Shown here one piece after another: positions 1-64,000 of a DNA stretch of 64,000 bases (position 1 is the stretch's first letter; every line of letters begins with the position of its first letter). A program made the position numbers and the translations under genes. This DNA is from Paraburkholderia sp. Tr-20389 (lineage in GTDB: Bacteria; Pseudomonadota; Gammaproteobacteria; Burkholderiales; Burkholderiaceae): contig NZ_JAAGPD010000001.1 in the NCBI RefSeq assembly GCF_017104565.1, positions 248,001 to 312,000 on the forward strand. The letters are read 5' to 3'. The notes below the pieces were generated by a model. That model was not told the DNA's origin. It saw nothing but the letters and a program-made list of their open reading frames with translations, and did no database searches.

Positions 1-870
1 GCGCTCGTCGGTACGGGATTCGTGATCGCGAACCGCGCGAAACTCACCAACGTCGGCGGCGAAGGACAGATCGCGATCGGCGGCATCGTCGCGACGGCGC
101 TGAGCCTGTATGGCGGCTGTGCGCATTTGCCGTTCGGGTTGTCGTTCGTCGTGCCGATGCTGGGCGCGGCCGCAGCCGGTGCGGTTTGGGGCGGCGTGCC
201 CGGCGTGCTGAAGGCGAAGGCGGGCACCAACGAAGTGATCAGCACATTGTTGCTGTCGTTCATCGCCGTGTGGCTGCTCTACTGGTGCGTGCAGAGTGAA
301 GCGCTGCTGCGCCAGCCGATGACGAACGGCGCGACCTTGCCCGAATCGCTCGAAATTCCCGACCTGACCAAGCTGCCCGCGATCTTCGCGGCGAGCGGCA
401 TGAACTTCAATATTGGCTTGCCGGTGACCATCGCGCTGGCATTCGCTTCGGCTGTCCTGCTCACGCGCACGCGCTTCGGACTGTCGCTGCGCGCCGCAGG
501 CCTGAACGCGGTCGCGGCAAGACGCGCGGGCCTGCCGATCACGTCGTCGATCGTGGGTGCGCTGGCGCTCGCCGGTGCGTTCAGCGGCCTCGCGGGCGCG
601 CTGATGCTGCAAGGCGACCAGTACTCGCTGAAGGCGGGTTTCTCGTCGGGCTACGGCTTCGACGGTCTGGTGGTCGGCCTGCTCGCGCGCGGTTCGATCA
701 CAGGCGTGTTCGCTGCGGCGCTGCTGTTCGGCTTTCTGCGCTCGGGCGGCATCAACATGGAGATGATCGCGCAGGTGCCGTCGGCGCTCGTGCTGATCGT
801 GCAGGGCATCGTCACGATCGCGCTCGCGGGCGGCGCGATGTGGCTCGACAGGGGAGACGCACGGCAATGA
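1..870 (+). CDS. BMP-family nucleoside ABC transporter permease, 5' end outside window
   Basis: Inner-membrane permease of the branched-chain-type fold used by purine-nucleoside importers (YufP/NupP-like). The frame is open to the first base of the window, and the family is about 350 residues, so roughly the first 60-80 residues lie upstream. The GTG at 22 is probably internal. Visible family marks are the NVGGEGQ motif near the start, several hydrophobic helices, and the cytoplasmic segment GLNAVAARRAGLP that contacts the ATPase. It overlaps the next permease by 4 bases (ATGA), so the two are translationally coupled. The ATPase and BMP lipoprotein genes expected for a complete importer are presumably upstream. 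Confidence 0.9.
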   Translation, partial: ALVGTGFVIANRAKLTNVGGEGQIAIGGIVATALSLYGGCAHLPFGLSFVVPMLGAAAAGAVWGGVPGVLKAKAGTNEVISTLLLSFIAVWLLYWCVQSEALLRQPMTNGATLPESLEIPDLTKLPAIFAASGMNFNIGLPVTIALAFASAVLLTRTRFGLSLRAAGLNAVAARRAGLPITSSIVGALALAGAFSGLAGALMLQGDQYSLKAGFSSGYGFDGLVVGLLARGSITGVFAAALLFGFLRSGGINMEMIAQVPSALVLIVQGIVTIALAGGAMWLDRGDARQ

Positions 871-1784
871 ATCTCGAACTTCTCGCGGTATTCGCGGGCG
901 CGTCCATCCGCCTGGCCGCGCCGATGATGCTCGCCTCGACAGGCGAACTCGTGAGCGAGCGCGCGGGCGTGCTCAACATGAGCGTCGAAGGGATGATGTT
1001 GACGGGGGCGTTCTTGGGCGCGACGTTTTCGTGGCTCACGGGCAATCCCGCCATCGGCTTGCTATGCGGCATGCTTGGCGTGATTCCGCTCGCGCTGCTA
1101 CAGGCGTTCCTGAGCGTGACGATGCGCGCGAACCAGATCGTGACGGGCATCGGCATCAACATTCTGGCGCTCGGCGGCACCACGCTCGCGTACCGGAAGA
1201 TTTTCGGCGAGCGTTCGAGCGCGGTGATCCCGGGCCTCTCGCACTGGTCGCCGCCCGTGCTCGGCAAGATTCCCGTCATCGGCGAGCCGGTGTTCGGGCA
1301 GGTCTGGCTGCTGTATGCGGGGCTCGCCGTGCTGGTCGGCACCTACGTCGTGATGCGTCGCACCGCATTAGGCGTCGCGCTGCATGCAACGGGCGTCGCG
1401 CCTCGCGCGGTCGATCAGTCGGGACTCGGTGTCGCGCGGATCCGATACGGCGCGGTCGTGTTCTCGGGCGTGATGTCGGCGGCGGGGGGCTGCTTTCTGT
1501 CGATCGGCGATATTCACACCTTCACGGAAGGCATGACCAACGGCACGGGCTATCTGGCGATTGCCGCGATCATCTTCGGCAACTGGAAGGTCGGGCGCAC
1601 GGCGCTCGCGTGCCTGCTGTTCGGGGCGGCGACGGCCATGCAATTCCAGCTGCCGATGTTCGGCCTGCATGTGCCGACGGCGCTGCTGATCATGCTGCCG
1701 TATCTGCTCGCGCTGGTGGCCGTGGCAGGTCTGATCGGCCGGCAGTCCGCGCCGCCCGCGCTCACCCAGCCGTTCAGGCGCTGA
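867..1784 (+). CDS. BMP-family nucleoside ABC transporter permease, second subunit
   Basis: Second permease (YufQ/NupQ-like), 305 residues, the usual length. The start is the ATG overlapping the upstream stop; a longer in-frame start at 840 would intrude into the preceding gene. Near the N-terminus it has STGELVSERAGVLNMSVEGMM, the counterpart of the FNIGAEGQ-type loop of the partner, followed by about eight hydrophobic stretches. With the preceding gene it would form the heterodimeric channel for nucleoside or base uptake. Purine or pyrimidine cargo is inferred from the family and from the RutR-like regulator that follows. Confidence 0.9.
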   Translation: MNLELLAVFAGASIRLAAPMMLASTGELVSERAGVLNMSVEGMMLTGAFLGATFSWLTGNPAIGLLCGMLGVIPLALLQAFLSVTMRANQIVTGIGINILALGGTTLAYRKIFGERSSAVIPGLSHWSPPVLGKIPVIGEPVFGQVWLLYAGLAVLVGTYVVMRRTALGVALHATGVAPRAVDQSGLGVARIRYGAVVFSGVMSAAGGCFLSIGDIHTFTEGMTNGTGYLAIAAIIFGNWKVGRTALACLLFGAATAMQFQLPMFGLHVPTALLIMLPYLLALVAVAGLIGRQSAPPALTQPFRR

Positions 1785-1802
1785 CGCGGCGCGAGCGCGA
1801 GG

Positions 1803-1836
1803 GGCGCGGCAGAGTACCATAGCGATTCGCCGCGCC
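1803..1836 (+). terminator. Inverted repeat after the permease operon
   Basis: Perfect 8-bp arms (1803-1810 and 1829-1836, GGCGCGGC/GCCGCGCC) with an 18-base loop, 19 bases after the permease stop and 25 bases before the TetR start. There is no T-tract, so it may be a weak terminator or a palindromic operator of the TetR protein. Confidence 0.35.
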
Positions 1837-1860
1837 GTCTTCCAACCGTTCATCGATACC

Positions 1861-2574
1861 ATGCCACGCAACGCCGCCGCATCCAGCGCAACCGCCCGAG
1901 AGCCGAAGCAGGAGCCCACGCGCCGCCAGCAGCTTGCGGCGAAGACACGCGAACGCATCTTCCGGATCGCCATCAAGGAGTTCGCCGACAAAGGCTTCAG
2001 CGGCGCGCGCGTCGAAGGGATTGCGAGCCGTGCGAAGGTCAACATCCGCATGATCTATCACTACTTCGGCGGCAAGGAGATGCTGTATGTGGAAGTGCTG
2101 GAGCATGTGCTCGCGCGGCTGCGCGAAGCGGAACTCGTCGTCGAACTGGATGTGCAGACCGTCGAACCCATCGCGGGCATCGTGAAGCTTTACGATTTCA
2201 TCGAGGGCCACTTTTCCGCACATCCCGAGTTGCTATGTCTGCTCTCGTGGGAAAACCTGAACCGGGCGCGCTACCTGAAACGCTCGAAGGCGATCCCCGA
2301 GATGTCGTCGCCCGTGCTCGACAAGCTACGCACGTTGCTAAAACGCGGCGAGGCCGCGCGCACGCTGCGCAAGGGAATCGATCCGCTGCACATGTACGTG
2401 ACGCTCGTGAGCCTTGCGTACTTCCATAAGTCCAATGCGTACACGCTGTCGCGCATGTTCGCGACCGAGATGCTCGAACCTTCCTGGCAGGCCGCGCACA
2501 AGGCACAAGCCCACGAACTGGTGCGCGCGTTTCTCGCGGGCGCCCGCGTGCCGGAACTGGCGGCGCACGCCTGA
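1861..2574 (+). CDS. TetR/AcrR family transcriptional regulator, RutR-like
   Basis: Repressor of 237 residues. The first 30 residues are a basic, low-complexity tail. The TetR helix-turn-helix follows at about 32-85, with RERIFRIAIKEFADKGF and a recognition helix ending NIRMIYHYFGGKE. The C-terminal ligand domain starts with LRE-rich helices and resembles the RutR/YcdC type, known to respond to pyrimidines; this is a family-level resemblance only. The gene follows the nucleoside permeases in the same direction with 76 bases between, so it probably senses a base or nucleoside and controls the importer. Confidence 0.85.
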   Translation: MPRNAAASSATAREPKQEPTRRQQLAAKTRERIFRIAIKEFADKGFSGARVEGIASRAKVNIRMIYHYFGGKEMLYVEVLEHVLARLREAELVVELDVQTVEPIAGIVKLYDFIEGHFSAHPELLCLLSWENLNRARYLKRSKAIPEMSSPVLDKLRTLLKRGEAARTLRKGIDPLHMYVTLVSLAYFHKSNAYTLSRMFATEMLEPSWQAAHKAQAHELVRAFLAGARVPELAAHA

Positions 2575-2619
2575 AGGTGTAACGATGAACGCCGCACACA
2601 TCGTTCGGCGCTTCACACA

Positions 2620-3516
2620 TCAAGCAACCGTTGCCCGCTTCCGCGCAATCGACCTCGCGATCAGCAGACCACCCACCATCACCGCCAGCGAGATCAAGGT
2701 CGTCATCGTGCCGAGCGCGTATATGACGGGCGTCGTCACCGACGTCGTCAAGCCCTGCAATTCGAGCGGCAATGTGTTCTGATCGCCGATCGCCTGCGAG
2801 GTGCGCGCGATCTCGTCCCAGGAAAGCGTAAAGCCGAACATCGCGACGCCGATGACGGACGGCCCGATGATGGGCAGCACGACATGCCGGAACGACTGCC
2901 ACGGCGATGCGCCAAGATCGCGCGCGGCTTCCTCGAATGCGGGATTGAAGCGGTTGAACACGGCGAACATCACGAGCAGGCCGAACGGCAAGGTCCAGGT
3001 GAGATGCGCGCCGAGCGCGGACGTGTAGAGGCCCATCGACGTGGTCCAGCCGTCCGCGAAGGACTGAAAGCCCCATTCGTTGGCCAGATACTTGATCAGC
3101 GTATCGAGCAGGCGGAACGTCAGCCCGATGCCGAGCGACACGATGATCGACGGCATGATCAGGCTTGCGACCGACACGTAGAACAGAGCCGTATCGCCGC
3201 GAAAGCGCCGTCTGAATGCAAGGCCCGCGCTGACCGAGAACAGGACTGTCAACACGGTGACGGCAAGCGCAAGTTTGACGGAGCGCCCGAATGCAGCCCA
3301 GATATCGACATCGCCGACACCATCGCGCAACACGGCGAACCAGTGCAGCGACACGCCGCGCATCGGGAACGTCAGACCGCCCTCCGGGCCTTGAAAGGAC
3401 AGAATGAAGATCGTGATCACAGGGCCGTACAGGAACAGCACGAAGAGCCCGAACAGCAGCGCGAGCCAATAGAAGCTCGCGGGCCGCCGCTCGCGATGCC
3501 GGATAGGAAGACTCAT
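2620..3516 (-). CDS. ABC transporter permease, PotC type
   Basis: Inner-membrane permease of 298 residues with the spermidine/putrescine (PotC) layout: a short cytoplasmic N-terminus, six helices and the EAA loop EEAARDLGASPWQSFRHVVLP at about 190-210, where the ATPase docks. It is last in a four-gene minus-strand operon, and its ATG begins one base after the preceding permease stop. PotC-type permeases occur in importers for polyamines, opines, 2-aminoethylphosphonate and many unassigned cations, so the cargo is not fixed by sequence. Confidence 0.88.
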   Translation of the reverse strand: MSLPIRHRERRPASFYWLALLFGLFVLFLYGPVITIFILSFQGPEGGLTFPMRGVSLHWFAVLRDGVGDVDIWAAFGRSVKLALAVTVLTVLFSVSAGLAFRRRFRGDTALFYVSVASLIMPSIIVSLGIGLTFRLLDTLIKYLANEWGFQSFADGWTTSMGLYTSALGAHLTWTLPFGLLVMFAVFNRFNPAFEEAARDLGASPWQSFRHVVLPIIGPSVIGVAMFGFTLSWDEIARTSQAIGDQNTLPLELQGLTTSVTTPVIYALGTMTTLISLAVMVGGLLIARSIARKRATVA

Positions 3517-3517
3517 G

Positions 3518-4438
3518 TCACAGTTCCTTTCTGATGTCGACGGCGCGCGTCAGCGCCCACACGATCATGAGCACGGCCGCAAGCAGGATGATCGCGTTGG
3601 CTGCCGCCGCGGGAAATTGCAGATATCCCGTTTGCACCTGGATGATCTTGCCCACGGAAGCGATCTGCTGGCCGCCCATCACGCCCACGGTGAGGAAGTC
3701 GCCCATCACGATCGTGACGACGAAGATCGAGCCGATCACGATGCCCGTCTTCGAGAGCGGCAACACGACGTCGCGGATCACCTGCCAGCCGCTTGCGCCG
3801 CCGTCGCGCGCGGCTTCGAGCAGCGAGCGGTCGATGCGCATCATCGCGTTGAAGATCGGCACGATCATGAAGAACGTGTACAGATGCACGAACGCGAGCA
3901 CGACGGAGAAGTCGGAATACAGCAGCCATTCGACCGGTTGATCGACAAGATGCGCGGAGATCAGCGCCTGATTCACGAGCCCGTTGCGCCCGAGCAGCGG
4001 AATCCACGAGATCATGCGGATCACGTTGGACGTCCAGAACGGAATGGTGCAGACGAGAAACAGCACCGTCTGCATCGCGGTCGTGCGAATGTGGAACGCG
4101 AGGAAGTACGCGATTGTGAAGCCGAGCACGAGCGTCACCGCCCACACGATCGCGCAGAACCTGAGCGTCGACCAGTACGTCTTGATGGTGACGCACACAT
4201 CCGTGAGCGAGCCGCAACCGTCGAATATCGCCGCGTAGTTCTTCAGCGTGAACGCAGGGATGATCTGATACTCGTTGAAGTCCCAGAAGCTGACGATCAA
4301 CGTGATCGCAAGCGGCACGATGAAGAAGATCGCGAACGTCAACGTGAGCGGCATGGCTTGCAGCCAGGCGCTCACGCGTCGATGGCGCGCGGACGTTTGC
4401 TTCGTTTGCTGCAGATATTCGACCGAGGCCATCGTCAC
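3518..4438 (-). CDS. ABC transporter permease, PotB type
   Basis: Permease of 306 residues, partner of the downstream PotC-like subunit. After a basic N-terminus (QQTKQTSARHRR) the first helix is LTFAIFFIVPLAITLIVSFW. A periplasmic loop of about 50 residues follows, then five more helices, with the EAA loop LEAARDGGASGWQVIRDVVLP. It lies between the binding-protein gene and potC with almost no spacing, so the complex is co-expressed. Confidence 0.88.
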   Translation of the reverse strand: MTMASVEYLQQTKQTSARHRRVSAWLQAMPLTLTFAIFFIVPLAITLIVSFWDFNEYQIIPAFTLKNYAAIFDGCGSLTDVCVTIKTYWSTLRFCAIVWAVTLVLGFTIAYFLAFHIRTTAMQTVLFLVCTIPFWTSNVIRMISWIPLLGRNGLVNQALISAHLVDQPVEWLLYSDFSVVLAFVHLYTFFMIVPIFNAMMRIDRSLLEAARDGGASGWQVIRDVVLPLSKTGIVIGSIFVVTIVMGDFLTVGVMGGQQIASVGKIIQVQTGYLQFPAAAANAIILLAAVLMIVWALTRAVDIRKEL

Positions 4439-4463
4439 ACTCCGCGCCTGTTCTTGTGGTTCG

Positions 4464-5765
4464 TCATGCCGCGATGAACTCGTTCCACTTCTGCACCATG
4501 TAGATGTTCTCGTCCATCACGGCATTCCAGCACGCAATGGCGCCCATGCGCTGGCTGTACGAGCCGCCGTCGCGCACGCTGCCCGCCTTTTCGAGCAACT
4601 GGCCGTCGGGCGCCTTGATGTCCTGTGCAGCCGGCTTGCCTTCCATCCAGTAGTCCCATTCGTAGGCCTGCATATGCGACTTCGCCGTTTCGGTGACGCC
4701 GGGGTAATAGCCCTGGCGCATCAGATAGGCGCCTGCCCAGCCGTCCTGAAACCAGTTGACGAACTCGTAAGCGGCATCGAGTTTCTTGCCCTGCAAAGAG
4801 CGCGGAAAGCCGAAGCCCGATGCCCATGAGCGATAGCCTTCCTTGAGCGGCTGGAACTTGCAGGCAATGCCCATCGTGCGGACTTTCGTGACGGCGGGCG
4901 ACCACATCGACTGGATCACGACTTCGCCAGAAGCCATCAGGTTCACACTCTCGTTGAAGTCGCGCCAGAATGCGCGGAACTGACCTGCGCGCTTCGCTTC
5001 GATCAAAATCTTGATGGTCTGGTCGATTTCGGCCTTGGTCATGTTGCCCTTGTCGCCGTACTTCACGCGTCCCATCGCTTCGATCGCCATCGCCGCGTCC
5101 ATGATGCCGATGGCGGGAATGTTCAGCAGCGCAGCCTTGCCTTTGAATTGCGGATTGAGCAGGTCCGCCCACGTCGTCACGGGGCGCGCGATCAGATCGG
5201 GCCGAATGCCGAGCGTGTCGGCGTTGTACGTGGTCGGTATCAGAGTCATCCATTCCGTTGGCGCGGCGGAGAACTCCGTCGAACGCGCGCCCTTGAGGAA
5301 CATCACCTTTTTCGGCGCCGTGCCCTGATCGCCGATCTTCTTGCCGTCCACTTCACCCTTCGTGAGCACGGGCGTGATCTTGTCGGCCAGCTTGATGCGC
5401 TTTGCGTCCATGCCCGCGAGCGTGCCTGCGGGAATGAGCTTCTTGAGCGAGAAGTACTCGGTGTCGACGATATCGAAAGAATTGGGTTGAGTGATGATGC
5501 GCTTGGTCACGTCGTCGGTGGTCACGGGGATGTATTGAATCTCGATGCCCGTGTCTTCCTTGAACTTCTTCGCAATCTCCGCGCTCTGGTTGACGGCCGT
5601 GCCCAGGTAGCGCAGCGTGATTTTCTCCTGTGCGTGCACGTACGGAAAACCCGTGATGCCCGCTGCCGCGACCGCGCCCTTGATGAACGTGCGGCGCGAC
5701 ATGCCCTTGCTGACGGTCTCTTCTTCAACGTGTTGCACGGGTGCGGCCATCTTCTCGTCGTTCAT
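4464..5765 (-). CDS. Tat-exported PotD-type periplasmic binding protein
   Basis: Solute-binding protein of 433 residues, COG0687-like. The ATG at 5765 is preferred over an upstream in-frame start at 5843 because GGAGAAAG lies just before it. Residues 20-45 hold a twin-arginine signal, SRRTFIKGAVAAAG, ending near HAQ, so the protein is probably exported folded through Tat, which is unusual for this class. The mature part has typical landmarks (LRYLGTAVNQSAEIAKKF, DIVDTEYFSLKKL, and SMWSPAV in the cleft). It is longer than E. coli PotD (348). It recruits substrate for the downstream PotB/PotC permeases and the upstream ATPase. Confidence 0.87.
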   Translation of the reverse strand: MNDEKMAAPVQHVEEETVSKGMSRRTFIKGAVAAAGITGFPYVHAQEKITLRYLGTAVNQSAEIAKKFKEDTGIEIQYIPVTTDDVTKRIITQPNSFDIVDTEYFSLKKLIPAGTLAGMDAKRIKLADKITPVLTKGEVDGKKIGDQGTAPKKVMFLKGARSTEFSAAPTEWMTLIPTTYNADTLGIRPDLIARPVTTWADLLNPQFKGKAALLNIPAIGIMDAAMAIEAMGRVKYGDKGNMTKAEIDQTIKILIEAKRAGQFRAFWRDFNESVNLMASGEVVIQSMWSPAVTKVRTMGIACKFQPLKEGYRSWASGFGFPRSLQGKKLDAAYEFVNWFQDGWAGAYLMRQGYYPGVTETAKSHMQAYEWDYWMEGKPAAQDIKAPDGQLLEKAGSVRDGGSYSQRMGAIACWNAVMDENIYMVQKWNEFIAA

Positions 5766-5811
5766 TGCTTTCTCCTCAAAAGAAATTGTCGTTGGGTTGT
5801 GATTGCGGACG

Positions 5812-6867
5812 TCACGCCGCGAGCGGATGGGCGCTTTGTTCATCCCACCAGACCGTCACGCGCGCGTCCGGTCCGAGACGCTGCGGGTCGTAGTCGGCGT
5901 CGCTCATCAGGGAGACCAGCGCGGGCGAGCCGTCCAGCGGGTCGAGCGTGATGCGCAGATGGGTGCCTTGATACTCGGCTTCCCGCACGGTGCAGGCGAG
6001 CCCGCCGATCCGGCTCAAGCCGCCTTCGCCCGCGCTCGTGCCGGGCGTGACACCTTGCGGCGCGATGCGCAGACGGTCGGCCCGCACCGTGAAGAGCGTG
6101 CCGTTCGCGCCGAGCACGTTATGGCTACCGAGAAAGCGCGCGACGAATTCGGTGCGCGGGCGGTTGAACACGTCGAACGGCGTGCCGCTCTGTTCGATAT
6201 GACCGTGACTCATCACCACCACGAGATCGGCGAGCGCCATCGCTTCTTCCTGGGAATGCGTGACGTGCACGAACGTGATGCCGAGTTCCTTCTGCCAGCG
6301 CTTGAGTTCGGTGCGCATCTGCACGCGCAGGAACGGGTCGAGCGCGGACAGCGGTTCGTCGAGCAGGAGGCAGCGGGGTTCGTTGAGCAACGCGCGCGCG
6401 AGCGCCACGCGCTGCTGCTGTCCACCTGAGAGCTGGGCAGGCCTGCGGTGCGCGTAAGCTGACATCGCAACCAGTTCGAGGAGTTCGCCCGCGCGCTTTC
6501 GGCGTGCCTCTTTGGCGACGCCGCGCATCTTGAGACTGAACGCGACGTTGTCGAGCGCGGACAGATGCGGAAACAGCGCATAGCTTTGAAACACCATGGC
6601 CGTCCCGCGTTCTGCGGGCTGCTCGCGGGTGACATTGCGCCCGCCGATCAGCACATCGCCTTCCGAAACCCACTCGTGACCCGCGATCATGCGCAAGGTC
6701 GAGGTCTTGCCGCAACCCGACGGACCCAGCAGACAGCAGTAAGCGCCGCCGGGAATGCGCAGGTCGATCGCATCGACCGCGAGCGAATCGCCATAGCGCT
6801 TCGAAACGTGTACGAGCTCGATGTCGGCTGGGCTTGCATGAACCACGGTTGATGCCGGCTGAACCAT
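5812..6867 (-). CDS. ABC transporter ATP-binding protein, PotA type
   Basis: ATPase of 351 residues. The chosen start is the ATG of MVQPASTVV; in-frame upstream starts add a tail not typical of the family. Walker A is [10 protein letters not shown], the signature is [15 protein letters not shown], Walker B is [12 protein letters not shown] and the H-loop is VTHSQEEA. The C-terminal 110 residues form the TOBE regulatory domain. It is first in the operon ATPase-binding protein-PotB-PotC and powers uptake at the inner membrane. The 310 bases upstream separate it from a divergent deacetylase gene. Confidence 0.9.
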
Positions 6868-7177
6868 GAAAGGTTGTCCTGTGTTTGTCTCGTGTGTAGA
6901 CACCGATGGAATACGGCGAGCGTGCGGTGCACGGAGCATGCAGCCGGGCACTTCTGCAAGTCATATGCCATTCGCACTTTCATGGACTCTCCGCAAGTAC
7001 GCGAGCGAGCGCCGCAATGCCTGCCGGCAACGCGTGTCGACATGTTGGCGCGCATATTGCACACGATCCCGCACCTCGATCGTCAGCACTTGCCGATGCT
7101 TTACGTGAGCAATCGCAGTGCAGGTTTCGTTCGGATTGGGGCACGAACTAACCAAACCGGGTCATCCACATTTGACA
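6868..7177. other. Divergent intergenic region between the ABC operon and the deacetylase
   Basis: No convincing coding frame; short ORFs here lack family resemblance. It must hold both divergent promoters and probably operator sites for the nearby GntR protein, but I could not pick a secure palindrome. Confidence 0.5.
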
Positions 7178-8119
7178 ATGAACGACTACAAGCGAGAGCC
7201 GTGCGCTTCATTTGGTTCACTAAAGACACATGGACGCTTCGACTATCAGCCGATCCATGAAGGCGATGCTTACCTCTGGCCGAACGGCGCGCGGCTCGCG
7301 GTCTATCTTGGCTTCAATCTGGAGCACTTCGCGTTCGGCGAGGGACTGGGCGCCGCGCTCGGGCCGCTGTCGCCGCAGCCCGACGTGCTGAACTACAGCT
7401 GGCGCGAATACGGCAACCGCGTCGGCGCGTGGCGCTGCATCGACCTGTTCGACTCGCTCGATCTGCCGGCGGGTACGCTCATCAATACGTCGCTATACGA
7501 TCACTGCCCGGCGCTGATCGACGCATGCGTCGCGCGTGGCGACGAACTGATTGCGCACGGTCACACGAACGCGCAGCGTCAGAGCGATCTGGATAAAGAC
7601 ACTGAGCACGCGCTGCTCGCGCATTGCAGGGCACGTATTCACCAGCGTTCCGGCGTGGTGCCGGAGGGATGGCTGTCACCGTGGATCTCCGAATCGCATC
7701 GCACGCCGGACCTGCTCGCCGAAACGGGCTATCGCTATACGCTCAACTGGTGCCATGACGATCGGCCCGTGCGCATGCACACGAGTGGCGGGCCGCTCTG
7801 GTCGATTCCGTATCCGCAGGAGCTGAACGACCTGCCGATGATCATGGCGCGGCAGATGGATATGCGCGATTTCGCGGACATGATCGTCGACCAGTTCGAC
7901 GAGATGCTCGAACAGACCCAGCGCTCGCGCGATGCTCAGGCGCTGGTGATGGGCATTGCGCTGCATCCGTATATCGTCGGGCAGCCATACCGGTTGCGGC
8001 ATTTGCGTCGCGCGCTCGCGCATATCGCCCGCGCGCGCGACGACATCTGGCTCACGACGCCCGGTGCGATCGCGCGCCATGTTGAGGAGGCCGTGCCCGC
8101 ACCGGCGCAAGCCGCATGA
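7178..8119 (+). CDS. Polysaccharide deacetylase family protein, PuuE-like
   Basis: Cytosolic NodB-fold hydrolase of 313 residues without a signal peptide. Landmarks are YLGFNLEHFAFGEG near the N-terminus, ELIAHGHTN in the motif-2 position, GWLSPWISES, and a late ALHPYIVGQPYR strand. This layout matches the branch that includes allantoinase PuuE and other ureide or amide hydrolases rather than secreted chitin deacetylases. A substrate with an N-acyl or cyclic amide bond is inferred. The ATG at 7178 has only a weak ribosome site; a start at 7118 is possible. The GntR gene overlaps its stop by 4 bases. Confidence 0.8.
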   Translation: MNDYKREPCASFGSLKTHGRFDYQPIHEGDAYLWPNGARLAVYLGFNLEHFAFGEGLGAALGPLSPQPDVLNYSWREYGNRVGAWRCIDLFDSLDLPAGTLINTSLYDHCPALIDACVARGDELIAHGHTNAQRQSDLDKDTEHALLAHCRARIHQRSGVVPEGWLSPWISESHRTPDLLAETGYRYTLNWCHDDRPVRMHTSGGPLWSIPYPQELNDLPMIMARQMDMRDFADMIVDQFDEMLEQTQRSRDAQALVMGIALHPYIVGQPYRLRHLRRALAHIARARDDIWLTTPGAIARHVEEAVPAPAQAA

Positions 8120-8850
8120 GCACTCTCCACGCATCCATGCAGTACGCCAAGCGCGACAACGCGAGCGCGGACGGGCGTATCTATCAGTCGATTTTCGAAG
8201 GCGTGTTGAATCGCAGGCTCACGCCGGGCACCAAGCTGCCGGAGCCGGAGCTGTGCGCGCTATTCGGAGTCGGCCGCGCGGTGGTGCGGCGCGCGCTGGA
8301 GAAGCTCGCGCATGACGGCATCGTCGTGTTGCGTCCGAACAAGGGCGCGGTGATCGCGCAACCGACACGCGAAGAAAAGCGCGAGATTTTCGAGGCACGC
8401 CGCGCGGTCGAGCGCGCGCTGGTCGAACTCGCGGCGCAACGCGCGAGCGTCGAGGACATCGGCGCGCTGCGCAAGCAGCTTGCCGACGAGCACGAAGCCA
8501 TGCATCGCTTCGATCAGCCATCGTGGGCGCGGCTCGCAAGCGAATTCCATCTGCGCATTGCCGCGCTGTCCGGCAATGCGATCCTCGCACGCTATCTGAC
8601 GGAGCTGATTTCGCGCAGCTCGCTGATCGTCGGGGCTTACGAACGGGTGGGCAATGCGCCATGCGAGCACGACGAACACACCGCGATCCTGGACTGCCTG
8701 GAATCGCGTGATGCCGAAGGGGCGATTGCGCATATGACGGCCCATCTGCAGAGTCTGGAAGCGCGCATCGAGACCTCGCGCATGCCGGGAACGAAGCGGC
8801 TTGCGCATCTGCTCGGCATCGAACCCGATCGTTCAACCGCTGTGGAGTGA
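8116..8850 (+). CDS. GntR/FadR family transcriptional regulator
   Basis: Regulator of 244 residues. The winged helix-turn-helix spans about 20-88 (GRIYQSIFEGVL, then LCALFGVGRAVVRRALEKL). An all-helical FCD ligand domain follows with EARRAVERALVELAA and the metal-ligand pattern including EFHLRIAALSGN and HDEHTAILDCLE. It is translationally coupled to the deacetylase and 1 base before the flavin reductase, so it likely controls this operon and perhaps the divergent ABC importer. Confidence 0.88.
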   Translation: MSTLHASMQYAKRDNASADGRIYQSIFEGVLNRRLTPGTKLPEPELCALFGVGRAVVRRALEKLAHDGIVVLRPNKGAVIAQPTREEKREIFEARRAVERALVELAAQRASVEDIGALRKQLADEHEAMHRFDQPSWARLASEFHLRIAALSGNAILARYLTELISRSSLIVGAYERVGNAPCEHDEHTAILDCLESRDAEGAIAHMTAHLQSLEARIETSRMPGTKRLAHLLGIEPDRSTAVE

Positions 8851-8851
8851 C

Positions 8852-9439
8852 ATGGAAATCGACTTCGAAGCGATCACCGAGTACCAGCGCTACAAACTGA
8901 TGGCGAGTCTGATCGTGCCGCGGCCGATCGCGCTGGTGACTACGATCGGGGCGGACGGCACGGTGAATGCCGCGCCGTTCTCGATGTTCAACATGCTCGG
9001 CGAAGAACCACCGATCGTGATGTTGAGCATCAACCGGCTGGAAGACGGTGCGTTGAAAGACACCGCTGTGAACATTCCGCGTGAAAGGGAGTTCGTCGTG
9101 CATCTCGCGGACGAGCCGATTGCGCAGAAGATGCATCGCTGCGGCGAACGCTTTGCGCCCGATGTCAGCGAACTCGATGAAGTGGGTTTTACTGCTGTGG
9201 CGTCGACGCGCGTGAAGCCGCCTCGTATCGCAGAGGCGCCCGTTGCGTTCGAATGCGAGCTTTGGGAAACGCTGGAAACGCCGAGCCGCCATATATTTAT
9301 CGGCAAGGTGTTGATGCTGCATGCGCGGGACGAGCTGATCGATCTCGACACCTGGCGGGTCAGATTGCAGCACTACTTTCCCGTGGGGCGGTTCGGCGCA
9401 AGCGATTACGTGACGACGCGGGACCGCTTCGAGCTGTGA
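8852..9439 (+). CDS. Flavin reductase family protein (FMN-binding split barrel)
   Basis: Protein of 195 residues, DIM6/NtaB type. The FMN-binding core is seen in SLIVPRPIALVTTIGADG and NAAPFSMFNML, followed by DTAVNIPREREFVVHL. Members either supply reduced FMN to a two-component monooxygenase or bind flavin for another task. No partner oxygenase is adjacent. The ATG at 8852 follows the GntR stop directly; a longer frame starting at 8801 overlaps GntR and is rejected. It is last in the deacetylase-GntR-reductase operon. Confidence 0.85.
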   Translation: MEIDFEAITEYQRYKLMASLIVPRPIALVTTIGADGTVNAAPFSMFNMLGEEPPIVMLSINRLEDGALKDTAVNIPREREFVVHLADEPIAQKMHRCGERFAPDVSELDEVGFTAVASTRVKPPRIAEAPVAFECELWETLETPSRHIFIGKVLMLHARDELIDLDTWRVRLQHYFPVGRFGASDYVTTRDRFEL

Positions 9440-9484
9440 GATTACGTGTGCGGTGCTGGTGCTTCGATAGCGCCGGCTATGAAC

Positions 9485-9505
9485 TGAGTCGCTGAAAGCG
9501 ACTCA
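9485..9505. terminator. Bidirectional hairpin terminator
   Basis: Perfect 9-bp stem (TGAGTCGCT/AGCGACTCA) with a GAA loop between two convergent genes, 45 bases after the flavin reductase and 22 bases before the Old Yellow Enzyme stop. There is no long T-tract on either strand. Confidence 0.6.
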
Positions 9506-9527
9506 ACTCTTCACTCGAAATGCATTC

Positions 9528-10601
9528 TCACTCCGTCGTCGCTTCGCTTAGCGTCGGATAGTCCGTGTAGAACTTTTCCGTGCCGCCAAAGAAACCTTCC
9601 CGATGCGGCTCGTTCATCGGCGCATTCGTCTTGAGCCGTTCGACGAAATCCGGGTTCGCCAGCACCATCGCGCCGTACGCTTCCAGATCCGCGGTGCCCG
9701 AGGTGGCGTCGGTGCCCACATGCTCGCGCGAACGCCCCGGGCGATTCAGGATCAGCTTGCCTGTCCAGCGCTTGCGAATCTCGCTCAGAAGCGGCTCGTC
9801 GCCCAGATGCATGATGTGCAGGTAAGCCAGCCCCAGCTTGTCGAGTTCGGCGACGAGGTAGCGGTAGAGCGCGTGCTTTTCGGCGCCTTCGTCGATGCCC
9901 CACATCGCCGTACCGGGCGACAGGCGGATCGCAGTGCGGTCGGCGCCGATCTCATCCGCAATCGCCGTGGCGACCTCGATCGCAAAGCGCGCGCGATTCT
10001 CGGTCGAGCCGCCGTATTCGTCGGTGCGCGTGTTGGCATTGGGCGCGAAGAACTGTTGAACCAGGTAAGCGTTCGCGCCGTGGATCTCGACGCCATCGGC
10101 ACCCGCTTCGATGGCGCGGCGAGCCGCGAACGCGAAGTCTGCGACCGTCTTGCGCACTTCGTCGGTGGTCAGGGCATGTGGAACGGGAATGTCCTGCATG
10201 CCTTTGGCCGTGAACATGCCCGTGCCCGGTGCGATGGCGGACGGTGCGACAGCGGGGCGGTGATGTGGCGTGTTATCCGGGTGCGACATGCGTCCGGCGT
10301 GCATCAGCTGAATGAAAATGCGGCCACCCTCGGCGTGCACAGCGTCCGTGACCTTCTTCCAGCCGGCCACGTGTGCATCGGTATAAATGCCCGGCGTCGT
10401 CAGGTAGCCCTGACCGTCGTCGGACGGCTGCGTGCCTTCCGTGACGATCAGGCCAACACCTGCCCGCTGCGCGTAATACCTGGCGGCCAGTACGCCCGGT
10501 GTGCCGTCGACCTGCGCACGCGAACGGGTCATCGGCGCCATGACCAGGCGGTTTTGCAGGGTGTAGCGACCGACATCGATGGAATCGAACAGTTTGCTCA
10601 C
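9528..10601 (-). CDS. Old Yellow Enzyme family NADH:flavin oxidoreductase, NemA-like
   Basis: FMN-dependent ene-reductase of 357 residues, the usual length. It has LQNRLVMAPMTRSRA at the N-terminus, the substrate-anion-binding pair and proton donor in EIHGANAYLVQQFF, the conserved NTRTDEYGGSTENRARF, and FMN phosphate-binding residues near the C-terminus. Homologues reduce activated alkenes, maleimides and nitro compounds in detoxification. It is divergent from a LysR gene across about 195 bases, the common arrangement in which the LysR protein controls the reductase. Confidence 0.92.
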   Translation of the reverse strand: MSKLFDSIDVGRYTLQNRLVMAPMTRSRAQVDGTPGVLAARYYAQRAGVGLIVTEGTQPSDDGQGYLTTPGIYTDAHVAGWKKVTDAVHAEGGRIFIQLMHAGRMSHPDNTPHHRPAVAPSAIAPGTGMFTAKGMQDIPVPHALTTDEVRKTVADFAFAARRAIEAGADGVEIHGANAYLVQQFFAPNANTRTDEYGGSTENRARFAIEVATAIADEIGADRTAIRLSPGTAMWGIDEGAEKHALYRYLVAELDKLGLAYLHIMHLGDEPLLSEIRKRWTGKLILNRPGRSREHVGTDATSGTADLEAYGAMVLANPDFVERLKTNAPMNEPHREGFFGGTEKFYTDYPTLSEATTE

Positions 10602-10796
10602 GATGAAATCCTCAAATGGGGTGTGGTGCAGGGACTAGCGGGCAGTCCTCTGCGAAGCCGCGCCCGGACATCACTGCTGCGTGCGAAGGCTCTGAACACA
10701 GGGATGAACTAGCGATGGGGAAATCATCGTCTGCTTCGCGTGAAGGATAAAGGGGGTACTTCGGATATCATTGATCCATTGATGGAGCAATGGATC

Positions 10797-11687
10797 ATGG
10801 ACGACTACCTGAATGACATGGCCTTGTTTGTGGAGGTCGTCAAAGCCAATGGCTTTCGCAACGCTGCCGAAGCGGTGGGCATTCCGAACTCGACGCTGTC
10901 GCGGCGGATCAGCGCGCTGGAGAAGACCATCGGGCTGCGCCTGCTGCATCGAACGACGCGCAAGATCGAACTGACGGAAGCCGGGCAGATCTACTTCGAA
11001 CGATGCAAGCGCATTGTTAATGAGGCTCGCCTCGCACATGAACAACTGGGCGGCATGCTTGCACATCCCACGGGGGTACTGCGCGTGTCGTTGCCGGTCG
11101 ACTTCGCCGTGACCTACCTTGCGCCGCTGGTGGTGGAGTTTGCCGAACGCTATCCCGGCATCAGCTTCGATTTCGACCTCACACCGCGGCGGGTCGATCT
11201 GGTCAGCGAGCCCTTCGACGTGGCGATCCGCATAGGGGAGTCCGAAAGTTCGCAATTGATCGCGCGCTCGCTGGCCTCGCTGACCCCGCACCTGTATGCG
11301 TCGCCCGGTTATCTCGAACGATCGGGCGAGCCGGACAAACCCGCCGATCTCGAACGCCATCAATGCCTGACTATCCTGAAGGCGGGTACATGGACATTGC
11401 ATGACGGCAAACGCACGGCGACGGTCCCGGTGGGCGGGCGGTTCGCGCTCAACAGCGTCGCGATGATCCGACGACTCGCGACGCTCGATATGGGCATCGT
11501 TCTGATGCCGGAGGAAGTGGTTGCCGGCGATCTGGCCAGCGGGGCGTTGCGCCGGATCATGCCCAGATGGCACGGCACGGCGGTGCCGATCTACGCCATC
11601 ACGGAAACGCGGCTATTGCCGGCCAAGACGCAGCGTTTTATCGAGTTTCTTCAGGAACGGTTGACGGGTTCCAGAACTGCACCGTAG
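10797..11687 (+). CDS. LysR family transcriptional regulator
   Basis: Regulator of 296 residues of the AaeR/YafC type. The N-terminal helix-turn-helix (MALFVEVVKANGFRNAAEAVGIPNSTLSRRI begins at residue 7, quoted here only by position for its full length) is followed by GLRLLHRTTRKIELTEAG and a two-lobe ligand domain with FDVAIRIGE. Starts at 10782 and 10740 are also in frame. It is divergent from the ene-reductase and likely regulates it in response to an electrophile or quinone. Confidence 0.88.
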   Translation: MDDYLNDMALFVEVVKANGFRNAAEAVGIPNSTLSRRISALEKTIGLRLLHRTTRKIELTEAGQIYFERCKRIVNEARLAHEQLGGMLAHPTGVLRVSLPVDFAVTYLAPLVVEFAERYPGISFDFDLTPRRVDLVSEPFDVAIRIGESESSQLIARSLASLTPHLYASPGYLERSGEPDKPADLERHQCLTILKAGTWTLHDGKRTATVPVGGRFALNSVAMIRRLATLDMGIVLMPEEVVAGDLASGALRRIMPRWHGTAVPIYAITETRLLPAKTQRFIEFLQERLTGSRTAP

Positions 11688-11733
11688 CGGCGATTTTGCG
11701 GATGAGTCGGCTCGATCCGCGAAACCGCCGCTA
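11685..11733. terminator. Interrupted inverted repeat at the LysR stop
   Basis: Two nested arm pairs: TAGCGGCG (11685-11692, includes the stop codon) with CGCCGCTA (11726-11733), and GCGGAT (11698-11703) with ATCCGC (11715-11720). It lies between convergent genes, so it is probably a bidirectional terminator. Confidence 0.5.
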
Positions 11734-11745
11734 TCGAATCGCGTT

Positions 11746-12015
11746 TCAGTGCCCGCTATCAGGGCTGCATTGTGGCAGGTGGCCGCAGTTGTTCCATCCC
11801 GGGCGATTCATACTGCCGCTCGCGCTGCTGCTCCCAGCGACACCGCCGTATCCGGACGTGCCCGGAGCGGGATTCGAAGATGGGCTCGTGGAGGCGTTGG
11901 TAGAAGCGGACATCGATTGCGCATCTTGCTGCCCGGACTTGTCCTGGGTCTGCGCGACGCTGGCCAAAGAAACTGCACCCAGAAGCGTTGCAGACAGGAG
12001 AAACATGGTCTTCAT
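11746..12015 (-). CDS. Small secreted Ser/Asn/Pro-rich protein of unknown function
   Basis: Protein of 89 residues. The start is the ATG at 12015 preceded by AAGGAGTTCGCC, a strong ribosome site; the frame extends further upstream but without support. Residues 1-21 form a Sec signal (MKTMFLLSATLLGAVSLASV, cleavage after VAQ). The mature part is low-complexity, rich in Ser, Gly, Asn, Pro and Gln, with a single Cys near NNCGHLPQC (two Cys in total). Such short proteins are frequent and unassigned in Burkholderiaceae. Function unknown. Confidence 0.65.
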   Translation of the reverse strand: MKTMFLLSATLLGAVSLASVAQTQDKSGQQDAQSMSASTNASTSPSSNPAPGTSGYGGVAGSSSASGSMNRPGWNNCGHLPQCSPDSGH

Positions 12016-12515
12016 GGCGAACTCCTTAAACACAAAATCAGACTTCAGTGCTTGCTGCCGGTATGGCACAGCAATGAGCGAAGAGGCCGGCATCGTGTCG
12101 GGAAATCCGTTGCCGGCGATGTCGCCCTGGTGCCGGAACCCGGTTGAGGGAGCATTGTTTTTGATCTTCGCCCTTTTACCGGGCTAAGGGGAAACACATA
12201 ACGCGGTTAGTCCCGCGGCTGGCGTCCATGGGTACAGGCGCACCTAAAGAACGGCCGGTGGGCTGGTAAGCCCGGAGCGCAAAAGGGAAGCGCACGTCTT
12301 AACCATAGATTGCTTTCGGCGAGGAGAAACTACGCCTTTCGTCATATGGCGATGTTGGTGCACCGATAGCTAAACGCTGCCATTCCGCCTGCTCGTTAGC
12401 GCGACGTCGGTTAAGCCTGCGATGTAGCAGAACACTTCATCGCAGTGGAAGCCAAAGCGGGTCTTTCCATGCTTTAAGTGTTTCGAGAACGCTTTTCGCT
12501 TCGACGACACTTGGT
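12016..12515. other. 500-base intergenic region
   Basis: No supported gene. It contains short hairpins such as GGGCT-GGTA-AGCCC at about 12259-12273 and the promoter of the small secreted protein. I looked for fluoride and guanidine riboswitch patterns and found no match. Confidence 0.4.
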
Positions 12516-13451
12516 TCAGCGCGCGTCCCTTTTCCACGCGGCAGGGGTCGTGCCATAAGCGCGTCTGAATACACGCGTGAAATGAGCCTGATCGGTGAAC
12601 CCGGTTGCGAGTGCGACTTGCGAGATCGTGTGCGACGGCTGCGCGAGCATACGCAACGCATGCTCGAGACGTTCATTCAGTCGCCATTGATAAGGCGACA
12701 ATCCCGTGCACTGCTTGAACGCGCGCGAAAAATGCGCGGGCGACAGTCCGAGGAGCGAGGCCACTTCTTCGAGGCGCACGCTGGTCGACAGGTTGGTCCG
12801 CATGTATTCCTGTGCGAGGCGCAGGCGGTGCGGGGCGAGCGCAGCGCGTGGCTGCGATTCCTCGCTCTTGCCGAGGCGGCAAAGCCTTAGCAGCAACGCG
12901 ACCGAGAGACTGTCTCCGTAAAGAAGGTCGGTCTGTGTGTTGTCGTTGCATTCCATCGCAAGTAGTCGTGCTAGCAGGAAAGCACGCTCGTCGAAAAACA
13001 TCAGCCGTGGTTCTACGAGCGCGCGCACGTCGGCGTCGTCTCCGATCAACGGCAGTACGGTTGCGTAGTCGAAAAAGAACAACGCGAACGCGATATAACG
13101 CGTCGTGTCGCTGTAGGCCCAAAGCGGCATGTTGGCGGGCGTCAACGACATCTGATGTAACGTGTCGAAGCGCCTCGTTGCCGGACGCGACGTGCTCGTC
13201 CGTCCTTCCATGCGCCCGCCGCGTTCGTCGAGGGTTACGCTAAGGCGTGCACAACCGATCCGGATGTCTTTGCACGTCGGCCCCTCGCAATGCAGATCGG
13301 CGACCGACACCGAGAGCCCGGTGAACGCTTTCTGGCGCAGATTCCGGACCGTGCCGTTGTCGAAATGTTCGATGAACGCACCCGCCCAGTAACGCGATGC
13401 CGACGGCTGGACCAGCGCCGGAGCGTCATTGATTCGACTCGTCGAAGCCAC
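12516..13451 (-). CDS. AraC family transcriptional regulator
   Basis: Regulator of 311 residues with a GTG start preceded by AGAGG. The N-terminal 190 residues are an unassigned sensing domain. The C-terminal AraC DNA-binding domain (about 205-308) has both helix-turn-helices, LEEVASLLGLSPAHFSRAFK and ISQVALATGFTDQAHFTRVF, and the closing signature RRAYGTTPAAWKR. No obvious target is adjacent; the nearest genes are small ORFs and an MFS transporter. Confidence 0.85.
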   Translation of the reverse strand: MASTSRINDAPALVQPSASRYWAGAFIEHFDNGTVRNLRQKAFTGLSVSVADLHCEGPTCKDIRIGCARLSVTLDERGGRMEGRTSTSRPATRRFDTLHQMSLTPANMPLWAYSDTTRYIAFALFFFDYATVLPLIGDDADVRALVEPRLMFFDERAFLLARLLAMECNDNTQTDLLYGDSLSVALLLRLCRLGKSEESQPRAALAPHRLRLAQEYMRTNLSTSVRLEEVASLLGLSPAHFSRAFKQCTGLSPYQWRLNERLEHALRMLAQPSHTISQVALATGFTDQAHFTRVFRRAYGTTPAAWKRDAR

Positions 13452-13920
13452 GTATCCTCTGCGTCTGTCTGTTTATGTTGGCTGCTCACGCGAATAACCC
13501 TTCCGGGTTTCGGGTCCATGAGCCGTCGCGTGGCTGCCTGTGGATGATGCAACGAATTGGAAGATACAAGAAATATCAATTCTGTTCAAAAGAGGTACGA
13601 ACATATCGGCCGCATTGGCGCTGTCTTCGTTAGGCTTCGCTCGCAGCCGCCACCCATGTCGCCGGGCTAAGTGGCCTGCCTGAGAATCGTGACGAATTGC
13701 TCATATTTCGTAGCCTGCAAGTCGGAAAGTTGCGGCAAGCGGATTGCAGAGGATCTGGCGTGTGCGAGCCCGAGCGCGCTTTCGGCAATGTTCAAACGCA
13801 TGGTTTGCTGCCGGGCGGCAGGCGTTTCGCGCGGAATAACCGAAGAATTCAGGTGTTGTAGTGATCGATGGCGTCGTCTGGTCATCCAGTCAATCGATTT
13901 CTTTGGTCGCGAATACACCC
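13452..13920. other. 469-base region without a secure gene
   Basis: Lower GC than its surroundings. A minus-strand frame ends at 13667 and could encode a 45-residue peptide starting at 13801 (MRLNIAESALGLAHARS...), but no ribosome site or family supports it. It probably also holds the AraC promoter. Confidence 0.35.
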
Positions 13921-14172
13921 ATGCCTCTGCTCGATCCTCTATTTCTTCTACTCGCATTCGACGCCGCCTGCATTGCATTTGCGATTGCTGTGCTGGTGAA
14001 TATGGCGATCTTTCATGTTCTCTCGACGCTTCTTCCGGGGCATTCCATAGCGGAATGCTGGACCCTGTTCGCGCCAAAGGACGCGGACCACGCAGATTCA
14101 TTCGTTGGCGGAATGGGTGAGGGCGGTGAAGCGTACATCGTGGAGCTGCACGTTGAACACGCCGACATGTGA
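13921..14172 (+). CDS. Small single-pass membrane protein, hypothetical
   Basis: Putative 83-residue protein. From the ATG at 13921 it begins MPLLDPLFLLLAFDAACIAF and continues into one long hydrophobic helix of about 30 residues, then an acidic, Gly-rich tail (GGMGEGGEAY). The frame runs upstream to 13861, but the hydrophobic start fits the later ATG. No family recognised. No strong ribosome site is visible, so it may not be expressed. Confidence 0.35.
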   Translation: MPLLDPLFLLLAFDAACIAFAIAVLVNMAIFHVLSTLLPGHSIAECWTLFAPKDADHADSFVGGMGEGGEAYIVELHVEHADM

Positions 14173-14315
14173 CGCCGTGCGAGTGGATCGCGGAATAGGA
14201 TGAGGCCGTCAGGTGTTATGGAAGTCAGCACGAGGCTATTCCCGTGCCCGGCACGCGGAAAGTGCTGTGGACTACTGCAATTGTCGGTCTTGCTCACCCA
14301 TAACCCACTTCTGAC

Positions 14316-15608
14316 ATGGACTTCTCTAATTCAACCCAGATATCGTTCGTACCGCATCGTGAACTTGTGCGCAGCGATCATAGAACGCTCGTTCTGGCTG
14401 CTCTCGGCGGTGCGCTCGAATTCTATGACTTCGTCATCTATGTATTTTTCGCGGCAGTGATCGGACAACTGTTCTTTCCGCCGTCGATCCCCGACTGGCT
14501 GCGGCAGGTGCAGACGTTCGGCATTTTTGCCGCGGGGTACGTTGCACGACCGCTCGGCGGCGTGGTGATGGCGCATTTCGGCGATCTCGCCGGCCGCAAG
14601 CGCATGTTCATGCTGAGCGTGATGCTCATGTCCCTGCCGACGCTCCTGATGGGCCTGCTGCCCACGTACGCGAGCATCGGCGTCTTCGCGCCGGTTCTGC
14701 TGCTGCTGTGCCGGATGCTGCAAGGCGCGGCCGTGGGCGGCGAAGTGCCGGGGGCGTGGGTCTTCGTTGCCGAGCACGTGCCTCACCGGTACGTCGGCTA
14801 CGCATGTGGATTGCTGACGGGCGGACTCACGTTCGGGATCCTGCTCGGCTCACTGATCGCGGGCGGTATCAATCATCATTACTCTCACGATCAGATCAGC
14901 GCTTACGCATGGCGTTTGCCGTTCGTGATGGGTGGGCTCTTTGGACTCTTGTCCGCGTTCTTGCGCCGATGGCTGAACGAGACGCCGGTCTTCGTCGACA
15001 TGCAGCAGAAGAACTCCCTTGCGAAGGAAGTGCCGCTGAAGGCCGTGCTGCGCGATCATGGTCGAGCGGTTCTAATATCCATGATCCTGACATGGACGCT
15101 GACGGCTGCTATCGTCGTCGTGATCCTGATGACGCCGACACTCGTCGCAAAGCGTTTTCATATCGATCCGTCCACGGCATTGCAAGCCAATTCCGTCGCC
15201 ACGCTTTGCCTCACCATCGGGTGCGTTGTCGCGGGGTCATTGACCGCGCGCATCGGCATCGGCCGAACGCTCTTTTTCGGATGCCTGCTGCTCGGTGCAT
15301 CGTACTTCCTGATGCTGAACCGCCTTTCGGTCGATCCGTCATCGCTGCTGCCGCTTTACGCGGTCGCGGGCTTTTTCGTCGGCGCCGTTGCCGCCATTCC
15401 TGTTGCGATGGTCAATGCGTTTCCGCCACTCGTGCGCTTCTCCGGCATTTCGTTTTCATACAACGTCGCGTATGCGGTCTTTGGTGGACTAACGCCCGTC
15501 GTGATTGCGTTGATGTTGAAAGCGAATCCGCAGGCGCCTGAGTTCTATGTCGGCGCGTTGTCGGTGATCGGTGCAGTGGCAGGCCTGGCTTTCTGGCGCA
15601 AGCGCTGA
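14316..15608 (+). CDS. MFS transporter, metabolite:H+ symporter (MHS) family
   Basis: Twelve-helix transporter of 430 residues. MHS marks are GGALEFYDFVIY in helix 1, RPLGGVVMAHFGDLAGRKRMF between helices 2 and 3, and GGEVPGAWVFVAEHVP in helix 4. Relatives move citrate, shikimate, alpha-ketoglutarate, proline/betaine and other small solutes with protons. The closest subgroup cannot be named from sequence alone. It is monocistronic and ends just before a strong bidirectional hairpin. Confidence 0.9.
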   Translation: MDFSNSTQISFVPHRELVRSDHRTLVLAALGGALEFYDFVIYVFFAAVIGQLFFPPSIPDWLRQVQTFGIFAAGYVARPLGGVVMAHFGDLAGRKRMFMLSVMLMSLPTLLMGLLPTYASIGVFAPVLLLLCRMLQGAAVGGEVPGAWVFVAEHVPHRYVGYACGLLTGGLTFGILLGSLIAGGINHHYSHDQISAYAWRLPFVMGGLFGLLSAFLRRWLNETPVFVDMQQKNSLAKEVPLKAVLRDHGRAVLISMILTWTLTAAIVVVILMTPTLVAKRFHIDPSTALQANSVATLCLTIGCVVAGSLTARIGIGRTLFFGCLLLGASYFLMLNRLSVDPSSLLPLYAVAGFFVGAVAAIPVAMVNAFPPLVRFSGISFSYNVAYAVFGGLTPVVIALMLKANPQAPEFYVGALSVIGAVAGLAFWRKR

Positions 15609-15636
15609 CGCGCAGCGTGAGGCAGCTCCAGATGAC

Positions 15637-15664
15637 GGTTAGCGCGCCCGCAGACGCGCTAACC
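15637..15664. terminator. Bidirectional hairpin terminator
   Basis: Perfect 10-bp arms (GGTTAGCGCG/CGCGCTAACC) with an 8-base loop, between the convergent MFS and SDR genes. Strong stem, but no flanking T-tract. Confidence 0.65.
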
Positions 15665-15738
15665 CAAAGAGCTTGCCGGGTATGACCAGGCGCAGTGAAA
15701 ACCACGCCCAGTCGCATCAGACAAGGGTGGCACTGTCG

Positions 15739-16491
15739 TCAAGCACTGGTTCCGCCGTCGACCTTGATGTTGGCGCCCGTCACGAATCCGGCATCCGGGC
15801 TCGCCAACCAGGCGACCGCGTCTGCCACATCGTTGGGGTGTCCGTAGTGGCCCAACGCAATCATGCTACGCACACGGTCGGCGATCGGGCCGTCCGCCGG
15901 ATTCATCGCGGTGTCGATGCGGCCAGGCTGCACGTTGTTGATCGTAATGCCGGCGTCGCCGAGATCCCGCGCCAGCGCACGGGTCATGCTGGCGAGTGCG
16001 CCCTTGGTCGAGGAATAGACGGAGAGACCGTTGATCGGCGTGTACTCGCTGCTGACGCTTCCAATGTTGATGATCCGTCCGCCCTTCGGCATGTAATGCA
16101 ATGCTTCCTTGATGGCGACGAATGGACCTTTGACGTTGATGGCCAGCATGCGCTCGAAGTCGTCGAGCTTGAACTCGTCGATCAGGCCGATGCGGAGCAT
16201 GGCGGCGTTGTTGACCAGGATGTCCAGGCGTCCGTACTCCTCTGCGGTGGCGCGTACCGCTTGCTGAACCATTTGCGTATCGCCGCTGTCGGCGCGGATG
16301 GCCATTGCCCGTCCGCCGGCGTGACAGATCGAGGCGACGACTTCATGTGCGTCGTCGGGCGACGACGCGTAAGTGATGGCGATGGCTGCGCCGTCGCGAG
16401 CGAAGCGGTGCGCGATAGCCGCACCGATGCCGCGGGAGCCGCCTGTTACGAGAGCGACTTTGCCCTGCAATGTTCCGTTAGCTGTTGCCAT
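15739..16491 (-). CDS. Short-chain dehydrogenase/reductase (SDR)
   Basis: Classical NAD(P)-dependent SDR, 250 residues. The start at 16491 has GGA six bases upstream and gives the standard length; an ORF start at 16560 adds an unlikely tail. It has the nucleotide motif TGGSRGIG, a basic residue pattern suggesting NADP preference, NNAAM, and the catalytic Ser with Y-SSTK. The C-terminus ends VDGGTSA, as usual. Substrate unknown. It is divergent from an Lrp-type regulator across 140 bases, so the latter probably controls it. Confidence 0.9.
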   Translation of the reverse strand: MATANGTLQGKVALVTGGSRGIGAAIAHRFARDGAAIAITYASSPDDAHEVVASICHAGGRAMAIRADSGDTQMVQQAVRATAEEYGRLDILVNNAAMLRIGLIDEFKLDDFERMLAINVKGPFVAIKEALHYMPKGGRIINIGSVSSEYTPINGLSVYSSTKGALASMTRALARDLGDAGITINNVQPGRIDTAMNPADGPIADRVRSMIALGHYGHPNDVADAVAWLASPDAGFVTGANIKVDGGTSA

Positions 16492-16631
16492 TTGATGTCC
16501 TTTCATACGTGGCTGAATGCAGGTCGATTCTAGTGAGGGCACACATTCACGATGAGCCAATATCGGAGCAAAGAAGTGATGTATTTCGCCGGTTCGAGCC
16601 GAGCGGAGAATTCAAATAGGAAAACGAGCTA

Positions 16632-17108
16632 ATGAAACTGGATAAGACTGATGTCGGTATCTTGAGAGCCCTTCAGCGCAACGCGCAATTGAAAGCGTCC
16701 GAACTGGCGGATGCACTCGCGATCTCTCCGTCGCCGCTTTACCGCCGTATCCGCCTTATGGAAGAGGCAGGTGTGATCAAGCAGTACGTCACGCTGCTCG
16801 ACCAGGAGAAGGTTGGATTGCCGATCAGCGCCTACGTGTCGGTTGCGCTGGAGAAATCGGCGGAAACGCTTGCAGGATTCGAGCGCGCGATAGCGAGTTG
16901 CGAAGAGGTGATGGAGTGCTACCTGATGACAGGGCAATTCGACTATATGATTCGTGTCGTTGCCAATGACATCTCGGGTATCGAGCGATTCGTGGTGATG
17001 CGGCTGAGCACGATCGAGGGCGTGCGCGACGTCAGCACGTCCATCACGTTGCGTCGCGTGCAGTACAAGACGGAGTTGCCGGTGCGGCCGCACGAATGGC
17101 AGCCGTGA
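16632..17108 (+). CDS. Lrp/AsnC family transcriptional regulator
   Basis: Regulator of 158 residues. The N-terminal helix-turn-helix is DVGILRALQRNAQLKASELA followed by ISPSPLYRRIRLMEEAGVI. The C-terminal RAM/AsnC domain has ECYLMTGQFDYMIRVVANDI, the effector-binding hairpin. It is divergent from the SDR gene and, as is typical for the family, likely controls it and itself in response to an amino acid or related metabolite. Confidence 0.92.
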   Translation: MKLDKTDVGILRALQRNAQLKASELADALAISPSPLYRRIRLMEEAGVIKQYVTLLDQEKVGLPISAYVSVALEKSAETLAGFERAIASCEEVMECYLMTGQFDYMIRVVANDISGIERFVVMRLSTIEGVRDVSTSITLRRVQYKTELPVRPHEWQP

Positions 17109-17149
17109 AAGACGAATGCCGGGCGAGCGGGAATGGCGTGTGAGTTTGA

Positions 17150-17626
17150 TCACGAACGCTGCGCGGGAATTTCCTGACGGTCACGCAGTTGCTTGCCGAT
17201 GGTCACACGGGCCGCATACAAATGACGTTCGACGGTCTGCACATGCTGCCGCAGAACGATAGCCGCTTCCTCGCAGCTCAACCCTTCGACGTGCACGAGC
17301 AACATGGCGATGCGCTGGTGCTGCGGTAACCGGTCGACGGCGCCGACGATGTCTTTCGAGCCCAATTGTGCGGCGCTCGCGCGGCGGTAGTCGTTGGAAG
17401 ATGGCTGATTGTCCGCGTGATCGAGCCATAGCGCGTGTACCGTTTCGAACATACGCGTGATAAACGGCATGCCGGCGGGCGGCGGATGAGTGTCCCTGAT
17501 CGCGCATTCGCAAGCGCGTTGAACGATCTGTTCGGCAGTATCGGCATCGCGCGCGATCCTTACCGCAAATCGCCACACTCTGGGTAGCGCATCGGATAGT
17601 GCGATGCTGAGGTCTTGTTGGAGCAT
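17150..17626 (-). CDS. ECF-like RNA polymerase sigma factor, reduced paralogue
   Basis: Protein of 158 residues. The sigma-2 part is weak: ADTAEQIVQRACECAIR aligns with the equivalent of the larger sigma encoded at 19176-19718, but the DNA-melting residues are poorly kept. The sigma-4 part is clear (QHQRIAMLLVHVEGLSCEEAAIVL, then VERHLYAAR). It is shorter than its neighbour by about 20 residues. It lies downstream of a truncated anti-sigma gene on the same strand. It could be a functional divergent sigma or a decaying duplicate. Confidence 0.75.
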   Translation of the reverse strand: MLQQDLSIALSDALPRVWRFAVRIARDADTAEQIVQRACECAIRDTHPPPAGMPFITRMFETVHALWLDHADNQPSSNDYRRASAAQLGSKDIVGAVDRLPQHQRIAMLLVHVEGLSCEEAAIVLRQHVQTVERHLYAARVTIGKQLRDRQEIPAQRS

Positions 17627-17919
17627 TACTTTCTCATGTCGATGAGCGCGAATGTCTATTCCAGCGGATGCTCATTCGGTGTTGAACGATCAGTCCTCAG
17701 GTTCTTTGCTTTTGGTGTGAGAAGGGCTGTCAATGCTTGCGTCTTAAGGGAACTTGAACGAAGCCACCCAGCGCGTCGAGAACCGTACATCTCGCCATGG
17801 ATGTTATCGACACCCGACAGGAGACCTGAGCCAAATTTTCCGTCGCTTAAATGGAGAATTAGCACGCGCCGCGTTTTTGTGCGCTTTAGCCGATGCGAAT
17901 GATGCGGCTGCGTGCTCCG

Positions 17920-18189
17920 CTAGACCAAAGGCGGATGTTTGCGCGTTGGCGATGCGTTGAGCCGTGCAGTACGCAGAAGTTCGTCGATCGTCGCGCGAAG
18001 GCTCGCCGGCACGGGCGGCACAGTCTGTTGCGCAAAAGCCGCGGCGTAGGGCAGGCGCGACGCCTCAAGCGCCGCGACGCGCCTGGCGATCTCGGGCGAT
18101 GCGCTTGCCGCACGCCTCACCGCCCGATGCTGGTGAGCGGGCAGCGTTCCGTCCACGTAGGCCATCAACTCGATATCGTCCGGATCCAT
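17920..18189 (-). CDS. Short anti-sigma factor-like protein (N-terminal domain only)
   Basis: Protein of 89 residues. It matches the first 75 residues of the full anti-sigma encoded at 18328-19179: DIELMAYVDGTLP, RRVAALEASRLPYAAAFA and VPPVPASLRATIDELLR align one for one. It has no membrane segment or periplasmic domain, so it would be a cytosolic sigma-binding domain or a truncated gene. No continuation of the missing part is found in other frames downstream. Confidence 0.65.
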   Translation of the reverse strand: MDPDDIELMAYVDGTLPAHQHRAVRRAASASPEIARRVAALEASRLPYAAAFAQQTVPPVPASLRATIDELLRTARLNASPTRKHPPLV

Positions 18190-18327
18190 AAGGCCTGTCG
18201 TTCACCTCTTGCGTCGGTAGGAAGCCTGCGCCCGGTTGTCCTGGTCTGCGGCGGCTTGAGAGATAACAGATGAAGCCCGTGATTATTCCGTCCGCTCGCG
18301 CACTGCCAGCGGTACGGCACTTGCGTG

Positions 18328-19179
18328 CTAGTCGGCAACAGGTTGCTCGGGACCCGCGTCCGTGAATAACGGTCTTACATCAAACGTCGAAATCCGCTTG
18401 CCGAGTTCGACGAGATTCACGCCTTCAGGCTTGCCGATCAGCGCGTAACCTAATTCTGCTTGCCGCCACATCGCGACGTCCAACGTATCAACCGTGTGCA
18501 CGGCCACGGGATGATCGGGCCGCGCATCTTTCATCACGCATAGCGTCACGGGCGGGCCGCTTTCCGGCAGATAGACGATCTGCAGCAGCGGCTTGTCGTT
18601 GAATCGCAGACGCTGCATCGCCTTGAAAGTGAGTCCCGCACTGCTCAGATCCGGAATACGCAACGGCAGGTGGTCCTGCTGACGTATGTCGCTGACGATC
18701 TTCCTGAGGGTCGCCGCGTCGTTCTTGACGTAGGCAACAGTCTCGCGAGTAAACAGCTTCTGATAACCTGCGGCAGCCGTCACCCACGGCGCAACATCCG
18801 GATTCGCGGCCGTTTGCGCGTCGCCGGCACCGGGCATGCCCTGACGCATCAACATGCCGCACGTAAAAGCGCCGGCGACGCACGCGGCTGCCAGCCATAG
18901 CGGAACGCCGCGGCGGACATCTGTCGGTTGATCGCGTGCATGCTGAGGCACTGCGCCATGTGCACGGATCAGCGCGTCAACGCCCAGTCTGAGCGAATCA
19001 GGCACGGGCGGCAGCGGCTGCGACGCGAACGCCGCCGCATAGTCGACCCGCGATGCGCGCAGCAGTTCGACTTTTGCCCGAGCGTCGGCCGACTGGCCCA
19101 ACCGGGCTTCCACCGCTTCACGTTCTTCGGGCGGCAGTTCGCCGTCTACATAGGCAAGAAGTTGAGCGTCGTCGATCAT
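18328..19179 (-). CDS. Transmembrane anti-sigma factor
   Basis: Protein of 283 residues. The N-terminal cytoplasmic sigma-binding region (MIDDAQLLAYVDGELPPEE...) lacks a full zinc-binding HxxxCxxC motif. One membrane helix lies at about 97-115 (LWLAAACVAGAFTCGML), followed by a 165-residue periplasmic domain of unknown fold with few cysteines. Its ATG overlaps the stop of the upstream ECF sigma gene by 4 bases, the usual arrangement for a sigma and its own inhibitor. Confidence 0.85.
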   Translation of the reverse strand: MIDDAQLLAYVDGELPPEEREAVEARLGQSADARAKVELLRASRVDYAAAFASQPLPPVPDSLRLGVDALIRAHGAVPQHARDQPTDVRRGVPLWLAAACVAGAFTCGMLMRQGMPGAGDAQTAANPDVAPWVTAAAGYQKLFTRETVAYVKNDAATLRKIVSDIRQQDHLPLRIPDLSSAGLTFKAMQRLRFNDKPLLQIVYLPESGPPVTLCVMKDARPDHPVAVHTVDTLDVAMWRQAELGYALIGKPEGVNLVELGKRISTFDVRPLFTDAGPEQPVAD

Positions 19180-19718
19180 GCGAGCGAATCCTTTTGCAGC
19201 CTCGTGGACTGCAGGTCCGCATCTTCGCCGATCATCGAACCGACGGCTTGCCGCGCTCGCGACAACCGGCTCATGACGGTACCCATTGGCACATCGAGCA
19301 CGTCGGCCGCCTCCCGATACGTCATGCCCTCGACCGCGACGAGCAGCATCACGACGCGCTGCACTTCGGGCAGACGCTCGATTGCGCCGATGATCTGCGC
19401 ATGCATGAGCTGCGTTTCGGGATCGTTGCCGGCGGGATCGGCGACATTTTCAAGGAAGTTCTGGTCCCATTCGAAGCTTGACTGCCTGCGCAGATTACGC
19501 GCCCGCAACTCGTTGAGCCACGTGGAATGAACGATCGAGAACATCCAGCTCAACGGAGCGGTGCCGGGTTGGAGTTGATGCGCACGCTCGAGCGCGCGCA
19601 GACACCCGCGCTGCACGAGATCCTCGGCGTCGTGCTGGTCGCCCGTCAGGCGAAGCGCGAACGCCCACAATCGCGGAAGCATCTCCGGAATCAGGTTAGA
19701 CAGGTCAGCATCGCTCAT
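19176..19718 (-). CDS. ECF-type RNA polymerase sigma factor
   Basis: Sigma factor of 180 residues. The start at 19718 gives standard ECF length; the ORF extends upstream without family similarity. Region 2 is LPRLWAFALRLTGDQHDAED plus LSWMFSIVHSTWLNELRAR. Region 4 is LPEVQRVVMLLVAVEGMTYREAADVL followed by MGTVMSRLSRAR. It is translationally coupled to its anti-sigma. Comparable pairs in Burkholderiaceae respond to oxidative or envelope stress, but the regulon cannot be read here. Confidence 0.92.
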   Translation of the reverse strand: MSDADLSNLIPEMLPRLWAFALRLTGDQHDAEDLVQRGCLRALERAHQLQPGTAPLSWMFSIVHSTWLNELRARNLRRQSSFEWDQNFLENVADPAGNDPETQLMHAQIIGAIERLPEVQRVVMLLVAVEGMTYREAADVLDVPMGTVMSRLSRARQAVGSMIGEDADLQSTRLQKDSLA

Positions 19719-20030
19719 CGAACGTAGCTCTCCATACCCATGTACGCGATGCCGCGCCGGGCATCCTGGATCTCTCGTTTCGTTTGCCATTGGCCGGGTT
19801 GGGCCACTCAGCGTGCCGCGACGCAAACAGAGCGGGCGGGCGCGCATGCATGCATTACAGCCAGGCGATGTATCTGGCGTGTGTCTGGAGAGGGACTATT
19901 TGCAAGCGTACGTAGCAATCGCATGCACCGATGCGATCAGAGAGGCGGGTCGATATCCCAGGATGTGGACTTATGGGGTGTTGCAGGGCAGACCTGCGGT
20001 GTCATCTGCCGTGCACATTCTTACTGTGCG
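19719..20030. other. 312-base intergenic region
   Basis: Holds the promoter of the sigma operon and the 3' end of the next minus-strand operon. No gene is supported. I could not define an ECF self-promoter with confidence. Confidence 0.35.
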
Positions 20031-20858
20031 TCAAGCGAGCGCTCGACTCGCGGCCTCAGCACGACCGCGCAGCCAGTTGATGCTGGCAAAAAGCAGTACC
20101 GCAAACACGATCAACATCGTCGCCACCGCAAGAATCGAAGGATCGATCGAATCGCGGATGCCGCTCCACATCTGCCGCGGCACCGTGGTTTGATCGGGGC
20201 CGCCGATGAAGAGAATGACGATCACCTCGTCGAACGAAGTCGCAAACGCAAACACGCTGCCCGTCGCGACGGCTGGCGCGATGAGCGGCAACGTCACGCG
20301 GCGAAATGCGACCCACGGCTTCGCGCCGAGTCCCGATGCGGCCCGTAGAAGGCTCTGATCGAATGAAAGCAGCGACGCAGTCACGGTGATGACGACGAAC
20401 GGCGTACCGAGCGCCGCGTGGGCCAGCACGACGCCGGGATATGAATTCACGAGGCCGAGCGGCGCGAAGATCAGATAGAAGCCTGCCGCCACGACCACGA
20501 TCGGCACGATCATCGGCGAAATGATGATCGGCATGATCAGCGAACGCAGCGGAAATTGCGACCGGCTCAGGCCCAGCGCCGCGAGCGTACCGAGCGCGGT
20601 CGCGATCAGCGTCGATGCCGCGCCGATACCGAGGCTGTTCAATAGCGCGCGCTGCCAGTCCGCGCTGGTGAGCGCCTGTTCGTACCAGCGCAGCGACAGG
20701 CCCTGCAACGGGTACGAAAAATACGAACCCGAATTGAACGAGAGCGGGATGATGGCGAGAATCGGCGCGATCAGAAAGAACAGCACGAGCGCCGTATGCA
20801 CGCGCACCCAGCGCGCCGCGATGCGTTCCGTCAGAACCCTTTTGCGTTGTTCCTGCAT
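20031..20858 (-). CDS. ABC transporter permease, PotC type (second system)
   Basis: Permease of 275 residues with helix 1 LVLFFLIAPILAIIPLSF, a FSYPLQGLSLRWYEQAL loop and the EAA motif LRAASGLGAKPWVAFRRVTLP. It is last in a minus-strand operon that starts with a Rieske oxygenase. Together with the preceding PotB-like subunit it forms the channel of a polyamine-class importer; cargo unknown. Confidence 0.88.
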   Translation of the reverse strand: MQEQRKRVLTERIAARWVRVHTALVLFFLIAPILAIIPLSFNSGSYFSYPLQGLSLRWYEQALTSADWQRALLNSLGIGAASTLIATALGTLAALGLSRSQFPLRSLIMPIIISPMIVPIVVVAAGFYLIFAPLGLVNSYPGVVLAHAALGTPFVVITVTASLLSFDQSLLRAASGLGAKPWVAFRRVTLPLIAPAVATGSVFAFATSFDEVIVILFIGGPDQTTVPRQMWSGIRDSIDPSILAVATMLIVFAVLLFASINWLRGRAEAASRALA

Positions 20859-20888
20859 GTCCGTCTCTCTGCGTCGGGTATGGGCGGC

Positions 20889-22154
20889 TCAACCGAAGCG
20901 CAAACGGTCGATGCCGACGATGCGGTTGAAGATGAAATAGAAGATCGCGGTGAAGATCACGAGATACGCCGACAACGCGCCTGCGAGGCCCCAATTGAGT
21001 TGCGTGTTCGTCTGCATCGCGATGAGCTGGCTGATCATCTCGTCGCCGGCGCCGCCGAGCAACGCGGGCGTGATGTAGTAACCAAGCGCGAGCACGAACA
21101 CGAGGAAGCAGCCCGCACCCACGCCGGGCAGCGTTTGCGGCACATAGACCCGCACGAATGCGATGAACGGATGCGCGCCGAGCGACTGCGCCGCTCGCAC
21201 ATAGACGGGCGGCACGCTTTTCATCACGGAGTAGATGGCGAGGATCATGTACGGCAGCAACACGTGCGTCATGCCGATCAACACGCCCGTGCGATTGAAG
21301 ATCAGCGGCAAAGGATGTGTCGCAAGTCCGAGTCCCGTCAGCAAACTGTTGACGACACCGGCGGGTTGCAGCAATACGTACCATGCCGTCGTGCGCACCA
21401 GCAGCGAGGTCCAGAACGGCACGATCACGAGCAGCATCAGGCGGTTGCTGCTTTTTGCCGGCAGACTGGCGAGCATCCATGCAACGGGATAGCCGAGCAG
21501 CAGGCACAGCAGCGTGACCGTCGCGCTGATCGAGATCGTGCGCAGGAACGCTTGCCGATAAACGGAAGCGTTATCGGGTACGAATCCGACCGAGCCTTGC
21601 GGCGTGACCTGCGCATCGACGGCGGCGAGCAGGTAGTCGGGTGTGGGCGATGCGGCGGCACGCTTCAGCAGACGCCACGTTTCCGGGGAATTCCAGCGTT
21701 CGTCGAGTTTCACGAGTGCGGGCTTCCAGGCGGGCGGTGGATCGGCGGGCAGGTTGCGGGCGGTACGCATCAACAGGCTGCGGAATTCGGCCTGGGCGAA
21801 GTTCAGACGACGTGCCACCGTGCCGAGTTGTCCGCTCTCCTGCGCCTGCTTCAGGCCCGACGCGAGCAGGGCGAACGTGTGCTCGTCCGGCATGCCGCGT
21901 CCGTCCCACGCATCGAGTGCCTGCGCGAGCGCTGGCATGCTGTCGGGCAGTTCGTGATTCTGCACGCTGCGCGCGAGCAGCAATGCAATCGGCGCGATGA
22001 ACGTCGACAGCAGAAACAGGATCAACGGCAGCGCGAGCAGCAGCGCCTGGGTCGATGCGCGGCGCCGTGCCTGGTGGAACGACGCGCGGCCGCCGGCTCG
22101 CGAAGGAGAGCCGGGAGCCGTGGTCTGGGCCGAAACGGGCATGCTGGTGGTCAC
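20889..22154 (-). CDS. ABC transporter permease, PotB type with large periplasmic insertion
   Basis: Permease of 421 residues, about 120 longer than the usual PotB. GTG start. After a basic N-terminus and helix 1 (ALLLALPLILFLLSTFIAPI), residues 65-215 form an extra hydrophilic domain with helical segments (LAQALDAWDGRGMPDEHTF..., AEFRSLLMRTARNLP). The remaining helices and EAA loop (RAAQSLGAHPFIAFVRVYVP) are standard. The insertion sits between helices 1 and 2 and is predicted periplasmic, where it may touch the binding protein. Confidence 0.88.
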   Translation of the reverse strand: MTTSMPVSAQTTAPGSPSRAGGRASFHQARRRASTQALLLALPLILFLLSTFIAPIALLLARSVQNHELPDSMPALAQALDAWDGRGMPDEHTFALLASGLKQAQESGQLGTVARRLNFAQAEFRSLLMRTARNLPADPPPAWKPALVKLDERWNSPETWRLLKRAAASPTPDYLLAAVDAQVTPQGSVGFVPDNASVYRQAFLRTISISATVTLLCLLLGYPVAWMLASLPAKSSNRLMLLVIVPFWTSLLVRTTAWYVLLQPAGVVNSLLTGLGLATHPLPLIFNRTGVLIGMTHVLLPYMILAIYSVMKSVPPVYVRAAQSLGAHPFIAFVRVYVPQTLPGVGAGCFLVFVLALGYYITPALLGGAGDEMISQLIAMQTNTQLNWGLAGALSAYLVIFTAIFYFIFNRIVGIDRLRFG

Positions 22155-22178
22155 GTCAGGCTCTCGCTCAACAGGAAG

Positions 22179-23234
22179 TTATTGCGTCAGCCATGTCTGG
22201 AAACGCTTGTTGATCTGGTCCGCGTTGTCGGCCCAGAAGCTCGCATTGATCTGCAACGCGCGCTTGAAGTTATCCGGCGATGTCGGAAGATCGGTCAGCC
22301 GCTGCTTGTCGACGAGCGCGATGGCATCCTTGCGCGGCGGCGCATAGGCGATGTACTTCGACAGATCGGCATAAGCTTTCGGCTGCGAAGCGGACACGAT
22401 GAACTTCGCCGCTGCGTCAGCATGCTTCGCGCCCGTCGGAATGCCCCACCAGTCGAAGTCGTAGACCTGTGCGTCCCACACTGCCTTGAAGGGCTTGTTG
22501 TCCTTCTTCGCGGCATCGTCGATGCGGCCGTTGTACGCCTGCGTCATCACCACTGCGCCGTCCGCGAGCAACTGCGGCGCCTGTGCGCCCGACTCCCACC
22601 AGACGATGCTCTTCTTGATCGTATCGAGCTTTTTGAAAGCGCGATCGACACCGGCGGGCGTGCCGAGCACCTTGTATACGTCCTTCGGATCGACACCGTC
22701 GGCGATCAACGCCCATTCCATCGATACCTTCGGCGACTTGCGCAGGCCGCGCTTGCCAGGGAATTTCTGCAAGTCGAAAAAGTCGGCGACAGTGGTCGGC
22801 GCCGTCTTCAGCTTGCTCGCATCGTAGGCGAAGACGGTCGACCAGACCATGCTCGCGACCGCGCAATCGCTGATCGAGCCGGGAATGAAATCACTCGTCT
22901 TGCCCAGCGTCTTCTTGTCGAACTTCTTCAAGAGACCTTCGTCGCATGCGGTGATCGCATCGTTCGTTTCGAGGTCGATCAGGTCCCACGTGGTGTTCTT
23001 TGCCTGCTCCATCGCGGAGAGTTTTGCGAGTCCCCCGTCGTACGATTCCGTCGAGAAGCCCACGCCCGTCGCTTGCGTGAACGGCTCGAAATAGGCTTTC
23101 TTCGCAGCTGCTTCATAAGCGCCGCCGAAGGTCACGACGGAAAGTGTCTCTGCTGCCCAGGCATTGGCCGTGGCGAAAGCGAAGACGGAAAGTGCGGCAA
23201 AGGCGGCACGTCGTGCCTTGATAGGGGTGCGCAT
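22179..23234 (-). CDS. PotD-type periplasmic binding protein
   Basis: Binding protein of 351 residues with a Sec signal (basic MRTPIKARR, hydrophobic AAFAALSVFAFATANA, cut after AWA). AGGAG precedes its ATG, and it begins 1 base after the ATPase stop. It has the COG0687 fold with VVTFGGAYEAAAKKAYFEPF at the start and WWGIPTGAKHADAAAKFI near the end. Aromatic and acidic residues (WWES, DFDWW) suggest a cationic ligand, as in polyamine and betaine binders; this is inference. Confidence 0.88.
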   Translation of the reverse strand: MRTPIKARRAAFAALSVFAFATANAWAAETLSVVTFGGAYEAAAKKAYFEPFTQATGVGFSTESYDGGLAKLSAMEQAKNTTWDLIDLETNDAITACDEGLLKKFDKKTLGKTSDFIPGSISDCAVASMVWSTVFAYDASKLKTAPTTVADFFDLQKFPGKRGLRKSPKVSMEWALIADGVDPKDVYKVLGTPAGVDRAFKKLDTIKKSIVWWESGAQAPQLLADGAVVMTQAYNGRIDDAAKKDNKPFKAVWDAQVYDFDWWGIPTGAKHADAAAKFIVSASQPKAYADLSKYIAYAPPRKDAIALVDKQRLTDLPTSPDNFKRALQINASFWADNADQINKRFQTWLTQ

Positions 23235-23235
23235 G

Positions 23236-24459
23236 TCAGTTGGCTCCTGCGGGTGCGGTCGTCATGATTGAAGGTAAGGGAGACGGCGAAGTACAGTTAG
23301 CTGGCGTGGCGTGCAGCGCGCCGGCTGTCACTGCGAGAATCTTGCAGTCGTCGTGGCGCCAGGCAACTTCGACTGTGTCGCCGGGCGACGGCAGCGCGTG
23401 ACGCTGCGTATTGGGAACCTTGACGACGATGGTGTCGCGCGAGCCGAGCTTGAGATGGACGCGATGATGATCGCCGCAATACACGAGTTCTTCGACACGC
23501 GCGCGCACCGCATTGCTGTTTTCGTCGACGTGCACGCCTTCGGCTGCGGGAATATGTGCGCGCTCGGGGCGCAGCGCGAGCATCGCGTGATCGCCCTCGC
23601 GCAAGCCGCTTTCGCAACGCCCGCGGATGATGCTTCCGTCTGCCAGCGCGAGGCTCGCGCCATCGCCGCGCACGTCGACGACGCGCCCCGTCAGTCCATT
23701 GTTCTCGCCGACGAAGTTCGCGACGAACGCATTTTGCGCATTTTCATAAAGCTCGCTCGGCGTCGCCGCCTGCTGGATGCGCCCATCCGAGAACACAGCG
23801 ACGCGGTCCGACATGGTCAGTGCTTCGGCCTGGTCGTGGGTCACATAGACGATCGTGAGCGAGAGTTCGCGATGCAGCCGCATGATTTCGTATTGCATCG
23901 TTTCGCGCAGGCGCTTGTCGAGCGCACCGAGCGGCTCGTCCATCAGCACGACGCTCGGCTCGAAGACGAGCGCGCGCGCCAGCGCAACACGCTGCTGCTG
24001 TCCGCCGGAGAGTTGTCCAGGACGGCGACTCGCGAGATGAGGCAATTCGATCATATCGAGCGCGCGTTTGACGCGCGCCTCCTGTTCAGCCCGGCTCACA
24101 TGACGCACGGAAAGTGGAAACGCAACGTTCTCCGCAATCGTCAGATGCGGGAACAGCGCATAGTTCTGGAACACCATGCCGATGTCGCGCTGATGCGGCG
24201 GCTTGTCGTCGAGCCGTTGTCCGTCGAGCCGGATCTCGCCTTGCGTGGGCGTTTCGAAACCGGCAAGCATCATGAGCGTCGTTGTCTTGCCGGAACCCGA
24301 CGGTCCGAGCAGCGACAGGAATTCGCCCTTGCGCACGTCGAGGTTCAGATCGTCGACGACATAGTGCGTGCCGTCATACGATTTGCTCACGCCCGAAAAC
24401 GAAATGTAGGAAGGGTTTGACATCGTGCTTGCGTCCTGTCGGTGTTGCGTCGAATTCAT
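23236..24459 (-). CDS. ABC transporter ATP-binding protein, PotA type (second system)
   Basis: ATPase of 407 residues. Walker A is GPSGSGKTTT, the signature is [15 protein letters not shown], Walker B is VVLMDEPLGALD and the switch is VTHDQAEA. A TOBE domain occupies the last 130 residues. The start overlaps the stop of the Rieske oxygenase by 4 bases; an alternative ATG lies 12 codons in (MSNPSYISF). The translational overlap ties transport directly to oxygenase synthesis. Confidence 0.9.
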   Translation of the reverse strand: MNSTQHRQDASTMSNPSYISFSGVSKSYDGTHYVVDDLNLDVRKGEFLSLLGPSGSGKTTTLMMLAGFETPTQGEIRLDGQRLDDKPPHQRDIGMVFQNYALFPHLTIAENVAFPLSVRHVSRAEQEARVKRALDMIELPHLASRRPGQLSGGQQQRVALARALVFEPSVVLMDEPLGALDKRLRETMQYEIMRLHRELSLTIVYVTHDQAEALTMSDRVAVFSDGRIQQAATPSELYENAQNAFVANFVGENNGLTGRVVDVRGDGASLALADGSIIRGRCESGLREGDHAMLALRPERAHIPAAEGVHVDENSNAVRARVEELVYCGDHHRVHLKLGSRDTIVVKVPNTQRHALPSPGDTVEVAWRHDDCKILAVTAGALHATPANCTSPSPLPSIMTTAPAGAN

Positions 24460-25604
24460 TGCGTGCGGAGTTTCGACGCGAGATAGCGCGCGAAGTCATA
24501 ATTGGGGCGTTCGAGATGGCTCAGATGGCCCGGCTTTGCAAGCGGTGCGTGCACGCCGCGAAATACCGCCTCGACGCCGCGCCGGTCTTCAGCATTGACT
24601 TCGTCGAGCAGCTTTTTCAGCGTGGCCATATGAGCCTGGGCTTGCGGATCGGCGATGAATTCCGGCGCCAGTCCGCCGCCGAAGCGGATATGCACGCGCC
24701 CCACACCTTGAGGCTGCAGCACGAGATACCAGAAGTAACCCGGCGTGAGCGTCACGAGATGAGTGGGATAGATCGCGAGCAAGGCTGTGGTCTTGCGCCA
24801 GTGTCCCGTGAGGCGTGTGTTGTCGGGATGCGCATTGCCGATCGGCAATGAGGCTTCCTTCGTGATCCAGTGATAGTTGAAGGCCGGTGAGCCCGGCGGG
24901 CATTCCATTTCCTCTAGCCGCGAATGCGGGCCTACCGTCGCGCGATGCAGCATCGGCAGGTGATAACTCTCCATGAAGTTCTCCGCGAGGATTTTCCAGT
25001 TCGTATCCCACACGTGCTCTTCATAGAATGTTTCGATGTAGTCGGACATGCCGTATGCGCCGATCAGCTCGCTCAACCCGGCAAGTTGCACACCGACGGA
25101 TGGCGCGCTGTCATCGAGCGTCACGTAGATCCAGCCTTGCCACGCTTCGCAGCGCACAGCGGGCAAGCGATAGCTTTCCTTGCAGAAGCCCTCTTGCCGG
25201 TCCATCAGCGGTGCGCCTTTCAGCGCGCCATCGAGCGAATAATTCCACGCATGGTACGGACACACGATCCTGCGCACGTTGCCGCGTCCTTCGAGCAACA
25301 CCGACATGCGATGCAGGCAGACGTTCGACATTGCCTTCAGCTGCATCTGTTCGTCGCGCAGCACGACGATCGGCTGGTCGCCGATGCGCGTAGTCAGGTA
25401 ATCGCCGGGCGCCTTCAGTGCGCTTGCGCGGCCGACGCACTGCCATTCGCGCGAGAAGATGTCGCGCTCTTCCAGGGCGAGAAATTCGGGGGACGTATAG
25501 ACGCCGGGCGGCATCGCGCGCGCTTCGCCGAATGACCGTTCACAACCGGTCTGCAGCTCGTCGACAAGCGCTTGCACTGTAATCGTCCTTGCCGGATTTG
25601 CCAT
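24456..25604 (-). CDS. Rieske non-heme iron oxygenase, alpha subunit
   Basis: Oxygenase of 382 residues. The Rieske [2Fe-2S] ligands are C96-x-H98 and C115-x2-H118. The mononuclear iron site shows ENFMESYHLPMLH (E212, H215, H220). Length and layout match the branch that includes choline/glycine-betaine, carnitine and stachydrine monooxygenases and other N-demethylating oxygenases, rather than naphthalene-type dioxygenases. No reductase or ferredoxin gene lies in the operon, so electrons must come from elsewhere. It is first gene of the operon with a PotABCD-like importer, so it probably attacks the imported compound. Confidence 0.9.
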   Translation of the reverse strand: MANPARTITVQALVDELQTGCERSFGEARAMPPGVYTSPEFLALEERDIFSREWQCVGRASALKAPGDYLTTRIGDQPIVVLRDEQMQLKAMSNVCLHRMSVLLEGRGNVRRIVCPYHAWNYSLDGALKGAPLMDRQEGFCKESYRLPAVRCEAWQGWIYVTLDDSAPSVGVQLAGLSELIGAYGMSDYIETFYEEHVWDTNWKILAENFMESYHLPMLHRATVGPHSRLEEMECPPGSPAFNYHWITKEASLPIGNAHPDNTRLTGHWRKTTALLAIYPTHLVTLTPGYFWYLVLQPQGVGRVHIRFGGGLAPEFIADPQAQAHMATLKKLLDEVNAEDRRGVEAVFRGVHAPLAKPGHLSHLERPNYDFARYLASKLRTQ

Positions 25605-25805
25605 GCCGCCCTCCCTGTTCCGAGCTTGCGAGAGCGCGCCGACGCTGGATTGCGCGGCATTGCGCTCGACATGGACATCAATCTATCAAGCCAAATTCCC
25701 AGCCAAAATATTGTTTTTGGATGCAAGGCAAAGGTTTTGGCTATGCAGTGCGGTTGCTGCTAGCGGCAGCTTCCTGCCGTTGCCGTCGATGTTTGAAACG
25801 GTGCC

Positions 25806-26732
25806 TCACGTATCCAGATGCAGCCGCCGGATATAGGTTTCGCAGAACGACGCGAAGCGATGCACCACTTGCCGTGGCCGCATCGTGCGCGATTGCGCGA
25901 TGCCGAGCGTCGTCGCGTTGACGTTGTCCTTGAAGCGTTTGATGACGAAGTCCGCGCCGTCGACGGTGCGATTGGACTTGAGCGGAAAGTTGAGGATGCT
26001 GTAGCCAAGTCCGTTCGCCACCATGCCGCGCACGACTTCCGGCTGTGACGAGCGGAAAGCGGGTACGGGCCTGCTGCCCACGGCATCGAACAACGCTGCG
26101 AAGTACTCGCGGCTATGCGGTAAATCCAGCATCACATAGGGCTCGTGCAACAGGTCGGCGAGCGACACCTTGCGCGCGCGGGCGAGGCGATGAGATGCCG
26201 GCAGGATCACATAAGGCGGCAACGACAGCAGCGGCGTGAAGGCGATGTCCTCGGTGAGGTCGAGGCTATAGGTCAGGACTATGTCGAGCGAGCCGTCGTG
26301 CAGGCCTCGCAGCAGACCGTCCTGATGTGCTTCGACCGTGCGGAACGAGATGCCCGCATGTTCGCTCGCGAAACGGCTGATGAGCCGCGGCATCAGCGGC
26401 GGCGCAAGCGACACGAGGCAGCCGAGCGCGATCGAGCCCGTCATGCCGCCGTCCATTTCCTTGGCGGTCATCTGCAGTTCTTCCGCGATTTTCAGCAGAT
26501 TGCGCGCCTGTCCGAGCAGATCGCGCCCTGCCTGTGTGAGCGACAGACCGCTCGCGTGATGCCTGATGAAGAGCTGCACGCCGAACGACGATTCGAGGTC
26601 TGCCAGCGCGGTGGAGATGGATGGCTGCGAGATATGAAGGCGCTTGGCGGCAGCCGTGAAGGACAGTGCTTCAGCGGTGACGACGAAATAACGCAACTGA
26701 CGAAGCGAGTAACGCAGGGGATGGTTTTCCAT
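25806..26732 (-). CDS. LysR family transcriptional regulator
   Basis: Regulator of 308 residues; the ATG at 26732 follows GGAG with good spacing. The helix-turn-helix is LRYFVVTAEALSFTAAAKRL then ISQPSISTALADLE. The ligand domain has GSIALGCLVSLAPPLMPRLI. It sits between the Rieske-ABC operon (same strand, 201 bases on) and the divergent flavin monooxygenase operon, a good position to control both. Confidence 0.9.
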   Translation of the reverse strand: MENHPLRYSLRQLRYFVVTAEALSFTAAAKRLHISQPSISTALADLESSFGVQLFIRHHASGLSLTQAGRDLLGQARNLLKIAEELQMTAKEMDGGMTGSIALGCLVSLAPPLMPRLISRFASEHAGISFRTVEAHQDGLLRGLHDGSLDIVLTYSLDLTEDIAFTPLLSLPPYVILPASHRLARARKVSLADLLHEPYVMLDLPHSREYFAALFDAVGSRPVPAFRSSQPEVVRGMVANGLGYSILNFPLKSNRTVDGADFVIKRFKDNVNATTLGIAQSRTMRPRQVVHRFASFCETYIRRLHLDT

Positions 26733-26972
26733 CGGCAATGCTCCATGTTCGGGCGTTCATGCGCACCATTGTGAGTCGGTCAAAATCCCTTGCATAGGTA
26801 AAACCGATGCCATGCATTTTTTAAATATATTTTTCGGATTCGAAGGGCACGCGTAGATTCTGGACCTGGACAGCTGATTCACGGCGCAGCGCGCCGATCG
26901 AAACGTCGCTTCGCCCATTGGGTGCGAGGTCATGACGGCTTGGATCAAACCGCCTTTGAGAAGGACTTGGAC

Positions 26973-28310
26973 ATGGCAGGGAAAACGATGTCAATCGATA
27001 CGCTCGTGGTCGGCGCCGGGCAGGCCGGCGTGGCGATGAGCGAACACTTGAGCAAGATCGGCGTGCCTCATGTCGTTCTGGAACGGGCTCGTATCGCCGA
27101 GCAGTGGCGCACGGGACGCTGGGATTCGCTGGTCGCGAATGGTCCCGCGTGGCACGATCGCTTTCCGAATCTGGAATTCGCGGAAGTCGATCCGGATGGC
27201 TTCGCGGCGAAAGAGCAGGTGGCGGATTACTTCGTCGAGTACGCGAAGCGGTTCGACGCGCCGATCCGCACGGGCGTCGATGTGAAGAAGGTGGTGCGCA
27301 ATGCGGGCCGTCAGGGCTTTACCGTCGAGACGTCGGACGGCACGTTCGAAGCCAACCGGGTCGTCGTGGCGACGGGCCCGTTCCAGCGCCCGGTCATTCC
27401 GGCCGTTGCACCGAAGTCGGACCGCTTCACGCAGATTCACTCGGCCGACTATCGCAATCCGCAGCAACTGCCTGATGGCAACGTGCTGGTCGTCGGAGCG
27501 GGCTCGTCCGGCGTACAGATCGCGGACGAACTGCAGCGCGCGGGCAGGCAGGTGTATCTGTCGGTCGGACCGCATGACCGGCCGCCGCGCGCCTATCGCG
27601 GCCGCGACTTCTGCTGGTGGCTCGGCGTGCTCGGCGAATGGGATGCCGAAGTGATGCGGCCCGGCAAGGAACACGTGACGATTGCGGTGAGCGGGGCACG
27701 CGGCGGACATACCGTCGACTTCCGCCGTCTCGCGCATCAAGGTGTGATGCTGGCCGGTTTGACGAAGTCATTCGACGACACCGTCGTGACGTTCGATGCC
27801 GATCTCGCTGAAAACATCGCACGCGGTGACGAGAACTATCTGTCGCTGCTGGATGCCGCGGATGCGTACGCCGCGCGCAACGGCCTCACGCTTCCTGAAG
27901 AACCCGAAGCGCGCGTCATTCCCGCCGATCCGGACTGTCTGATCAATCCTGTTCTCGAACTCGATCTGGTCAAGGCCGGTGTGACGTCGATCATCTGGGC
28001 GACCGGCTATGCAGTCGATTTCGGCTGGTTGCACGTCGATGCCTTCGACGAGAAGGGCAAGCCGAAGCATCAGCGCGGCGTGTCGAAAGAGCCGGGCATT
28101 TATTTCCTTGGGCTTCCCTGGCTGTCGCGGCGCGGCTCGGCTTTCATCTGGGGCGTATGGCACGACGCGAAACATATCGCCGATCACATCGCCACGCAGC
28201 GCAAGTATCTCGCTTACTACGATGCGCCGAATCCGCACGCACCGACCCAACACGAGGCGCGCGCGACGGAGCCGCAGCTTCGCAAGGTCAGCGAAATGGA
28301 CCTGAGCTGA
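26973..28310 (+). CDS. FAD-dependent monooxygenase, YUCCA/CzcO-like
   Basis: Flavoprotein of 445 residues. The FAD Rossmann motif is GAGQAGVAMSEHL at about 11-23, with ERARIAEQWRTGRWDSL after it, and the NADPH motif is GAGSSGVQIADEL. It ends with ATGYAVDFGWL, the C-terminal FAD/NADP-linking strand. Such enzymes insert one oxygen into ketones, amines or thiols (Baeyer-Villiger or N-oxygenation). The ATG at 26973 has AAGGA upstream; 26988 is an alternative. First gene of a plus-strand operon running to the NCS1 permease. Confidence 0.9.
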   Translation: MAGKTMSIDTLVVGAGQAGVAMSEHLSKIGVPHVVLERARIAEQWRTGRWDSLVANGPAWHDRFPNLEFAEVDPDGFAAKEQVADYFVEYAKRFDAPIRTGVDVKKVVRNAGRQGFTVETSDGTFEANRVVVATGPFQRPVIPAVAPKSDRFTQIHSADYRNPQQLPDGNVLVVGAGSSGVQIADELQRAGRQVYLSVGPHDRPPRAYRGRDFCWWLGVLGEWDAEVMRPGKEHVTIAVSGARGGHTVDFRRLAHQGVMLAGLTKSFDDTVVTFDADLAENIARGDENYLSLLDAADAYAARNGLTLPEEPEARVIPADPDCLINPVLELDLVKAGVTSIIWATGYAVDFGWLHVDAFDEKGKPKHQRGVSKEPGIYFLGLPWLSRRGSAFIWGVWHDAKHIADHIATQRKYLAYYDAPNPHAPTQHEARATEPQLRKVSEMDLS

Positions 28311-28360
28311 CGCCCGCCAACAGAGCCGCATTCTTCTTTTATCCGTATCAAGGTGCATCG

Positions 28361-28798
28361 ATGAGCCAACCTACGCATACCCGTATTCGCATGTTCAACA
28401 CGAAGGACACGTACCCGAACCAGTCGCTCGATAACGATCTCTGTCAGGCAGTACGTGCCGGCAACACAGTCTACGTGCGCGGCCAGGTGGGCACCGATTT
28501 CGATGGTCGCCTCGTCGGGCTCGGCGATCCGCGCGCGCAGGCCGAGCAGGCGATGAAGAACGTCAAGCAGCTCCTCGAAGAAGCGGGCAGCGACCTCTCG
28601 CACGTCGTCAAGACGACCACGTTTCTCACCGACATCCGCTATCGCGAGCCTGTGTATCAGGAAGTCGGCAAGTGGTTCAAGGGTGTGTTCCCGATCTCGA
28701 CGGGCCTCGTGGTGACGGCTCTGGGGCAGGCGCAATGGCTGATGGAAATCGACGTGATCGCAGTCATTCCGGATGGCTGGACGCCTGCTAAGGCGTGA
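28361..28798 (+). CDS. RidA/Rid family protein
   Basis: Protein of 145 residues of the YjgF/YER057c/UK114 fold, trimeric in known members. The Rid core is visible: VRAGNTVYVRGQVGTD, MKNVKQLLEEAGSDLSHVVKTTTFLTDI, and the end MEIDVIAVIP. The catalytic Arg of RidA proper (in the C(S/T)R region) is not obvious, so it fits a Rid1-7 subgroup rather than housekeeping RidA. These hydrolyse enamines/imines or aminoacrylate-like products. It lies 50 bases after the flavin monooxygenase and is analogous in context to RutC. Confidence 0.88.
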   Translation: MSQPTHTRIRMFNTKDTYPNQSLDNDLCQAVRAGNTVYVRGQVGTDFDGRLVGLGDPRAQAEQAMKNVKQLLEEAGSDLSHVVKTTTFLTDIRYREPVYQEVGKWFKGVFPISTGLVVTALGQAQWLMEIDVIAVIPDGWTPAKA

Positions 28799-28808
28799 GG
28801 AGCACGAC

Positions 28809-29486
28809 ATGACGTTTTCAATCGTCGGACGTTGCGCGCAGACGGGGCAACTCGGCATCGCGATCAGTTCTTCGAGCATCGCGGTAGGCGCGCGCTGTCC
28901 GTGGCTGCGCGCGGGTGTCGGTGCAGTCGCGACGCAGAACGTGACGCTGCCCGCACTCGGTCCGCAGGTTCTCGATCTGCTGGAGAATGCGCTGCTCGAG
29001 CCCGCTGCCGCGCTGGACCGTGCGCTCAGTGCAAACGAATGGAGCGAGTATCGGCAGGTGACGGTGGTCGATGCGCTTGGGCGCACCGCGTTTTTCAGCG
29101 GCAAGGAAGCGCTGGGCACATATCACGCAGCAGCGGGCAAGCAATGCGTCGCAGCAGGCAACATGCTGGCGAGCGTGGGCGTGATCGAGGCGATGGTGCC
29201 CGCTTTCGAGAACACGAAGGGCATGCTCGCCGACCGGCTGCTCGCAGCGATGCACGCCGCGATCGCAGCAGGCGGCGAAGCGGGGCCGGTGCACTCGGCG
29301 GCGCTGAAGATCGTCGGCGATCTGAGCTGGCCGATCGTCGACTTGCGCGTCGATTGGGCCGACGAGGATCCGATCGGCCGGCTCGACGGTCTATGGCAAG
29401 CGTATAAGCCGCAAATGCAGGACTACGTGACGCGCGCGCTCAATCCCACGGCCGCGCCGAGCTATGGAGTGCCGGGCGATGAGTGA
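28809..29486 (+). CDS. DUF1028 family protein, Ntn-hydrolase-like
   Basis: Protein of 225 residues. It starts MTFSIVGRCAQTGQLGIAISS, then SSIAVGARCPW, and GAVATQNVTLP, the conserved DUF1028 pattern; the family is predicted to adopt an N-terminal-nucleophile amidohydrolase fold. Biochemical role unknown. It begins 10 bases after the Rid gene and overlaps the deacetylase by 8 bases, so it is an integral operon member. An amide-bond hydrolysis step is inferred from fold and context. Confidence 0.88.
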   Translation: MTFSIVGRCAQTGQLGIAISSSSIAVGARCPWLRAGVGAVATQNVTLPALGPQVLDLLENALLEPAAALDRALSANEWSEYRQVTVVDALGRTAFFSGKEALGTYHAAAGKQCVAAGNMLASVGVIEAMVPAFENTKGMLADRLLAAMHAAIAAGGEAGPVHSAALKIVGDLSWPIVDLRVDWADEDPIGRLDGLWQAYKPQMQDYVTRALNPTAAPSYGVPGDE

Positions 29487-30648
29487 CACGTCGAGCCGCG
29501 CGTTGCTCGAACGGCTGATCGCATTTCCCACGGTGAGCCGGGACTCGAATCTGGCGATGATCGATTTCATCCGCCATTACCTCGGTAATCTCGGCGTTCG
29601 AAGCGAACTGTTTTACAACGCCGAGCGCACGAAGGCGAACCTGTTCGCGACGATCGGCCCCGACATCGGCGGCGGCATCGTGCTGTCGGGGCATACCGAC
29701 GTAGTGCCCGTCGATGGTCAGCCCTGGACTGTCGAGCCGTTCCGGCTGAGCGAGAAAGAAGGGCGGCTGTATGGGCGCGGCACGGCCGACATGAAAGGCT
29801 TCATCGCTTCCGTATTGGCGACGGTGCCCGCTTTCGTCGCACGCGAACTGAAGGTACCCGTGCATCTCGCGTTTTCGTACGACGAGGAAGTGGGGTGTCT
29901 GGGTGTGCGGTCGATGCTGGCAGACCTGGCGCAGCGCGCAAATAAACCTGCGCTGTGTCTCATCGGCGAACCGACGGAACTGAAGCCTGTGCTGGGTCAC
30001 AAAGGCAAGCTGGCGATGCGTTGCCACGTCAAGGGAGCGCCTTGTCATTCGGCGTACGCGCCGTACGGCGTCAACGCGATTCAATATGCGGCGCGTCTCG
30101 TCAATCGTCTTGAAGAGATCGGCGAACGGCTGGCGGCGCCCGAGCGCCACGACGAACGATTCGATCCGCCGTATTCGACGGTGCAAACAGGTGTGATCAA
30201 AGGCGGTCGCGCGCTGAACATCGTGCCCGCCGAATGCGAATTCGATTTCGAAGTGCGAGCGCTGCCGGGCTACGACGCAACCCATGTCGCCGACGAATTG
30301 CAGACCTATGCGCAGGCCCAGTTGCTGCCGAAGATGCATGCGGTGAACGCCGAAACGGACATCCGCCTGACCTCGCTTTCGGCGTATCCCGGACTCGCGA
30401 CGCCGCCAGACAGCGACGCGGCACGATTGCTCGCGCTGTTGTGCGGTTCGAATACGTTCGGCACGGTGGCGTTCGGCACTGAGGGTGGGCTCTTCAACGA
30501 AGCCGGCATTCCCGCCGTGGTCTGCGGGCCGGGCAGCATGGACCAGGGGCATAAGCCCGACGAATTCGTGACAGTCGATCAACTCGCGGAATGCGATGCG
30601 ATGTTGGCGCGACTGGCCGATTACCTCTCGACGCCATCCGGATCGTGA
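29479..30648 (+). CDS. M20 family metallopeptidase, ArgE-like acetylornithine deacetylase
   Basis: Zinc amidohydrolase of 389 residues. Metal motifs are LSGHTDVVPV, GRGTADMKGF and SYDEEVGCLG (catalytic Glu pair), then FGTEGGLF and the late His in PGSMDQGHKPDEFV. This matches ArgE and related N-acyl amino acid deacetylases. In this operon it is unlikely to serve arginine synthesis and may remove a formyl, acetyl or carbamoyl group from a pathway intermediate. The start used overlaps the DUF1028 stop; 29464 is an alternative. Confidence 0.9.
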   Translation: MSDTSSRALLERLIAFPTVSRDSNLAMIDFIRHYLGNLGVRSELFYNAERTKANLFATIGPDIGGGIVLSGHTDVVPVDGQPWTVEPFRLSEKEGRLYGRGTADMKGFIASVLATVPAFVARELKVPVHLAFSYDEEVGCLGVRSMLADLAQRANKPALCLIGEPTELKPVLGHKGKLAMRCHVKGAPCHSAYAPYGVNAIQYAARLVNRLEEIGERLAAPERHDERFDPPYSTVQTGVIKGGRALNIVPAECEFDFEVRALPGYDATHVADELQTYAQAQLLPKMHAVNAETDIRLTSLSAYPGLATPPDSDAARLLALLCGSNTFGTVAFGTEGGLFNEAGIPAVVCGPGSMDQGHKPDEFVTVDQLAECDAMLARLADYLSTPSGS

Positions 30649-30759
30649 TTCGACGTTCCGGATGTGCCGTCCGACATGAACGCAAGCAACCAGCGTGCTC
30701 AGGCAAAGCTCGAGCCGCAGAATAGCGCAGCACAGCTGCGCGAGACAGGAGACAGCATC

Positions 30760-32175
30760 GTGGCCACCACGGATCGTAACGCTTCCCAGCTGATCGAAAA
30801 ACACACGATTGGCTATGTGCCACCAGAAGATCGTCACGGCAAGGTCCGTGACCTGTTCACCCTCTGGTTCGGCGGCAATATCGCGCCGTTGCCTATCGTC
30901 ACGGGCGCGCTCGGCGTTCAGCTTTTTCACCTGAACCTGATGTGGGGCATCGTCGCGATCGTCGTGGGGCAGGCGGTCGGCGGTGTGCTGATGGCGCTCC
31001 ATTCCGCTCAAGGCCCGCAAATGGGCATTCCGCAGATGATCCAGAGCCGCGCTCAATTCGGTTCATGGGGTGCGCTTCTCGTCACGGTGATCGCGGGTGT
31101 GATGTACGTGGGCTTCTTTGCATCCAACATCGTGCTGGCGGGGAAATCGCTGCACGGAATCGAATCGAATGTTTCCGTGCATGCGGGCATCGTGGTCGGT
31201 GCGTTGGGGTCCGGCCTGATCGGCATCATCGGCTATCGCTTCATTCATATCCTGAATCGCATTGGCACATGGGTGCTCGGTATCGGCATCTTCATCGGTT
31301 TCGGCTACATCCTGACGCACGTCTCGACAGCGGATTTTCTGACGCGCGGCGGCTTCAACTTTGCCGGGTGGCTTGCGACGGTCTCGCTGTCCGCGCTGTG
31401 GCAAATTGCATTTGCGCCCTACGTGTCCGACTATTCGCGCTATCTGCCCGAAGACGTCAGCGTTGCGTCGACTTTCTGGGCCACGTATCTCGGCTGCGCG
31501 ATCGGCTCGACGCTCGCCTTCGTATTCGGCGCGGTGGCGGTGCTCGCGGTGCCGCCGGGCGTCGATGCGATGGACGCCGTCAAGCAGGCGACGGGCCCGC
31601 TCGGACTGCCGATGCTCGTGCTGTTTCTGCTCAGCGTCATCAGCCACAACGCGTTGAATCTGTATGGCGCGGTGCTCGCGTCGATCACCTCGGTGCAGAC
31701 GTTTGCCTGGCGCTGGATTCCGACGGCCAGAACGCGTGCAGTGTTCTCGCTCGTGATCCTCGCGGGATGCTGTTACGCGGCGCTCGGCGCATCGACCAAC
31801 TTCGTGGGCAATCTGGTCGATCTGGTGCTGGCCCTGCTGGTCGTGCTCGTGCCGTGGACGGCGATCAATCTGATCGACTTTTACGTCATCCACAAAGGGA
31901 ACTACGACATCGATTCGATTTTTCAGGCGGATGGCGGAAGATATGGCCGCTTCAATCCTCAGGCCCTCATTGCATACGCGGTGGGTATCGCCGTGCAGAT
32001 TCCGTTCATGAACACGCCGATGTACGCCGGGCCTGTGCCGGGTTATCTGGATGGCGCGGATCTCTCGTGGGTGATCGGTCTGGTGCTGACTTCGCCGCTG
32101 TACTACTGGCTGGCGACGCGCGATTCGACCTATCGGCGCCGGCTCAATTCGGGGCTGAGCGCGACGGCCCGATAG
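30760..32175 (+). CDS. NCS1 family nucleobase/cation symporter, CodB-like
   Basis: Twelve-helix permease of about 471 residues. The GTG at 30760 has AGGAGA seven bases upstream and gives normal length; in-frame starts at 30664 and 30676 add a polar tail. It has LWFGGNIAPLPIVTGALGVQL, the GxxxxxxxSAQGPQMGIPQMIQSRAQFG signature region beginning at about residue 80, and a typical NCS1 end. Family members import cytosine, allantoin, hydantoins, uracil or thiamine with H+ or Na+. As last gene of the operon it suggests a small heterocyclic or ureide substrate or intermediate. Confidence 0.88.
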   Translation: MATTDRNASQLIEKHTIGYVPPEDRHGKVRDLFTLWFGGNIAPLPIVTGALGVQLFHLNLMWGIVAIVVGQAVGGVLMALHSAQGPQMGIPQMIQSRAQFGSWGALLVTVIAGVMYVGFFASNIVLAGKSLHGIESNVSVHAGIVVGALGSGLIGIIGYRFIHILNRIGTWVLGIGIFIGFGYILTHVSTADFLTRGGFNFAGWLATVSLSALWQIAFAPYVSDYSRYLPEDVSVASTFWATYLGCAIGSTLAFVFGAVAVLAVPPGVDAMDAVKQATGPLGLPMLVLFLLSVISHNALNLYGAVLASITSVQTFAWRWIPTARTRAVFSLVILAGCCYAALGASTNFVGNLVDLVLALLVVLVPWTAINLIDFYVIHKGNYDIDSIFQADGGRYGRFNPQALIAYAVGIAVQIPFMNTPMYAGPVPGYLDGADLSWVIGLVLTSPLYYWLATRDSTYRRRLNSGLSATAR

Positions 32176-32197
32176 GCGATCGATTGAATCAAAGAAC

Positions 32198-32229
32198 AGG
32201 CGAGCCGGGATGTGCATCTCCGCTCGCCT
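32198..32229. terminator. Bidirectional hairpin terminator
   Basis: Perfect 8-bp arms (AGGCGAGC/GCTCGCCT) with a 16-base loop, between the convergent NCS1 permease and hydroxyacyl dehydrogenase genes. Confidence 0.55.
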
Positions 32230-32237
32230 CACATTGC

Positions 32238-33179
32238 CTAGGGAATCTGCGACAGATTTCGCTTCGCCTCAAGCAACTCGATCAGCAATTGATCGCGCTG
32301 ACAAAGCATTTCCGTGAAATCGTACGGCGCGAGTTCGGCATCGACACCCTTCGCAATCGAGTCGATGTAGTCGTCGTTCTCGGGATAGCGGCCCAGATCT
32401 TTGGCCCATTCGCGCTGGGCCGGACCCAGGTGCTGCAGCACATGCGTGACCCCGCCGGGGCCGCCCGAAGCGTGAAGGTTGAGGAACGGCCCCAACAGCG
32501 CCCAGCGCAGGCCGGGACCATAGGCGATGGCGGCGTCGATGGCCTCCACCGACGCGACGCCTCGCTGTACCAGGCTGATGGCTTCCTGCCAGAGGGCCAC
32601 CTGCAGCCGGTTGGCAATATGGCCTTTGACCTCCTTGTCGATCCTGATGGGTTTCTTGCCTGTCGCCGCGTAAAACGTCATGGCCTTCGCGACGTTTTCG
32701 GGCGAGGTCAGGCGACCGCCGCCGACTTCGACTAGCGGAATGATGTGCGACGGATTGAACGGATGCCCGAGGACGATGCGCTCCGGATGCCGTGCGCCCA
32801 CTTGCATCTCGCTGACCGATAGCCCCGACGATGACGACGCGATGATCGCATCTGCCTCCGCAGCGGATTCGATGTCCGCTATCAACGCGTGCTTGACGGC
32901 AAGACGTTCGGGGCCGCTTTCCTGAATGAAGTCGGCATGCCGCACGGCAGTGCCGACGTCGGTCGTGAAGGTCAGGTTCTCTCGTGAAGCGCCGTTTGCC
33001 AGACCAAGTCTCTCGACGGCAGACCAACTATTGTCGATCCACTCACGCAACCGCGATTCGGCGCCGTCTGCGGGGTCTGTCGCCGTGACCGCGAATCCTT
33101 GTGCCAGAAAATGCGTGGCCCAGCCTGCGCCGATCACGCCCGTTCCGACGATCGCCACCTTGACGGCGCCCTCGCTCAT
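32238..33179 (-). CDS. 3-hydroxyacyl-CoA dehydrogenase family protein, L-carnitine dehydrogenase-like
   Basis: NAD-dependent dehydrogenase of 313 residues. The NAD motif is [13 protein letters not shown]; then [29 protein letters not shown], and the conserved [15 protein letters not shown]. The C-terminal helical domain follows. The layout is that of the single-domain L-carnitine dehydrogenases (the Sinorhizobium form carries a fused thioesterase, absent here), but related enzymes oxidise gulonate or other beta-hydroxy acids. It overlaps the downstream BKACE gene by 4 bases, which supports a beta-hydroxy to beta-keto to cleavage route. Confidence 0.82.
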
Positions 33180-34102
33180 GACTGCGCTTCCAGGCTGGCC
33201 GCGCGCTTCGCTTCGCGCAAAGGCCGCAGTCCGATGATCTCCCGAGCCTCGTCGGGCGTGGCCGGCTCATAGCCCATTTCGCGGACGAGTCGCACGAGTC
33301 GCTCGACCAGTTGCACGTTGGTCGCCAGTTCGCCGTGGCGGTAATACAGATTGTCTTCGAGCCCGACGCGCACATGGCCGCCCAGCAGCAGCGAATTCAT
33401 CGCGGCGGGCAACTGCGCCGCGCCGATCGCGCTCACGTTGAAGACGGTGTTGCGAGGCAGGTGATCGACCATCGTCTGCAACAGACGCGGCGTGTAAGGC
33501 AATGCGCCCTGGAACGCATTGGCGCCGATGACGATATTGATGAAGTGAGGCGCGTCATCAAGCCCCTCGTTGATCGCTCGCTGCACGTCCTGAACGATGT
33601 CGGCGAGACCGAACACTTCCCACTCCGGCTTGATGCCGCGCGCCTTCATCATTTCGGCAATCTGCCGGATACGCGAAGGCGGGGTCGCCACCAGAATCTC
33701 CTTGCCGCCGAAGCTCGCGATCACCGTTTGCGCATCGAGCGTGCACATCTCGACGCCATCGCCTTGCATGCCCTTCAGGCGTTCTTCCCACTGAATCTCC
33801 CACAGCCCGTTGTCGAGTTCGCGAACCATGTCGCCGTCGATGCCGCCGCCCGTGGAATTGTTGAGGATGATGTCGCACCGGTCGCGAATCAGCCGGTTGA
33901 TGTGGCTGTAAATCGCGGGATCACACGTGGCCTGATCGTCGGGACGCCGTGCGTGCACCGCGACCACACTCGCGCCGGCGTTGTAGCAGCGGTAGGTGTC
34001 GTCGGCGATTTCCTGCGGTTGCGTCGGCAGGGCCGGGTTCATTTTCTTGGTGGCCATGCCGCCCGTCGGGGCGACGGTCACGATGACTTTGGGCTTGCTC
34101 AT
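33176..34102 (-). CDS. BKACE (DUF849) family protein with altered zinc site
   Basis: Protein of 308 residues in the beta-keto acid cleavage enzyme family, which condenses a beta-keto acid with acetyl-CoA to give acetoacetate and a new CoA ester. Family features are [12 protein letters not shown] at the start, [21 protein letters not shown] and [11 protein letters not shown], which supplies the conserved Glu. The zinc motif normally HxH reads A48-V-H50, so one His ligand is Ala, and the usual Asp two residues on is Arg. Activity may be changed. Neighbours suggest dehydrocarnitine or another beta-keto acid. Confidence 0.82.
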
Positions 34103-34156
34103 GATGGTGTTCTCCAGGAGATGGAATAGATCGGAAACGGGGTGGAGGCGGCGCGA

Positions 34157-35515
34157 CTAGTGGGTACTCGTGCCCACGCGGACCGCGCTCTTCGGCAGGC
34201 CGAGCAGGATCGTCAGGCCGCCGAGAACCACGACTGCGGTCAAGGCAAGCAGGCCTATCTGGATGCTGCCCGTCGCGCCCTTGATCCAGCCGATCAGCGT
34301 CGGACTGACGAAGCCGCCCAGGATGCCGAGCGAACTGATCACCGCAATGCCCGCAGCCGCCGCATCGCGTCCGAGGTAGGTCGGAGGAATCGACCAGAAC
34401 AGCGATCCGCCGCCGAAGATGAAGAACGACGCGATGCAAAGCAGGGCCATCACGGGAACCACATTGGCACCGAGAAAGGAGGTCGCGGCGAGCGCCACGG
34501 CACCGAGAGCCAGTGTTCCTCCCACGTGCCAGCGGCGCTCCTTGAAACGGTCGGAGCTGCGGCTGATGACGAGCACGCCGAGCGCGCCGAAGAAATAAGG
34601 CACCGCCGTGTACCAGCCGATCGTGGCGATGGGCGCGATGCCGAGGCCTTTGATCATCGTCGGCAGCCAGAACGTCAGCGTGTAGACGGCGCACGCGCAG
34701 CAGAAGTAGACGAAGGCGAGCACATAGGTCTTTGCGTCGGTCAGCGCGGCGGTGAGCTTGCCGTGATGATGTCCGGGTTTCGCGTGGCCCTGCTGGTCGG
34801 CGTCGAGGACCGACTGCACGAGCTGTTTCTCGGTGTCGTTCAGCCAGGGCGCGCGCGCCGGTGTATCGGGAAGCATGCGATAGAGCAGGATGCCCAGCAG
34901 GACGGTCGGCAGGCCTTCGACGAGGAAGAGCCACTGCCAGCCATGCATGCCGCCGAGGCCTTCCATGTGGCTCATGATCAGCCCCGACAACGGCCCGCCG
35001 AGGACGCCCGTGATCGGCATGCCGAACAGGAACAGTCCCGTCACGCGACCGCGTCGCGCGCTTGGATACCAGTACGTCAGGTACAGGATGATGCCTGGAA
35101 AGAAGCCCGCTTCGAACATACCCAGCAGCAGGCGCACACCATAGAACTGCCAGGGCTCGGTGATGAAGGCGGTCGTCGCGGAGGTGAGACCCCACAGCAC
35201 CATGATGCGCAGGAAAGACAGCCGCGCGCCGATTCTTTCGAGCAACAGGTTGCTCGGCACCTCGAAGAGCAGATAGGTGACGAAGAAGATACCCGCGCCG
35301 AGCCCGTAGACGGCATCGGAAAACGCGAGGTCCTGCTTCATCTGAAGCTGCGCGTAGCCGATGTTGATGCGGTCGAGGAAAGCGAAGACGTAGGCGATGA
35401 GCACGATCGGCATCACACGCCAACTGATCTTGCGGTAGACGGTATCTTCCGCCGATCCAGCCGAAGACCGGCCGGCATCCGGGGCCTCCGCCGGCAGCGA
35501 ACGGGCATGGGTCAT
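34157..35515 (-). CDS. MFS transporter, anion:cation symporter (ACS) family
   Basis: Transporter of 452 residues. The start at 35515 has AGGAGACAC before it. ACS marks are LDRINIGYAQLQMKQDLAFS in helix 1-2, FEVPSNLLLERIGAR, and a large central loop followed by six helices. Members take up tartrate, glucarate, phthalate, allantoate and related anions, so the substrate would be carboxylated. It is first in the operon MFS-BKACE-dehydrogenase (54 bases to BKACE), whose products probably degrade what it imports. Confidence 0.9.
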   Translation of the reverse strand: MTHARSLPAEAPDAGRSSAGSAEDTVYRKISWRVMPIVLIAYVFAFLDRINIGYAQLQMKQDLAFSDAVYGLGAGIFFVTYLLFEVPSNLLLERIGARLSFLRIMVLWGLTSATTAFITEPWQFYGVRLLLGMFEAGFFPGIILYLTYWYPSARRGRVTGLFLFGMPITGVLGGPLSGLIMSHMEGLGGMHGWQWLFLVEGLPTVLLGILLYRMLPDTPARAPWLNDTEKQLVQSVLDADQQGHAKPGHHHGKLTAALTDAKTYVLAFVYFCCACAVYTLTFWLPTMIKGLGIAPIATIGWYTAVPYFFGALGVLVISRSSDRFKERRWHVGGTLALGAVALAATSFLGANVVPVMALLCIASFFIFGGGSLFWSIPPTYLGRDAAAAGIAVISSLGILGGFVSPTLIGWIKGATGSIQIGLLALTAVVVLGGLTILLGLPKSAVRVGTSTH

Positions 35516-35694
35516 TGCGTGTCTCCTGAGTTGTATGACACGCATTATTTCGGGCGCCCGCGCAAACCACTGTCGATCGGACGACAGTTGCGGTCAGGGC
35601 AAACGCCAGGTCGCGGCGAGACCGGCCGGGTCGATGCCGCATCGCTAGCCGATTCGATGTCCGGGTAAGAGGAGGCGAGCGACCGGAAGCGGAC

Positions 35695-36399
35695 CTACTG
35701 CGCGAGCGCTTGCAGCCCCGGCAGATCCAGCACGACGAGGCCGCCATATTCGGTCCGCACGAGGCCGGCGTCCTTGAAATGCATCATGGCCTTGTTGCAC
35801 GTCTGGCGGGACACGGCAGCGAGGTTGGCGAGTTCCTCCTGCGACAGTTGCAGATACCGCTCGCCGCGCGGATTCGGCAGCGGATGCACCATGCCGACCA
35901 GCGCTCTCGCCACGAGGCTGTCGGTGTCGAGCAGCCCGTACGCGGCGACATTGCCCATGAACCAGTGCAGGCGTTCGTTCACCTGCATCAGCAGGAATTC
36001 ATTAAACGACGGCTGGTGGCTGCGCAGCCAGTCGAAGGTGGCGAGCGGAATCTGCGCGACGCGGCTGTCGCGCAGCGCGATGAGGTCGGACTGGCGGGGC
36101 GCCTTGCGAATCAGCGTGCCTTCCCCGAACCAGCTTCCCGCCAGTTGTCCGCCAAGCGTGACCGTGCGGCCGTCGTGCGCGGTGATCGACCATTTGATCA
36201 GACCTTCGAGCACCCCGAACCATACGTGCTGCCGATCGCCGTGGCGGCCAAGGAACTGTCCCATGCCGACGGCGCGTTCCGATATGTCGGCGCGCACCTG
36301 GCGCTGCGCGGATTCGTCGAGCGACGTGAACCAGAGCGACTGAGCCAGCAACTCGTCGAGCGTGAGCGACAGGGCAGCCGTGCGTATGGGGCGAGTCAT
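35695..36399 (-). CDS. Crp/Fnr family transcriptional regulator
   Basis: Regulator of 234 residues. The N-terminal cyclic-nucleotide-binding fold (residues 20-135) lacks the Arg-Ser cAMP motif of Crp and the Fe-S cysteines of Fnr. The C-terminal winged helix is LSQEELANLAAVSRQTCNKAMMHF. It lies upstream of the MFS operon on the same strand and divergent from the thioesterase gene, so either may be its target. Confidence 0.88.
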   Translation of the reverse strand: MTRPIRTAALSLTLDELLAQSLWFTSLDESAQRQVRADISERAVGMGQFLGRHGDRQHVWFGVLEGLIKWSITAHDGRTVTLGGQLAGSWFGEGTLIRKAPRQSDLIALRDSRVAQIPLATFDWLRSHQPSFNEFLLMQVNERLHWFMGNVAAYGLLDTDSLVARALVGMVHPLPNPRGERYLQLSQEELANLAAVSRQTCNKAMMHFKDAGLVRTEYGGLVVLDLPGLQALAQ

Positions 36400-36510
36400 C
36401 CTCGTCTCCTGACTGTTACGTGCGAATACCGGCGCCGACTGTCGCCGGATTGACAGATTCGCCCGCTCGACACCGGAATAATGGTTGCATTGGAACTGGA
36501 GTGTAGGCTC

Positions 36511-36924
36511 ATGAGCAAGGAAATCATCTACAGCGTCGACGTGCAGTTTGGCGATTGCGATCCGGCGGGCATTGTCTTCTTTCCGAACTTCTCGCGCTGG
36601 ATGGACGCAGCTTCACACCATTTCTTCAGGCAATGCGGCCTGCCCGCGTGGCATCAACTGACGGACCCGGCCGAGTGCATTGGTCCGCCGCTGCTGGAAA
36701 TTCATACGCGCTTTCTAACCTCGGCGACTCACGGCGAGAAGCTCGATATCCATACCCGCATCGAAGAGTGGCGCGGCAAGGTTTTCATTCAGAATCATCG
36801 CATCATGCGGGGCAATACGCTGATCTGCGAGGGGCAGGCGACGCGCGCGCTGTGTGTGCGGCGAGCAGACGGCGGGCTCAAGGCAGTCCCGATGCCCGAC
36901 CATATCCGTGCCGCGTGCGCCTGA
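36511..36924 (+). CDS. Acyl-CoA thioesterase, 4-hydroxybenzoyl-CoA thioesterase type
   Basis: Hot-dog-fold thioesterase of 137 residues. The signature FGDCDPAGIVFFPNFSRWMD contains the catalytic Asp of the 4HBT family. No signal peptide. The ATG at 36511 follows a GGAG about 14 bases upstream; 36481 is a longer start. In carnitine degradation a separate thioesterase of this type releases glycine betaine from betainyl-CoA, which fits the neighbours but is not proven. Confidence 0.87.
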   Translation: MSKEIIYSVDVQFGDCDPAGIVFFPNFSRWMDAASHHFFRQCGLPAWHQLTDPAECIGPPLLEIHTRFLTSATHGEKLDIHTRIEEWRGKVFIQNHRIMRGNTLICEGQATRALCVRRADGGLKAVPMPDHIRAACA

Positions 36925-36958
36925 TCCGTGATGGCATGGCTGATACAAAGGAGCTTCC

Positions 36959-37732
36959 ATGACGACCATGAATGACACGCGCGTCCTCATCACAGCAGGC
37001 GCGGGCGGAATTGGCCGCGCGATCGCGGAAGCGTTTCTCGCTGCCGGTGCCAAGGTGTTTGTCTGCGATATCGACGAGGCTGCGCTGAAGCAACTGCGCG
37101 GGCAATTGCCCGGTGTGATGACTTCGTCGTGCGATGTCGCCGATCGTGCTTCGGCCGCACGCATGATGGCCGAAGCGGTGGCGGCGCTAGGCGGCCTCGA
37201 TGTGCTCGTGAACAACGCGGGCATCGCCGGCCCCGCAGCGAGCGTCGCGGAACTGGATCCCGACGCATGGGACAGCGTGCTGCGCGTGAACCTCACCGGC
37301 ACGTTCATCGTGACGCAGCTGGCCATTCCGCATCTGAAGCAGTCTGCGGCGGGTTCGATCGTCGTGATGTCGTCGCTCGCCGGCCGCTTCGGTTATCCGA
37401 ATCGCAGCGCCTATGCCACGACGAAGTGGGGGCTCATCGGCTTCACCAAGACACTTTCTCGCGAACTGGGTGAGTTTGGCGTGCGGGTCAATGCCATCCT
37501 GCCCGGCGCAGTGGAAGGGCCACGCTTGCAGCAGGTCTTTCAGGGACGGGCATCCGTCAGCGGACGCAGCGTCGCGGACGAAGAAGCGGCGGCGCTCGCC
37601 AACCAGTCGATCAAACGCTTCGTCGATCCTGCCGATATTGCGGCGCTCGCCGTCTTTCTCGCTTCGCCGGCGGGACGTTCGATCTCCGGCCAGATGATCC
37701 CTATCGACGGGGATTCGCAGAGCGCGTCGTAA
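36959..37732 (+). CDS. Short-chain dehydrogenase/reductase (SDR)
   Basis: SDR of 257 residues with AAAGGAG just upstream of its ATG. Motifs: TAGAGGIG, CDIDEAALK (Asp favouring NAD), NNAGIAGP, a catalytic Ser in MSSLAGRFG, and YATTK. C-terminal end normal. It follows the thioesterase by 34 bases and likely shares its transcript. It resembles 3-hydroxyacyl or polyol dehydrogenases; the substrate cannot be named. Confidence 0.9.
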   Translation: MTTMNDTRVLITAGAGGIGRAIAEAFLAAGAKVFVCDIDEAALKQLRGQLPGVMTSSCDVADRASAARMMAEAVAALGGLDVLVNNAGIAGPAASVAELDPDAWDSVLRVNLTGTFIVTQLAIPHLKQSAAGSIVVMSSLAGRFGYPNRSAYATTKWGLIGFTKTLSRELGEFGVRVNAILPGAVEGPRLQQVFQGRASVSGRSVADEEAAALANQSIKRFVDPADIAALAVFLASPAGRSISGQMIPIDGDSQSAS

Positions 37733-37738
37733 AACCAT

Positions 37739-37757
37739 GACGGCCCTGGCGGCCGTC
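37739..37757 (+). terminator. Hairpin terminator after the SDR gene
   Basis: Perfect 7-bp stem GACGGCC/GGCCGTC with a 5-base loop, 6 bases after the stop codon. Confidence 0.55.
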
Positions 37758-38007
37758 TCGTCTGCCAGCCTGAAGGTCGGACCATGGCGCCCCGCGTTGC
37801 GCAGGGGCGGTCCACCTGTCACGTTCCTGATTCTTCCTCCCTCCCTTCTCCTTGTGGCCGGATCTCGAAGCCGATAGGCCCAGTCGCCCGAATTCAACGC
37901 GCGCGGCGCGAATTTCCCACGGCCGGACTTCTGTCTTCGTCGCCCAAAAGCGCACGAAAGAAATCAAACGATCACCCCAGGGTTATCCCTTATTTGCTTG
38001 CCTTTTT

Positions 38008-38042
38008 GGATTGATATATTAAATCCACGGATACAAATATCC
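38008..38042. promoter_or_regulatory. Two AT-rich palindromes upstream of the GntR gene
   Basis: GGATT (38008-38012) pairs with AATCC (38022-38026), and GGATA-CAAA-TATCC (38029-38042) is a perfect 14-base palindrome. They lie 46-80 bases before the GntR start in the AT-rich part of a 355-base gene-free stretch (37733-38087), so they are candidate autoregulatory operators. Confidence 0.4.
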
Positions 38043-38087
38043 AGTCTTACAAATAAATTTCAAACGAGTGCGACGATCCAGAACATC

Positions 38088-38759
38088 ATGGAAGACAGCG
38101 TTCATTCATTTCGTGCCGGGTTCGCGGTCACGGCGGAAGAAGAGGCATACGCCTATGTGCTGTATCGCATCCGCATGGGTACTTACCGCGCCGGCGACCG
38201 GCTGATCCCGGAAGAAATCGCGGCCGAGATCGACACGAGCCGCATGCCTGTGCGCGAAGCATTCCGCAGACTCGCGAGCGAGGGGCTCGTGGTCATCCGG
38301 CCAAATCGCGGGGCGATCGTTCGTGGACTCGATGCCGACGAAATGGAAGAGGTCTTCTGCATGCGCGGCGCGCTCGAAGGTCTGGCGGCGAAAATGGCGT
38401 TGCCGCGAATCACGCCGGTGCATATCGGCGAACTCACCCGCCTGCTCGACGTGATGGAGAGCCACGAGCAGGATGCGCACCAATGGGTGAGCGCGCATCG
38501 CAACTTCCATGAATACCTGTGCCAGTTGAGCGGCCGCAAGCGCCTTGTCGCGCAGATTGCCGGACTGCACACCGTCGTCGAACCCCATATGCGTCTCTGG
38601 TTGCAACTCGCGGAGAAGCAAATGACTTCGCGCGACGACCATACGACGATCATCGACGCCATCAAGAGCGGCGATCCGGCTGCCGTCGAAACGACAGTGC
38701 GGGAGCACATCGAAGCGACCGTGCCGGCGTTGCGTCAGTGGATGAAGTCGGCCCGCTAG
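38088..38759 (+). CDS. GntR/FadR family transcriptional regulator
   Basis: Regulator of 223 residues. The winged helix at 15-80 has IPEEIAAEIDTSRMPVREAF. The FCD domain that follows has RGALEGLAAKMAL, HRNFHEYLCQLSGR and DDHTTIIDAI, with His and Asp metal ligands kept. The ATG at 38088 is internal to a longer frame with no homology upstream. It precedes the ABC/aminotransferase/GGT/ureohydrolase cluster on the same strand and is its likely regulator. Confidence 0.88.
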   Translation: MEDSVHSFRAGFAVTAEEEAYAYVLYRIRMGTYRAGDRLIPEEIAAEIDTSRMPVREAFRRLASEGLVVIRPNRGAIVRGLDADEMEEVFCMRGALEGLAAKMALPRITPVHIGELTRLLDVMESHEQDAHQWVSAHRNFHEYLCQLSGRKRLVAQIAGLHTVVEPHMRLWLQLAEKQMTSRDDHTTIIDAIKSGDPAAVETTVREHIEATVPALRQWMKSAR

Positions 38760-38874
38760 AAGGACGCGCCGCGAAGCGAACGGCGAATATTTATTGTCAT
38801 TAGTAGTACGTATATAAAAGAGTGCGACGGAAGAAAAGGTCGCACATGATCACATCAACCCATTGAGCCTCGAC

Positions 38875-39669
38875 ATGAAACGACTCGCAAAGAATCTTCT
38901 GGGACTGGCCTTCTGTGTTCTTGCCTTGAATGCCCATGCGAAGGAATGGAAAGACATTCGCATCGGCTATGAAGGTGCGTATCCCCCGTTCTCGTCGATC
39001 CAGCCAGACGGCAAGCCGGTAGGTTTCGATATCGACATGATCCACGCGCTGTGTACGCAAATGCACGCGAACTGTACGCTGGTGCAGATCAACTGGGACG
39101 GCCTGATTCCCGCGTTGCAGGCGGAGAAGATCGACGCGATCGTCGCGTCCGTCGCGATTACGGCAGAGCGCAAACAGAAGGTCGACTTCACGGAGAAGTA
39201 CTACAACTCGCCGCGCAGGCTGATCGCGTCGAAGAACAGTCCGATAAAAGACGCGACGCCCGCCGAACTGAAGGGCAAACGCGTCGGTGTGCAGCGAGGC
39301 ACGCTGGCCGACAAATATGCGAGCGCGTACTGGTCGCAGAGCGGCGTGCAGGTCGTGCGTTATGCGACGCAGGACGAGGCCTATATGGACCTTCGCTCCG
39401 GGCGTCTCGATGCCGGCTTGCAGGATGCGACGGCCGCCTATAGCGCGTTCCTGACCAAGCCGGAAGGCGCGAACTTCAAGTTCGTGGGCCAGCCGATACT
39501 TGGCAGCACGCCGGAACAGAAGGCGCTGCTCGGCGAGGGCTATGGCATCCCCATCCGCAAAGGCGACGACGATCTGAAGCAGCAGTTCAATCACGCGATC
39601 GAAGCGATCCGCGCGAACGGCACCTATCAGTCGATCGAGAAGAAGTACTTCGACTTCGACATCTACTGA
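38875..39669 (+). CDS. Polar amino-acid ABC transporter substrate-binding protein (HisJ/ArgT-like)
   Basis: Periplasmic binding protein of 264 residues. Sec signal: MKRLAKNLLGLAFCVLALNAHA. The SBP_bac_3 fold starts IRIGYEGAYPPFS, with GFDIDMIHAL, AIVASVAITAERKQKVDFTEKYY, VGVQRGTLADKYA and a C-terminal YFDFDIY. It is closest in pattern to lysine/arginine/ornithine and octopine binders. It delivers ligand to the two permeases immediately downstream. Confidence 0.92.
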   Translation: MKRLAKNLLGLAFCVLALNAHAKEWKDIRIGYEGAYPPFSSIQPDGKPVGFDIDMIHALCTQMHANCTLVQINWDGLIPALQAEKIDAIVASVAITAERKQKVDFTEKYYNSPRRLIASKNSPIKDATPAELKGKRVGVQRGTLADKYASAYWSQSGVQVVRYATQDEAYMDLRSGRLDAGLQDATAAYSAFLTKPEGANFKFVGQPILGSTPEQKALLGEGYGIPIRKGDDDLKQQFNHAIEAIRANGTYQSIEKKYFDFDIY

Positions 39670-39737
39670 TATCGCCGGCGATCTGCTGCAAGCATTCCTG
39701 CATCGCGGCCTTCCATTACGCATTCACAGGCGGAATC

Positions 39738-40436
39738 ATGCTCGAACTTCAGCGGTACTTCCCCGCGCTTTTGCAGGGCGCCGGGATCACGCTCATCCTC
39801 GCTGTTCTCTCCGTGGTACTCGCGGTATGCCTGGGGATGATCGGCGCGGTGGCCAAGCTCTACGGTTCGCGTCCTGTCGTGTCGATGGCGTCTGCCTATA
39901 CCACGCTCATTCGCGGCGTGCCTGAGTTCGTGATGATGCTGCTGGTGTTTTACGGCGGGCAACTGATCCTCAATCAGCTGGCATCGCTGCTGGGCTTTCA
40001 TGCGCCGGATGTCGACGCTTTTGTTGCGGCCGTGCTGACTATCGGCTTCATCTTCGGCGCCTATTACACGGAGACCTTCCGCGGCGCGATTCTCAGCGTG
40101 CCGCGTGGCCAGATGGAGGCGGCGCGTGCGTACGGCTTCTCGGGCTGGCTCGCATTCCGTCGCATCCTGTTCCCGCAGATGATGCGGCTGGCGCTCCCGG
40201 CTGCCGTCAACAACTGGCTGGTGCTGCTCAAGGCAACGGCGATTGCTTCGCTGATCGGACTGCACGATGTGATGTTCATCGCCGACCAGGCCGGCCGCAC
40301 GACGCAGACGCCAATGACGTTCTATCTGGCCGCCTGTGTCGTGTATCTCCTGGTCACCTCGGGCTCGACAGCCTGTCTTGCCCGGGCGCGCACATATCTG
40401 CACCGGGGCGTTCGCGAAGGGAGTCTGCACCGATGA
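39738..40436 (+). CDS. Amino-acid ABC transporter permease, HisQ type
   Basis: Permease of 232 residues with five or six helices. The motif TLIRGVPEFVMMLLVFYGG and the EAA loop AARAYGFSGWLAFRRILFP are typical of HisQ/OccQ. It overlaps the next permease by 4 bases. Confidence 0.9.
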   Translation: MLELQRYFPALLQGAGITLILAVLSVVLAVCLGMIGAVAKLYGSRPVVSMASAYTTLIRGVPEFVMMLLVFYGGQLILNQLASLLGFHAPDVDAFVAAVLTIGFIFGAYYTETFRGAILSVPRGQMEAARAYGFSGWLAFRRILFPQMMRLALPAAVNNWLVLLKATAIASLIGLHDVMFIADQAGRTTQTPMTFYLAACVVYLLVTSGSTACLARARTYLHRGVREGSLHR

Positions 40437-41158
40437 CATACGAACAATTCGGCCAACTGTTTGCTTCGTACGCGGGCGGTCTGTGGGTGACGGTGCAGCT
40501 CACGGTTCTGTCTCTCTCGCTCGGCTTGCTGATCGCGATTCCGCTCGCCGTGCTGCGTGTGTCACCGAACCGTTTTGTGAGCGGGCCGGTTGCGGTCTAC
40601 ACATGGTTCATGCGGGGCACGCCGCTGCTCGCGCAACTGATGATCGTGTACTACGGATTCGGCCAGTTTCAGTGGATGCAGGACGCCTGGCAGCGCGGCA
40701 ATCCTGTTCTGTCTCTACTGCGCGATCCGTACTGGTGCGCGCTGATTGCCCTGACGGCGAACACGTGCGCATACACGACGGAGATTCTTGCAGGCGCACT
40801 GCGCGCGACACCTTATGGCGAGATCGAAGCCGCACAGGCCTACGGCATGAGCCGGACCATGGCGTGGCGACGGATTCTTCTGCCTTCCGCGCTGCGCCGC
40901 TTCATTCCTGCGTACAGCAACGAAGTGATCCTGATGCTGCACGGCACCTCGATCGTGAGCGCGATCACGATCGTCGATCTGACGGGCGTTGCGCGCGATT
41001 TCTATGCGAATTATTACGCGCCGTTCGAGGCATTCATTTCTGTCGGAACTGTCTATTTCGGGCTGACGACGATCATCACGTTCCTCGTGCGACTCACCGA
41101 GCGCAGATACCTGGTTTATCTGCGTCCCCAGAACTTTGCCACTCTCGCTAAAGGCTAA
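40433..41158 (+). CDS. Amino-acid ABC transporter permease, HisM type
   Basis: Permease of 241 residues. It has [19 protein letters not shown] and the EAA loop [21 protein letters not shown], as in HisM/OccM. It pairs with the upstream permease in the membrane. The ATPase gene starts 10 bases after its stop. Confidence 0.9.
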
Positions 41159-41168
41159 AGCACGTCAC

Positions 41169-41933
41169 ATGAATGCATTGACTGTCGAAAATCTGCACAA
41201 ACGATACGGCGACAACGAAGTGCTCAAGGGCGTTTCGCTGTCGGCGAAAAGAGGCGACGTGATCAGCATGATCGGCTCGTCGGGTTCCGGCAAGAGCACG
41301 TTTCTGCGCTGCATCAACTTCCTCGAATCGCCGTCATCGGGCCGCGTGAGCCTGAACGGCAGCGAAGTGCGCACGTCGACCAGCGGAAGCGGTGAAATCC
41401 GCATCAGCGATCCCGCCCAGTTGCGGCAGATGCGGACCCAACTCGCGATGGTCTTCCAGCACTTCAACCTTTGGGCGCATATGACCGTGCTGGAAAACGT
41501 CATGGAAGCGCCGAGGCACGTGTTGAAGCTGACGAGAGCGGAGGCCGCGGAGCGTGCCCGGCGCTATCTGGAGCAGGTCGGCATGACCCGCTTCGCGAAC
41601 GCCTACCCGTCGCATCTGTCGGGCGGACAGCAGCAGCGGGTAGCCATTGCGCGGGCACTTGCGATGGAGCCGGAAGCCTTGCTCTTCGATGAGCCCACGT
41701 CGGCGCTGGATCCCGAACTCGTCGGCGATGTGCTCAAGGTGATGCGCGATCTCGCGGAAGAAGGCCGCACGATGATCGTCGTGACGCACGAAATGGGCTT
41801 TGCGCGCGAGGTATCCAATCATGTGGTCTTTCTTCATCAAGGTGTGGTCGAGGAAGAAGGGCACCCACGGGACGTGCTGAAAGCGCCGAAGAGCGAGCGG
41901 CTTCAGCGCTTTCTGTCCGGGGCGATGAAATAG
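41169..41933 (+). CDS. Amino-acid ABC transporter ATP-binding protein, HisP type
   Basis: ATPase of 254 residues. Walker A is [10 protein letters not shown], the signature is [15 protein letters not shown], Walker B is [12 protein letters not shown] and the switch is VTHEMGFA. It has the HisP-type insertion of basic and polar residues ([12 protein letters not shown]). It completes a four-gene polar amino-acid importer. Confidence 0.93.
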
Positions 41934-41990
41934 TCCGCTTACCGCACGACGAGAACATCAACGTGGAAGAGACGAACAAGGAATAAACCC

Positions 41991-43361
41991 ATGCAAAACC
42001 TGAAACAGAACGACATCGAACATTATCTTCATCCGTACACCAATCTCAGCCTTCATCGCGAAGTCGGTCCGATGGTGATCGAGCGAGGCGAGGGCGTGTA
42101 CGTCTACGATGCAGAGGGCAAGCGATACATCGAAGGACTCGGCGGACTGTTCTGCGCATCGCTCGGCTTCAGCGAAAGCCGGCTCGCGGATGCCGCCGAC
42201 AGGCAGATGAGAAAGCTGCCGTTCTATCACGCGTTCGGCCATAAATCGTCGGAACCTTCCATCCGGCTCGCGGAGAAGCTGATTTCGATGGCGCCTGTGC
42301 CGATGTCGAAAGTGTTCTTCGCGAACTCCGGTTCCGAAGCCAACGACACCGCCGTCAAGCTGATCTGGTATTTCAACAATGCAACCGGCCGGCCGCAGAA
42401 GAAGAAAATCATTTCGCGCACGCGCGCTTACCACGGCGTAACGGTGGCATCGGCGAGTCTCACGGGCTTGCCGAACAATCATCGCGACTTCGATCTGCCT
42501 ATCGACCGGATTCTGCACACCGACTGCCCTCACTTCTACCGTTACGGTCTGCCGGGCGAGAGCGAAGAGCAGTTTGCGACGCGCTGTGCCGAATCGCTGG
42601 AACGCCTGATTCTCGAAGAGGGTGCCGACACCATCGCGGCATTCTTTGCCGAGCCCATCATGGCGTCAGGCGGCGTGATCGTTCCGCCTGCCACCTACAT
42701 GGAGAAGATACAGGCGGTGCTGAAGCGGTATGACATTCTGCTCGTCGCCGACGAAGTCATCTGCGGTTTCGGCCGCACGGGGAACATGTGGGGCTCGCAG
42801 ACCTACGGCATGCAGCCCGACATGATCACGATGGCCAAGCAGCTGTCGGCAGGCTATCTGCCGATCTCGGCGCTGATGGTCAACGAGCGGATCTACAAAG
42901 GTCTCGTAACGGAAAGCGAGAAGATCGGCACGTTCGGGCACGGCTTCACGTATAGCGGTCATCCCGTGTGCGCAGCCGTCGCGCTGGAGACGCTGAAGAT
43001 CTATGAGGAAGACGGGATTCTCGAACACGTGCGAGCCGTCACCCCGCATTTCCAGGAGCGTGTGGCGGAACTCGGCCGACATCCCCTCGTCGGCGAAGCG
43101 CGCGGCGCGGGTCTGCTCGCGGCTGTCGAGCTGGTCGCGGACAAAGAGAGCAAGGAACCCTTCCCGCCGTCGGAAGCCGTGGCCGCTTATGCCGGCACGC
43201 GGGCCTTGTCGCACGGACTGATTACGCGCGCGTTGGGCGATACCGTCAATTTCTGCCCGCCGCTGATCGTGTCTCACGCGCAGATCGACGAAATCTTCGA
43301 CGCCGCGAAGCGCGCGCTCGACGACACACTCGCATGGCGCAAAGCGCTGCACGTCAATTGA
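41991..43361 (+). CDS. Class III PLP-dependent aminotransferase
   Basis: Aminotransferase of 456 residues, beta-alanine/omega-amino acid:pyruvate or putrescine type. It has FANSGSEANDTAVKL for phosphate binding, the PLP Asp in LLVADEVICGFGRTG, and the Schiff-base Lys in ITMAKQLSAGYLPI. It lies 57 bases after the ABC ATPase. In context it could transaminate a diamine, 4-aminobutyrate or a guanidino-amine derived from the imported compound. Confidence 0.92.
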   Translation: MQNLKQNDIEHYLHPYTNLSLHREVGPMVIERGEGVYVYDAEGKRYIEGLGGLFCASLGFSESRLADAADRQMRKLPFYHAFGHKSSEPSIRLAEKLISMAPVPMSKVFFANSGSEANDTAVKLIWYFNNATGRPQKKKIISRTRAYHGVTVASASLTGLPNNHRDFDLPIDRILHTDCPHFYRYGLPGESEEQFATRCAESLERLILEEGADTIAAFFAEPIMASGGVIVPPATYMEKIQAVLKRYDILLVADEVICGFGRTGNMWGSQTYGMQPDMITMAKQLSAGYLPISALMVNERIYKGLVTESEKIGTFGHGFTYSGHPVCAAVALETLKIYEEDGILEHVRAVTPHFQERVAELGRHPLVGEARGAGLLAAVELVADKESKEPFPPSEAVAAYAGTRALSHGLITRALGDTVNFCPPLIVSHAQIDEIFDAAKRALDDTLAWRKALHVN

Positions 43362-43378
43362 TGGAACGGGGATACAGC

Positions 43379-44971
43379 ATGAGAGATTTCGAGCAACCGG
43401 GACGGTCGCTGGTGATGTCGAAAGACGGCATGGCGGCGACGTCGCATCCCGCTTCGACGCTCGCCGCAGTGAAGATTCTGGAGGCGGGCGGCAATGCGAT
43501 GGATGCGGCGATTGCCGCGTGCGCGGTGCAGTGCGTGGTCGAGCCAGGTTCGACGGGAATAGGCGGCGACTGCTTCGCGCTGTATTCGCGCGGCGGCAGC
43601 GACGATATCGTCGCCTTCAATGGTTCCGGCTGGGCCCCGCAGGCAGCCAGTGTGCCGATGCTTGCGTCGATGGGCGTGTCATCGATCGAGCGTCATTCGC
43701 CCCATGCCGTCACGGTGCCGGGCGCCGTCGATGCATGGGCGACCCTCGCACGCGATCACGGTTCGATGCCGTTCAAGTCGCTGTTCGCGTCGGCGATCAG
43801 GCTCGCCAGCGAAGGCTATGCCGTGGCGCCGCGCGCGGCAGCGGACTGGGCGCATCAGGCCGTCTTGCTGCGGCTGGACAAGACGAGCCGTGAGCAGATG
43901 CTGATCGACGGCGCGTCGCCTGCTGCGGGCACGCTGCACCGGCAGCCGTTGCTCGCGAAGTCGTTGATGGCCATTGCCGAAGCGGGACCGCGTGTGTTCT
44001 ACGAAGGCTTCATCGCGGAGGATATCGTCGCGTGTTTGAAGAGCAAGGGCGGCCTGCATACGCTCGACGACTTCGCACAGTATCGCGGCGAGTACGTGAA
44101 GCCCATCAAGGCGAGCTTCCGCGGCTACGACGTGCACGAGTGTCCGCCGAACGGGCAGGGCATCATCGCACTGCTGATCCTCAAGATACTCGAGGGATTC
44201 GATGCAAGCGACGATCCGCTGGGCGCCGACCGCCTTCATCGCGAGATCGAAGCGACGCGGCTAGCGTATTCGATCCGCGATGCGCTGCTCGGCGATCCGC
44301 GCGGCCAGCCGCTCGATATCGACCGGCTGCTGTCGGACGCAAACGTGTCGAAGCTGCGCGCGCGAATCTCGCTCGACCGCGCGATGTCCGACGTCCCCAC
44401 GTATCGTCCCGCCGATCACAAGGACACCGTCTATATCTGCGTCGTCGACAAGGACCGCAATTGCGCGAGCTTCATCAACTCGCTGTTTCATCCATTCGGC
44501 AGCGGCATCATGGCGCCGCATAGTGGCGTGATGCTGCACAACCGAGGCCAGAGCTTTTCCGTCGAAGAGGGGCATCCAAATGCGATCGCGCCGCACGCGC
44601 GACCGATGCATACCATCATTCCCGGCATGGTCACGAAAGACGGAAAAGTCCAGATGACCTTCGGCGTGATGGGCGGCCACTATCAGGCAATGGGGCACGC
44701 GCATTTTCTGTCGAAGGTGCTGGACTACGGGCTGGACATGCAATCGGCGATCTCGCTGCCGCGCGTGTTCCCGCAACCTGGCACGGGTGTCGTCGAAGCG
44801 GAATCGACTTTGCCGCAAGCGACGCGCGACGAGCTGACCCGACGTGGCTTCAACCTCGTGCCGCCCAACTGGGCTATCGGCGGCGCGCAGGCGATCTCGA
44901 TCGATTGGGAACGCGGCACGCTCACCGGCGCGTCGGATCATCGCAAAGACGGCTGCGCACTCGGCATTTGA
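43379..44971 (+). CDS. Gamma-glutamyltransferase family protein (Ntn hydrolase)
   Basis: Protein of 530 residues without a signal peptide, so probably cytosolic, unlike periplasmic GGT. It has AAVKILEAGGNAMDAAIA and PGSTGIGGDCFALY in the large-subunit part. The expected autocleavage nucleophile Thr is at about 350 (HKDTVYICVVD), followed by GSGIMAPHSGVMLHNRG. GGRAM-type relatives cleave gamma-glutamyl amides. The start at 43379 has GGGGA upstream; 43361 is an alternative overlapping the aminotransferase stop. It could deprotect a gamma-glutamylated amine in this pathway. Confidence 0.88.
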   Translation: MRDFEQPGRSLVMSKDGMAATSHPASTLAAVKILEAGGNAMDAAIAACAVQCVVEPGSTGIGGDCFALYSRGGSDDIVAFNGSGWAPQAASVPMLASMGVSSIERHSPHAVTVPGAVDAWATLARDHGSMPFKSLFASAIRLASEGYAVAPRAAADWAHQAVLLRLDKTSREQMLIDGASPAAGTLHRQPLLAKSLMAIAEAGPRVFYEGFIAEDIVACLKSKGGLHTLDDFAQYRGEYVKPIKASFRGYDVHECPPNGQGIIALLILKILEGFDASDDPLGADRLHREIEATRLAYSIRDALLGDPRGQPLDIDRLLSDANVSKLRARISLDRAMSDVPTYRPADHKDTVYICVVDKDRNCASFINSLFHPFGSGIMAPHSGVMLHNRGQSFSVEEGHPNAIAPHARPMHTIIPGMVTKDGKVQMTFGVMGGHYQAMGHAHFLSKVLDYGLDMQSAISLPRVFPQPGTGVVEAESTLPQATRDELTRRGFNLVPPNWAIGGAQAISIDWERGTLTGASDHRKDGCALGI

Positions 44972-45003
44972 CGCACTCACATCGACCACACGTACGGATC
45001 GAC

Positions 45004-45981
45004 ATGGACAAACGCGAAGTCATACGCGGCGATGGTGCGATCCGTCGCGAATCGCCCTACGGGTCGTCGAAGGAAAACACCTATGCGGGTGTCGTTTCCT
45101 TCATGAGGCGTCTTTATACAAAAGATCTTTCAGGTATCGATCTGGCCATCACGGGCGTGCCGCTCGATATCGCCACGACCAACCGGCCCGGCGCGCGTCT
45201 CGGTCCTCGCGCAATACGTGCGGCGAGCAGCCAGCTCGGCGTGCTGCTGCCGTATCCGTGGGGGATCAATCCGTTCGACGACTATGCCGTGATCGACTAC
45301 GGCGATTGCTGGCTCGACGTGCACAATCCGTCGACGGTGAAGGAGACGATCGTCGAACACGCGCGCACTATCCTGTCCTCAGGCGCGAAGATGTTGACGC
45401 TGGGCGGCGATCACTACGTCAGTTACCCGTTGCTGGTCGCGCATGCCGAGAAGTATGGCAAGCCGTTATCGTTGATCCACTTCGACGCGCATTGCGATAC
45501 GTGGCCAGACGACCAGCCTGACAGCCTCAATCACGGTTCGATGTTCTACAAGGCCGTGAAAGAAGGCCTGATCGACCCGCAGCGGTCCGTGCAGATCGGC
45601 ATCCGCACATGGAACGACGACTTCATGGGTTTCCATGTGCTGGACGCGCCGTGGGTGCACGAGCATGGCGTGAAGGCGACGGTCGAACGCATCGTGTCGA
45701 TCGTCGGCGATCGTCCAACCTACTTCACGTTCGATGTGGACGGGCTCGACCCCGCGTTTGCACCCGGAACGGGAACGCCGGTTCCGGGCGGTCTTTCGAC
45801 GGCTCAAGCGTTTTCGATCATCCGTGGGCTGGGCGACATCGACCTGATCGGCGCGGACGTCGTCGAGGTCGCGCCGGCGTACGACCACGCGGATATCACG
45901 GCGCTGGCGGCCGCGCACGTGGCGAGCGAACTGGTCTGCCTGTTCCGGCACCGCGCAACGAGCAGAAGATCTGCGCGATGA
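45004..45981 (+). CDS. Ureohydrolase (agmatinase/guanidino-acid hydrolase family)
   Basis: Binuclear manganese hydrolase of 325 residues. Metal ligands: GGDH (H137), DAHCD (D161, H163, D165) and DVDGLDP at about 244-250, plus E in VVEVAP. Family members release urea from agmatine, guanidinobutyrate, guanidinopropionate or arginine; the specificity loop does not settle which. Last gene of the importer/aminotransferase/GGT run. Confidence 0.9.
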   Translation: MDKREVIRGDGAIRRESPYGSSKENTYAGVVSFMRRLYTKDLSGIDLAITGVPLDIATTNRPGARLGPRAIRAASSQLGVLLPYPWGINPFDDYAVIDYGDCWLDVHNPSTVKETIVEHARTILSSGAKMLTLGGDHYVSYPLLVAHAEKYGKPLSLIHFDAHCDTWPDDQPDSLNHGSMFYKAVKEGLIDPQRSVQIGIRTWNDDFMGFHVLDAPWVHEHGVKATVERIVSIVGDRPTYFTFDVDGLDPAFAPGTGTPVPGGLSTAQAFSIIRGLGDIDLIGADVVEVAPAYDHADITALAAAHVASELVCLFRHRATSRRSAR

Positions 45982-46023
45982 ACATGCATCGAGCACGCAC
46001 ATTTACAAACGGAGTTCGATCGC

Positions 46024-46061
46024 CAAAATAACTGGATAGCAAACGCAAACTGGCTGGATAG
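46024..46061 (+). promoter_or_regulatory. Direct-repeat activator site of the antA promoter
   Basis: Two copies of CAAA-N6-GGATAG at 46024-46039 and 46046-46061, 22 bases apart, about two helical turns. This mirrors the XylS/BenR layout (TGCA-N6-GGNTA twice, about 21 bases). The second copy runs into a -35-like GATAGT (46057-46062), followed 17 bases later by TATTCA (46080-46085). This is the probable AntR binding site and promoter. Confidence 0.6.
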
Positions 46062-46130
46062 TCCACCTGCCCCAATCGGTATTCAATGGTGCCATCGACA
46101 TTCAAGCGATGACACGGAGGGGCAGAAATC

Positions 46131-47522
46131 ATGAGTGAAACGCGAAGCGCATCCGAATGGAGCGAGTTCGTCAGCGGCTGTCTGGACTTCCGGCCGACGG
46201 AAGGCGTCTACCGGATTGCGCGCGAGATGTTTACCGAGCCGGAACTGTTCTCGCTGGAGATGGAGTTCATCTTCGAGAAGACCTGGATTTACGCTTGCCA
46301 CGAGAGCGAGATAGCCAACAAGAACGACTACCTGACGATGCGCGCGGGGCGCCAGCCGCTGATCATCTCGCGCGACGGCAACGGCAACCTGAACGCGATG
46401 ATCAACGCGTGCCAGCACCGTGGCGCGACGCTCACCCGCATGAGCAAGGGCAACCAGTCCACCTTCACCTGTCCGTTTCATGCCTGGTGCTACAAGAACG
46501 ATGGGCGGCTCGTCAAGGTCAAGGCACCGGGCGAGTACTGCGAAGACTTCGACAAGTCCACGCGCGGCCTGAAAAAGGCGCGTATTGCCAGCTACAAGGG
46601 CTTCGTGTTCGTCAGTCTCGACGTGGACGGCACCGACACGCTGGAAGACTATCTCGGCGACGCACGCATCTTCTTCGACATGATGGTCGCGCAATCGCCC
46701 ACGGGCGAACTCGAAGTCTTGCCGGGGCGCTCGACGTATACGTTCGACGGCAACTGGAAGCTGCAGAATGAAAACGGTCTGGACGGCTATCACGTCAGCA
46801 CGGTTCACTACAACTACGTCGCGACCGTCAAGCATCGCCAGGAATCGAATAGCAAGAATGGCGAAGGTCCGAACGGCACGCTCGACTACAGCAAGCTCGG
46901 CGCGGGCGACGCCGATACCGACGACGGCTGGTTCGCGTTCAGGAACGGGCACAGCGTGCTCTTCAGCGACATGCCGAACCCGGAAGTCCGTCCCGGCTAT
47001 AGCAGCGTGATGCCGCGCCTCGTCGAGGCATATGGTCAGCAGAAGGCCGAGTGGATGATGCACCGCCTGCGCAACCTGAACGTCTATCCGAGCCTGTTCT
47101 TCATGGATCAGATCAGTTCGCAGCTGCGCATCGTGCGTCCCGTTGCCTGGAACAAGACCGAAATCATCAGCCAATGTATCGGCGTGAAGGGCGAGTCCGA
47201 CAAAGACCGCGAGAACCGCATCCGTCAGTTCGAAGACTTCTTCAACGTGTCGGGGATGGGCACGCCCGACGATCTCGTCGAATTCCGCGAGCAGCAACGC
47301 GGCTTTCAGGCGCGGCTCGAACGTTGGAGCGACATCTCGCGCGGCCATCACAAGTGGACTTCCGTCCCGACCGCGAATGCGGAACTGCTCGGTATCGCAC
47401 CCGCCATGACGGGCACCGAAATGACGCAGGAAGGCCTGTACGTGAACCAGCATGGCACGTGGCGCGACGTCATTCTCAAAGGGCTGGCGAAGTCCGGCGC
47501 GATTCAGGGAGAGCAAGCATGA
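46131..47522 (+). CDS. antA: Anthranilate 1,2-dioxygenase large subunit
   Basis: Rieske dioxygenase alpha subunit, 463 residues, converting anthranilate to catechol with release of CO2 and ammonia. Rieske ligands C94-x-H96 and C114-x2-H117; mononuclear iron ligands D218 (bridging), H221 and H226 in ENGLDGYHVSTVH. The sequence closely follows remembered Pseudomonas AntA blocks (IFEKTWIYACHESEIA, TFTCPFHAWCYK, RGLKKARIASYKGFVF). GGAGGGG precedes the ATG. It overlaps antB by 4 bases. Confidence 0.95.
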   Translation: MSETRSASEWSEFVSGCLDFRPTEGVYRIAREMFTEPELFSLEMEFIFEKTWIYACHESEIANKNDYLTMRAGRQPLIISRDGNGNLNAMINACQHRGATLTRMSKGNQSTFTCPFHAWCYKNDGRLVKVKAPGEYCEDFDKSTRGLKKARIASYKGFVFVSLDVDGTDTLEDYLGDARIFFDMMVAQSPTGELEVLPGRSTYTFDGNWKLQNENGLDGYHVSTVHYNYVATVKHRQESNSKNGEGPNGTLDYSKLGAGDADTDDGWFAFRNGHSVLFSDMPNPEVRPGYSSVMPRLVEAYGQQKAEWMMHRLRNLNVYPSLFFMDQISSQLRIVRPVAWNKTEIISQCIGVKGESDKDRENRIRQFEDFFNVSGMGTPDDLVEFREQQRGFQARLERWSDISRGHHKWTSVPTANAELLGIAPAMTGTEMTQEGLYVNQHGTWRDVILKGLAKSGAIQGEQA

Positions 47523-48007
47523 GCCAGCTTCAGCACGACATCGAACAGTTTCTTTATCTCAAGTCCGATCTGTGCGACCGGCAGCAATGGGACGCGTACC
47601 TCGATCTGTTCGATCCGCAAAGCGTCTTCCACGTGCCGCAATGGGACTCCGAACACGTGCACACGCAAGACCCCGCGCGGGAAATGTCGTTGATCTATTA
47701 CACGAGTCGCGCGGGACTCGAAGACCGCGTGTTCCGCCTGCGGACGGGCAAATCGGCAGCATCGACGCCGCTGCCTCGCACGATGCATCAGATCAGCAAC
47801 GTACGCATCACCCAAAAAGCGGACGCGCAGATTGAAGCGGCGGTGAACTGGTCGACGCTCTACACGCGCCAGGGCGTGACGGACTACTTCTATGGCCGCG
47901 CGGTCTACGATCTGCGCCCGGCAGCGGACAGCTGGAAGATCACGCGCAAACACGTGCTGTTGCTGAACGACACCATTAACGCGGTGTTGGACTTCTATCA
48001 TCTGTAA
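47519..48007 (+). CDS. antB: Anthranilate 1,2-dioxygenase small subunit
   Basis: Beta subunit of 162 residues, NTF2-like fold, needed for the alpha3beta3 assembly. It has the typical LKSDLCDRQQWDAYLDLFD start and the C-terminal pattern WKITRKHVLLLNDTINAVLDF. Its ATG lies in the antA stop region, so the two are translationally coupled. Confidence 0.94.
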   Translation: MSQLQHDIEQFLYLKSDLCDRQQWDAYLDLFDPQSVFHVPQWDSEHVHTQDPAREMSLIYYTSRAGLEDRVFRLRTGKSAASTPLPRTMHQISNVRITQKADAQIEAAVNWSTLYTRQGVTDYFYGRAVYDLRPAADSWKITRKHVLLLNDTINAVLDFYHL

Positions 48008-48020
48008 CGGGAGCACGGCC

Positions 48021-49049
48021 ATGACGCATAAGGTCGCGTTGAATTTTTCCGACGGCAAGACCGCTTTCTTCGATGTTCACACCAACGAGCTGCTGCTCGA
48101 CGCAGCGCTGCGCAACGGCGTGAACATTCCGCTCGACTGCCGTGAAGGCGTGTGCGGCACCTGCCAGGGACGCTGCGAAGCGGGCGCGTACACGCAGGAC
48201 TATGTCGATGAAGAGACGCTGAGCGAGGACGATCTCGCGCAACGCAAAATGTTGTCGTGTCAGACGCGGGTCCAGTCCGACGCGTCGTTCTACTTCGACT
48301 TCGATTCGAGCCTGTGCCAGGGCGGCGGCACACGCACCGTGTCAGCGCGCGTCGAAGCCGTCGAACTCGTCTCCGAAACGACCGCGATCCTGCGTATCGA
48401 TGCGAGCGCGCATGATCGACGGGTCGACTTTCTTCCCGGCCAGTATGCGCGTGTGAAAGTGCCCGGCACGGATGAATGGCGGTCGTACTCGTTCGCCCAT
48501 CATCCGAACGACGCCAACCATCTGCAGTTCCTGATTCGCCTGCTGCCCGATGGCGCGATGAGCAATTACCTGCGCGAGCGATGCACGGCCGGCGACGCAA
48601 TCGAGTTCGAAGCACCGCTGGGCGCGTTCTATCTGCGCCAGGTCGAGCGGCCGCTCGTGATGGTGGCGGGCGGCACGGGTCTCTCCGCGTTCCTCGGCAT
48701 GCTGGATGACATGGCGCAGAAGAACGATGCGGGCTATCCCGTCCAGCTCTACTACGGCGTCACCCATGCTCGCGATCTGTGCGAAATGGCGCGCCTGAAC
48801 GGTTACGGCGAGAAGATCGACGCCTTCACGCTCGAAACCGTCGTGATGAATCCCGCTGCGGAATGGACGGGAAAGACGGGCCTGATACCCGAGCACTTCG
48901 ACCGGTCGTTTCTGGAGTCGAATGGATTCGATATGTACGTGTGCGGGCCGCCGCCGATGGTCGAAGCGATCAAGACCTGGCTCAGTGAGCAAGGCATTCA
49001 GGACTATCGGCTGTTCTACGAGAAGTTCGGCGAGAGTCACGCGCGATAA
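48021..49049 (+). CDS. antC: Anthranilate 1,2-dioxygenase electron-transfer component
   Basis: NADH-dependent reductase of 342 residues with three domains: a plant-type [2Fe-2S] ferredoxin (C40, C45, C48, C80), an FAD domain (WRSYSFAHHP), and an NAD domain (GGTGLSAFLG, CGPPPMVEA). It passes electrons to the Rieske center of AntA. Starts 13 bases after antB. The order antABC is that of the two-component class IB systems. Confidence 0.95.
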   Translation: MTHKVALNFSDGKTAFFDVHTNELLLDAALRNGVNIPLDCREGVCGTCQGRCEAGAYTQDYVDEETLSEDDLAQRKMLSCQTRVQSDASFYFDFDSSLCQGGGTRTVSARVEAVELVSETTAILRIDASAHDRRVDFLPGQYARVKVPGTDEWRSYSFAHHPNDANHLQFLIRLLPDGAMSNYLRERCTAGDAIEFEAPLGAFYLRQVERPLVMVAGGTGLSAFLGMLDDMAQKNDAGYPVQLYYGVTHARDLCEMARLNGYGEKIDAFTLETVVMNPAAEWTGKTGLIPEHFDRSFLESNGFDMYVCGPPPMVEAIKTWLSEQGIQDYRLFYEKFGESHAR

Positions 49050-49072
49050 CGTCGAGCTTCTAGCTCACGTGC

Positions 49073-49103
49073 ACGACTCGCGGGCAAGCCGTCTGCGAGT
49101 CGT
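49073..49103. terminator. Bidirectional hairpin terminator between antC and antR
   Basis: Perfect 9-bp arms (ACGACTCGC/GCGAGTCGT) with a 13-base loop, ending immediately before the antR stop codon on the other strand; T- and A-rich bases flank it on the right. Confidence 0.65.
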
Positions 49104-50117
49104 TTAACGTTTGACTTTGGATTTGCTTGCGGTGCGCTTGAGGGTATCGGATGGAGACTCGCCGAACAGCGCCTTGTACTCCGTCGAAAAGCGCCCGAGA
49201 TGCGAGATGCCCCAGCCCATCGCCGCCGACGAGATATTGCGCACCGAACCGTCTTCGATGATCTCCCGTCTCACGGATTCGAGCCTGTATTGCTTCAGGT
49301 AGCCCATCGGCGTGCAGCCGAAGTATTCCTTGAACCCTTCGAACAGCTTGAAGCGGGACACGCCCGCGCAACGCTCGATGTCTTCGAGCGCAAGCGGTTC
49401 GCGTGCATTGTCCTGGATGAACTGACGTGCCTTCGTCAGATAATGCGGCGGCGTCTTCGCGGACCGGCCGGCCAATTGTTCCGAGTAGTTGTGCGGCTGC
49501 GAGAGAAGCAGGCCCTTGAGCAACGTCAGTTCGAAGTCGCTGGACAGATAGAACTGCGCGAGGAGCGGCCCGGACCGCTCCATTTCACTCATCAGGAACT
49601 TCACCATGCGCCACCACGACGCCTGATCGCCCGTGATCGCATCCATATCCGGTTGAAAGACGATGGGTGCGTCGACGGGCCGTTGCAGCATGGCTTGCAG
49701 CACCTGTTGCAATGCGGAGCGAGGAATCGCGAGGTGAATCTTCCGACAATTGCCGGCAATGTCGAGATCCTGTGATTCCTGCGGACTGACGATCAGCCCG
49801 CGATCCTGATCGGAGACCCAGAGCTGTCCCTGCGCAGCCAGTTCCTGCTGGCCGATCACCGGCAGGCTGACGCTATAGCAATTCAGCGGACTATCGCCGC
49901 GGACTGCCACCGTGACATCGGTTCCATACTCGACATAACCGATTGTGGTGGCCATCGAGCGCAACACCGTTCCCGACTGATGAAACTTCAGCCGTTCGGG
50001 ACGGGTGACGCGCAGGCCGTGAGGCCCGCAAATGGACGCCATCCAGTCGCGCGCGCCATCCATGTCGCTGATCGCGGCCTGCATGTCAGTAAAACCACGC
50101 TCCGGGGTTGGCTGCAT
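49104..50117 (-). CDS. antR: AraC/XylS family regulator of anthranilate catabolism
   Basis: Regulator of 337 residues from the ATG at 50117 (a TTG at 50150 is also in frame). The N-terminal 210 residues are the effector/dimer domain of the AraC-binding-like-2 type. The C-terminal helix-turn-helix pair is ALEDIERCAGVSRFKLFEGF and ISSAAMGWGISHLGRFSTEY, followed by GESPSDTLKR. Its position convergent with antC and the XylS-like boxes before antA support the name. Function is by context. Confidence 0.85.
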   Translation of the reverse strand: MQPTPERGFTDMQAAISDMDGARDWMASICGPHGLRVTRPERLKFHQSGTVLRSMATTIGYVEYGTDVTVAVRGDSPLNCYSVSLPVIGQQELAAQGQLWVSDQDRGLIVSPQESQDLDIAGNCRKIHLAIPRSALQQVLQAMLQRPVDAPIVFQPDMDAITGDQASWWRMVKFLMSEMERSGPLLAQFYLSSDFELTLLKGLLLSQPHNYSEQLAGRSAKTPPHYLTKARQFIQDNAREPLALEDIERCAGVSRFKLFEGFKEYFGCTPMGYLKQYRLESVRREIIEDGSVRNISSAAMGWGISHLGRFSTEYKALFGESPSDTLKRTASKSKVKR

Positions 50118-50737
50118 CTTTTTTGACGGTATATCGGGGAAATCGCACAACGGCTGTTAAAGGGAATTCGGGCGCGCTGAGGCCGGCCGGTGCGGCAGGG
50201 GGCATCGTCGATCTATTCGATATTGCCCAGGAAGAAATTGATGGTCAACTTGAAGTACCGCGCCGCGAAACCCTCTATGGCGTCGCCGATGCAGGTTTCG
50301 ACTATCTGAGTTCGGGCGGCACGGCGTCGCGCGTGCGGGCACAAAGCAGCGACTGGGGGCGAGCCGGTTCCGCTTGCTTCGCGGCATGTACGACGCGATT
50401 CGCGATGTGAACAGCCGTATGCGCAATGTGTTCGTGGGTGCGCACAAAGAGCGGCCTGCTGTGCCAGATCATTACGCGCCGCCTCGTGGCGAAGATAGTT
50501 CGTCACGAAGCGGCTCGATCTCGTGACGAATGTGAGCTTCGTTCGTGCACGACACGCGAGCGAAGCTGCAATGCGGATGCCTGGCGGTGTCGGATGTTGC
50601 TTGCTTGCGATCGTCGCTCCTTACCGACCGTTACAGATTGACGCGGACGGTTTCATTCGCCGGCGCGTCGAGCGACTATTCTTCAGATGGCCATCTCATA
50701 GTCGGGCCAAATTGGCGAACCGATGGGAAGTCACATC
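50118..50737. other. 620-base gene-poor region
   Basis: Holds the antR promoter, one possible 46-residue ORF (annotated separately) and the upstream region of a secreted protein. The part at 50600-50730 has AT-rich candidate promoter hexamers. Nothing else is supported. Confidence 0.35.
50386..50526 (+). CDS. Possible small ORF, 46 residues
   Basis: Starts MYDAIRDVNSRMRNVFVGAH and ends in a Ser-rich tail (EDSSSRSGSIS). It has balanced, protein-like composition unlike the Arg-rich shadow frames nearby, and the frame stays open upstream. No clear ribosome site and no family recognised. It may be the tail of a decayed gene. Confidence 0.25.
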   Translation: MYDAIRDVNSRMRNVFVGAHKERPAVPDHYAPPRGEDSSSRSGSIS

Positions 50738-51025
50738 ATGAAGTACAGAATCTTGCTGCTGGCAATCGCTGCGACCACCTGCGTACCCTTGTCGGCTCTG
50801 GCTCAGGCCAATGCGGGCAACTATTACGCGCCGATTCCTGCGCCACCGCCGCCGGTGGTCTATCAATCCCACTTTGCGCCGCCGGGTGCCTATGGGGCGC
50901 CGGGTACCTATGTCTACCAGACCAGTCCACCGCCGGTCGTGTATTCGAGGCCGCCGACGGGCTATGGCTACGGCAATGGGCAGGGCGGTTGGCACAATGG
51001 ATCGGAACACCATCGCCACTGGTGA
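50738..51025 (+). CDS. Secreted Pro/Tyr/Gly-rich protein of unknown function
   Basis: Protein of 95 residues. Sec signal MKYRILLLAIAATTCVPLSALA, then a mature region dominated by Pro, Tyr, Gly and Ala with repeats of PPPVVY (PPPPVVYQ, PPPVVYSR) and PGAYGAPGTYVY, ending in a His-rich GSEHHRHW. This is disordered, possibly envelope-associated; the C-terminal histidines could bind metal. Similar short proteins are common and unassigned. Confidence 0.65.
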   Translation: MKYRILLLAIAATTCVPLSALAQANAGNYYAPIPAPPPPVVYQSHFAPPGAYGAPGTYVYQTSPPPVVYSRPPTGYGYGNGQGGWHNGSEHHRHW

Positions 51026-51329
51026 CGCTCTACAGCTTCGGGTCGAGAGCGCCGTGCTGCGTGGGTAAAGGCCGTTCTCGAAACCGATTGTTGCTTGGGT
51101 TGACCTAATGCCAGGTCGACTTGATCTCAGCGAATGACGACGTTGGCAGAGACGTCGGGGAATCCCGATGCGGCGGCTTAGTCCTGAGCGCGGCGATGCA
51201 TGCCCGGCTGCGGACGGTCTGATCCGATCTCTGCGACGCGTTGAAATCAACGCTCCGACATGCGCTAGCGCAAGGCTTTTTCAGAGAAACGCGGGTACGC
51301 TCGCGAGCTTTGTTCCGCGAGCCTACGCC

Positions 51330-52631
51330 ATGAAGCGTCCACACCTCCTTAGCCCCGCCGGTTCGCTGCGCGCCTTGAACTACGCCCTCGCATACGGTGC
51401 CGATGCCGTGTACGCGGGCTTGCCGCGCTACAGCCTGCGTGCACGCAACAACGAATTCCGCAATACGGGGTTCCTCGGCGAAGGTATCCAGGCCTGCCGG
51501 GCAGCCGGCAAGCGCTTCTATCTGACCGTCAATCTGATGGCGCACAACCGCAAGGTCGACACCTTCATTCAGGACTTGCGCGATGCGGTGGCCCTCGGGC
51601 CGGATGCACTGATCATGGCAGACCCCGGACTGATCATGATGGTCCGCGAGACGTGGCCCGACATGCCGATCCACTTGTCCGTGCAGGCCAATACTGTCAA
51701 CTACGCCAGCGTCCGTTTCTGGAACTCGATCGGCGTATCGCGCGTGATCCTGTCTCGCGAACTCTCGCTCGACGAGATCGCCGAGGTCCGCCAGCGCTGC
51801 CCCGACACCGAACTCGAAGTCTTCGTGCACGGCGCATTGTGCATCGCGTATTCCGGCCGCTGTCTGCTCTCGGGCTACTTCAATCATCGCGACTCGAATC
51901 AGGGAACGTGCACCAACGCCTGCCGCTGGAGCTATCGCATGACCGAATCTGCGCTCACGACTGAAGGCGAACATGTGCCGCGCCACACGGCCGCGGACGG
52001 CGTGTATCTGCTGGAAGAGGAAGGGCGCCGCAGCGGCGAATGGATGGAGATATCCGAAGACGAACACGGCACGTATCTGATGAATTCACGCGACCTGCGC
52101 GCGATTGAGCATGTCCGGAGACTGGTCGATATCGGCGTCGATTGCCTGAAGATCGAAGGTCGCACGAAGTCACACTACTACGTCGCGCGTACCGCGCAGC
52201 TCTATGCGCAGGCCATCGACGATGCGATCGGCGGTCGCCCGTTCGACGCGCGGCTCATTGGCCGCCTCGACGGCCTCGCCAATCGTGGCTACACGAGCGG
52301 CTTTCTGCAGCGACATCCGTCGGAGGACTATCAGAACTACGCCAGCGGAGCCTCAGGCAATGGGCGTCAGCAGTTCGTCGGGGAGTGGCTGGCTTACGAT
52401 ACAGAGACCGGGCTGACGACGCTCGAAGTCAAGAATCGCTTTTCCGTTGGCGATGCACTGGAGATCATTTCTCCGGACGATACGCGGGACATAACGTTGA
52501 CACGCATGAAAAACATGGAAGGCCAATCCTGTCATGTCGCGCCCGGCAGCGGCCACACGGTCCGGGTCGATATCGGAAAAACCGGGCCGATGACGCTTGT
52601 GGCTCGATATGTCATGCAGAACGATCAATAG
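51330..52631 (+). CDS. trhP: U32 peptidase family tRNA hydroxylation protein
   Basis: Protein of 433 residues, formerly YegQ. U32 family members act in 5-hydroxyuridine formation at tRNA position 34. It starts LLSPAGSLRALNYALAYGADAVYAG, has HGALCIAYSGRCLLSG and DSNQGTCTNACRW with the four conserved cysteines for an Fe-S cluster, and LKIEGRTKSHYYVA. The C-terminal barrel domain is present. Monocistronic with its own terminator. Confidence 0.88.
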   Translation: MKRPHLLSPAGSLRALNYALAYGADAVYAGLPRYSLRARNNEFRNTGFLGEGIQACRAAGKRFYLTVNLMAHNRKVDTFIQDLRDAVALGPDALIMADPGLIMMVRETWPDMPIHLSVQANTVNYASVRFWNSIGVSRVILSRELSLDEIAEVRQRCPDTELEVFVHGALCIAYSGRCLLSGYFNHRDSNQGTCTNACRWSYRMTESALTTEGEHVPRHTAADGVYLLEEEGRRSGEWMEISEDEHGTYLMNSRDLRAIEHVRRLVDIGVDCLKIEGRTKSHYYVARTAQLYAQAIDDAIGGRPFDARLIGRLDGLANRGYTSGFLQRHPSEDYQNYASGASGNGRQQFVGEWLAYDTETGLTTLEVKNRFSVGDALEIISPDDTRDITLTRMKNMEGQSCHVAPGSGHTVRVDIGKTGPMTLVARYVMQNDQ

Positions 52632-52651
52632 GCGTTGAACAGAAGGATTTT

Positions 52652-52675
52652 CCCGCACCGCTCAGCCGGTGCGGG
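52652..52675 (+). terminator. Hairpin terminator after trhP
   Basis: Perfect 9-bp stem CCCGCACCG/CGGTGCGGG with a 6-base loop, 21 bases after the stop. It is preceded by TTTT rather than followed by a T-tract, so it may act for minus-strand transcription as well. Confidence 0.6.
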
Positions 52676-52929
52676 TGATACGGCGCGAGTAACTGCTCCT
52701 GGAAGTGGAGCCGCCGCTTCGACGCGCGCACCTTTAATGGCGGAGTCGGATAGGCTGTTCTCCTTAGGTCGGGCGTCTGACGTTCGTGTTTCAAGCACGG
52801 ACATTCGGCGTTGCGCGAACGGCAACACTGGCCGACCGCTGCACATGATCCTCGAGTTCACAGCCTGCACATTTGGGGAGCCCTTGAATTGCACTTCTCG
52901 GATGTTCACATGCAGTTGTCAGCAACGCC

Positions 52930-53499
52930 TTAACCGGAAACGCTTAAAACCAGATCCGCAGTCACGACAGTGCAGTATTCGGAATCGAGATTGGCCAGCG
53001 ACATCGCGTGAACGTCCTCGGCGCTCCGTGGTATTCCGTTCCAGTCCTTGCGGGCGAAAGTGAAGCAACCGTCTGCCACGAGATAGGGATGGAAGCCAAG
53101 GTTGCCGGCCATCCGAACCGTTGCCTCGACTGAATTGTTCGTGATGACGCCTGCCACGACCAATGTGTCGTGGCCTTTAGTGCGAAGCCGTTCTTCAAGA
53201 TGCGTTCCGATGAACGCATTGTTCGTCTGTTTCTGAATCACTGGCTCGCCAGCGACCGGGGCAGTCTCCGGCTTGAATTCATGCCCGGGCTGGCCTGCCC
53301 TGTAATGGGACTGCGGATCGGTGGAGTCATGCCGAACATGCCACACCGGCCAGCCTCGGCTGCGCCAATGGACCAGCAGCCGGGCAATTTGCACCTCCGC
53401 ATCCGGATTGTTTCGTTTTCCCCAGCTCGGGTGGTCTATAGCGCGTTGCAGATCAATCAGCAAGAGTACGGAACCGGGAGGCGGAAGCAGGTGGCTCAT
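52930..53499 (-). CDS. Isochorismatase-like cysteine hydrolase family protein with Ser at the nucleophile position
   Basis: Protein of 189 residues. The fold marks are LLLIDLQRAI (Asp16), PVIQKQTNNAF (Lys90) and the loop GVITNNSVEATVR, where family hydrolases have Cys but this protein has Ser123. The cis-peptide region (VVAGVITNN) is kept. Family members hydrolyse amides or esters, for example nicotinamidase and biuret hydrolase. With Ser in place of Cys the activity may differ; the substitution may be normal for its subfamily. No operon partner. Confidence 0.85.
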   Translation of the reverse strand: MSHLLPPPGSVLLLIDLQRAIDHPSWGKRNNPDAEVQIARLLVHWRSRGWPVWHVRHDSTDPQSHYRAGQPGHEFKPETAPVAGEPVIQKQTNNAFIGTHLEERLRTKGHDTLVVAGVITNNSVEATVRMAGNLGFHPYLVADGCFTFARKDWNGIPRSAEDVHAMSLANLDSEYCTVVTADLVLSVSG

Positions 53500-53758
53500 C
53501 TGTCGAGGCGGAAAAGTTTCGGGTCGATACGGCGCGGTTCTGGTTTGCGGTTCCAGCGGACGCAGACTCTATAACATGACACCGACCGGGTTTTCTTGTC
53601 TTGTACAGCCTCGCCGGATGCCTGTCCTGCATTTCTCGCGCGGCGCATGTCCATGCGCTCATGCCACCCATTGGACCTGCGTGCACGGGCATATAGAATG
53701 CAGCATCTTACGGATCATATAGCCTCGCAGGCGTCGCGAGCCATTTAAAGGAAAACAC

Positions 53759-54622
53759 ATGCGCCTTGATGATGAAGCAGAAAGTCAGAACGTTGAAGAC
53801 CGGCGAGGCGGAGGGGTACGCGTCGGCGGTGGCATCGGTATCGGGACCATCCTCGTAGCGCTGGCCGCTTCATACTTCCTCGGCATCAATCCAATGACCA
53901 TTATCAATGGCGCACAAGTGCTGCAAGGCGGCCCGCAGCAGCACCCGTCGCCGTCGAGCGCGCACCCCGTCGACGATCAGGGTAGCCACTTCGTTCGCCG
54001 CGTGCTTGGCAATACAGAACGAACATGGCAATACATTTTCAGCACGCGATTCCATCAGGACTATCCGGCGCCCAAGCTTGTGCTCTTCACCGACGCAACA
54101 CCTACCGCGTGCGGCACCGGCCAGTCTGCGATGGGCCCTTTCTACTGCCCGGGGGATCGCACGGTCTATATCGACCTGTCGTTTTACCGCGAACTGCGTG
54201 ACCGTTTCGGTGCGAGTGGTGACTTTGCTCAGGCGTATGTTATCGCGCATGAGGTCGGGCATCACGTGCAGAATGTCCTCGGGATCTCTGAGAAGTACGA
54301 AGCGGCGCGTGCGCGCCTGTCTGAGGCGCGAGGCAACGCGTTGTCCGTGCGCCTCGAATTGCAGGCGGATTGTTTTGCTGGCGTGTGGGCCGCTGTCGCG
54401 CAGCAACAGAATGCCAGGCTGATCGAGCCTGGCGATTTCGAGCAGGGTCTTCAGGCAGCCGGCGCGATCGGCGACGACCGGTTGCAGCGGCAATCGCAGG
54501 GACGCGTCGTGCCTGAAGCCTTCACACATGGTACGAGTGAGCAGCGCCAGCGATGGCTGAATCGCGGTATGGCATCGGGTGACATCCGACAATGCGACAC
54601 GTTCTCGGCGCAGTCCTTGTGA
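53759..54622 (+). CDS. YpfJ family neutral zinc metallopeptidase
   Basis: Protein of 287 residues. AAAGGAAAA precedes the ATG. A short acidic N-terminus is followed by one membrane helix (GGIGIGTILVALAASYFLGI), placing the catalytic domain in the periplasm. The zinc site is HEVGHH at about 164-169, and ELQADCFAGVWA supplies the third ligand. The end has RQRWLNRGMASGD, as in YpfJ. Substrates of this family are unknown. Confidence 0.9.
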   Translation: MRLDDEAESQNVEDRRGGGVRVGGGIGIGTILVALAASYFLGINPMTIINGAQVLQGGPQQHPSPSSAHPVDDQGSHFVRRVLGNTERTWQYIFSTRFHQDYPAPKLVLFTDATPTACGTGQSAMGPFYCPGDRTVYIDLSFYRELRDRFGASGDFAQAYVIAHEVGHHVQNVLGISEKYEAARARLSEARGNALSVRLELQADCFAGVWAAVAQQQNARLIEPGDFEQGLQAAGAIGDDRLQRQSQGRVVPEAFTHGTSEQRQRWLNRGMASGDIRQCDTFSAQSL

Positions 54623-54815
54623 TCCTCACGCGTCGCGAATCGTGCACTTTAGCGGCGTGAATGGCATCGCCTACGGCCCCACTCACCCACGGCCGGAGCC
54701 GGAAGGCTGGAGCTAGAGGCACATCCGCTTGACGAGCGTACTGATGTATCGTTACTCCGGCAATGGTATTCGAGCAGGGGATGCGAAGGTAAATCAGAAC
54801 CGCGTCTGATGGTGA

Positions 54816-55847
<1,032 letters not shown>

Positions 55848-55929
55848 CGCGCAAGGCGGACTACCCCGGCGAATACCTGTCGGCGGCGTCACCCTTCGGG
55901 CTCTCGACTGTACTGCGCAGGACCACGAC

Positions 55930-56438
55930 GAGTACGCACCCCATACGCCCTGCGGGATCATGGCGCTGTCGAATCTTCGCCGTTCCCGTTGCGGCCATCG
56001 GGCGGCAGGGCGCGTCTCGCGTTGGCTTGCGCCGCAAGGCTTCGTTTGGCGTTCGGAGTTCCAGAGATAGCTTGATTCGTGTCGAAACCACGTCGAGCGG
56101 GTGATGCGATCTTCGGGCGGATCAGCGTGCGTAGCCCCATCCGTTGCCGAATTTGCGGCGAGCCATGTCGAAATCTGCCTGACGGCGTCAGCGTCGAGTG
56201 ACGCATCGGCGCCGAAATGGTGTTGCAGGTTGCCCAGAATGCGCTGCCACGACGCGGCAGGCAACATGTCCGGCGGATAGGCAATATGGCAGGCTGCGCA
56301 TTCCTGCCGATACCTGGGCAGCAGGTTGACCTGACGGTATGTCTCTTCAGTTTCGGCGGCAGCAATCGAGGCCGCCAAAGCAGCCACAAGAGCGACGGCA
56401 CAAACCTCAACAGAACGGGGCACGAGATTGAACAGCAT
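55930..56438 (-). pseudogene. Frameshifted diheme cytochrome c (DHC) remnant
   Basis: The intact N-terminal part starts MLFNLVPRSVEV with a signal peptide (to IAAAETEE), then the first heme site ECAACHIAYPPDMLPAASW, and DHC features through PEDRITRSTWF. After that the frame is lost. NAKRSLAAQAN in a second frame and FDSAMIPQGVW back in the first frame look like the remaining family segments. No CxxCH is found in any of the three frames after the break, so the second heme is gone. The 3' limit is approximate. It lies 46 bases after the DUF1924 pseudogene, as in SHP-DHC operons; the usual cytochrome b561 gene is absent. Confidence 0.75.
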
Positions 56439-56484
56439 GGGCAGCGCTCCGGTGGAAAGAACTTCCAATAGTGAAGAAAGTCGC

Positions 56485-56904
56485 CTACGGCTTGAGCGTC
56501 AAAAGCCAGGCGAGCAGATCCGCCTTCTCGGTTGCGCTGCACTCCCGTCCGACGACGCCGTTGCAATTGCGGCGGAACCATTTGTCAGTCTTCGAAGCGT
56601 CGGTAAAGCGCTCAGGGTTGAACGCAGGGGCTAGCGGCGCTATCGACTATCCTGTGGCGGCATGCCTGCCAGTCTGGGTGGGTACTGCGCCGTGGCACGA
56701 AGCGCAACGCCACTCGTGGCCATGTGAAGCATTTAAGAACTGTTGCCCACGCGACGAGTCCGGTTCTGCATTGCCCGACTGGGTACGATAAGCGCCGAGA
56801 AGTTCTGATGGCGTGGCGGCATTGGCGGCCGCCATTGAGATCATGGCAAGGACCAGCGCAAGCGGCCAATACAAACCCGGCAGCGAAAGAAGCGGTTTGC
56901 TCAC
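56485..56904 (-). pseudogene. DUF1924 monoheme cytochrome (SHP-like) with in-frame amber codon
   Basis: GTG start with GGAG upstream, a signal peptide (YWPLALVLAMISMAAANA) and heme site CASCHGAVPTQ. The reading frame hits TAG right after GRHAATG, where relatives have Lys-Pro. It then continues in the same frame for 60 codons of clear DUF1924 sequence (APAFNPERFTDASKTDKWF, RRNCNGVVGRECSATEKADL) to a natural stop. A single nonsense change, AAG to TAG, explains it. It is either a recent pseudogene or a sequencing error. Confidence 0.8.
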
Positions 56905-57121
56905 GAGAATCTCCAGTAGATGCAGAACATCCTGGGCGAACTTCCTTACCGGAGTCTTAACGCTTCAATCTCGCGGTTTACTCATACCGCTTCCGACTTC
57001 TTTGCGAGAGTGCAAACCAGCGCGTCAATCCTTTGATGCGTGTCAAGGGGGGACGCCGATTGGCGGGTAGTGTTGAATGAAGACAGTGTCATTGCCGCTT
57101 GCTGCCACCGCGGAGACTTCC

Positions 57122-57619
57122 ATGAAAGTGCTTCTGTTTCCTGTTGCAATCTGCATTGCGTTGACTCCACCGATGCTCTATGCGGCGTCAAAGGATGCAG
57201 CTGCCGCGCAAAGCACGCCAAAGGCTCAGAGCCCAGATACGGCGGCATTCGACAAGAATCTGGCCCAGTTCCAGGAGCAGATGAAAGCGATGCAGGCGCA
57301 GATGAATCAGATCCGTCAAACGCAGGATCCGAAGGAACGCCAGAAGCTTCTGCAGCAACACTGGGCGACGATGCAAAGTGCAATGACTACGATGCACGCG
57401 ATGTGGGGCCCCGGCATGATGGGGCACGGAATGATGGGCCAGGGGATGATGGGCGGCGGCTGGGGTCATATGGGAGGGTACTACTCCCGGCTCAATCCCG
57501 AGCAACTGCGCCAGCGACAATATATGACTGACCAGTACCTGCAGATGCAACAGGAAATGATGAACAACATGATGTGGCAACAGCAGTATTTAACGCAGCC
57601 CCCTGGCTCGCCGCAGTAA
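57122..57619 (+). CDS. Secreted Met/Gln/Gly/His-rich protein, possible metal binder
   Basis: Protein of 165 residues; the ATG at 57122 has GGAG upstream. Sec signal MKVLLFPVAICIALTPPMLYA. A helical Gln/Met-rich segment (FQEQMKAMQAQMNQIRQ) is followed by a glycine-methionine-histidine tract (GPGMMGHGMMGQGMMGGG) and a final QQEMMNNMMWQQQ. Met and His clusters of this type bind Cu(I) or Ag(I) in other periplasmic proteins, so a role in copper handling is plausible. Not assigned to a named family. Confidence 0.7.
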   Translation: MKVLLFPVAICIALTPPMLYAASKDAAAAQSTPKAQSPDTAAFDKNLAQFQEQMKAMQAQMNQIRQTQDPKERQKLLQQHWATMQSAMTTMHAMWGPGMMGHGMMGQGMMGGGWGHMGGYYSRLNPEQLRQRQYMTDQYLQMQQEMMNNMMWQQQYLTQPPGSPQ

Positions 57620-57763
57620 AGTGCACGGGAGCGGATGATCGGACTGGCTTCAAGGCCAGGAAAATGCCGCCCCGAAGTATCCGGCGATGTTTCCGGACTT
57701 CCGTAGATCAAGACGTTCGCTGCTGACTCGCCAAGACGCTTACATCAGGCGTAGTTCGGGTTG

Positions 57764-58405
57764 TCACACGCCGGTTTGCACAGCGGTTCCATCGACACCG
57801 CTCAACTTGCGCGGATCCACATGGGTCATAACATTGAGCACGCGATGGCGGGTCAGTACCTGCTGGCGCGCAGCGACCGCTATCTGGTGGCCCGCTTCAA
57901 CGGAAATTGCGGCGTCGACCTCGATGTGCACGTCGGCCACAATCATGTCGCCCATCTTGCGCGTGCGCAGATCATGCACGCCGATTACGCCGGGCGTAGC
58001 GAGCAGCGTCTGACGGACGGCGGTTACCTCGTGTTCATCCGCCGAACGGTCCATCAGATCGTGCAGGGCATCCCAGCCGAATTGCCATCCCATCTTGAAG
58101 ACAAGCAAGCCGACGATCAGTGCGGCGATCGGATCCAGTATCGGGTAACCCGCCAGATTGCCGACGATGCCGACTCCCACCACGAGCGACGACGCGGCGT
58201 CCGACCTGGCGTGCCATGCGTTGGCGACAAGCATGCTGGACTTCACGCGCGTCGCCATCGCGAGCATGTAGCGGAACAGAAGCTCTTTCGCAATCAATGC
58301 GCCAATGGCCACGCAGAGCGCAGCGATGTGGACGCGCTGCACGGTTTCGGGATCTTCGAGCTTGCGAACCGCGGAAATACGGCGACCGTCGGGTTCGGAA
58401 CGCTC
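57764..58405 (-). pseudogene. 5'-truncated cation diffusion facilitator (FieF/ZitB-type)
   Basis: The frame keeps the C-terminal half of a CDF transporter. It has SSMLVANAWHARSDAASSLVVGVGIVGN (helix 5 with the metal-site His and Asp, given here by its position at about 58195-58245), DPIAALIVGLLVFKMGW, and the cytoplasmic domain LRTRKMGDMIVADVHIEVD with VMTHVDP. The first two to three helices are missing: upstream of VRKLEDPETVQ the frame is closed by TGA at 58406, and no ATG is present (only GTG at 58342). Probably non-functional. Confidence 0.75.
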
Positions 58406-58558
58406 TCAGGCATTCACAGTGCTTAAGGGGCCTGGCCTTCGACTGTTGCTCAACGCTCCAGCTCTATCAATTGTGAGACCGCGTTGCAAGGCAACGGAGC
58501 CGTTGATTTGAGTCAATCTGACGCCACCACTGCGGACCTATCGTCGATCTAACGTGGA

Positions 58559-58577
58559 TTGATTCCTGACGAATCAA
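58559..58577. promoter_or_regulatory. Palindrome upstream of the orphan binding-protein gene
   Basis: Perfect 7-bp arms TTGATTC/GAATCAA with a CTGAC spacer, 86 bases before the ATG. A candidate operator; also possible as a terminator of upstream transcription. Confidence 0.35.
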
Positions 58578-58662
58578 ACATCCGTCGACCCGCCCACCGG
58601 GTCGGAGCGGCTTTCAAATGAAGCTCGTAACGCAACGCGTGTGTCGCGATCCGGGAGGCATC

Positions 58663-59553
58663 ATGATCTATCGACTCCAACTGACGCTGGCCGCATTGAT
58701 TGTCGGTCATGGCACCCTGACGGTCTCACACGCGCAGACATTGGACAAGATTGCCCGAACCAACCAGATCGTCGTTTCCTATCGAGAGTCTGCGATACCA
58801 TTCAGCTATCTGCTGACGCCGCATAAGGCCGTTGGCTTTTCGGTGGATGTGACCGAAGCAATTGTTGATGACGTGCGCAAGGCACTCCGAAGGCCGGACC
58901 TGCATACTGTCTATATGCCTGTTACCGGGCAGAACAGAATCCCATTGCTCGTCGACGGCTCGATTGACCTGGAGTGCGGGTCGACGACCAATACATCGGC
59001 CCGCGGCAAAGAAGTCACATTTTCAACCAACTACTTCTATGCAGGCACGCGATTGATGGCCAAGCGTGAATCGCACATCGGCGATTACTCTGATCTCGCG
59101 CACAAGGTTGTCGCAACCGTTGGAGGAAGCACCAACGAGAAAGCCCTACGCCGCCAGCTCGACGCACAGCACGTCGATGCCGACGTAGTGCTGACAAAAG
59201 ATTACGCCGATGCGCTGCGGGAGGTTGCGAACAACAGGGCAGCAGCACTGGCACTCGACGACGTTCTGCTCTACGGGTTACGTGCGAATGCCAGCGATCC
59301 AGATACGTGGGAAGTCGTCGGCAAGACGCTGCAGGTCGAGCCGTACGCATGTATGGTCCGAAAAGATGATCCGGCGTTCAAGCGGCTCGTCGATAGTACG
59401 CTGACAAGGCTGATGAAGAGCGGCGAGTTCACGCGCCTCTACGCAAAGTGGTTCGACTCACCGATTCCACCGCGCGGCGTAGATCTCAAGATGCCGATGG
59501 GCGCAGAGTTGAAGGGGAACCTGACCGAACGCAGCGATCGCCCCACACAATGA
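58663..59553 (+). CDS. Glutamate/aspartate-type periplasmic binding protein (GltI-like), orphan
   Basis: Binding protein of 296 residues with GGGAGG before the ATG. Sec signal to SHAQ. SBP_bac_3 fold: VVSYRESAIPFSY, GFSVDVTEAIVDDV, and SIDLECGSTTNTSARGKEV, the GltI-specific DLECGSTTN pattern. VGGSTNEKALRRQL and the C-terminal YAKWFDSPIPP follow. No permease or ATPase is adjacent, so it either feeds another importer or acts in sensing. Two codons for a second start exist upstream. Confidence 0.87.
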   Translation: MIYRLQLTLAALIVGHGTLTVSHAQTLDKIARTNQIVVSYRESAIPFSYLLTPHKAVGFSVDVTEAIVDDVRKALRRPDLHTVYMPVTGQNRIPLLVDGSIDLECGSTTNTSARGKEVTFSTNYFYAGTRLMAKRESHIGDYSDLAHKVVATVGGSTNEKALRRQLDAQHVDADVVLTKDYADALREVANNRAAALALDDVLLYGLRANASDPDTWEVVGKTLQVEPYACMVRKDDPAFKRLVDSTLTRLMKSGEFTRLYAKWFDSPIPPRGVDLKMPMGAELKGNLTERSDRPTQ

Positions 59554-59563
59554 GTAGAGGCGA

Positions 59564-59929
59564 TCACCCGCACATGAGCGTATCGTCGATCACTCTTTGC
59601 CCCGCGCTAAACCCTGCCATGAGTGCCGCCGCTTCCGTTCCGAACGGTTTCTGATGGTCATTCATCAGGCGGATGGGCGACAACAGCGCAGCTGGCGCGC
59701 CCTTTACGCCGATCGATACGATCGCGACAAAGCCGGTCGGTGGCGATAGCACGGCGCTGCGGGAGGGTACCCATATGGGTTCGAGGGATACAGTTACTTC
59801 GAAGCGATTGTAGGGGTAGGTCCTTTGCATAGCGGTGCGTGGATAGTCCTTCGGCGGCCCGAAGTGTACGCGTTCTTCGTCTTTCAAACCTGAAGGCAAC
59901 ATTAAGACGCGTGGAATAGCGGTGTTCAC
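59564..59929 (-). CDS. Hypothetical protein
   Basis: Protein of up to 121 residues (GTG at 59929; an ATG at 59902 gives 112). Composition is protein-like with a mix of beta-type segments (FEVTVSLEPIWV, GFVAIVSIGV) and a conserved-looking end (FGTEAAALMAGFSAGQRVIDD). It reminds me of short Burkholderia proteins of the DUF6566 kind, but I cannot confirm that. No operon partner; function unknown. Confidence 0.5.
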   Translation of the reverse strand: MNTAIPRVLMLPSGLKDEERVHFGPPKDYPRTAMQRTYPYNRFEVTVSLEPIWVPSRSAVLSPPTGFVAIVSIGVKGAPAALLSPIRLMNDHQKPFGTEAAALMAGFSAGQRVIDDTLMCG

Positions 59930-59990
59930 GAAGCGGGAGAAAATTCACGCGTTTTCTGGGTTTTGCCTAAGCACGACTTCTGGGCGCCAC

Positions 59991-60875
59991 CTATGACTGC
60001 TCCCGATCGAGTGCCACACGAATCTGGGCCAATTCATTGCGGCGCTGAGTCGTGGTTTCGGGATACCGAAGATTCAATTTCTCTAGCATGTTCAGAATAA
60101 TCTGGGAGACTATGAGCCGAGCGTTTTCCTTATCATCGGCAGGCACGACATACCATGGTGCGTTTTTAGTGCTGGTTGCACTGAGACATTGCTCATAAGC
60201 CTTCATATACCCAGACCAGAAATTTCGTTCTTCGACATCGGCAGTGCTGAGTTTCCAGTTCTTGTCGGGTTCATCGATCCGCGCGAGGAATCGCTTTCGC
60301 TGCTCCTCCTTTGAAAGGTGCAGGAAGAACTTGACGATGCGCGTGTCGTTGCGATGAAGATGGCTCTCAAGATCATTGATCGAGCGGTAACGGCCCTGCC
60401 AGAGGGCCGCCCCTGCGCCTGGTGAGTCGGATACGCCCTCTGCGCGAAGGATCTCTGGATGGACACGAAGGATCAAGACCTCTTCGTAGTACGACCGGTT
60501 GAAAATCCCGATCTGTCCTCGCTCGGGAAGATCGCGCGTAGTGCGCCAAAGGAAATCGTGTTGAAGCTCGGTCGCGCTCGGATGTTTGAAGCTGAACACT
60601 TTGCAGCCTTGTGGGTTGACACCCGACATCACGTGCTTGATTACCCCGTCTTTTCCAGCTGCATCCATTGCCTGGAGTATGAACAATACCGCGTAGCGAT
60701 TATCGGCATACAGGACGCTTTGCAATGCGCGCAACTGTTTGATGTGTTCTGCGAGCATGGCATGGTACTGCTCTTTCGAGCCGTATACGGGCGCCACGCG
60801 CGATGGTGATTTGCCCAGGTCGACCACCGCACCTTCGTGAATGCGAAATGACTCGGGGTCGATCTTCATGTCCAT
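59991..60875 (-). CDS. ppk2: Polyphosphate kinase 2 family protein
   Basis: Protein of 294 residues. Walker A is DAAGKDG at 71-77, Walker B is [10 protein letters not shown] at 125-134, and the lid contains [18 protein letters not shown]. The single-domain length and motifs match PPK2 class III, which phosphorylates AMP and ADP with polyphosphate. AGGA precedes the start. It stands alone between unrelated genes. Confidence 0.88.
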
Positions 60876-61420
60876 TCATCCTGTCGAATCTGTTTGAGCG
60901 CAGCATCGGTCGCCGGGCTGTCGGATGCCCAGTGTGACTGTGCATCGGTCAGATCGAGGATGCCGGCGCCGGCCATCATGCCAGACACGGCTCCGCATCC
61001 CCAGTCTCCTCTGCCCGAGGGAGAGGGGTGCTCGGGGAGGTGTCGTGTCCTGAGACCGAAAAGAGCGGGAGATTCCGGTTGCAAGCGCGATGAGGCTCTT
61101 GCTCCATACTTGAATACGCGCTCCTGTCTCCCTCGCCTCGATACATTCATGTTCCCGCGCGCGAGAACCCTGACCAGACAGATCCAGCCTAAGCGCTGGG
61201 GACCAGTCTGTCTTGATACTCATCAACGCAGGGCGCTGCGCGTGTCGTTGATGGAAGGACAGCCATGAACTGGGAAGTCCTCAACAAGAACCGAATGGGG
61301 GAGGGAGCACTCGGCCCGGATGAGCCGTGCGCATTGAAACGCGTCTGCCAACGTGTGGCAAGTTCGCGCGAGGCCGCTAAGGAAAGTCCGGAAGTACCGG
61401 TGAGCTTCTGATTGGCGAAC
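60876..61420. other. 545-base region without a supported gene
   Basis: Contains an intergenic repeat-like stretch (CCTCTGCCCGAGGGAGAGGGG at about 61009-61028) of the kind often seen scattered in high-GC genomes, and a plus-strand open frame from 61265 lacking family resemblance. Possible transcription stop for the divergent-side operon. Confidence 0.35.
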
Positions 61421-62239
61421 TTAAACGGACATGGCGACCTTGGCGACCATGCCGACGGCAATGAGACCCGCGACGAGTGCGAAGCCCTGTTGCAGCCTGT
61501 TAGCGCTCAACCGGCTGGCAACGAGCCGCCCAGCCAGCATGCCACTCAGCGCGCCTGCGGCGAACGGCACCCCCACCGGCCAGTTCATGTGACCTGAAAT
61601 TGCGGTCGAGATGACCCCGGAGGCGGACACCAGCGTGATGACAGCAAGCGATGTCGCCGTGATTGACGGCATCGGCGCATTGGTGGCTTTACGCAGCGCG
61701 GGAACAATGATGAAGCCTCCGCCCACGCCGAGCAGGCCCGACAGGAAGCCTGCGCCGATACCCGCAAGGGCGAGTGCCCGCGTGCAGGCGGCGGTCCACA
61801 CGAAACGCCCTGTGCCGCTATCGAGCTGACATGGTTGTAAAGGCGGAGCGCCGCGAACTTCATGAGGTGTGCCGGCGGCAGCCTGTCGGAACATCCGGAG
61901 CGCGACGTACGCCAATACGCCTGCAAAAGCGAGTGTGAGCGGTCTGTTCGGCAGCCGATGGGCAAGCCACAGGCCGACGGGCGAGAACACCGTCCCGGTC
62001 ACTGCCATCAGCGTTGCGGCGCGGTAGCGAACGATGCGGGCCTGCAGTCCTATCAATGCACCAAGCCCGGCGGAGGCGCCTACAGCCAACAGGGCGATGG
62101 GCGCGGCGTCGGCGATGTTCAGATGAAGCACAAACAGCAGCAATGGCACTGCGAGGATGGCGCCCCCTGCCCCCGTGAGTGCGAGGATGAGCCCGACGAC
62201 AAGCCCGAGTGCAGCGCTGCTGGCAATCACGTGTTCCAT
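61421..62239 (-). CDS. TauE/SafE family sulfite exporter (TSUP)
   Basis: Membrane protein of 272 residues with about eight helices. The TSUP start LGLVVGLILALTGAGGAILAVPLLLF and the second repeat GFLSGLLGVGGGFIIVPAL are clear. These proteins move sulfite, thiosulfate or organosulfonates. It is last in the bigR operon, 55 bases after the YeeE/YedE gene, so a role in exporting sulfite formed from persulfide oxidation is likely. Confidence 0.9.
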   Translation of the reverse strand: MEHVIASSAALGLVVGLILALTGAGGAILAVPLLLFVLHLNIADAAPIALLAVGASAGLGALIGLQARIVRYRAATLMAVTGTVFSPVGLWLAHRLPNRPLTLAFAGVLAYVALRMFRQAAAGTPHEVRGAPPLQPCQLDSGTGRFVWTAACTRALALAGIGAGFLSGLLGVGGGFIIVPALRKATNAPMPSITATSLAVITLVSASGVISTAISGHMNWPVGVPFAAGALSGMLAGRLVASRLSANRLQQGFALVAGLIAVGMVAKVAMSV

Positions 62240-62294
62240 CGGACAACCTCTGTTTATTCAACTGCGTGACTTTCGCGGGTAGCGCAGATTGCAC

Positions 62295-62747
62295 TCACGC
62301 GCGTTGCATCGTGGCTTTCGTCCGCTCGATCAGCTCGAAGACGGCCATGCCGGCAACCATTGCCGCCACGAAACCGAAGGCCTTGGGGTAGCCAGCGCCC
62401 AGTGCAACGAGCGCGGGGCCCGGGCAGAACCCGGCCATCCCCCAACCGATGCCGAACATGGCGCTACCCAAAACCAGTCTCGGCGTGATGGCCGTGCTGA
62501 CGGGAAGTTGCATCGGCAAGTCGAGGTATGACCTGTCACGGCGTCTGGCTGCGAAAAATGCGAGTGAGCCGACCGCAATGGCGCCCGCCATCACGAAGGC
62601 GAGTGATGGGTCCCACCGGCCAGCCAGATCGAGAAAACCCAGCACCTTCGCCGGATTCGCCATGCCTGACACCATCAGGCCGACCCCGAAAAGAAGGCCG
62701 GCGAGCAATGCCGTAACCGGCGCAGGCGTTGTCTTGAGGGCTGCCAT
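62295..62747 (-). CDS. YeeE/YedE family protein, DUF6691-type half
   Basis: Membrane protein of 150 residues with four helices. It has ALLAGLLFGVGLMVSGMANPAKVLGFLDLAG and AMFGIGWGMAGFCPGPALVALG (positions about 15 to 45 and 88 to 110). The GMAGFCPGP motif carries the cysteine that contacts thiosulfate in YeeE. GGAGG precedes the start. It works with the preceding half-protein; together they correspond to one full YeeE. Confidence 0.9.
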   Translation of the reverse strand: MAALKTTPAPVTALLAGLLFGVGLMVSGMANPAKVLGFLDLAGRWDPSLAFVMAGAIAVGSLAFFAARRRDRSYLDLPMQLPVSTAITPRLVLGSAMFGIGWGMAGFCPGPALVALGAGYPKAFGFVAAMVAGMAVFELIERTKATMQRA

Positions 62748-62748
62748 A

Positions 62749-63183
62749 TCAGCCTCCGATCAGGTGACGTTGTACAAAGACAGTGAGAAATCCTGCGGCC
62801 ATGAAGGTTGCGGTAGCGACCAGCGAGCGCACGGACCCTCTGGAGAGACCACATACGCCGTGGCCGCTGGTGCAGCCGCTGGCATAGCGGGTACCCATGC
62901 CGACAAGAAATCCGGCCGCAAGGATCGCGCCCCAGCTCGCCTTAATCTCCGCCTGTGCAGGCTTACCCAGCAGTCCCGCGATGACGGGTGCGCCCACGAG
63001 CCCTGCCAGAAACGCTAGACGCCAGTTGACGTCGTCGCGCGGCCAGCTCAACAGGGCGCCGAGGATGCCGCTGATCCCGGCGACGCGTCCGTTGAACAGT
63101 ATCAGCACGGCAGCCGCGGCTCCGATCACGAGGCCGCCTGTCAACGAGAGGCCAGGCGTGAAGTGTCCAAGGTCGACCAGCAT
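62749..63183 (-). CDS. YeeE/YedE family protein, N-terminal-type half
   Basis: Membrane protein of 144 residues with four helices; the ATG at 63183 has AGGAGACG upstream. It contains [19 protein letters not shown], the family's thiosulfate-passage cysteine motif. Adjacent to and 1 base before the second half-protein. The pair forms a sulfur-compound import channel in the BigR operon. Confidence 0.9.
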
Positions 63184-63194
63184 GATGCGTCTCC

Positions 63195-63515
63195 TCACTG
63201 CTTTGGGCAGAACTGTTCATAAAGTACCGCCATCACGGCGAGCGCCTCTGGACTCGCCACCGAATAAAAGATGTTCTTGCCTTCCCTGCGAGTGGCGACG
63301 AGGTCGTTTTCCCGCAATACCCCCAGTTGCTGCGACAGCGTGGGCTGACGGATGCCAAGCTGCTCCTCGAGCTCGCCGACCGACATCTCGCCTTGCGAAA
63401 GCTGGCACATCAGCAGCAGGCGGTCAGGATTGGCGAGCACCTTCAGCAGGGCGCATGCATTCGCAGCGCCGGCCTGCATCGTGACAAGGTCGATGGTTAG
63501 ACGAGATTTTTTCAT
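63195..63515 (-). CDS. bigR: ArsR family repressor, BigR/SqrR-like
   Basis: Regulator of 106 residues. The winged helix is VGELEEQLGIRQPTLSQQLGVLRENDLVATRREGKN (residues about 46-80). Cysteines at 37 (LLLMCQLSQGE) and 103 (EQFCPKQ) match the persulfide/redox-sensing pair known from BigR and SqrR. It heads the minus-strand sulfur operon and is divergent from the MBL gene across 84 bases holding inverted repeats. Probable repressor that releases both operons on persulfide exposure. Confidence 0.88.
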   Translation of the reverse strand: MKKSRLTIDLVTMQAGAANACALLKVLANPDRLLLMCQLSQGEMSVGELEEQLGIRQPTLSQQLGVLRENDLVATRREGKNIFYSVASPEALAVMAVLYEQFCPKQ

Positions 63516-63523
63516 GGCCGATA

Positions 63524-63562
63524 TTCAATCTACATCAACATAGTATATTGAAAAATAGATTG
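63524..63562. promoter_or_regulatory. AT-rich inverted repeats in the bigR/MBL divergent region
   Basis: CAATCTA (63526-63532) and TAGATTG (63556-63562) are a perfect inverted pair, with TTCAAT (63524-63529) and ATTGAA (63547-63552) also inverted. The spacer is AT-rich. This fits the AT-rich palindromic operators of BigR-type proteins and overlaps the likely promoters of both operons. Confidence 0.5.
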
Positions 63563-63599
63563 TATGTGAATAGAATGTTTTCATTCCTGGAGATTAGAC

Positions 63600-64000
63600 A
63601 TGCAGCCGATCATTCATCCCTTCTTTGACCCCGCCACCTGGACCGTGACTTACGTGGTGTTTGCAGAGGGCCATGCCGGGTGCGCCATCATCGATCCCGT
63701 GCTGGACTACGATCCCAAGGCAGGGCGGACGTCGACGGCCAGCGCCGACAAGGTGATCGATTTCGTGCGTGAGCGTGCTTTGGGTGTCGAATGGATACTG
63801 GAGACACATGCACACGCCGACCATCTTTCTGCTGCCGCCTATCTCAAGCGCAAACTGGGTGGTCGTATCGCGATCGGCCAGCACATCCGGCGCGTGCAGG
63901 GTGTGTTCAAGGCGCTCTTCAACCTCGATCCGTCGTTCCGTCTGGACGGATCGCAGTTCGATCACCTGTTCGAGGATGGCGAGATGTTCGCCATCGGTGG
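63600..64000 (+). CDS. MBL-fold persulfide dioxygenase-like protein (BlhI/ETHE1 type), cut by window end
   Basis: The first 133 residues are visible from the ATG at 63600, which has GGAG seven bases upstream. It starts MQPIIHPFFDPATWTVTYVV, then IIDPVLDYDPKAGRTST, and the metal motif THAHADHLSAA at about 71-81, followed by IAIGQHIRRVQ. This is the glyoxalase-II-like family that oxidises persulfide (GSSH) to sulfite. The C-terminus lies outside the window. Divergent from bigR and likely co-regulated with it. Confidence 0.85.
   Translation, partial: MQPIIHPFFDPATWTVTYVVFAEGHAGCAIIDPVLDYDPKAGRTSTASADKVIDFVRERALGVEWILETHAHADHLSAAAYLKRKLGGRIAIGQHIRRVQGVFKALFNLDPSFRLDGSQFDHLFEDGEMFAIG

Follow-up and report, generated by a model that had tools for sequence, protein, structure and literature searches.

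What compound would be consumed by a locus in which a Rieske oxygenase and an ABC importer lie back to back, across a LysR gene, with a compact set of oxygenase, deaminase and hydrolase genes? The window, i.e., the whole stretch of 64,000 nucleotides of Paraburkholderia sp. Tr-20389 DNA that was analysed, holds all the genes named in an initial annotation of the locus, and its LysR gene, with the families and strands claimed for them (ORF listing; Pfam and NCBIfam).

Two operons around a LysR gene

On the reverse strand, the gene for the Rieske oxygenase, R1 (24456..25604; PF00355 and PF00848), overlaps by four bases that of an ABC ATPase of the PotA subfamily (23236..24459; TIGR01187, 370.1 bits against a cut-off of 355.6), which is consistent with the coupling claimed initially. 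Behind it follow, on the same strand, genes for a periplasmic solute-binding protein of the SBP_bac_8 type (22179..23234; PF13416, 193 bits), a PotB-like permease of 421 residues with a long N-terminal part (20889..22154; PF00528; PotB 167.6 bits, below the cut-off of 348) and a PotC-like permease (20031..20858; PF00528; PotC 165 bits, below the cut-off of 326). Of these importer components the ATPase alone passes a subfamily cut-off; the solute-binding protein did not score as a PotD/PotF-type protein (PotD 31 bits against a cut-off of 582). Beyond the LysR gene (25806..26738, reverse strand) we confirmed the divergent forward-strand operon for an FAD monooxygenase (26973..28310), a Rid/enamine deaminase (28361..28798; PF01042), a DUF1028 protein (28809..29486; PF06267, 230 bits), an M20 ArgE-like deacylase (29479..30648) and an NCS1 permease (30664..32175; PF02133), the starts of the first four (26973, 28361, 28809 and 29479) being refined, likely ones. 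Neither operon contains a reductase gene. Further downstream, the regions 32238-34102 and 36481-36924 resemble carnitine dehydrogenase, BKACE and thioesterase, the dehydrogenase scoring below its curated cut-off.

We compared 83 loci with a close Rieske homolog, counting a gene as present if its match covered a quarter of the query at 35% identity or more. The LysR gene was found in 80 of these, the Rid and DUF1028 genes each in 77, the M20 gene in 68 and the FAD monooxygenase gene in 67; on the importer side the ATPase was found in 80, the solute-binding protein in 79 and the permeases in 78 and 77. Several of the misses are contig ends and others belong to a variant without the FAD monooxygenase; conservation is lowest for the NCS1 gene (25/83). 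This association is more than chance: most loci hold the genes as a group, not scattered singly, in keeping with the proposal of a single gene set. Paraburkholderia xenovorans LB400 is among the strains that have the cluster (L032). A link to carnitine was dropped, since the carnitine-type genes adjoin the unit in none of the 83 loci.

A hin-type operon and its probable regulator

Judged by enzyme class and gene order, the operon for the FAD monooxygenase, Rid, DUF1028 and M20 proteins matches the published hinFLHG type, its order being FAD monooxygenase, enamine deaminase, amidase, amidase, with the DUF1028 protein taken as an amidase by position. According to passages in PMC8231116 and table 3 of PMC6467879, hinFLHG encodes the half of histamine catabolism in Pseudomonas that leads from imidazoleacetate to aspartate, and HinG is given as EC 3.5.1.8 in the same part of PMC6467879, the paper that lists accessions AWA45227-45230 for HinF, HinL, HinH and HinG of P. 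putida U. The operon proteins are 35–90% alike to those of other hin-type loci; against the Klebsiella and Pantoea loci the values were 69–72% for the FAD monooxygenase, a hinF-like, putative imidazoleacetate monooxygenase (NCBIfam TIGR04046, 377 bits, below the cut-off of 498), and 88–90% for the hinL-like Rid protein. The DUF1028 protein looks like HinH on the basis of its position and by elimination; we found no paper on DUF1028 in the literature searched. The hinG-like M20 protein exceeds the cut-offs of PRK07522 (581 bits) and of the acetylornithine deacetylase TIGR01892 (415 bits), and this equivalog score, which gives the protein another name, counts against the HinG reading. The NCS1 permease, an accessory member, is 44–50% alike to NCS1 genes adjoining hin-type loci.

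Thus the description of the whole system as undescribed has to be given up for this operon and stands for the Rieske and PotABCD-type importer half, of which we found no description in the literature searched. Imidazoleacetate was missing from the candidate compounds listed at the outset (betaines, hydantoins, N-methylated heterocycles and creatinine). Klebsiella, Pantoea, Acetobacter, Rhizobium and Mycolicibacterium plasmids likewise contain the hin-type block, without a Rieske gene among its listed neighbors, and the pathway is plasmid-borne in several bacterial groups as well. In K. aerogenes it is adjoined by genes for a class III aminotransferase and an aldehyde dehydrogenase, and 15 of 30 DUF1028 regions encode, no more than 9 kb away, a histamine dehydrogenase-like protein (best solved match, 1262 bits).

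The LysR protein is probably HinK-like: its best solved relatives are 6m5f and 3fzv, which we take to be HinK structures, at 213 bits, a lead of 124 bits over the next solved relative (89 bits). A single 27-base pattern with 22 fixed bases, TGCATAGNNAAAACCNNTGCCNTGCAT, stands without mismatch at both promoters as a putative LysR operator, upstream of the Rieske operon (25721..25747, reverse strand) and of the hin-type operon (26791..26817, forward strand, with a T-N11-A dyad inside); none is expected (0.00 in shuffles), and the best 27-mer identity was 22 against a maximum of 19 across 150 shuffles. The initial proposal hinged on shared regulation by the LysR protein, and these matching putative operators are consistent with it. 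Across the Burkholderiales set the putative operator is weak before part of the Rieske genes (at least 19 of 22 bases in 47/77). The dyad was also scored in 108 loci (L150-L261, mostly alphaproteobacteria), where the best match reached 13 of 14 bases in 6 loci against 0 of 108 shuffled, and 12 of 14 in 28 against 18 shuffled.

The Rieske oxygenase and its dependence on hin-type genes

The predicted model of R1 (pLDDT 93.1) has the fold of quaternary-ammonium monooxygenases as its nearest, the top matches being CntA and stachydrine demethylase; ranks 1–18 are all CntA, stachydrine demethylase (with 3vca) or 3n0q, and among solved proteins CntA is also the closest in sequence (123.8 bits). The Rieske residues C96/H98 and C115/H118, the site residues H215, H220 and D340 and the bridging glutamate E212 are present in 153/153 aligned sequences, a count from which three of the 155 Rieske loci were left out for length (as L183 duplicates L089, with an identical Rieske protein, no more than 154 of these loci are distinct and the HpaB counts are one too high). 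In Group V (quaternary-ammonium) Rieske monooxygenases a pair of cysteines lies next to the iron (Cys206 and Cys209 in CntA; PMC10952381). This pair is absent from R1, where the aligned sequences have Ser213 (149/153) and Leu216 (153/153), and we therefore class R1 as a relative only, not as a Group V member.

The Rieske-importer half is found again with hin-type genes in Burkholderiales and Rhodobacterales, some of these also having a companion oxygenase, either a second Rieske protein (29 of 189 loci) or a PhyH dioxygenase (21 of 189); the Tr-20389 genome has no second Rieske gene, and its one PhyH gene sits on another contig. Among 35 genomes of the same genus, DUF1028 lies within 5 kb of the Rieske gene in 16/16 that have one and is found in 10 of the 19 without (p=0.0015). 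Similarly, in the family of G355 hin genes occur in 57/62 Rieske-bearing genomes and in 4/18 without the Rieske gene (p=1.7e-8), two more of these 18 having a distant DUF1028 gene besides the four with the hin-type one.

Could R1 itself act on histamine or N-alkylated histamine, cleaving the C-N bond as CntA does on carnitine to give imidazole acetaldehyde and an amine, and so replace the HinC aminotransferase? The sequence and fold matches to CntA, the polyamine type of the importer and the lack of hinC or hinD beside R1 in the window would all suit such a reaction. Against this, 12 of the 15 regions with a histamine dehydrogenase-like gene near hin genes belong to Rieske-bearing genomes, and because both co-occur there the Rieske protein does not replace the histamine dehydrogenase step in them; moreover, the operon lacks an aldehyde dehydrogenase, and the Tr-20389 genome has its own aminotransferase, 61% like that of K. 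aerogenes, with an aldehyde dehydrogenase (49% alike) some 4 kb away. We consider this reaction unlikely.

It is more doubtful still that the Rieske-importer half serves an unrelated compound and came to share its regulator with the hin genes through an accident of history. The missing cysteine pair is in its favor, as is one set of loci in which 34/72 have R1 without DUF1028 or Rid in the stretch; but a genome-wide search of those 34 found a DUF1028 match elsewhere in 25 and none in 4 (5 were outside the test), and the dependence on hin genes holds at the genome level even where they are unlinked, and throughout the 16 genomes of the genus. In one group, too, an HpaB version replaces the hin block while R1, LysR and importer are retained at 74–85%.

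Catabolism of homarine (N-methylpicolinate) was an initial lead, as the recently published homarine operon reportedly has five enzymes and a regulator, like the five enzymes and LysR gene here, and the present gene set is found in marine Rhodobacterales, but it was set back by the four core enzymes matching hinFLHG in class and order and adjoining histamine-type genes, and is very improbable. A paper on that conserved pathway in environmental bacteria has appeared (Nat Microbiol 2026, given as reference 55 in PMC13390433), and the homarine passages of PMC12817926, PMC9723723 and PMC9038784 name no catabolic genes.

A proposed route through imidazoleacetate and its known relatives

The reading we favor, with reasonable though far from full confidence, is that the unit degrades imidazole compounds via imidazoleacetate, with the Rieske half as a peripheral N-demethylation module and HinK-like control of both halves. 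The PotABCD-type importer would take up a cationic or betaine-like N-methylated imidazole, from which R1, alone or in other strains with a second oxygenase, may strip N-methyl groups to yield imidazoleacetate. The FAD monooxygenase (HinF) would then oxygenate imidazoleacetate, Rid (HinL) would assist in hydrolysing the opened imine or enamine, and cleavage of amide and formyl groups by HinH (the DUF1028 protein) and HinG (the M20 protein) would leave aspartate, steps published for Pseudomonas and assigned here by class and order. The LysR protein, probably sensing imidazoleacetate, would turn on both operons by binding their common operator. The earlier view of one catabolic unit, combining oxygenation, enamine hydrolysis and amide cleavage on a cyclic nitrogen compound, appears right, and a methylated one is still a reasonable suggestion for what R1 acts on; we infer an N-methylated imidazole.

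Zooanemonin is a marine betaine, 1,3-dimethylimidazolium-4-acetate, and methylimidazoleacetate is a mammalian end product of histamine. We put forward, tentatively and as less than probable, that R1 and the second Rieske protein or PhyH dioxygenase of other strains form a demethylation cascade for one or both of these N-methylated imidazole acetates, feeding imidazoleacetate to HinFLHG; neither zooanemonin nor Rieske was among the matches listed in a literature search with methylimidazoleacetate and methylhistamine. If true, this would be an apparently new bacterial route for methylated histamine metabolites and a new clade of Rieske N-demethylases.

DUF1028, Rid, M20 and FAD monooxygenase proteins, a set otherwise of unknown function, are hereby placed on a published pathway, which sets apart what is left, namely an importer and a conserved clade of Rieske oxygenases, both dependent on that pathway. 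Because of this dependence the list of candidate substrates is short, namely methylated imidazoles, for which the Rieske-importer half is perhaps an undescribed front end, and this points to a way in which bacteria in soils and the sea may draw on methylated products of histamine.

The parallel drawn initially with the Rut pyrimidine pathway holds for the resemblance of the parts (oxygenase, Rid, hydrolases and transporter) and not for their identity, as the operons in the window hold other enzyme families and the Rid protein falls short of the RutC equivalog (32.5 bits against a cut-off of 169.1). CntA carnitine monooxygenase and Stc2 stachydrine demethylase are nearest to R1 in fold and have the bridging glutamate in common with it, CntA being nearest in solved sequence too, whereas R1 differs in its 21–24% identity over the fold alignments, in Ser/Leu for the Cys pair and in its link to imidazole catabolism. 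The closest counterpart is hinFLHG with HinK of Pseudomonas putida U and P. aeruginosa PAO1, which shares the enzyme classes (an FAD monooxygenase, an enamine deaminase and a pair of amidases), their order and a regulator of the LysR type; here, in contrast, the regulator gene sits between the hin-type and Rieske-importer operons, hinA, hinC and hinD do not adjoin, and an NCS1 permease follows.

Gene content and putative operators of the unit

The gene set named in the initial annotation proved correct by ORFs and Pfam/NCBIfam families. On the minus strand lie, in succession, a LysR regulator (25806–26738), the Rieske oxygenase R1 (24456–25604), an ABC ATPase (23236–24459) overlapping R1 by 4 bases, an SBP (22179–23234) and two importer permeases (20889–22154 and 20031–20858), R1 and the PotABCD-type importer together being termed here the Rieske-importer half. 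The divergent plus-strand operon, termed hin-type, encodes an FAD monooxygenase (FMO; likely 26973–28310), Rid (28361–28798), DUF1028 (28809–29486) and M20 (29479–30648; acetylornithine deacetylase by NCBIfam naming) proteins, followed by an NCS1 permease (30664–32175), with intergenic gaps of at most 50 bases. The host genome is 9.0 Mb, and R1 is up to 92% identical to proteins on Paraburkholderia plasmids, which marks the genome as Paraburkholderia-like.

The pattern TGCATAGNNAAAACCNNTGCCNTGCAT occurs twice in the 64 kb at up to three mismatches, both times perfectly where none was expected: upstream of the Rieske operon (25721–25747) and upstream of the FMO operon (26791–26817), each oriented towards its operon. 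Comparing the two upstream regions 27 bases at a time gives at most 22 identities, against a shuffle maximum of 19 (n = 150). With the caveat that the pattern is window-derived and the loci related, at least 18 of its 22 bases recur on the FMO side in 63/64 loci, and at least 19 on the Rieske side in 47/77. The FMO-side site contains the dyad GCATAGG-N5-CCGATGC (T-N11-A); the HinK box is given as T-N11-A in PMC10912698. In 108 loci (L150–L261, mostly alphaproteobacterial) the dyad was matched at best at 13 of 14 bases in six, against 0 of 108 shuffled, and at 12 of 14 in 28, against 18 shuffled.

Just past the importer operon are an ECF sigma factor and a weakly matched zinc-finger anti-sigma-like protein (18328–19847). 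Carnitine-type genes occupy 32238–37732 (L-carnitine dehydrogenase-like, at 297 bits below its cut-off of 414; BKACE, CRP-like regulator, 4HBT thioesterase and SDR); the dehydrogenase, BKACE and thioesterase stand beside the unit in 0/83 loci (best 80 of 144 contig matches plus four plasmid loci). At 41991–44971 a class III aminotransferase adjoins a gamma-glutamyltransferase.

Recurrence and co-occurrence of the two halves

The best 80 of 144 Rieske matches in contigs gave 79 loci, nearly all Burkholderiales; adding four plasmid loci, these 83 contained the ATPase in 80, SBP in 79, permeases in 78 and 77, LysR in 80, Rid and DUF1028 in 77 each, M20 in 68, FMO in 67 and NCS1 in 25. Three of the four Rhodobacterales plasmid records examined hold FMO, Rieske, Rid, DUF1028, LysR and M20 together; in the fourth (L111) Rieske genes accompany an amino-acid-type importer, and the genes listed do not include DUF1028. 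With 72 further genome regions (155 loci, L183 duplicating L089), the complete six-gene core was present in 85/155 loci, 77 with FMO and 8 with an HpaB-family monooxygenase. Close Rieske genes were found in 7/398 genomes sampled across the phylum (window genome counted), 62/248 in the family of genome G355 (Rhodobacteraceae-like by resemblance to the Rhodobacterales plasmids) and 5/240 in the class of genome G445. Two other proteins were seen repeatedly close to the Rieske gene (L156, L167, L168, L171 and L181): a glutamine-synthetase-like enzyme of gamma-glutamylation and one resembling aminotransferases.

Among 35 same-genus genomes, DUF1028 lay within 5 kb on the same contig in all 16 with the Rieske gene (including G020, where it matched as two pieces), and DUF1028 of any kind was present in 10/19 without it (Fisher p = 0.0015, which overstates independence as the genomes are related). 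In the family of G355, hin-type DUF1028 was found in 57/62 Rieske genomes (one was split at contig ends, four had none) versus 4/18 Rieske-free genomes, these 18 heading a list of 186 that lacked a Rieske match (p = 1.7e-8, again overstated by kinship); two more of the 18 had only a distant DUF1028. The hin pathway does occur without the Rieske gene, but the Rieske gene seldom without the hin pathway; we therefore regard the Rieske-importer half as an add-on feeding that pathway. Thirty DUF1028 regions of this family held Rid in 27, FMO in 21 and HpaB in two, and in 15/30 a histamine dehydrogenase-like protein lay within 9 kb, its best solved relative being histamine dehydrogenase 6de6 (1262 bits; trimethylamine dehydrogenase 502).

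Six other plasmid records also carry the hin-type block, two of them from Klebsiella and one each from Pantoea (L258), Acetobacter (L257), Rhizobium (L260) and Mycolicibacterium (L261; M20 not among the genes listed); their incomplete gene tables list no Rieske gene in the stretch. In Klebsiella variicola (L256) the block is accompanied by NCS1, a GMC oxidoreductase and an aldehyde dehydrogenase, in K. aerogenes (L259) by a class III aminotransferase, an aldehyde dehydrogenase, NCS1 and LysR. Identities to the window proteins are 68–72% (FMO), 54–90% (Rid), 48–68% (DUF1028), 43–61% (M20), 35–39% (LysR) and 44–50% (NCS1). Hin-type FMO was seen on 105 Klebsiella and seven Escherichia plasmid records and perhaps marks a mobile histamine or imidazoleacetate trait; the records examined comprised three from Enterobacterales.

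The Rieske enzyme, its companions and the HpaB variant

Residues C96, H98, C115, H118, H215, H220, D340 and E212 are invariant in 153/153 Rieske sequences (152 loci plus the window; three loci excluded for length, one duplicate), and the bridging glutamate of CntA aligns at E212. The R1 structure model (pLDDT 93.1) matches, at fold ranks 1–18, CntA, stachydrine demethylase (with 3vca) and 3n0q, at 21–24% identity. CntA carries a Cys206/Cys209 pair (PMC10952381), whereas R1 has Ser213/Leu216. A second Rieske gene of the same motif class occurs in 29/189 loci (9–71 bases from R1 in eight), a PhyH dioxygenase in 21/189 and a GbcB/PaaE-like reductase in nine of 189; PhyH directly follows the importer in 10/11 HpaB-type contig loci and L109. 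Such oxygenases would fit a series acting before imidazole-4-acetic acid (ImAA) and removing more than one N-methyl group. A search of the window genome found no second Rieske gene; its PhyH, on a separate contig, resembles the L033 protein at 90% and the L109 protein at 43%.

In a Caballeronia sordidicola-like group and some other genomes the FMO is missing and an HpaB-family monooxygenase takes its place (L089:6650–8344 and 16 other loci, among them the duplicate L183). The two never occur together among 155 loci; the 110 loci with DUF1028 and Rid have FMO in 90, HpaB in 15 (14 minus the duplicate), both in none and neither in five. In the 11 HpaB-type contig loci, LysR, Rieske and importer proteins are 74–85% identical to the window's, versus 49–64% for Rid and DUF1028 where found and 44–51% for M20 (found in 5/11). 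HpaB is likely a second solution for imidazoleacetate oxygenation.

Proposed pathway and relation to hinFLHG

From gene content, order, co-occurrence, the common sequence element and fold class we infer substrate, reactions and LysR binding as follows. The importer would take up a methylated, probably cationic imidazole, from which R1 would remove methyl groups, using an electron donor presumably encoded elsewhere in the genome. HinF, HinL, HinH and HinG would turn the resulting ImAA into aspartate and formate; ImAA would also induce both operons via the LysR protein. An anthranilate 1,2-dioxygenase large subunit and AntC reductase, both over cut-off, lie at 46131–49049, the reductase being a possible donor for R1. 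Our literature search, covering few subscription papers, found no description of the Rieske-importer half.

Among solved proteins the window LysR protein best matches 6m5f and 3fzv (213 bits; next 89), both of which we take to be HinK. PMC8231116 describes HinK as an ImAA-responsive LysR regulator that binds the promoters of hinD and hinF. The hinFLHG operon of Pseudomonas putida U and P. aeruginosa PAO1 converts ImAA to aspartate through an FAD monooxygenase (HinF, EC 1.14.13.5), an enamine deaminase (HinL) and two amidases (HinH; HinG, EC 3.5.1.8), according to PMC8231116 and PMC6467879 (including its table 3). By position, the DUF1028 protein would correspond to HinH. Compared by class and order, the window operon has the identical enzyme classes in the identical order, and the hin half of the system put forward as putatively undescribed in the initial annotation is already known.
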